NCBI GenBank assembly: GCA_024699575.1
Contig: JAILPF010000127.1
Span: 1-21,713 of the forward strand
DNA length: 21,713 nucleotides
DNA from: Acetatifactor sp.
GTDB lineage: Bacteria; Bacillota; Clostridia; Lachnospirales; Lachnospiraceae
Direction: 5' to 3'
The position numbers and the translations under genes were made by a program. The notes beneath the pieces are model-generated. The model did not search any database, had not been told where the DNA came from, and saw nothing but the letters and a program-made list of their open reading frames with translations. This document shows, one piece after another, positions 1 through 21,713 of this stretch. Position 1 is the first letter of the stretch. Every line of letters begins with the position of its first letter.

Positions 1-1
1 A

Positions 2-36
2 TTTAAGTGCAACTCTTCGGAGCTGCACTTATTTTT
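2..36 (+). terminator. Intrinsic terminator with UUCG tetraloop
   Basis: An 11-base stem (5-15 with 20-30, one A-C mismatch) closes on a C(UUCG)G tetraloop and is followed by ATTTTT. This is a standard rho-independent terminator shape. It probably ends a gene lying just left of the window, often a mobC-like gene in such elements. It sits only 15 bases before the relaxase start, so it could also act as an attenuator for that gene. Confidence 0.7.
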
Positions 37-51
37 GTGGGGGAAAATATT

Positions 52-1464
52 ATGGCAGCTACAAGACTTATTTCATTACACATGAACAAGGGAAGGACTC
101 TTGCCAAGTGTCTGAAGGACAGGACGGATTATGAAATGAACCCGGACAAAACAGAAAAAGGGAAATACGTTTCATCTTATGCCTGTGATCCTAAGACTGT
201 GGTGGAAGAATTTATTTTATCCAAAAGAGAATATGAACGTGTTACAGGCAAGCATCCCAAGAATGATGTCATTGCATATCAGATAAGGCAGTCCTTCAAG
301 CCCGGAGAGATTACACCGGAGGATGCAAACCGAATCGGATATGAGACAGCTATGAGATTTACAAAAGGCAATCATGCCTTTGTAGTATCGACTCATACTG
401 ACAAGGACCACGTTCATAATCATATTATTTTCAACTCCACAGCTCTTAGTGGTGACAGGAAGTTCAAGGATTTTCTTTTGTCGGGCATGGCACTTGGGAG
501 ACTTTCCAATCTTATCTGCATGGAGAATGGATTATCTGTAATTGCTCCGCAGCCTTATCATAGTAAGACAACCTATATTCATGAGGAGAGAGGTCCTACT
601 TTCAGGGACAAGCTTAGAGAATCAATTGACGTTGCTCTTTCAAAGAAGCCGGGCTCTTTTGAAGATCTTTTGTCTGAACTTTCCAAGCAGGGTTATGAAA
701 TAAAACGAGGCAAGCATACTTCCGTTAGAGGAAATGGTCAGCAGAGATTTATCTGCTTCCGTTCTCTGGGAGATGGATACACGGAAAAAGATCTGATGAA
801 AAAGTTGGAAGGAGTCGAGAAGGGAACTGCGCCTAAGGAGACGGCTCCAAAGGAAGAACAGAAACCATTTTATAGGGATGATAAGTTTGACCTTCTGATA
901 AACATTCAGGACATCATCGCTCAGGGAAAAGGTCCTGGCTATGAGATGTGGGCGAAGAAGTTCAATGTAAAAAATGTCATGAAGGCAATTCTCTTTTTCC
1001 AGGAGAAGGGGCTAAGGACATATGCAGAACTGGAAAAAAAGGCGGGAGATACTTCTGACAGATTCTCTCAGCTATCTGACGACATAAAAGGATATGAGAG
1101 CAAGCTGAAGAAAATCTCAGAACAAAAGAAAGTCATAAAAGATTATTCCGGTACAAAAGAAATTTATCAGCAGTACAGGCAGTCGGGCTACAACAGGAAA
1201 TTTTTTGAAGAGCATAAAGAAGAAATTATGACTCATAAAGCTGCGAAAGATGCTTTCGATAAATACAAAGGTAAGTTTCCGTCTTACAAAGAACTCAGTG
1301 CTGAGTATGACAAAGTGCTTTCAAAAAAGAGAGCTGCCTATGCCGAGTACAAGGAAGTCAGAAAAGATATGCAGACATATCAGACTGCAAAATATGATAT
1401 CGACCAGATACTTGGTATTGGAAAAGAACAGGAACAGAATAAAAATCGTGAACGTTCACGATAA
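52..1464 (+). CDS. MOBP-type relaxase / mobilization nuclease (VirD2-like)
   Basis: Relaxases of this family nick the origin of transfer and stay covalently bound to the transferred strand. The three-histidine metal motif is clear at residues 115-124 (H115, H120, H122, H124 in HTDKDHVHNH), followed by IIFNS. Tyr27, in DYEMNPDKT, is the likely catalytic tyrosine because families of this type carry it just before an NPxKT sequence. Residues about 1-260 are the nuclease domain. The rest, about 300-460, is charged, helical and probably coiled coil, ending in a basic tail. I chose ATG 52 over an in-frame GTG at 7 because a purine-rich GGGGGAAAA ribosome site precedes ATG 52 and because the GTG falls inside the terminator hairpin. 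At 470 residues it looks complete. The element type (ICE or mobilizable island) cannot be decided here. Confidence 0.9.
   Translation: MAATRLISLHMNKGRTLAKCLKDRTDYEMNPDKTEKGKYVSSYACDPKTVVEEFILSKREYERVTGKHPKNDVIAYQIRQSFKPGEITPEDANRIGYETAMRFTKGNHAFVVSTHTDKDHVHNHIIFNSTALSGDRKFKDFLLSGMALGRLSNLICMENGLSVIAPQPYHSKTTYIHEERGPTFRDKLRESIDVALSKKPGSFEDLLSELSKQGYEIKRGKHTSVRGNGQQRFICFRSLGDGYTEKDLMKKLEGVEKGTAPKETAPKEEQKPFYRDDKFDLLINIQDIIAQGKGPGYEMWAKKFNVKNVMKAILFFQEKGLRTYAELEKKAGDTSDRFSQLSDDIKGYESKLKKISEQKKVIKDYSGTKEIYQQYRQSGYNRKFFEEHKEEIMTHKAAKDAFDKYKGKFPSYKELSAEYDKVLSKKRAAYAEYKEVRKDMQTYQTAKYDIDQILGIGKEQEQNKNRERSR
1445..1462. repeat. 18-base perfect palindrome at relaxase 3' end
   Basis: ATCGTGAACGTTCACGAT reads identically on both strands and spans the last codons of the relaxase and the first base of its stop codon. 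With no loop it is better suited to bind a dimeric protein than to form a hairpin, though a TTTT lies 5 bases downstream. It could be an operator or a weak terminator. Confidence 0.55.
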
Positions 1465-1717
1465 TCTTTTGGGGCAGTCCATCGTGGCTGCCTCTATCTA
1501 CTAACAACAACCAAACGTCATTTGCCATCTTCTTGGCGGAATTTCTTTCAGCTCCGGAAGGAGTGTAGTCAGATTTTAATCTGAAGCGAGGGGATTGGGG
1601 ATGTGCCCCAACAAGTGAGTTTCGATGGGTATATATCGAAACCCCACTTGCCACTTTACTCTACCCCTTTGGGGATGGGGATGACGCGCGGGACTTTTAC
1701 GGGAGGAACAAATAAAA
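1465..1717 (+). other. Structured non-coding region, candidate oriT or regulatory leader
   Basis: No convincing gene lies in these 253 bases, but inverted repeats are dense. They are TCAGATT/AATCTGA (1569-1584), GGGG-ATGTG-CCCC (1597-1609), a two-part stem CAAGTG plus TTTCGAT pairing with ATCGAAA plus CACTTG (1612-1650, 8-base loop), and CCCC-TTT-GGGG (1664-1674). Closely spaced inverted repeats next to a relaxase gene are typical of transfer origins. An RNA leader controlling the methyltransferase gene is the alternative. The 1701-1706 GGGAGG is the ribosome binding site of that gene. A nick site cannot be assigned. Confidence 0.4.
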
Positions 1718-2335
1718 ATGATCAGAGAATTTATAAAGGGTAACAATAATCAAGATGCCGGGGATAAAGAAAAGACTTCGGCAGTGAAGAAAAAATATGA
1801 AGTCATCTACGCGGATCCGCCTTGGCGATTCCGAGTCAGAACAGAAAAAGGAAAGGGGAGGAGTGCTGAGAATCATTATCCGACAATGATGCTGGAGGAC
1901 ATCTGCAGCCTTCCGGTAAAAGAAATTGCTGCAGACGATTCGATTCTTTTCATGTGGGCGACCTTTCCGAATCTGAAAGAAGCGTTTGATGTCATCGATG
2001 CCTGGGGATTCAAATACAAGACCGTGGCCTTCGTCTGGGTGAAACAAAATAAAAAATTGGATTCTCTTTTCTGGGGTATGGGGTATTGGACGAGATCCAA
2101 CGCTGAGGTATGCTTGCTTGCAACCAAAGGGCATCCGAAGCGAATCGACACAGCAGTTCATCAGGTTATCATCAGTCACATTGAAGAACACAGCAAGAAA
2201 CCTGCAGAGACAAGGAACCGGATTGTAAAACTTGTGGGTGATGTTCCGAGAGTAGAACTCTTTGCAAGACAAAAGACTCCGGGATGGGACACTTGGGGGA
2301 ATGAAGTGGAGAATGATCTGGAGATGGCTGCATGA
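1718..2335 (+). CDS. MT-A70 family N6-adenine DNA methyltransferase
   Basis: This 205-residue protein should transfer a methyl group from S-adenosylmethionine to adenine N6, most likely in DNA. The catalytic DPPW motif is at residues 33-36 after VIYA. The family's later FWGMGYWTR..AEVCLLATKG region and the closing GWDTWGNEV are also present, so the domain is intact. GGGAGG sits about ten bases before ATG 1718. Its place directly after a relaxase suggests element-borne modification that may protect transferring DNA from host restriction; no restriction enzyme is next to it. The open frame that follows its stop codon belongs to a transposase fragment, so the region immediately downstream has been rearranged although the gene itself looks whole. 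Confidence 0.9.
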   Translation: MIREFIKGNNNQDAGDKEKTSAVKKKYEVIYADPPWRFRVRTEKGKGRSAENHYPTMMLEDICSLPVKEIAADDSILFMWATFPNLKEAFDVIDAWGFKYKTVAFVWVKQNKKLDSLFWGMGYWTRSNAEVCLLATKGHPKRIDTAVHQVIISHIEEHSKKPAETRNRIVKLVGDVPRVELFARQKTPGWDTWGNEVENDLEMAA

Positions 2336-2854
2336 ATTGTATTTGACCAGGTAGATTCCTTCCATGTAATCCAATGGATTGTAAGACTGATAGACAACTA
2401 TATACGAGTACTTATCAAGAAATTCAAACAGCGCGACCGGGAGGAATTTCTAAGACAGCACCCAGAAATCCAGCCACCCTTCTCAATCCCCCTTTCCAAT
2501 GAGGTATATCTGCTCCAGAAATATCGATGGATTATCCTTTCCAACCAATCGAACATCAAGTACCATAACGATCCGCGCATGGACAACCACTTTCGCGCTC
2601 TTATGAACACTTATGACTACGAAGATGCCCTGTTCCGTATAGATCCAAAACTCCGGGAATATAGGGAACTAAAAGAGAAATACGTCCAGTTTAATTCGCG
2701 TAATGCCGGGAATCCCTCCGATGCCAGAAAAGAAATGCAGGTTCTCATCCAAGAATACAGAAATTCAGAGCATGAGATATTTCGTGAGTTTGCATCTCTA
2801 CTGGTGAAATTTGAGGATCCTATCATCAACTCCTTTATCATGGTTGTCGATTAG
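2336..2854 (+). pseudogene. ISL3 family transposase, internal fragment
   Basis: An uninterrupted frame of about 170 codons begins right after the methyltransferase stop. It contains VDSFHVIQWIVRLIDNYIR, YLLQKYRWIILSNQSNIKYH and later EFASLLVKFEDPIINSFIMV. These are recognisable central stretches of ISL3-type DDE transposases. The N-terminal zinc-binding and first catalytic-Asp part is missing. So is the C-terminal part, which normally continues into the RLSNGPIE region. The frame runs past the homologous part only as Val-Asp-stop. A gene caller may report the piece from ATG 2579 as a 91-residue hypothetical protein; it is not an independent gene. No terminal inverted repeats are visible, so the copy is dead and was trimmed by deletion on both sides. 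Confidence 0.85.
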
Positions 2855-2987
2855 TCAAACTGCAGAGAAGTGGGGAATTTCACAAAGAAGGATACGACTG
2901 CTGTGTGTTGAAGGTAGAATACCAGGTGCTTTTAAGATGGGAGCATATTGGTCTATTCCAGATGATGCTGAAAAACCAAAAGATTAA
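2841..2987 (+). pseudogene. Small HTH (excisionase-like) protein, fragment lacking its start
   Basis: In the frame one base on from the transposase remnant, the DNA reads WLSISQTAEKWGISQRRIRL and then LCVEGRIPGAFKMGAYWSIP, DDAEKPKD and a stop at 2985-2987. This is the winged-helix DNA-binding domain of the small excisionase/MerR-like proteins common in Clostridia. No start codon or ribosome site precedes it, because the upstream sequence switches to ISL3 transposase around 2840-2846. Those proteins usually have further residues after the AEKP motif, so the 3' end may also be cut, here directly against the promoter region of the next gene. It marks the second side of the rearrangement scar. 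Confidence 0.75.
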
Positions 2988-3048
2988 TGAATAGTTAATT
3001 GTTTTCCGTAATTTTTGTTTATTTACGCACGCGAATAAAAGCTATTAT
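2987..3048 (+). promoter_or_regulatory. Promoter with shared operator, site 1 (unit A)
   Basis: ATGAATAGTTAATTGTTTTC (2987-3006) matches 19 of 20 bases of 8339-8358 in front of unit B. Its TGTTTTCCG core (3000-3008) recurs in front of unit C. A second TGTTT with TTACG lies at 3016-3027. A plausible -10, TATTAT (3043-3048), starts 43 bases after the start of the core, and no good -35 is visible. That is the expected layout for an activator-dependent promoter. I infer binding by the AraC-type regulator encoded at 15753-16964. Confidence 0.5.
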
Positions 3049-3091
3049 AAAAAAGTAATATTGTGAGATAAAAAGGTGAAAGGAGACGGCT

Positions 3092-5626
3092 ATGAGGATA
3101 TATGATTTTAGGGTAGAGTACCGAAAAAATCCTATTGGAATCACGGAAAAGCATCCAAGGTTTTCGTGGAAACTGGATTCTGAAACAAAAGATACGGTAC
3201 AGAAAACTTATCATATTTTGGTAAAAACAGAAGGGCAGGTTGTATGGGATGAATACGAACAGAGTGAGAATTCTATATTGATTCCATACAATGGCAAACC
3301 GCTTTGTGCAGAAACTGCATATGATGTAGAAGTAGAGGTGACAGATAATTATGGGAATTATGCGAAAGCACAGGCGTTATTTGAAACAGGTATGATAGAT
3401 AGTCTTGCATTTAAGGCAGATATGATTTCACATGACTTTCCAGAGGAAGAAACTGCGTGCCCGATTTTTTATCATACATTTATTACGAGGAAAGCCGTAA
3501 AAAGAGCGAGGATTTATATAACAGCCAGAGGCGTTTATGAAGCATATTTAAATGGAAATAGAATTGGGGAAGACCATATGGCTCCAGGATGGACAAGCTA
3601 TCACAAACGCCTGCAATATCAGATTTATGATATTACATCTATGCTGTCAGAAAAAAATGAGATTGAAATTGTAGTAGGAGACGGATGGTATAAAGGGCCT
3701 CTTGGTTTTGTCATGAAGGAAAAGATATATGGCGGTCGTACAGGCGTATTTGCAGAAGCTCACATCTGGTATGAAGACGGAAGTCGGGAAGTTGTGTGTA
3801 CGAATGACGAATGGAAGGTAAGAACCGGGGAAATTCGTTACAGCGAAATCTATATGGGAGAAATCATTGACACAACGGTTGGAATGGAAAATGGTTCCTG
3901 TGAGGATTCGCAGATTTGTTATGGCAGAGTTTGGGGTATGGATTTTGATCGTACAACTTTGACTGCACAAGAAAATGAACCGGTAAGAATTACAGAGAGA
4001 ATTCCAGGGAAAAAACTGATTATAACGCCAAAAGGCGAGAAGGTAATTGATTTCGGACAAAATCTGACAGGTGCTGAGGAAGTGCATATTAATGGAAAGA
4101 AAGGGCAAAAAATTGTAATCAGGCATGCGGAAACGCTGGATAAGGACGGAAATTTCTGTCCTGCCACACTTCGTCTTGCAAAATCAACGGATGTTTTCAT
4201 ATGCAATGGAAAAGAACAAGTCTTTCTCCCACATTTTACATTTCATGGTTTTCGTTACATTTGTGTGGAAGGCGTGGATGAAATAACGCCGGATCAGTTT
4301 ACAGCATGTGTCATGCATTCTGATATGGAAAAGACGGGTGATTTTGCCTGTTCTGATAAAAAGGTAAATCAGCTTCAAAGCAATATTGCATGGGGGCAGC
4401 GTGACAATTTCCTTGATATTCCTACGGATTGCCCGCAGCGTGATGAACGTCTGGGATGGACTGGCGATGCGCAGGTGTTTTCGTGGACAGCTGCGTTTAA
4501 TCGTAATACAGCATTGTTCTTCCGGAAATGGATGCGTGATATGACGGCGGATTCTTCTTTGGAAAAAGGAGTTCCTTATATTGTGCCGGATATTCTTGGA
4601 AAATACAGCGCAGCGGCGTGGAGCGATGCGGCAGTTATTATGCCATGGGTGGTATATCAGGTATATGGCGATAAAAGAGTTTTGGAAGAATCATGGAAAT
4701 GTATGCATGAATGGGTTGACTATATTAGAAAACAATGTGGAAAAAATGGCCTTTGGCAAAGCGGGTTTCAGTATGGAGACTGGCTGGCTATGGATAAAGA
4801 AGTATTTGGAGGTCAGACCGGAGCGACAGACCAGTATTTGATTGCAAATGCATATTTTCTTTATGTAACTGACCTTGTAAGGCAAACAGCTGAAATATTA
4901 CATATGGCGGCGGAAGCAGGTAATTATAGGAAATTATACGAGGATACGCTGTGTGCATTTCGTCGGGAGTACTATACGGAAACAGGGAGGATTGTCAGTG
5001 AGACGCAGACAGGGGCAGTCCTGTCGCTTTATTTTAATCTGGCAAGAGAAGAGGACAGAGAGAGGATTCTGCATACGTTAGTTTCCAATATCCAAAAACA
5101 TAAAAACCATCTGACAACGGGATTTGTGGGAACACCGTACCTGTGTCATACGTTATCTGACAACGGTTATCATGAACTGGCAGCAACATTGTTTATGAAT
5201 GAAGATACGCCGTCATGGCTGTATGCGGTCAATATGGGAGCAACCACCATATGGGAACGCTGGAATTCCATTCTTCCGGACGGCAGCTTTCAGGGAGATG
5301 ATATGAATTCTTTAAATCATTACGCATATGGCTCTATCGGAGACTGGATGTACCGGAAAATTGCCGGAGTGAGCCAGATGGAACCGGGATATAAAAAATT
5401 TAAAGTGCAGCCAATGTTTGTAAAAGGAATTGAGGAAGCGGGAATCTGGTTTGAATCTGTGTATGGAAAAATTGAGAGTAAATGGAGCCGAAAAGATGGG
5501 AAGATTCGGGGATATGTCAGAGTTCCGGCTAATACAATGGCAGAAATACATCTGCCTGAAAAGGAAGATGTATTTAGGGTGGGTTCTGGTATTTATAAAT
5601 ATGAATATGCCAGCCGGATAAAGTGA
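3092..5626 (+). CDS. GH78 alpha-L-rhamnosidase (first copy)
   Basis: This enzyme should cleave terminal alpha-L-rhamnose from glycosides by the inverting mechanism of GH78. Order of domains in 844 residues: Fn3-like beta domain (about 1-105), jelly-roll domains with YITARGVYEAYLNG and EIVVGDGWYKG (about 125-300), then the alpha-barrel catalytic domain. The acid-side motif is complete, CPQRDERLGWTGDA, with Asp451, Glu452 and Asp459. The base is expected to be Glu722 in GATTIWERW. A C-terminal beta domain follows. There is no signal peptide, so it is cytoplasmic. AGGAGA lies 5 bases before ATG 3092. It is the first gene of unit A and sits behind the shared operator. Two GH78 copies in one locus suggest different linkages or substrates. 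Confidence 0.93.
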   Translation: MRIYDFRVEYRKNPIGITEKHPRFSWKLDSETKDTVQKTYHILVKTEGQVVWDEYEQSENSILIPYNGKPLCAETAYDVEVEVTDNYGNYAKAQALFETGMIDSLAFKADMISHDFPEEETACPIFYHTFITRKAVKRARIYITARGVYEAYLNGNRIGEDHMAPGWTSYHKRLQYQIYDITSMLSEKNEIEIVVGDGWYKGPLGFVMKEKIYGGRTGVFAEAHIWYEDGSREVVCTNDEWKVRTGEIRYSEIYMGEIIDTTVGMENGSCEDSQICYGRVWGMDFDRTTLTAQENEPVRITERIPGKKLIITPKGEKVIDFGQNLTGAEEVHINGKKGQKIVIRHAETLDKDGNFCPATLRLAKSTDVFICNGKEQVFLPHFTFHGFRYICVEGVDEITPDQFTACVMHSDMEKTGDFACSDKKVNQLQSNIAWGQRDNFLDIPTDCPQRDERLGWTGDAQVFSWTAAFNRNTALFFRKWMRDMTADSSLEKGVPYIVPDILGKYSAAAWSDAAVIMPWVVYQVYGDKRVLEESWKCMHEWVDYIRKQCGKNGLWQSGFQYGDWLAMDKEVFGGQTGATDQYLIANAYFLYVTDLVRQTAEILHMAAEAGNYRKLYEDTLCAFRREYYTETGRIVSETQTGAVLSLYFNLAREEDRERILHTLVSNIQKHKNHLTTGFVGTPYLCHTLSDNGYHELAATLFMNEDTPSWLYAVNMGATTIWERWNSILPDGSFQGDDMNSLNHYAYGSIGDWMYRKIAGVSQMEPGYKKFKVQPMFVKGIEEAGIWFESVYGKIESKWSRKDGKIRGYVRVPANTMAEIHLPEKEDVFRVGSGIYKYEYASRIK

Positions 5627-5676
5627 TTTTGAGGTACATGGGTTGGAAGAAAAACACTTTCAACTATTGATTTGAG

Positions 5677-5694
5677 TGTCTGCCAAAGCAGACA
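5677..5694. repeat. Short hairpin upstream of the first AEC gene
   Basis: TGTCTGC-CAAA-GCAGACA is a perfect 7-base stem with a 4-base loop, placed 13 bases before the likely start of the AEC gene. No T-run follows, so it is not a standard terminator. It may tune expression of the carrier relative to the rhamnosidase, or stabilise a processed transcript end. Confidence 0.4.
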
Positions 5695-5707
5695 GATGGG
5701 TGTAAAA

Positions 5708-6619
5708 ATGAAAAATGTTGTTACAATGCAGATTACCATGTTCACATTGATTCTTGCAGGGCTGATAGTGAAAAAGAAAGGATTGGTATCGGAAGAAGGG
5801 CAGAAAAATATCACAGATTTGGTGATTTATATTGTCCTTCCCTGCAATATTTTAAATGCATTTATGGTCGAGGGTAATCAGGAGTTTCTGGGGCAGTTCT
5901 TTATGGTTTTGGCACTCAGCATCGGAATTCAGGCTTTCAGTTCGATAGCAGGTAAAATACTATATTCAAAAAAAGAACTTTCCCATCAAATGAGCCTGCG
6001 GTATGGATTAATCTGTTCCAATGCCGGTTTTCTGGGAAACCCTGTTGCAGAAGGGATGTTTGGGGAAACGGGGCTTGCTATGGCGAATGTGTTTCTGATT
6101 CCGCTGCGTATTATGATGTGGTCATCCGGGCTTGGCATATATACCGGAAATAACGACTGGAAAAGCACAGTGAAAAAAGTAATCACACATCCCTGTATCC
6201 TTGCCTGCCTGGCGGGGGTTTTGATTATGTGCCTGCAGGTTCCCATTCCGGCAGTACCGAAAAATGTAATCCAGACAATCGGAAGGTGCAATACGGCATT
6301 ATCGATGATGGTAATTGGGATGATACTGGCGGGGGCGGATATACGTCTTTTGTTTGACCAGGAAGTACTTGCATACAGTGTTTTGCGTCTGGCAGTGATG
6401 CCTGCACTGGTCTATGGGGTGTGCCGGTTGTTTTCGATGCCGTCTCTGGTGACCGGAATCTGTGTGGTTTTAACAGGTATGCCGGCGGGAGCGACTACAA
6501 GTATTCTTGCCAGTAAATATCATGCGGATGAAATATTTGCGACAAAGCTGGTGGTGGTTTCTACAGTACTTTCCATGGTAACAATACCCTTATGGAGCAT
6601 GGCGCTTGCGGAGATATAA
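5708..6619 (+). CDS. AEC (auxin efflux carrier) family transporter, first copy
   Basis: This integral membrane protein has about ten hydrophobic segments and the family's signature stretches: SNAGFLGNP in the first half and GMPAGATTSILASKYHADEI followed by FATKLVVVSTVLSMVTIP at the end. AEC carriers move organic acids such as malate or malonate in characterised bacterial cases and auxin in plants; many clostridial members have no known substrate. The length, about 303 residues, is normal. ATG 5708 gives a natural hydrophobic N-terminus (MKNVVTMQITMFTL). ATG 5696 and a TTG at 5672 are in frame but lie in or next to a hairpin, and no start has a strong ribosome site. Its position between a rhamnosidase and a hydrolase suggests export or import of an acid or aglycone derived from the glycoside. 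Confidence 0.85.
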   Translation: MKNVVTMQITMFTLILAGLIVKKKGLVSEEGQKNITDLVIYIVLPCNILNAFMVEGNQEFLGQFFMVLALSIGIQAFSSIAGKILYSKKELSHQMSLRYGLICSNAGFLGNPVAEGMFGETGLAMANVFLIPLRIMMWSSGLGIYTGNNDWKSTVKKVITHPCILACLAGVLIMCLQVPIPAVPKNVIQTIGRCNTALSMMVIGMILAGADIRLLFDQEVLAYSVLRLAVMPALVYGVCRLFSMPSLVTGICVVLTGMPAGATTSILASKYHADEIFATKLVVVSTVLSMVTIPLWSMALAEI

Positions 6620-6652
6620 AAGGGTCGGATAATAACAAAAAGGAGAGAGCAA

Positions 6653-8332
6653 ATGGCTGAGATGGAGGAAAGAGAATTATATTTGAGAATGGAGCAATGG
6701 GTGAAGGGGCAGTTTGAAGAGGTTTCCATAAAGGCTACGCGGAATGTGGGGAAAACGGAAGAGCGGATGCTGCCGATGCGGGATGGAACCTGCCTGAAAA
6801 CGGTAATCCGGTTTCCGGAGCCTGTGGAAGAAGGCGAACAGTTCCCAACAGTACTTGTGCGTTCCTGTTATCCCGGGCAGGAAGTGATTCTGCGTATCCG
6901 GGCGGAAGAATTTGTAAAAAGAGGCTTCGGATTTGTATACCAGTGGTGCCGGGGAACCGGAGGTTCACAGGGAGAATGGGAGCCGAATGTCAATGAAAGG
7001 GATGACGGGCTGGATACGGTTAACTGGCTGGCAAGGCAGCCGATTGTAAAAAATATCGGATACTGGGGGGATTCCTATCTGGCGTTAACCGGCTGGTGCA
7101 TGGCGGATGCGGTTCCGGAGAAAGTAAAAACCATGTGCCTTGGCGTGTATGGGGCAGACCGCCATGTCTCTGCATATCAGGACGGTCTTTTCCGGATGGA
7201 TGTGCTGACATCCTGGGCAAGGGAAAATGCAGGAACAGCCATTGCGGCTGATAATGAGACTTCGTACCTGTTCCGGCCGCAGAAGGATGTGGACGAAAAA
7301 TTATGGGGCGTGCATCTGGACTGGTACAGGGATTGGGTAAGCAATCCGGAGAGGGAGGCGGATTACTGGAAGCAGGGATTTTGGGGAATGTTGAAAGGGA
7401 TTCCGCAAAAAGTAAGAATTCCCATGCTGATACGGGAAGGCTGGTACGACCACCATCTGGGAAGCGCGCTTATATCTTATGGGCAGCTTTCAGAGGAAAC
7501 CAGACGGCATTCTGTTTTGCAGATTGGTCCATGGAACCATAATTATATGGCTGTGATTCCGGAAGAAAAAATTTCACAGCTGAAAGACGATTCAGCATCA
7601 GCGCCGCTGGAATGGTTTTACAGAATCCTTGTAAAGGGTGAAATTCCGGAGGGCGGGATAAAGGAATATGTCATCGGGGAAGACCGCTGGGTGGAAAAGA
7701 AGGATATGCGGGATTCAGCCGGGAAGATATTCTATCTGTGTGCAGATGGGTCTCTGAACGAAAGGGCGGAAAAAAATGGAAAGAGAACCTACTGCTATGA
7801 TCCGGAAAACCCGGTGCGCAGCCACGGCGGGGAATCCATGCTTGCGGATATGAAGGAAAATGGAAGCTTTTTGCAGCCCGGACCGGATTATCGGAAGGAC
7901 GTGATTTCTTTTGTCTCTGATGTACTGGATAAAAAGCTTCTGGTGGAAGGAAGAATAAAGGTAAAGCTTTTTGTAAGTTCGGATGCGGAGGATACGGCCT
8001 TTACGGCAAAAATAATGGAAGTGTTTCCCGATGGGAAGACGGTCAATGTACGGGGAAGCATTACCACCCTTGCTTTCAGGAATGGCTCTGACTGCAGGCA
8101 GGAATATATACCGGGGGAAATAGTGGAAATCTGCATTCAGATGTGGGATATAGCATGGTGTTTTCGTGAAGGCTCCAGAGTCCGTGTAGATATCAGCTCT
8201 TCCGATTTTCCGCAATATGCGGTTCATACCAATTATCCGGGATTGTGGTCTTTGCAGGATAAAACAAAAAAGGCGGTTCAGGCTGTCTATACAGGATTAC
8301 AATATCCGTCTGCCGTTATTTTGCCAATTTAA
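6653..8332 (+). CDS. CocE/NonD family alpha/beta hydrolase (X-Pro peptidase S15-like)
   Basis: The 559-residue protein is a serine hydrolase of the cocaine-esterase / X-Pro dipeptidyl-peptidase family. The triad is readable: Ser141 in GDSYLALTG, Asp266 in REGWYDHH and His296 in GPWNHNY. MLPMRDGTCLKTVIRFPEP near the N-terminus is the usual first strand pair. The C-terminal third (about 345-559) is the galactose-binding-like jelly roll, with RVRVDISSSDFPQY near its end. Annotation pipelines often name such proteins peptidases, but members also cleave esters. The context, between sugar-releasing genes and with no peptide transport nearby, favours an ester or amide in an acylated glycoside; this is inference. 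AAGGAGAG precedes ATG 6653. There is no signal peptide. It is the last gene of unit A. Confidence 0.85.
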   Translation: MAEMEERELYLRMEQWVKGQFEEVSIKATRNVGKTEERMLPMRDGTCLKTVIRFPEPVEEGEQFPTVLVRSCYPGQEVILRIRAEEFVKRGFGFVYQWCRGTGGSQGEWEPNVNERDDGLDTVNWLARQPIVKNIGYWGDSYLALTGWCMADAVPEKVKTMCLGVYGADRHVSAYQDGLFRMDVLTSWARENAGTAIAADNETSYLFRPQKDVDEKLWGVHLDWYRDWVSNPEREADYWKQGFWGMLKGIPQKVRIPMLIREGWYDHHLGSALISYGQLSEETRRHSVLQIGPWNHNYMAVIPEEKISQLKDDSASAPLEWFYRILVKGEIPEGGIKEYVIGEDRWVEKKDMRDSAGKIFYLCADGSLNERAEKNGKRTYCYDPENPVRSHGGESMLADMKENGSFLQPGPDYRKDVISFVSDVLDKKLLVEGRIKVKLFVSSDAEDTAFTAKIMEVFPDGKTVNVRGSITTLAFRNGSDCRQEYIPGEIVEICIQMWDIAWCFREGSRVRVDISSSDFPQYAVHTNYPGLWSLQDKTKKAVQAVYTGLQYPSAVILPI

Positions 8333-8338
8333 AACAAC

Positions 8339-8399
8339 ATGAATAGTTAAATGTTTTCGTGAATAAATGAACGCTGACTGTAAAACCATATTTTATACT
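8339..8399 (+). promoter_or_regulatory. Promoter with shared operator, site 2 (unit B)
   Basis: ATGAATAGTTAAATGTTTTC (8339-8358) is nearly identical to site 1. It is followed by GTGAATAAATGAAC (8359-8372), which aligns with the A-rich half of the unit C site. The -10 candidate TATACT (8394-8399) starts 42 bases after the core start at 8352. No -35 consensus is evident. This suggests that unit B has its own, co-regulated promoter rather than depending only on read-through from unit A. Confidence 0.5.
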
Positions 8400-8433
8400 A
8401 TTTTTATCAAAAATACTTAGGAGGCAACTTCAA

Positions 8434-9951
8434 ATGGGAAAAGAAAAGCAAATTCAAACTGCGAATGAGAGTGCGCAATACCGCCGTGCCAAAACAAGCA
8501 CCATCTTACTGGTAATGTTGCAGGGGGCTTCCTGCGCATGCTTTTATTCCGCAATCGGTTCTGTAAGTTATGCGGCAAATCTGGGATTCGGCATCTCTGT
8601 ATTGCTGGTGGGAACCCTGATGACGCTGGCACGATTGTTTGATGGGATTACAGATCCGATTATTTCTATGGTTATTGACAAATGTAATACCAGATTCGGA
8701 AAAATCCGCCTGTTCTGCATACTTGGCTGGGCCATTATGGCGTTTTCCATGAAGATGATGTACGACTGGTGTGCGGGGAAAGGGCATTCTCTTGTATTGT
8801 TTGTTACGATTTATTTTTTGTATTACATAGGCTACACATTTATGAACATGATCGGGATGCTGATATCTCCTGTTATGACAAATGACCCGAAGCAGAGACC
8901 GATGATTGGCGTATGTTCAACAGCATATACTTATATTATTAATATAGCGCTTTCTATTGTGACAATGATGGTTCTGCTGCCGTCAGCCGGTAATCAATAT
9001 ACACTGGAACTGCTGGCAAGAGTGTCTAACTTTACAGTATGCCTTTCGGGCGTATTACTTCTGCTTTCCATGATAGGGCTTTCCAGAATTGATAAACCTG
9101 AAAATTTTATTGCAGGTTCTTCCGATAAAGATGAAAAAGTGAAATGGAAAGATATGTTGAATCTACTAAAGGATAATAAGGGGCTGCAGTGTTATATTCT
9201 GGCAGCAACTTCAGATAAACTGGCAATGACGATAACTGGCCAGTCTATTATCGGAACCTTATTATATGGCGTTGTGATTGGCAATATGCAGCTGAGCGCC
9301 ATTTTAAATATCGTTGCCATTGTTCCCATTCTTATCTTTGCAGTGGTAAGCGGAAAATACGCCGGTAAAAATGGAAGCCAGAAATCAATTACTTTCTGGA
9401 GTACCGTTGCCATTGTGGTAAATACTATTCTGATTGTATTTATGCTTATGAATGCAGGGAGTCCTGTGGCGAAATCCATGCCTATGATGATTTTATTTGT
9501 TATCCTGACAATGGTGCAGAACGGTTTAAGGGTTGCAGTCAGCATCCCTACAGGCAGTATGATGGCAGACGTGGTGGATTATGAGGCTTACCGGAGTGGA
9601 AAATATATGCCGGGTACAGTAGCGGGTGTCCACAATTTTATTGATAAGGCAGTCTCTTCTGTAGGCGCAGTAGTTGCAACATTCTGTATAACACTGATTG
9701 GGTATAAGGAGGTAATGCCGCAGCCTACAGACCCTAAAACAATGCCGGTTGTAATCTTGATTTGTGCTGTTTTTTACGGTTTACCGATTCTTGGCTGGAT
9801 ATGTTCCTTGATTGCCATGAAAAAAACGCCTGTTACGAAGGAAATGATGATAGAGGTACAGAAAACGATTGCAGAAAGGAAAAACTCGAGAAGTGAGAAT
9901 AACAGAGTGGTTGACGAAATAGAATCTGTACAGCAGCAGGAAGAGGAATAG
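8434..9951 (+). CDS. GPH family (MelB-type) glycoside:cation symporter
   Basis: A 505-residue, roughly 12-segment membrane protein of the glycoside-pentoside-hexuronide:cation symporter family in the MFS superfamily. Diagnostic stretches are ARLFDGITDPIISMVIDKCN TRFGK after the second helix and ADVVDYEAYRSGKYMPGTVA in the second half. It should carry a sugar or small glycoside inward with Na+ or H+. The C-terminal tail after about 465 is hydrophilic and Glu-rich, likely cytoplasmic. AGGAGG lies ten bases before ATG 8434. As the first gene of unit B and the only recognisable sugar importer in the window, it is the best candidate for uptake of the intact substrate. No PTS or ABC sugar transporter is present. 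Confidence 0.9.
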   Translation: MGKEKQIQTANESAQYRRAKTSTILLVMLQGASCACFYSAIGSVSYAANLGFGISVLLVGTLMTLARLFDGITDPIISMVIDKCNTRFGKIRLFCILGWAIMAFSMKMMYDWCAGKGHSLVLFVTIYFLYYIGYTFMNMIGMLISPVMTNDPKQRPMIGVCSTAYTYIINIALSIVTMMVLLPSAGNQYTLELLARVSNFTVCLSGVLLLLSMIGLSRIDKPENFIAGSSDKDEKVKWKDMLNLLKDNKGLQCYILAATSDKLAMTITGQSIIGTLLYGVVIGNMQLSAILNIVAIVPILIFAVVSGKYAGKNGSQKSITFWSTVAIVVNTILIVFMLMNAGSPVAKSMPMMILFVILTMVQNGLRVAVSIPTGSMMADVVDYEAYRSGKYMPGTVAGVHNFIDKAVSSVGAVVATFCITLIGYKEVMPQPTDPKTMPVVILICAVFYGLPILGWICSLIAMKKTPVTKEMMIEVQKTIAERKNSRSENNRVVDEIESVQQQEEE

Positions 9952-9994
9952 ACAGCTGTATCAGGGAGCAGGAAATAGCAGAAAGGAAATGAAT

Positions 9995-10957
9995 ATGCAA
10001 TTAGACAAGTATGCAGCGCCATGCAGTGAGCCTGGAAGGATTGAATGCATCCGTTATCCCTCACGGGCCTATGCGTTGGAGGCATTTTACAGAAAAGAGT
10101 GCATCCCTCTTGAAAAGACGATGTACGTTTATCTGCCCTATGGATATGATGCGGGGAAAAAGTACCCTGTACTCTACCTGATGCATGGCGGTACGGATGA
10201 TGAAGGGTACTGGTTCGGGAAGGGAAGATATAACGAGGCTGACAGGGAAAAGTATACGGATGTCGGGAATGTGACACAGAATCTGACAGACCATCTGATT
10301 CAGGATAAAATTATAAAGCCGCTTATTATCGTTACTCCCAGTTTTTGCGAAAATGTGGGGGAATATAAGAACAGGAAGGAATATCCTCTAATCTATTTCG
10401 AAGCGGTTAATTATTTTTGGATGGAACTGGAAAATGACATTATGCCATATATCCAGAAACACTATGCAACTTATGCGGAGGATGCCACAAGAGAAGCGTT
10501 TGCGAAGGTGAGAGAGTATACGGCTTTTGCGGGAGCTTCCCAGGGGTCGATTACCGGATTGTATTCGGTTATGATGCATATGCTGGATGTGGTTGGCTAT
10601 GTCGGCTCCTTTTCCGCAGGCGCAATCCGATATCATCTGGATGGAAAAGAAGTGAGAGTGGAATTGGATGAAGCGAAGCTTGCAGAGCTTGCGGAAGCGT
10701 TAAAGAACGGACCAGAACTTTGTTACTGGTACAATGGATGCGGCAGCCATGACAGGATGTATCCTACCCACAGAGAAACCTTCGACAGACTGAAAAGTCT
10801 GTGTGTAAAGGAGTTGCGGGAGGAAGATGAAGAAACAGGCAACTGTTGCTTCCAATTACAGGAAAGCGGGGAGCACAGCTATCGCTATTGGATTAAGGAT
10901 TATTATAATATTTTACGGTTATTTTTCCGCAACAGTGAGGAGGAATGCAATTTATGA
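9995..10957 (+). CDS. Esterase D / feruloyl-esterase-like alpha/beta hydrolase
   Basis: This is a PF00756-type esterase of 320 residues, the family that includes feruloyl esterase domains of xylanases. Visible parts are YLPYGYD..KKYPVLYLMHGG, the nucleophile elbow GASQG, the Asp in GCGSHDRM and the His in SGEHSYRYW. Counted from this start they are Ser182, Asp253 and His294. ATG 9995 is preferred over ATG 9989 because AAAGGA (9982-9987) would leave a single base before the earlier ATG but a normal spacing for the later one. No signal peptide is present. Its stop overlaps the next gene's start as ATGA, so the two are translationally coupled. Removing an aromatic acyl group from a glycoside is a reasonable inference; the acyl group is unknown. 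Confidence 0.85.
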   Translation: MQLDKYAAPCSEPGRIECIRYPSRAYALEAFYRKECIPLEKTMYVYLPYGYDAGKKYPVLYLMHGGTDDEGYWFGKGRYNEADREKYTDVGNVTQNLTDHLIQDKIIKPLIIVTPSFCENVGEYKNRKEYPLIYFEAVNYFWMELENDIMPYIQKHYATYAEDATREAFAKVREYTAFAGASQGSITGLYSVMMHMLDVVGYVGSFSAGAIRYHLDGKEVRVELDEAKLAELAEALKNGPELCYWYNGCGSHDRMYPTHRETFDRLKSLCVKELREEDEETGNCCFQLQESGEHSYRYWIKDYYNILRLFFRNSEEECNL

Positions 10958-12531
10958 TCATTGAAAATACAGAATTTGGCCGTATTGAAGTTACAGATAT
11001 ACCGCTTCCGGAAGGGGTCGATTCCAATGTAAACGGAACCTATACTTTTTCCGGGCGCATACTGGTGGCTGTCAGGGAACCGGAGAAGGAAGAAGATTGG
11101 TACAGAGTACTTACGATGGATGAGGACGGCACAGAAATCTGCGAATTGTTTGATGGAATTATCAGGAAGAAAAAGGGAGCAAACGGAATCCGCTGGATGT
11201 GTTATTCTGACAATAAACGGATTCTTCTGGGCGATTATGTGCTGGAGTGTACGCCGGATTTAGACCATTGCACGTCTTCTGAATTAGTTGAAGTGGTATT
11301 TCCCGAAGAAATCAGTAAAATTCCCGGAATCTTTGTGAGATGGTCAGAACCGCTGATTGCGCCGGATCAGGAACATATCTGTTTTTCTTCCCTAACAGGA
11401 AACGGTGTTTTTAACTTTCTGGGAAAGCTTGTGAGGCAGGAATTCCGGTATGTTATGGAAGATATGTGCATTATCAGTACGGTAAACGATATGGAGCCGG
11501 ATATGGACAGCGAGGGCTTTTACCGCGTCAATGTACGCCGGGGCGGGGAAGTCAAACAGTTTGTAAAAGGCGGGAGAGGGCTTACGCTGGCAGGAGGAGG
11601 AACCTGCATCACGGAAAGTACGCTGCAGATGTTGGACACGGAAGAAGTTGCTCAGATTACCGAAACCCTCGGTTATGAAGAAACGGCCATTTTTTCTCCA
11701 AATGAAAAATACGCAGTGTGTATGTCCCCGAGATTTTCCCCAGAGACGGACTGCGGCGTATTAGGAGTGGTACCGTTATATCATGATATGATTACACGGC
11801 GAAAATATCTGAATGTATTGTATCAGTATGCAATTGCAGGCGTTCGATACGAGAAAGCCGGCAATATTGGGCCGGTACTGATTGATATCTGCCGCTCTAT
11901 GAGCGAGGGCCGGAATTATCAGGGCGTGGATTTAAGCGACCCGGAAGGAACATGGGTTTATTATTCCCCTATGAGCTGGCATCCGGACAGTACGAAAGCT
12001 ATGTGGAATGAGAGTACCAGAGTAACGGAAGGAACGGTAAAGGGCAGGCTGAGAAGATGTCGGCTCCTGGATGTGCAGCCCTCCGAACCGGTGCCGATGG
12101 TACCGACTCCAGAGAAAGATGCAATTCCATATGCGCTTCCGACAGAAGCTGCCATAACCCGGATGGAGCCGGAGTACCCTGTAAAAATAAAAGGGGCAGG
12201 AGGCGGTATTGTGATAAACTCCTGTATTGCGGAAGATACCGTTGAAACCCGGTATGAGAACTACAGCGAGGACGGAAAGACTTTTTATAACGGGTGGATT
12301 CGTGTAAAGGCTCCGGCAAATATGTTTATGCCGGAAGAGACCGTTATTTGGAGCGATATTCGAGTGACAGGGGAACATACCGGGCAGATGAAGCTTCGCA
12401 TTACATTTTTACCGGACAGGAGATTTCAGGTGCATCTTGCGAAAGGTATGGGAGAGGACGGTTATCCGAAATGCGCCGGTTTTGCAGAGTATGACGGGAT
12501 ACGGAGAGATGTGGGGGATATGGCGGATTGA
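10954..12531 (+). CDS. Uncharacterised beta-propeller-like cytoplasmic protein (candidate new glycoside-active enzyme)
   Basis: I do not recognise a named family for this 525-residue protein. Several segments look like TolB/PD40 propeller strands: YSDNKRILLG (84-93), APDQEHICFSS (136-146), SPNEKYAVCMS (248-258) and HPDSTKAMWNE (343-353). Residues about 30-380 may therefore form a propeller. A separate beta-rich domain follows (about 400-525) with TRYENYSEDGKTFYNGWIRV. There is no signal peptide, membrane segment or GxSxG. Histidines at 277, 343 and 475 could serve in metal binding or catalysis; this is speculation. ATG 10954 is chosen because it overlaps the esterase stop (ATGA) with GAGGAGG ten bases upstream; ATG 10945 has no spacing. 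Its stop overlaps the TTG start of the AEC gene. Coupling on both sides says its product is needed together with the esterase and carrier. A hydrolase, lyase or epimerase are all possible. Confidence 0.7.
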   Translation: MIIENTEFGRIEVTDIPLPEGVDSNVNGTYTFSGRILVAVREPEKEEDWYRVLTMDEDGTEICELFDGIIRKKKGANGIRWMCYSDNKRILLGDYVLECTPDLDHCTSSELVEVVFPEEISKIPGIFVRWSEPLIAPDQEHICFSSLTGNGVFNFLGKLVRQEFRYVMEDMCIISTVNDMEPDMDSEGFYRVNVRRGGEVKQFVKGGRGLTLAGGGTCITESTLQMLDTEEVAQITETLGYEETAIFSPNEKYAVCMSPRFSPETDCGVLGVVPLYHDMITRRKYLNVLYQYAIAGVRYEKAGNIGPVLIDICRSMSEGRNYQGVDLSDPEGTWVYYSPMSWHPDSTKAMWNESTRVTEGTVKGRLRRCRLLDVQPSEPVPMVPTPEKDAIPYALPTEAAITRMEPEYPVKIKGAGGGIVINSCIAEDTVETRYENYSEDGKTFYNGWIRVKAPANMFMPEETVIWSDIRVTGEHTGQMKLRITFLPDRRFQVHLAKGMGEDGYPKCAGFAEYDGIRRDVGDMAD

Positions 12532-13442
12532 AAACCACATTCATATTTTTAAATCAGACCGTATTGATGTTCCTTTTGGCGGGAATTGGATACATACTTT
12601 ATAAGAGAGGAAAAATTACAAAAGAAGGAAGCAAAACCATTGGAAATATTTTGATTAATCTGGTATTGCCGGGAGTAATCATACAAAGTTTCCTTGTGGA
12701 AAGAACAGCGGAACGTGTTGTAGGTTTGGCATTATCTGCAGTTCTGGCAGCAGTGATTCTTCTTTTGTCAGTTTTTATATCGGGAGTTTTTTTAAAAAGA
12801 GATCCAATAGCATCTTTTGCGGGGGCTTTTTCCAATCCTGGTTTTTTTGGGGTGCCGCTGATAGCGGCATCCCTCACAGACAGGGCCGTATTTTATATTG
12901 CGTCTTTTATTGCTTTTTTAAACCTGTTACAGTGGTCTTATGGTGTGGCGATTATGACTGGAAAAAGCGGCAGGATTACGATGAAACGGCTGCTTACAGC
13001 CCCCTTCTTTATAGCAATTGTGATTGGATTTCTTTTGTTTGTAACACAAATTCCTTTGCCCGGGCTTTTGACAAAAGCGTTGCATCATGTGACAGCCCTA
13101 AATACGCCGCTTGCCATGTTTGTAGTAGGTGTTTATCTGGCACAGACTGATTTGGCGGGGATGTTCAGGAAAAAATACATTTATAAAGTATGTTTTATCC
13201 GGCTTGTAATGATACCGGTTCTTACACTGGCGGTATTAATGTTAGTGCCGCCAATATTTTATGAAATGAAAATGGCGATACTGATTGCATCGGCCTGTCC
13301 AGTTGGAACAAATGTGGCAATTTATGCACAGCTTCATAATCAGGATTATCCTTATGCTGTAGAGACGGTTGTCATTTCAACGCTTCTTTCAATCGTAACA
13401 ATACCGGCAATTATGACGGCGGCAGAAATGCTTTTTCTGTAA
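12528..13442 (+). CDS. AEC family transporter, second copy
   Basis: A 304-residue membrane protein with about ten hydrophobic segments and AEC signatures: FSNPGFFGVPLI, LNTPLAMFVVGVYLA and ASACPVGTNVAIYAQLHNQD, with VVISTLLSIVTIPAIM at the C-terminus. It is clearly diverged from the copy at 5708. Its TTG start (12528-12530) overlaps the preceding gene's TGA (12529-12531), so translation is probably coupled; a GGGGG run at 12513-12517 may serve as a weak ribosome site. Two distinct AEC carriers in one glycoside locus is unusual and suggests two products, or a product and a precursor, cross the membrane. Direction and substrate cannot be read from sequence. Confidence 0.85.
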   Translation: MKTTFIFLNQTVLMFLLAGIGYILYKRGKITKEGSKTIGNILINLVLPGVIIQSFLVERTAERVVGLALSAVLAAVILLLSVFISGVFLKRDPIASFAGAFSNPGFFGVPLIAASLTDRAVFYIASFIAFLNLLQWSYGVAIMTGKSGRITMKRLLTAPFFIAIVIGFLLFVTQIPLPGLLTKALHHVTALNTPLAMFVVGVYLAQTDLAGMFRKKYIYKVCFIRLVMIPVLTLAVLMLVPPIFYEMKMAILIASACPVGTNVAIYAQLHNQDYPYAVETVVISTLLSIVTIPAIMTAAEMLFL

Positions 13443-13476
13443 TTGTGTAGACATTGAAAACCAAAGGAGATATATA

Positions 13477-15708
13477 ATGGAAAAACAACAATTAGAAGAA
13501 TTACTAAAGGATATGTCATTACAGGAAAAGGTAGATCAGATGCTTCAGATTACAGGCAGATTCTATCAAATGGATATTAATTCAGTACTGACAGGACCAG
13601 CGCTTCAGATGGGTTTAATAGAAAGTGATATCAATATGGCAGGCTCCATATTGGGAACATACGGCGCAAAAGAACTGAAACAAATTCAGAAAACCTATAT
13701 GGAACAGCATCCTCATCATATTCCCATGTTGTTTATGATGGATATCATACATGGTATGAAGACAATCTTTCCCATGCCGCTGGCAATGGGGGCGTCCTTT
13801 GAGCCGGAATTGGTAAGGCGCTGTGCGCAGGCGTCAGCAAAGGAAGCCGCCTATAGTGGGTTGCATGTAACTTTTTCACCCATGGTGGATTTGGTCCGGG
13901 ATGCCAGATGGGGGCGTGTCATGGAATCTACCGGGGAAGACCCATATCTGAACAGCCGTATGGCAGAGGCACAGGTCAGGGGATTTCAGGGAGAAAGTAT
14001 GAGTGAAGAGGGCAGGGTCTGTGCCTGTGTCAAGCATTTTGCGGGGTATGGTGCAGCGGTAGCCGGACGTGAATACAGTGCAGCTGAATTGTCCGAGAGA
14101 ACTTTACGGCAATATTATTTCCCGGCATATAAGGCAGGGATTGATGCCGGGGCCGGTATGGTCATGACAGCATTTAATACCATTGATAATATACCGGCAA
14201 CTGCAAATAGGTGGCTGATGCGGGATATCCTGCGTGGAGAGATGGGATTTGGTGGTGTCCTGATTTCGGATTTTTCAGCAATTCTTGAAACTGTAGTCCA
14301 TGGATATGCGGAAGATAAAAAGGATGCCGCAAAAAAGGCAGTAGAAGCCGGAGTGGACATTGATATGATGACCGGTTGTTATAGTGAAAATCTTGCAGAA
14401 CTGGTGGAACAGGGAATCGTTCCGGAATCTCTGGTGGATGAATGTGTTTGGCGGATTCTGGATTTGAAAAATAAGCTGGGGCTTTTTGACAATCCGTATA
14501 AAGATGCTGACGAGGCTAAGGCAGAAGAGGTTATTCTTTGCCGGGAACACAGGGCGCTTGCCAGGGAGGCAGCAGGAAAATCCTGTGTTTTGCTGAAAAA
14601 TGAAAATATTCTTCCATTAAATAAGGAGAAAAAAATTGCCTTTATAGGTCCTTATACATATTGTAAAAAAATAATATCAAACTGGTCAGTGGCGGGAGAA
14701 AGTAAAGACTGTGTCAGTGTGAAAGAGGCGGCTGACGAGATTTTTGACTCAATCCATACCTCATATCATGCAGGGTCGCAAATGACAGGAAGGAAGGTGA
14801 GATTTGAGGGCTTTTCGGCTTTTGGTAAGGCTGCAGAGCCGGATGATGAAGAATGGGGTGAAGAAAAAGAGAGAAAAGAACTTGAGGAAGCGGTACGGGC
14901 GGCAAAAGAGGCAGAGATTGTAGTGCTGTCTGTGGGGGAATCCTATCTGCACAGTGGTGAGGCATGCAGCCGGGCTTTTTTGGATATCCCGGAGGTACAA
15001 ATGAATTTGTTTCGAAGGATTGCCGAAGTAAACCCCAATATCGTAGTTGTACTGTTTAATGGGCGTCCTCTGGATATACGTGAAATCAGCGCAAAATCTA
15101 AGGCATTACTGGTCGCATGGATGCCGGGAACGGAAGGTGGTCATGGGATTGTAGATGTTTTAACCGGAAAAGTTAATCCTTCTGGTAAACTTCCTATGAG
15201 TTTCCCTTATTGTGTAGGACAGTGTCCGGTTTTTTATAATGAATTGTCCACCGGACGTCCGTACCGCGAAGGAGATACAAACCGTTATTTTTCCAAATAT
15301 CTGGACATACCCAATAAACCATTGTATCCATTTGGATATGGATTGAGCTATTCAGAATTTGAGATATCACCGGTAAAGCTGAATAAAAATAGTTTTTGTG
15401 AAGGAGATGTGATTACAGCCAGCGTGACAGTGAAAAATACTGGGGAATTTCCCGGCACGGAGGTCATACAGCTTTATGTTCAGGATGTGGCTGCAAGTGT
15501 GGCACGTCCGGTAAAGGAACTGAAAGGATTTGAGAAAGTGACGCTACGGGAAAGTGAAGAAGCTGTGGTTTCTTTCCGGATTGACGAAACGATGCTTTCC
15601 TTTATCCGGGCGGACGGCACTGTAGGCTGTGAGCCGGGGCTGTTCCGTATATGGGTCGGAAATAGCAGTGAGACAAGCAATATGGCTGAATTTTGGCTGA
15701 CGAAATGA
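13477..15708 (+). CDS. GH3 beta-glucosidase (BglX-like), intracellular
   Basis: A 743-residue family 3 glycoside hydrolase with the (beta/alpha)8 domain first, the alpha/beta sandwich second and a fibronectin-III-like domain last (about 650-743). The nucleophile is Asp265 in GVLISDFSA. Substrate-binding stretches RWGRVMESTGEDPYL and CVKHFAGYG are intact. Glu495 in YLHSGEACSR is the likely acid/base. No signal peptide is present. AAAGGAGA precedes ATG 13477. It should remove beta-linked glucose, or a similar sugar, once rhamnose and acyl groups are gone; xylosidase or other GH3 activity cannot be excluded by sequence alone. It is the last gene of unit B and is followed by a strong inverted repeat. 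Confidence 0.92.
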   Translation: MEKQQLEELLKDMSLQEKVDQMLQITGRFYQMDINSVLTGPALQMGLIESDINMAGSILGTYGAKELKQIQKTYMEQHPHHIPMLFMMDIIHGMKTIFPMPLAMGASFEPELVRRCAQASAKEAAYSGLHVTFSPMVDLVRDARWGRVMESTGEDPYLNSRMAEAQVRGFQGESMSEEGRVCACVKHFAGYGAAVAGREYSAAELSERTLRQYYFPAYKAGIDAGAGMVMTAFNTIDNIPATANRWLMRDILRGEMGFGGVLISDFSAILETVVHGYAEDKKDAAKKAVEAGVDIDMMTGCYSENLAELVEQGIVPESLVDECVWRILDLKNKLGLFDNPYKDADEAKAEEVILCREHRALAREAAGKSCVLLKNENILPLNKEKKIAFIGPYTYCKKIISNWSVAGESKDCVSVKEAADEIFDSIHTSYHAGSQMTGRKVRFEGFSAFGKAAEPDDEEWGEEKERKELEEAVRAAKEAEIVVLSVGESYLHSGEACSRAFLDIPEVQMNLFRRIAEVNPNIVVVLFNGRPLDIREISAKSKALLVAWMPGTEGGHGIVDVLTGKVNPSGKLPMSFPYCVGQCPVFYNELSTGRPYREGDTNRYFSKYLDIPNKPLYPFGYGLSYSEFEISPVKLNKNSFCEGDVITASVTVKNTGEFPGTEVIQLYVQDVAASVARPVKELKGFEKVTLRESEEAVVSFRIDETMLSFIRADGTVGCEPGLFRIWVGNSSETSNMAEFWLTK

Positions 15709-15717
15709 TATTACGGT

Positions 15718-15755
15718 TAGCATATCGTAATTTTGAAAGAGATTACGATATGCTA
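15718..15755. terminator. 14-bp perfect hairpin between convergent genes, likely bidirectional terminator
   Basis: TAGCATATCGTAAT (15718-15731) pairs perfectly with ATTACGATATGCTA (15742-15755) around a 10-base loop. It lies ten bases after the GH3 stop, and its right arm includes the stop codon of the reverse-strand araC gene. Neither side is followed by a strong T-run, so termination efficiency is uncertain, but the position between converging genes is typical. Confidence 0.6.
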
Positions 15756-16964
15756 TATCTTTGCATTCAGGGATTTATATTGGCTGGGAGACATGCCAAC
15801 CTTTTTCATAAAACATGTGGAAAAATAACTCCGGTTACAGAATCCAAGCGTATCGCTGATTTCCTGTATACTTTGACTGCTGTCAGTGAGCAGAAGCTTC
15901 GCCCGAGAGATTTTTTCATTTAAAATATACTCCTTGATCGTAATGCCGGTTTCTTTTTGGAACTTATAGGAAAAGTAATATTCCGTATAGCCGGTCAGCT
16001 TTGCCAAATTTTCTATACATAGCGATTCCGTCAGATGTTTCTGTATATAATAGCAGATATTTTGAATTGAGGGTGAAATGGAAGAGTCTGCCTTGGCATG
16101 CTGTACCTGCGACATAAAATCAGACACCATATCCTTACAGAATTTGACTACTTCCCCCGTTGTCCGGCATTCTTCCAACAGGGAGGCATAATATTCATAG
16201 AGGTCAAAGGCGGCGGAGGGGTGCAGGCCGCCACGGATACAGGAACGGGAACATAAGGTTAATAAAACCAGCGCATTATTCTTATTTTTACGGACGGCAT
16301 CCTTTAGTTCTGACTTTGCACCGGAAGAAATGGAAAGCAGGGATATAATTGCCGATACAGCGGAATGGTCTCCATTTTCAAACATTTGGCAGAGGCTTTG
16401 TTCTTTTTTCCACAGGCTTTCCGCTGCCACAGAATAGGTCTCTCTGGCAGGAGACAGCACTTCTCTGTCCTGTACAAAAAATTTTACATCTGACAGAGGA
16501 AGGGTTTCATCATTCAGAGCATAATGCAGCATGACGGCATAATTGGCAAGCATGCCGTTGGGGATTAAGGGGGTTGTGGCAATCATTCTGCTGACAATAG
16601 AGTGAGTACGGACGGACAATTCGTAGGTTTCCAGCTTTTGGCGCAGCAAATCGGAGGTATCCCTGCCGGTTACGGCAGGTCCCAGAAAATGTATACTTTC
16701 AAGTTCCCTGTTTTTGTGGCAAAAGCCGATAATCCACAGCATGCCTACATTTGTTTCCAGAATCAGCGGAGAAAGGAAACCGGAGGCAAGGTGGGATGAA
16801 ACCGCAGGAATAAAGTCCGATACGGATATCAAATCCCATTTGGCCGTGGTATCCAACAGTTCAAAGTCTGCATTATAGCTCCATAATGACAAAGAATAAT
16901 TACTGCAGATTAATTTATGAAGGAAAGTCAGTTTTTCTTTCAGGTTCATGATATTTTCTTTCAT
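15753..16964 (-). CDS. AraC family transcriptional regulator
   Basis: The last 100 residues of this 403-residue protein form the double helix-turn-helix of AraC/XylS regulators. The first is CIENLAKLTGYTEYYFSYKF. The second is QEISDTLGFCNRSYFSTCFM, followed by KKVGMSPSQYK. The long N-terminal part (1-300) is not a simple cupin and resembles the sensor regions of other clostridial AraC proteins; its ligand is unknown. It is convergent with unit B and, with the hpr-like gene, divergent from unit C. That makes it the obvious local regulator of all three units, probably an activator responding to the glycoside or a released sugar. The start is uncertain: at ATG 16964 the GGAAAGG site abuts the codon, and the alternative ATG 16949 has overly long spacing. 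Its first 50 bases overlap the hpr-like gene. Confidence 0.88.
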   Translation of the reverse strand: MKENIMNLKEKLTFLHKLICSNYSLSLWSYNADFELLDTTAKWDLISVSDFIPAVSSHLASGFLSPLILETNVGMLWIIGFCHKNRELESIHFLGPAVTGRDTSDLLRQKLETYELSVRTHSIVSRMIATTPLIPNGMLANYAVMLHYALNDETLPLSDVKFFVQDREVLSPARETYSVAAESLWKKEQSLCQMFENGDHSAVSAIISLLSISSGAKSELKDAVRKNKNNALVLLTLCSRSCIRGGLHPSAAFDLYEYYASLLEECRTTGEVVKFCKDMVSDFMSQVQHAKADSSISPSIQNICYYIQKHLTESLCIENLAKLTGYTEYYFSYKFQKETGITIKEYILNEKISRAKLLLTDSSQSIQEISDTLGFCNRSYFSTCFMKKVGMSPSQYKSLNAKI

Positions 16965-17223
16965 CCTTTCCGGTATAAGGAATCAGGAGTTCGGATAGTC
17001 TTTTTCGGTCAGATGCACCTGTACAGTGAATCCATGACTGCTGTGGAAGTATGTATGATGTCTTATTTAAGGTAAAAAAAATAAACTGTCCAAATGTAGA
17101 TTTTAAGGAAATCCGGTCTCCGTCTGCAGATTCGTAATATACGTCATTATCACATTTTGCAACCAGCTTTATAAGAGCATTCAAGTCTGTCTGGCCTGTG
17201 ATTTTAAAATAGAAATCTTTCAT
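16915..17223 (-). CDS. HPr-like domain protein without the phosphorylatable histidine
   Basis: This 102-residue protein begins MKDFYFKITGQTD and continues through LIKLVAKCDNDVYYESADG and ISLKSTFGQFIFF, the pattern of the HPr fold. Ser42 in LKSTFGQ occupies the place of the regulatory HPr serine region. The GxHARP active-site loop is absent: position 15 is Asn. It therefore cannot be a normal PTS phosphocarrier. Residues 76-102 are an extra hydrophilic tail. ATG 17223 is chosen over an upstream in-frame ATG (17271) because AAAGGTGG sits six bases before it. It overlaps the araC gene by 50 bases in another frame, so the two are co-transcribed and probably coupled. A regulatory partner of the AraC protein is possible but unproven. 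Confidence 0.65.
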   Translation of the reverse strand: MKDFYFKITGQTDLNALIKLVAKCDNDVYYESADGDRISLKSTFGQFIFFTLNKTSYILPQQSWIHCTGASDRKRLSELLIPYTGKDERKYHEPERKTDFPS

Positions 17224-17330
17224 AAAATCCCACCTTTCCATTAAATATGAAGTTATTTTACAATGTATCATTGAAAAAGGCAGTTTATAAATTCATTATT
17301 TTGTTCATAAAATCAAGTACTGATAACACT

Positions 17331-17384
17331 AAAAATAACATGTTTTCCGGAAAAAGTAAACACGGGCACAAAAAGAATTATGAT
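17331..17384 (+). promoter_or_regulatory. Promoter with shared operator, site 3 (unit C)
   Basis: Within the divergent region 17224-17441, TGTTTTCCG (17341-17349) matches site 1 exactly. Here the core extends into a perfect 12-base palindrome TTTTCCGGAAAA (17343-17354), followed by AGTAAACAC, similar to ATGAACGC at site 2. The -10 candidate TATGAT (17379-17384) starts 38 bases after the core start. Being palindromic and between divergent genes, the site could also affect the reverse hpr-like/araC pair. Confidence 0.5.
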
Positions 17385-17441
17385 ATTATTTAGAAAATAT
17401 AGACGGACTTCAAAAGATTATGACAGAAAGGCAGATAAAAA

Positions 17442-19973
17442 ATGAAGGCAAACAATTTGAAAACAGAGCATTTAAGAAATCCAGTGGGGATAGATATTGA
17501 AAAACCTATATTGTCATGGAACTGTCAGGACGGTATCATGCAGACTGCATATGAAATTGAGGCTGTTTCTAACGGAAGGACATTGTGGAACAGGAAAGAG
17601 AACACAGATGCCATGTGTGCGATATTTGACGCAGACCTGTCGGACAGACAGCGTGTAGAATGGCGTGTGCGTTTATGGGATGAAAACGGAATGGCCGGAG
17701 AATGGAGCGAAAAAGCTTTTTTTGAGCTGGGAATTCTGGATAAATCCGGATTTCATGCAAAATGGATAAATCCGGAATTGGAATGCAACCCTGCTGTCCA
17801 TAAACCGGCAAGTTATTTGAGGACAACCTTTGAGTTAGGCGAGTATCAGACTGCCAGGCTCTATATTACCTGCCATGGATTATATGAGGCATATCTGAAC
17901 GGGCATCGCGTAGGGGATTTTGTGCTGGCGCCGGGAAGCTATACCTATGACCGGAGACTGGCCTATCAGACTTATGACGTGACGGAACTTGTGAAAAAAG
18001 GCTCTAACGAAATACAAGTGATTTTGGGAGACGGATGGTATCGCAGCTGTGCGGGTGTTGACGGTATCTGCAATCTGTATGGAAAGGACGTAGCGCTGTT
18101 ATGCCAGCTTGAGGCAGACGGCTATCCTGTATGTATTTCGGACGAGACATGGGAGGCATCGCAGGAAGGACCAATCCGTGAAAATGATATGCAGCAGGGC
18201 GAGGTATATGATGCACGGAGGGAAAAACTTACAGGGTGGCATGAAGTAGGGGCAGAGGAGTTTGGTTATGATAATCTGCTCTGTGCCAACAACGTTCCCG
18301 TTGTGGAGAGGGAACGCTTTGCAGGAAAAATAATCAGGACCCCTAATGGGGAAACTGTGGTTGACTATGGACAGAACCTCGCAGGGTATGTCGAATTTAC
18401 TCTTCAGGCGAGGGAAGGCGATACAATTGTGATGACACATGGAGAAACGCTGGACGAGAACGGAAATTTCACAATGGAAAACTTTCAGGAAAGATCACGT
18501 CACAGAGAGGGCGGAATCAATCAGAGAGTTGTCTATATATGCAGGGAGGGGTTTAATCATTATAAAGCAAGGTTTACAATATGGGGATTTCGTTATGCCA
18601 AAATAGAGACTGATATTGATTTGACGGATGCTTCATTTACAGCGATTGCGGTTTATTCTGATATGGAGGACGTTGGGAAATTTGAATGTTCGGATGCCAA
18701 TATTAATCAACTGGTGAAAAATTGCATTTGGAGTATGAAATCCAATTTCTGTGATGTGCCGACAGACTGTCCGACCAGAGAGCGTGCGGCATGGACCGGC
18801 GACATGGGAGTATTTATTGATGCAGGGCTTTATATGCATGACTGTTATCCGATAGTACGTAAATGGCTTGCAGAATGCCGGGTGAGCCAATATCAGAGTG
18901 GGGAAGTGGCGATAATTGCCCCAAGAGTCAATGAGATGTCAAGGATGCAGCAGATGTTATCCGGTTCGGTAGGCTGGGGAGATGCCAGCATCATTGTTCC
19001 GTATATGCTTTATAAAAGATATGGCGACAGGCGTATTCTGGAAGAAAATTACGATATGATGAAAAGGTGGTACGGTTTTCTGGAAGGAAGGGCGCAGAAG
19101 AAGGGAAACATATTGGAGGCGGAGCATCCCCTTGCAAACTATGTTATTGATATGGGAGTAGATTTTGGTGAGTGGTGCGAACCGGATGTGAAAGCAGATT
19201 TAAGAGATATTATGGGGCATCCGCAGTATAAGGTGGCGACGGCATACTTTGCCCATTCCGGACAGATGCTTGCCGAAATAGCAGAAATCCTTGGCCGGGC
19301 ATCCGATGCGGAGTACTATCGGGAGGTATCGGAGAAAGCGGCGCAGGCATTTTACCTGACTGCCACAGACCATGGGAAAATATGTTCAGAGCGTCAGGCA
19401 GAGTACGTGCGTGCAATTGCATTTGGGCTTTTGGATGAAGAAGAGAAAAAAGAGGCGGCAGATGACCTAAACCGGATGATTATTGAAAGAGATTATCATC
19501 TGAATACAGGATTTCTTTCCACTCCGATGCTCTGTGGGGTACTTGCACAGTATGGGTATCTTGATACTGCATACCGTCTGCTTTTGCAGGATACCATGCC
19601 CGGCTGGGTTTATGCCGTGAAGAAGGGAGCAACGACAATCTGGGAACGCTGGGATGGGATGAGTGAAGAGGGAAAAATAAAGGATTCGCTGAATCATTAT
19701 TCCTATGGGGCAGTCTGCGGATGGCTGTTTGGAGGCGTCTGTGGAATCCGAATAGAGAACGGAGAAATCTGTATCTGCCCACAGCCGTATCCCATGCTTC
19801 AATATGCAAATGCATCCTACCATTCTCCGCTGGGGGAAGTCAAAAGCGGATGGCGCTATGAGGGAGACATTTTAAAATATGAATTTACGATACCGGCCAA
19901 TACGATTGCAAGGGTTATGCTTCCGGATGGAAGAAAATTTACTTTAAAGGCGGGAGTGCATTGCTTTGATTAA
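17442..19973 (+). CDS. GH78 alpha-L-rhamnosidase (second copy, diverged acid motif)
   Basis: An 843-residue GH78 enzyme built like the copy at 3092: Fn3-like N-domain (about 1-100), jelly rolls with YITCHGLYEAYLNGHRVGDF and ILGDGWYRS, alpha-barrel catalytic domain, beta C-domain. The acid motif is the shorter form CPTRERAAWTGD (Glu447, Asp454), missing the Asp of RDERLGW found in the first copy. The base Glu735 in GATTIWERWDG is kept. This form is seen in active GH78 subgroups, so it points to a different specificity rather than loss of function. No signal peptide. A weak AAAGG site precedes ATG 17442. First gene of unit C, 13 bases before the SGNH esterase gene, so the two enzymes likely act on the same molecule. 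Confidence 0.92.
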   Translation: MKANNLKTEHLRNPVGIDIEKPILSWNCQDGIMQTAYEIEAVSNGRTLWNRKENTDAMCAIFDADLSDRQRVEWRVRLWDENGMAGEWSEKAFFELGILDKSGFHAKWINPELECNPAVHKPASYLRTTFELGEYQTARLYITCHGLYEAYLNGHRVGDFVLAPGSYTYDRRLAYQTYDVTELVKKGSNEIQVILGDGWYRSCAGVDGICNLYGKDVALLCQLEADGYPVCISDETWEASQEGPIRENDMQQGEVYDARREKLTGWHEVGAEEFGYDNLLCANNVPVVERERFAGKIIRTPNGETVVDYGQNLAGYVEFTLQAREGDTIVMTHGETLDENGNFTMENFQERSRHREGGINQRVVYICREGFNHYKARFTIWGFRYAKIETDIDLTDASFTAIAVYSDMEDVGKFECSDANINQLVKNCIWSMKSNFCDVPTDCPTRERAAWTGDMGVFIDAGLYMHDCYPIVRKWLAECRVSQYQSGEVAIIAPRVNEMSRMQQMLSGSVGWGDASIIVPYMLYKRYGDRRILEENYDMMKRWYGFLEGRAQKKGNILEAEHPLANYVIDMGVDFGEWCEPDVKADLRDIMGHPQYKVATAYFAHSGQMLAEIAEILGRASDAEYYREVSEKAAQAFYLTATDHGKICSERQAEYVRAIAFGLLDEEEKKEAADDLNRMIIERDYHLNTGFLSTPMLCGVLAQYGYLDTAYRLLLQDTMPGWVYAVKKGATTIWERWDGMSEEGKIKDSLNHYSYGAVCGWLFGGVCGIRIENGEICICPQPYPMLQYANASYHSPLGEVKSGWRYEGDILKYEFTIPANTIARVMLPDGRKFTLKAGVHCFD

Positions 19974-19986
19974 AAGGAGGGGGAAA

Positions 19987-20748
19987 ATGGAAGAGATGGA
20001 AAGGCAGGCGGAAGAAATAAAAAATAAGATGGAGCGGCAATTGATGCTGCCCGGAAATGCGCCTGATTATGATTTGAGTAAGGTTGTGGAATATCCTGAA
20101 AGTTTTTTGAAAGGAAAAAGGGTTTTATTTCTGGGCAGCAGTGTTACATATGGTGCGGTGGGAGTTTCTTTTGTCGAATATCTGGTGCGGAAAGATGGGT
20201 TGGTTGCAGATAAACAGGCAATCAGCGGAACAACGCTGGTGGACGAAGAGTCTGTGTTTGCGCGGGTTGGTTTTGGTAATGGGGGCAGTTATGTCCGACG
20301 CCTGAAAGAGCTGGTAAAGACATCAAACCAGTACGAATGTTTTGTCTGCCAGCTATCTACCAATGATGCCAGTAGTGGAAAGCCTATGGGGGTTATCAGC
20401 CAATCGAGGGAACTGGAAGATTTCGACACGTTAACAGTGATTGGCGCGATGGAATATATCATAGCGTATGTAAGGAAGCACTGGAATTGCCCGATTGTAT
20501 TTTATACAGCATGTTTTTATGAGAATCCAATATATGAGGAAATGGTTCGGAATCTGTATGTTTTACGGGATAAATGGGGGATTAAAATCATTGACCTGTA
20601 TACGGATAAAGAATTTAATGGAATTTCTGATAAAGAGAGAGCGCTGTATATGATGGATGAAATACATCCTACAAGAGCAGGATATCTGAACTGGTGGCTC
20701 CCGGAGTTTGAAAAACGATTGGAAGAGATTATGAAAACAGGCAGATAG
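19987..20748 (+). CDS. SGNH/GDSL family esterase
   Basis: A 253-residue serine esterase with the SGNH blocks. Block I is LFLGSSVTYG with Ser52 as nucleophile, block II AISGTT (Gly81), block III CQLSTND (Asn126), and block V DEIHPTRAGY with Asp224 and His227. The first 40 residues are a charged helical extension. AAGGAGGGG lies just before ATG 19987, which is preferred to an upstream in-frame TTG (19966) overlapping the rhamnosidase end. No signal peptide. Such enzymes commonly remove acetyl or other small acyl groups from sugars. Tight linkage to the second rhamnosidase suggests de-acylation of rhamnose or a neighbouring sugar; acyl specificity is unknown. Confidence 0.88.
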   Translation: MEEMERQAEEIKNKMERQLMLPGNAPDYDLSKVVEYPESFLKGKRVLFLGSSVTYGAVGVSFVEYLVRKDGLVADKQAISGTTLVDEESVFARVGFGNGGSYVRRLKELVKTSNQYECFVCQLSTNDASSGKPMGVISQSRELEDFDTLTVIGAMEYIIAYVRKHWNCPIVFYTACFYENPIYEEMVRNLYVLRDKWGIKIIDLYTDKEFNGISDKERALYMMDEIHPTRAGYLNWWLPEFEKRLEEIMKTGR

Positions 20749-20830
20749 AATGGTGGAAATGTTGAGGTAATATATTGAACAAAGGAAAGAGTTATGTGGA
20801 GACTGCCGAATATGGAGTGTTTCTGTTAAT

Positions 20831-20881
20831 CAGGTAAGAGAGGACATTTTCTCACCTGTTATCCTACAGATATGCAGGATA
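20831..20881. repeat. Two small inverted repeats downstream of the locus
   Basis: CAGGTAAGAG (20831-20840) pairs with TTCTCACCTG (20849-20858) with one mismatch and one G-U pair. Next to it, TATCCT (20860-20865) pairs with AGGATA (20876-20881). No T-run follows either stem. They may form the 3' end of the unit C transcript or part of the leader of the next gene. Confidence 0.35.
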
Positions 20882-20925
20882 GCCAATTAAAGTTGTACCC
20901 TATATACTATAGATTACAGGTGTAA

Positions 20926-21156
20926 ATGCCGATGATGACATACAATCCGTTTTGGAGGATGATGGACGAAAGAAGGATATCCACATACAGCCTTGAAGTT
21001 GATTATGGCTTTAAAAAAGCCTTCATCCAACGTTTAAAACACAATAAAAACATGAACCTGTCATCTATTGACTATATCTGTGACGTGTTCTGCTGTCCAG
21101 TCGAGGACATGGTTATACACATCAGAAATGATAAGGGTGGCGCGGTGAATGCCTGA
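20926..21156 (+). CDS. Small XRE/Cro-like helix-turn-helix protein
   Basis: A 76-residue single-domain DNA-binding protein. The pattern YNPFWRMMDERRISTYSLEV, then FIQRLKHNKNMNLSSIDYIC and DVFCCPVEDMV, is that of the short Cro/C1-type regulators common in Clostridia: helix 1, turn-helix, recognition helix, then a dimer-forming tail with the CxxxDxV ending. The start could be ATG 20926 or the nearby ATG 20932 or 20935; the ribosome site (AGGTG) is weak. It has its own terminator downstream. Such proteins often belong to mobile or phage-derived DNA, so it may be part of the flanking region rather than of the glycoside locus. Confidence 0.7.
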   Translation: MPMMTYNPFWRMMDERRISTYSLEVDYGFKKAFIQRLKHNKNMNLSSIDYICDVFCCPVEDMVIHIRNDKGGAVNA

Positions 21157-21202
21157 AAATAAGAGAAGGACAGGGCATATTATAAGATTTAGGGGTATAA
21201 AA

Positions 21203-21240
21203 GGCGGCAGATTCCGGTGAGAGGACTGCCGTCGTTTTTA
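21203..21240 (+). terminator. Intrinsic terminator after the XRE gene
   Basis: GGCGGCAG (21203-21210) pairs with CTGCCGTC (21226-21233) with one G-U pair, around a 15-base loop, and is followed by GTTTTTA. It lies 47 bases after the XRE stop codon and would terminate forward transcription. Confidence 0.75.
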
Positions 21241-21713
21241 TGTAACAGATGCGGGCTGCCACTAAGTACTTTTGCATTGAGGTGGATATTGCGGGGAAAA
21301 TAAAAGTCGGTAAGCGCTAAATAATAGCCCTGCAAGAATATTCTGTATACGGTTGTCAACAGCCGTGCCTATAGCGAAGAAAACCTGAATCCAACTATTC
21401 CTGTTTGGAAAATAGTATTCTATGGTGTTGATGCAGTCCTCTTCCTGTGTTTGACACTGTTGGAGTTTGTGACAATCAAAAAGTATCTGAAACACAGACA
21501 GAAGAACGTATAAAAGCCTTAAGGATATACCAGGGATAAAGCTGCGTTTGCCTGTTCCAGTTCCTGAAGGTAGCGCTGCGTAGAACGTTGAAATACACGA
21601 TCCCAAATGGTGGAATGACAATTATGTGAAAGAAGAACTCTGCAAATCTCAGCATTGGATTTAATTGCATAGAAAGAACAATTATGAAGATGTTTATAGA
21701 GGAGATATGTGTT
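21241..21713. other. Degraded region without an intact gene
   Basis: Apart from the GH3 remnant at 21331-21513 I see no complete gene here. Frames are broken by stops on both strands, and the reverse open frames (for example 21262-21621) show no family pattern. A short stretch at 21605-21660 reads DPKWWNDNYVKEELCKSQHW but has no start. The last bases contain AGAGGAG followed closely by ATG at 21707, which might begin a gene outside the window. Confidence 0.5.
21331..21513 (+). pseudogene. C-terminal remnant of a membrane-anchored GH3 glycosidase
   Basis: The frame reads CKNILYTVVNSRAYSEENLN, PTIPVWKIVFYGVDAVLFLC and then LTLLEFVTIKKYLKHRQKNV with a stop at 21511-21513. This is the ending of a clostridial GH3 subgroup that carries a C-terminal transmembrane helix followed by a basic tail. 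A stop codon (TAG, 21325-21327) cuts the frame upstream, and the preceding bases do not continue the family. It differs from the soluble GH3 encoded at 13477, which lacks such an anchor, so it is the relic of a separate gene lost by deletion. Confidence 0.65.

Follow-up and report, generated by a model that had tools for sequence, protein, structure and literature searches.

A beta-propeller protein family encoded among rhamnose and glucuronate genes: a candidate glycoside-cleaving enzyme for saponin-type substrates

A 525-residue protein of the gut bacterium Acetatifactor sp. belongs to an unnamed beta-propeller family whose gene, membership, predicted fold, conservation pattern and gene neighbourhoods are established here. 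Its relatives are often encoded among genes whose products strip rhamnose and glucuronate off plant compounds, and the protein is therefore probably an enzyme not recognised so far, one that cleaves molecules of saponin-like type. The reading proposed, with a probability of roughly 40%, is an uncatalogued beta-propeller glycoside-cleaving enzyme for plant glycosides bearing rhamnose and glucuronate, most likely one that hydrolyses a saponin-type beta-glucuronosyl bond. The whole stretch of DNA analysed, 21,713 nucleotides long and here called the window, includes the following genes:

3092 to 5626, + strand: GH78 alpha-L-rhamnosidase 1 (Pfam)
6653 to 8332, + strand: CocE/NonD-type hydrolase (TIGR00976 over cut-off)
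8434 to 9951, + strand: GPH-type sugar:cation symporter (MFS_2 over cut-off; TIGR00792 below cut-off)
9989 to 10957, + strand: putative esterase overlapping the propeller start (ORF; PF00756)
10954 to 12531, + strand: propeller protein of an unnamed family, 525 aa (ORF; relatives found; no Pfam or NCBIfam match at E<=1)
12528 to 13442, + strand: Mem_trans (auxin-efflux-carrier type) transporter, with a possible TTG start overlapping the propeller stop (ORF; Pfam)
13477 to 15708, + strand: GH3 beta-glycosidase (BglX model over cut-off)
15753 to 16964, - strand: AraC-type regulator (several AraC models, all below cut-off)
17442 to 19973, + strand: GH78 alpha-L-rhamnosidase 2 (Pfam; the window copy nearest to the GH78 in relatives' loci)
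19966 to 20748, + strand: GDSL-like hydrolase (PF13472 below its cut-off)

The propeller gene is real, running from the ATG at 10954 to the stop codon at 12529 to 12531. Starting at the in-frame ATG at 10945 would lengthen the protein by three residues, but the alignment of close relatives begins at the 10954 ATG, and a GAGGAGG ends 10 bases 5' of it. As the first-pass annotation had proposed, the gene is coupled on both sides: its start overlaps the end of the esterase ORF at 10957 (ATGA), and its stop overlaps the possible start at 12528 of the downstream ORF (TTGA). A relaxase gene lies upstream of the propeller gene. Ten listed congeners all lack the propeller gene (0/10). Probes for GUS and uronate genes had no match anywhere in the window's own 21.7 kb; the genome itself, which is 78% complete, holds a GH2 fragment (33% identity) on a contig shared with a UxaC that bears in-frame stops.

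The protein had been described as unrecognised, and in the Pfam and NCBIfam libraries searched (E<=1) its family indeed has no name. When the family profile, from alignment A1, was run against all PDB sequences, the sole match to E=10 was a cytochrome oxidase chain at 1.5, which is not credible. From 46 pattern-matched stretches, 39 loci outside the window were found to encode a relative, and the alignment of 39 sequences has many invariant columns; the family is thus more than a product of chance. Relatives are 35-81% identical to the window protein in the best segment and come mostly from Clostridia, with others in Paenibacillus, Novosphingobium and Treponema. A plasmid search for relatives returned no match, 64 pattern matches in viral contigs included no true relative, and in a phylum-wide draw of 398 genomes only the protein's own genome has the gene. 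A1 comprises 39 sequences (the cut or split copies L009, L024, L026, L027, L039 and L040 were omitted), of which 26 form alignment A3; the family tree has 47 rows, none having been dropped by the length filter.

The protein had been called propeller-like, and both AlphaFold models and the fold searches agree on a propeller. AlphaFold predicts a confident beta-propeller followed by a C-terminal beta-sandwich for the window protein (pLDDT 93.5, pTM 0.91), and residues 1-402 alone are modelled at pLDDT 90.5 and pTM 0.89. For these residues Foldseek placed TolB first with a probability of 1.0 (best 50 of 869 matches listed), and the matches listed also include paraoxonase, a lactonase. The TM-score nowhere exceeds 0.47 among the matches listed in the two fold searches (best 50 of 551 and best 50 of 869). 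PD40 is matched in 16 of 39 family members (E<=0.1, best 1.5e-4) and not in the window protein itself; the models, the fold matches and PD40 in relatives place the protein in the PD40/TolB-like propeller fold class. Of the four or more PD40/TolB-like strands first reported, three segments (near residues 137, 249 and 344) are mutually alike, the fraction of position pairs as good being 0.0002-0.0017, whereas the fourth, near residue 86, is no more like the others in sequence than background (0.05-0.33). Seven blades had been named as support for an enzyme; our own grouping of strands from DSSP of the models gives six. In the model the N-terminal strand 9-16 probably closes the last blade, and a helical insert (about residues 263-306) lies within blade 5. 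The distinct C-terminal beta domain also recognised earlier corresponds to model strands at residues 410-519. It contains an NYSEDG hairpin with invariant S438, D440 and G441 (A1), which we read as Asp-box-like. The fungal saponin hydrolase and the window protein may share similar motifs, an impression that goes back to the segment YENYSEDGKTFYNG, which looks like an Asp-box-type hairpin; such hairpins are found in differing folds, and the likeness is therefore weak alone. The domains and the residues of most interest are:

10954 to 12078, + strand: propeller domain, about residues 1-375, six strand groups (DSSP of models)
11347 to 11349, + strand: Glu132, a candidate catalytic acid, in the WSE motif on the inner strand of blade 3 (invariant in A1; DSSP)
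11548 to 11556, + strand: Glu199 and Lys201 of the GGExKQF motif, inner strand of blade 4 (invariant in A1; DSSP)
11680 to 11685, + strand: Glu243-Thr244 of the GYxET motif, inner strand of blade 5 (A1; Glu243 by DSSP)
11965 to 11985, + strand: SPMSWHP motif, residues 338-344, inner-strand end of blade 6 (A1, DSSP)
12181 to 12510, + strand: C-terminal beta-sandwich, residues 410-519 (model strands)

Conservation is concentrated on the inner strands, which average 3.58 bits per column under strict DSSP ranges (3.01, 2.94 and 2.52 for the outer strands); wider hand-set ranges give 3.60, 3.13, 2.94 and 2.57 bits in unchanged order. In a circular-shift test 6 of 400 shifts were as good, namely shift 0 and the next five, and the conservation peak runs on into the turn after the inner strand. 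Conserved polar residues across homologues, which the first-pass annotation had named as a feature that would support an enzyme, are present as invariant Glu132, Glu199, Lys201 and Glu243 on inner strands. Glu199 and Glu243 are further candidate catalytic acids, and Lys201 is a candidate carboxylate binder. Arg80, Arg260 and Glu353 fall outside the DSSP inner strands. His343 is the sole invariant His of the family, and three more columns are at least 50% His. The putative pocket was placed by strand order in the predicted model.

The carbohydrate-locus setting extends to the relatives, whose neighbour genes release rhamnose and glucuronate. Neighbours were counted for 39 loci (L002-L040), up to 10 kb on each side where the contig allowed; L043-L047, with 1.5 kb flanks, entered the neighbour clustering and probe searches and lie outside these counts. 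The clustering omitted L001, L041 and L042, which by their equal lengths and scores were judged to duplicate, respectively, the window, L021 and L022, and clusters 7, 17 and 18, probably shadow ORFs, were not used. A GH78 or GH106 relative occurs at 26/39 loci (at least 100 bits), and the 13 loci without a rhamnosidase include several on short contigs; since many contigs are short, missing neighbours are partly a matter of truncation. GH78 copy 2 of the window is 46-68% identical to the relatives' GH78 in 21/22 loci; the GH78 of L006 is 31% identical to it and nearer to copy 1. Downstream of the L016 and L017 copies lie genes for a rhamnulose-1-phosphate aldolase, over cut-off, and for a rhamnulokinase-type protein, below it, and L017 adds a rhamnose isomerase over cut-off. 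Relatives of the AraC-type regulator occur at 11/39 loci (at least 100 bits).

On the glucuronate side, GH2 relatives are found at 9/39 loci at 200 bits or more, and 28/39 lack one at 100 bits or more. NxKG, the uronate-recognition motif, is present in 10/11 GH2 genes. The best PDB match of a representative GH2 is the beta-glucuronidase 7kgz (1135 bits), which we equate with the R. hominis 3 GUS described in passages of PMC8748916. Two of the three sphingomonad copies have a GH79-type gene nearby. In L060 it adjoins the propeller copy, is over the Pfam cut-off and has heparanase and hyaluronoglucuronidase as best PDB matches; in L059 it lies one gene away on the opposite strand, below cut-off, and is 36% identical to that of L060. 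The flanks of the third copy (L037) show no GH79; an L-fucono-1,5-lactonase-like gene, below cut-off, lies further from that copy. At a distance of 4 to 7 kb from the L059 copy, the models for mannonate dehydratase and glucuronate isomerase score over cut-off, and UxaC lies about 4 kb from the L021 copy on the other strand. An AP_endonuc_2 TIM-barrel relative is encoded at 24/39 loci; it matches 8bvk at 1.3e-10 and has invariant His/Glu/Asp of metal-site type over 16 sequences. This partner has no match in the window, in the protein's own genome (E<=0.001, 78% complete), in the Paenibacillus loci L029, L032, L034 and L035 or in the sphingomonad loci L037, L059 and L060.

The reported lack of a secretion signal holds for the N terminus of the window protein, as read by eye, and does not extend to the family: likewise by eye, 9/10 Paenibacillus-type copies have export leaders (Sec- or lipoprotein-type), as do sphingomonad copies, and another copy carries three SLH repeats (S-layer anchors). 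Cytoplasmic and exported versions in different lineages suit an enzyme that follows its substrate.

From this material we infer enzyme status, a uronate-type substrate, hydrolytic chemistry and the roles of individual residues. Hydrolysis would act on the beta-glucuronosyl linkage, either at the aglycone or at the sugar that follows. The central channel of the propeller would form the pocket; two of the three invariant glutamates (Glu132, Glu199, Glu243) would be the acid pair there, and Lys201, Arg80 or Arg260 would hold the uronate carboxylate. In gut Clostridia the substrate would be imported by the GPH symporter and attacked in the cytoplasm, the other sugars being removed by GH78, GH3, GH2 and GH1 enzymes; in Paenibacillus and sphingomonads the same enzyme would work outside the cytoplasm. 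More tentatively, the protein may be a founding member of a new GH family: a six-bladed propeller whose Glu pair cuts the bond between glucuronosyl group and triterpenoid in saponins that bear rhamnose, working in the cytoplasm of gut anaerobes and, in soil bacteria, after export or on a surface anchor. The neighbourhood evidence fits any step of such a pathway.

A glycoside hydrolase for a bond other than glucuronosyl (e.g., galactosyl, arabinosyl, glucosyl or an acylated sugar) is unlikely, though it has several points in its favour. GH1 (10/39 loci) and GH43 (7/39), both at 100 bits or more, suggest further sugars in the substrate, the window has three esterase-like genes by Pfam, and some loci already have a GUS-type GH2 gene, where a second glucuronidase looks redundant. 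Against it, the invariant Lys and Glu on inner strands point to uronate, as do two unrelated glucuronidase families and uronate catabolism nearby in two bacterial lineages. A sugar lactonase, or a non-catalytic ligand-binding propeller (a sensor or binding protein), is quite unlikely: TolB and paraoxonase rank among the best fold matches listed and L037 has its lactonase-like gene, but the versions inside and outside the cytoplasm, and possible four-base start/stop overlaps with GH78, GPH or GH1 genes at seven loci, speak for an enzyme.

It is distinctly improbable that the protein is a rhamnosyl-glucuronate lyase or rhamnosidase that works like PL42/GH145, cutting Rha-alpha-1,4-GlcA caps off the side chains of arabinogalactan or gum-type polymers. 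The rhamnose and glucuronate context agrees with this, and PL42 and GH145 are propellers according to passages of PMC8377490; the same passages give PL42 a His and an Arg, against the single invariant His here. Membership of GH145/PL42, a comparison suggested earlier, was rejected: there is no Pfam match at E<=1, the profile search brought up neither a solved member nor any credible PDB chain, and neither family is named among the fold matches listed (best 50 of 551 and of 869). Our reading of DSSP tentatively gives six strand groups, not seven. Last, deglycosylation by oxidation and elimination with the TIM-barrel partner, the propeller being for instance a hydratase or accessory eliminase, has a small chance and is not preferred to glucuronosyl hydrolysis, since the partner's kinship to 8bvk (the O-glycoside beta-eliminase AtOGE in passages of PMC10628242) and its metal-type site are set against its absence from the window and the other loci named and against the lack of any noticed Gfo/Idh-kind oxidoreductase among the operon ORFs scanned, a part of the total.

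The family has no Pfam or NCBIfam model; with its confident predicted fold, its invariant acids and the consistency of its pathway neighbours, it lends itself to direct tests on substrates that can be had. Hydrolysis of the glucuronosyl bond of saponins, if true, would make it a bacterial counterpart of the fungal saponin hydrolase and account for gut Clostridia freeing sapogenins; if confirmed, it would contribute a further family of enzymes, a means of producing sapogenins and a genetic marker of saponin use. In the titles, abstract starts and passages searched, no propeller saponin hydrolase is named. The saponin glycosidases of Sphingobium described in passages of one paper belong to known families and attack steroid saponins, not soyasaponin Bb (PMC10653915), and passages of a review credit soyasaponin loss in Lactobacillus rhamnosus to beta-glucosidase activity (PMC13039779).

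Among known systems, the earlier interpretation is retained for the propeller, the conserved polar residues and the carbohydrate loci, and given up for kinship with PL22 or GH145/PL42 and for seven blades. A GH2 or GH79 beta-glucuronidase identity was not borne out: there is no Pfam or NCBIfam match, and the predicted fold is a propeller rather than a TIM barrel. The PL22 metal site is built from several conserved His. PL22 oligogalacturonate lyases (3c5m, 3pe7) appear among the fold matches listed for the domain alone at TM 0.41-0.44, but the window family lacks such a site, having one invariant His, and has six blades by our grouping; PL22 membership was rejected, with no Pfam match at E<=1 (PF14583) and an hhalign probability of 0.5% for A1 against 8 PL22 sequences from 12 loci fetched. 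TolB, which carries an N-terminal domain and is not known to be an enzyme, is among the best Foldseek matches listed, most rows at probability 1.0; its rows among those matches reach TM 0.18-0.41 and 8-14% identity, and the window protein adds the helical insert and the C-terminal beta-sandwich. PL42/GH145 and PL24/25, seven-bladed in passages of PMC8377490, are likewise propeller enzymes on rhamnose/uronate bonds, but the Pfam and PDB searches gave no sequence relation to them, and none of the family's invariant columns corresponds to their set of catalytic His. The fungal saponin hydrolase Sdn1 of Neocosmospora vasinfecta is listed as extracellular, whereas the window protein has no leader. 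Passages of PMC8120277 state that Sdn1 converts soyasaponin I to soyasapogenol B and a triose, and the window protein would share this reaction and substrate class.

The propeller gene (10954-12531, forward strand) encodes 525 amino acids. As the first-pass annotation described, it overlaps both neighbours, through ATGA upstream and, provided that the downstream gene starts with TTG, through TTGA downstream. Two auxin-efflux-carrier-type transporters (PF03547) lie in the same sugar locus, at 5672-6619 and 12528-13442; the second, which may be coupled to the stop of the propeller gene, is matched at a minimum of 100 bits in a single relative locus, L023.

Searches of Pfam and NCBIfam gave no match to the protein at E<=1. 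A phmmer search of the PDB returned six matches (best E 0.11), and the 39-member family profile returned a single, irrelevant match there (E 1.5). The family is real and uncatalogued, and is very probably an enzyme family of plant-glycoside breakdown. Relatives are encoded in 39 loci, out of 46 pattern-matching stretches (genome_contigs). Alignment A1 holds 38 relatives, 33 from these loci and five more from the order-level genome sample, with 36-81% identity to the window protein. Their hosts are mainly Clostridia, many from rabbit, rumen and other animal gut samples, and also include Paenibacillus, Novosphingobium and Treponema. The Robinsoniella peoriensis copy is the closest relative (81%) and the sister of the window copy in the tree (support 100/100).

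The propeller gene is an accessory gene. It is found in 8 of 392 genomes sampled from the order, own genome counted, in none of the 10 listed congeners, and in 1 of 398 of a phylum-wide sample, namely the own genome. Family samples gave 3/199 (sphingomonads) and 8/104 (Paenibacillus); both counts include genomes that were known beforehand or had served as the centre of the sample. Neither plasmid sequences nor viral contigs contained a relative. Two genes lie upstream of the sugar operon:

7-1464, MobA/VirD2-type relaxase (PF03432, 1.2e-31)
1718-2335, MT-A70 methyltransferase (PF05063, 1.2e-30)

Given the relaxase and the gene's absence from the listed congeners, the operon may be carried by a mobilisable element.

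AlphaFold2 models of the whole protein (pLDDT 93.5, pTM 0.91) and of residues 1-402 (pLDDT 90.5, pTM 0.89) are confident. The propeller expected by the first-pass annotation is predicted, but with six blades rather than seven, a count that may be off by one; the distinct C-terminal beta domain is modelled as a sandwich.

Predicted domains of the propeller protein (blades by strand grouping from the model)
26-69, blade
80-115, blade
126-173, blade
189-234, blade
242-311, blade with helical insert
334-371, blade closed by strand 9-16
410-519, C-terminal beta-sandwich

With the propeller domain, Foldseek placed TolB first (probability 1.0, E 1.1e-6); the best 50 of 869 matches also held prolyl-peptidase propellers, PL22 lyases (TM 0.41-0.44) and the uncharacterised Dyadobacter protein 5hx0 (TM 0.44/0.47), with no TM-score above 0.47. 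The best 50 of 551 whole-chain matches were mainly chains recognised as propeller-containing.

Conservation is highest on the innermost strand and drops with each strand outward (3.58, 3.01, 2.94 and 2.52 bits per column with strict DSSP ranges; 3.60, 3.13, 2.94 and 2.57 with wider, hand-set ranges). Six of 400 circular shifts reach the inner-strand value: shift 0 and the five that follow it. The peak thus extends into the turn after the inner strand. Conserved polar residues are indeed present across homologues: Glu132, Glu199, Lys201, Glu243 and Ser341, on inner strands, are invariant in A1; Arg260, Glu353 and His343, just outside those strands, are invariant too, and Arg80, also just outside, is near-invariant.

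The predicted absence of a secretion signal holds for the Clostridia copies of A1, in which no leader was seen by eye, but not for the whole family: by eye, Sec-type leaders are present in 9 of the 10 Paenibacillus-type copies placed in the tree, and lipoprotein- or Sec-type ones in all three copies from sphingomonads. These 12 fall within one 15-row group, alongside three copies with no leader seen (L038, truncated at its start, L044 and L064). In one more copy (L069/L070, genome G1003), which lies about 3 kb from the normal-length copy L067, the propeller is joined to a cadherin-like domain plus three SLH repeats; this copy lacks about 19 profile positions immediately before the GGExKQF motif, there AGEVKQF.

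Neighbourhoods were counted over the 39 loci by tblastn at a threshold of at least 100 bits. A rhamnosidase occurs in 26 (GH78 in 22, GH106 in 5) and in none of the other 13; a GPH transporter occurs in 22, AraC in 11, GH1 in 10 and GH43 in 7. Assuming the first possible start codon, four-base overlaps are possible from the propeller gene to GH78 (L007, L008, L026, L027), to the GPH gene (L030, L031) and to GH1 (L038). Rhamnose-use genes follow the copies in loci L016 and L017 (aldolase over cut-off, kinase-type below); L017 has a rhamnose isomerase over cut-off, and the corresponding L016 ORF has no match. None of the 39 loci has, at this threshold, a relative of the window's esterase, CocE or GDSL gene, so the window's substrate may be an acylated variant.

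GH2 genes occur in 11 of the 39 loci (9 at 200 bits or more) and in none of the remaining 28 at the lower threshold; ten of the 11 genes carry NxKG. Closest to the GH2 representative is 7kgz, named beta-glucuronidase, presumably the structure that PMC8748916 describes for R. hominis 3 GUS. Two of three sphingomonad copies have a GH79-type gene close by: in L060 it adjoins the copy, over the Pfam cut-off, with heparanase and hyaluronoglucuronidase as best PDB matches; in L059 it lies one gene away, below cut-off and 36% identical to the L060 gene. In L059, genes for mannonate dehydratase and for glucuronate isomerase, both over cut-off, also lie 4 to 8 kb from the copy, as does a fructuronate-reductase-type gene that scores below the cut-off. 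Past the L021 copy, about 3 to 5 kb on, the other strand encodes UxaC and a mannitol-dehydrogenase-type protein. The window's own locus has no match to GUS, TIM-barrel or uronate probes. In the own genome, which is 78% complete, GH2 matches have 24-33% identity and TIM-barrel matches are absent; its contig C9 carries a GH2 fragment and a UxaC/glucuronate isomerase gene spread across two frames and interrupted by in-frame stops (L086, L087), either an assembly error or a decayed gene.

The main ground for proposing a glucuronide is that, across two bacterial lineages, glucuronidases of two unrelated families lie near the propeller gene. Our leading guess, at a probability of roughly 40%, is that the propeller protein is a saponin glucuronosyl hydrolase. 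It would cut the glucuronosyl bond of a rhamnose-bearing saponin, with a Glu pair and basic residues as putative catalytic machinery. Counting against this reading are the 28 loci that lack a GH2 relative and the 13 that lack a rhamnosidase at 100 bits or more, together with the negative probe results in the window's own locus and the poor GH2 and UxaC matches in its genome. An oxidative deglycosylation route served jointly with a TIM-barrel partner remains a rival. That AP_endonuc_2 partner is frequent (24 of 39 loci, e.g. L002:8997-9902) and, across 16 sequences, its YHNHN, E, ExD, H and EH residues never vary; it is possibly a new deglycosylation enzyme. It resembles AtOGE (8bvk), which PMC10628242 presents as an O-glycoside beta-eliminase.

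The PL22 site is His-based. So is that of PL42, as described in PMC8377490, unlike the family of the window protein with its one invariant His column; with the invariant acids, this makes an acid-pair hydrolase a better fit than either His-based site. The motif behind the suggested likeness to fungal saponin hydrolases resembles an Asp-box hairpin, one residue shorter than the SxDxGxTW pattern that PMC8377490 gives.
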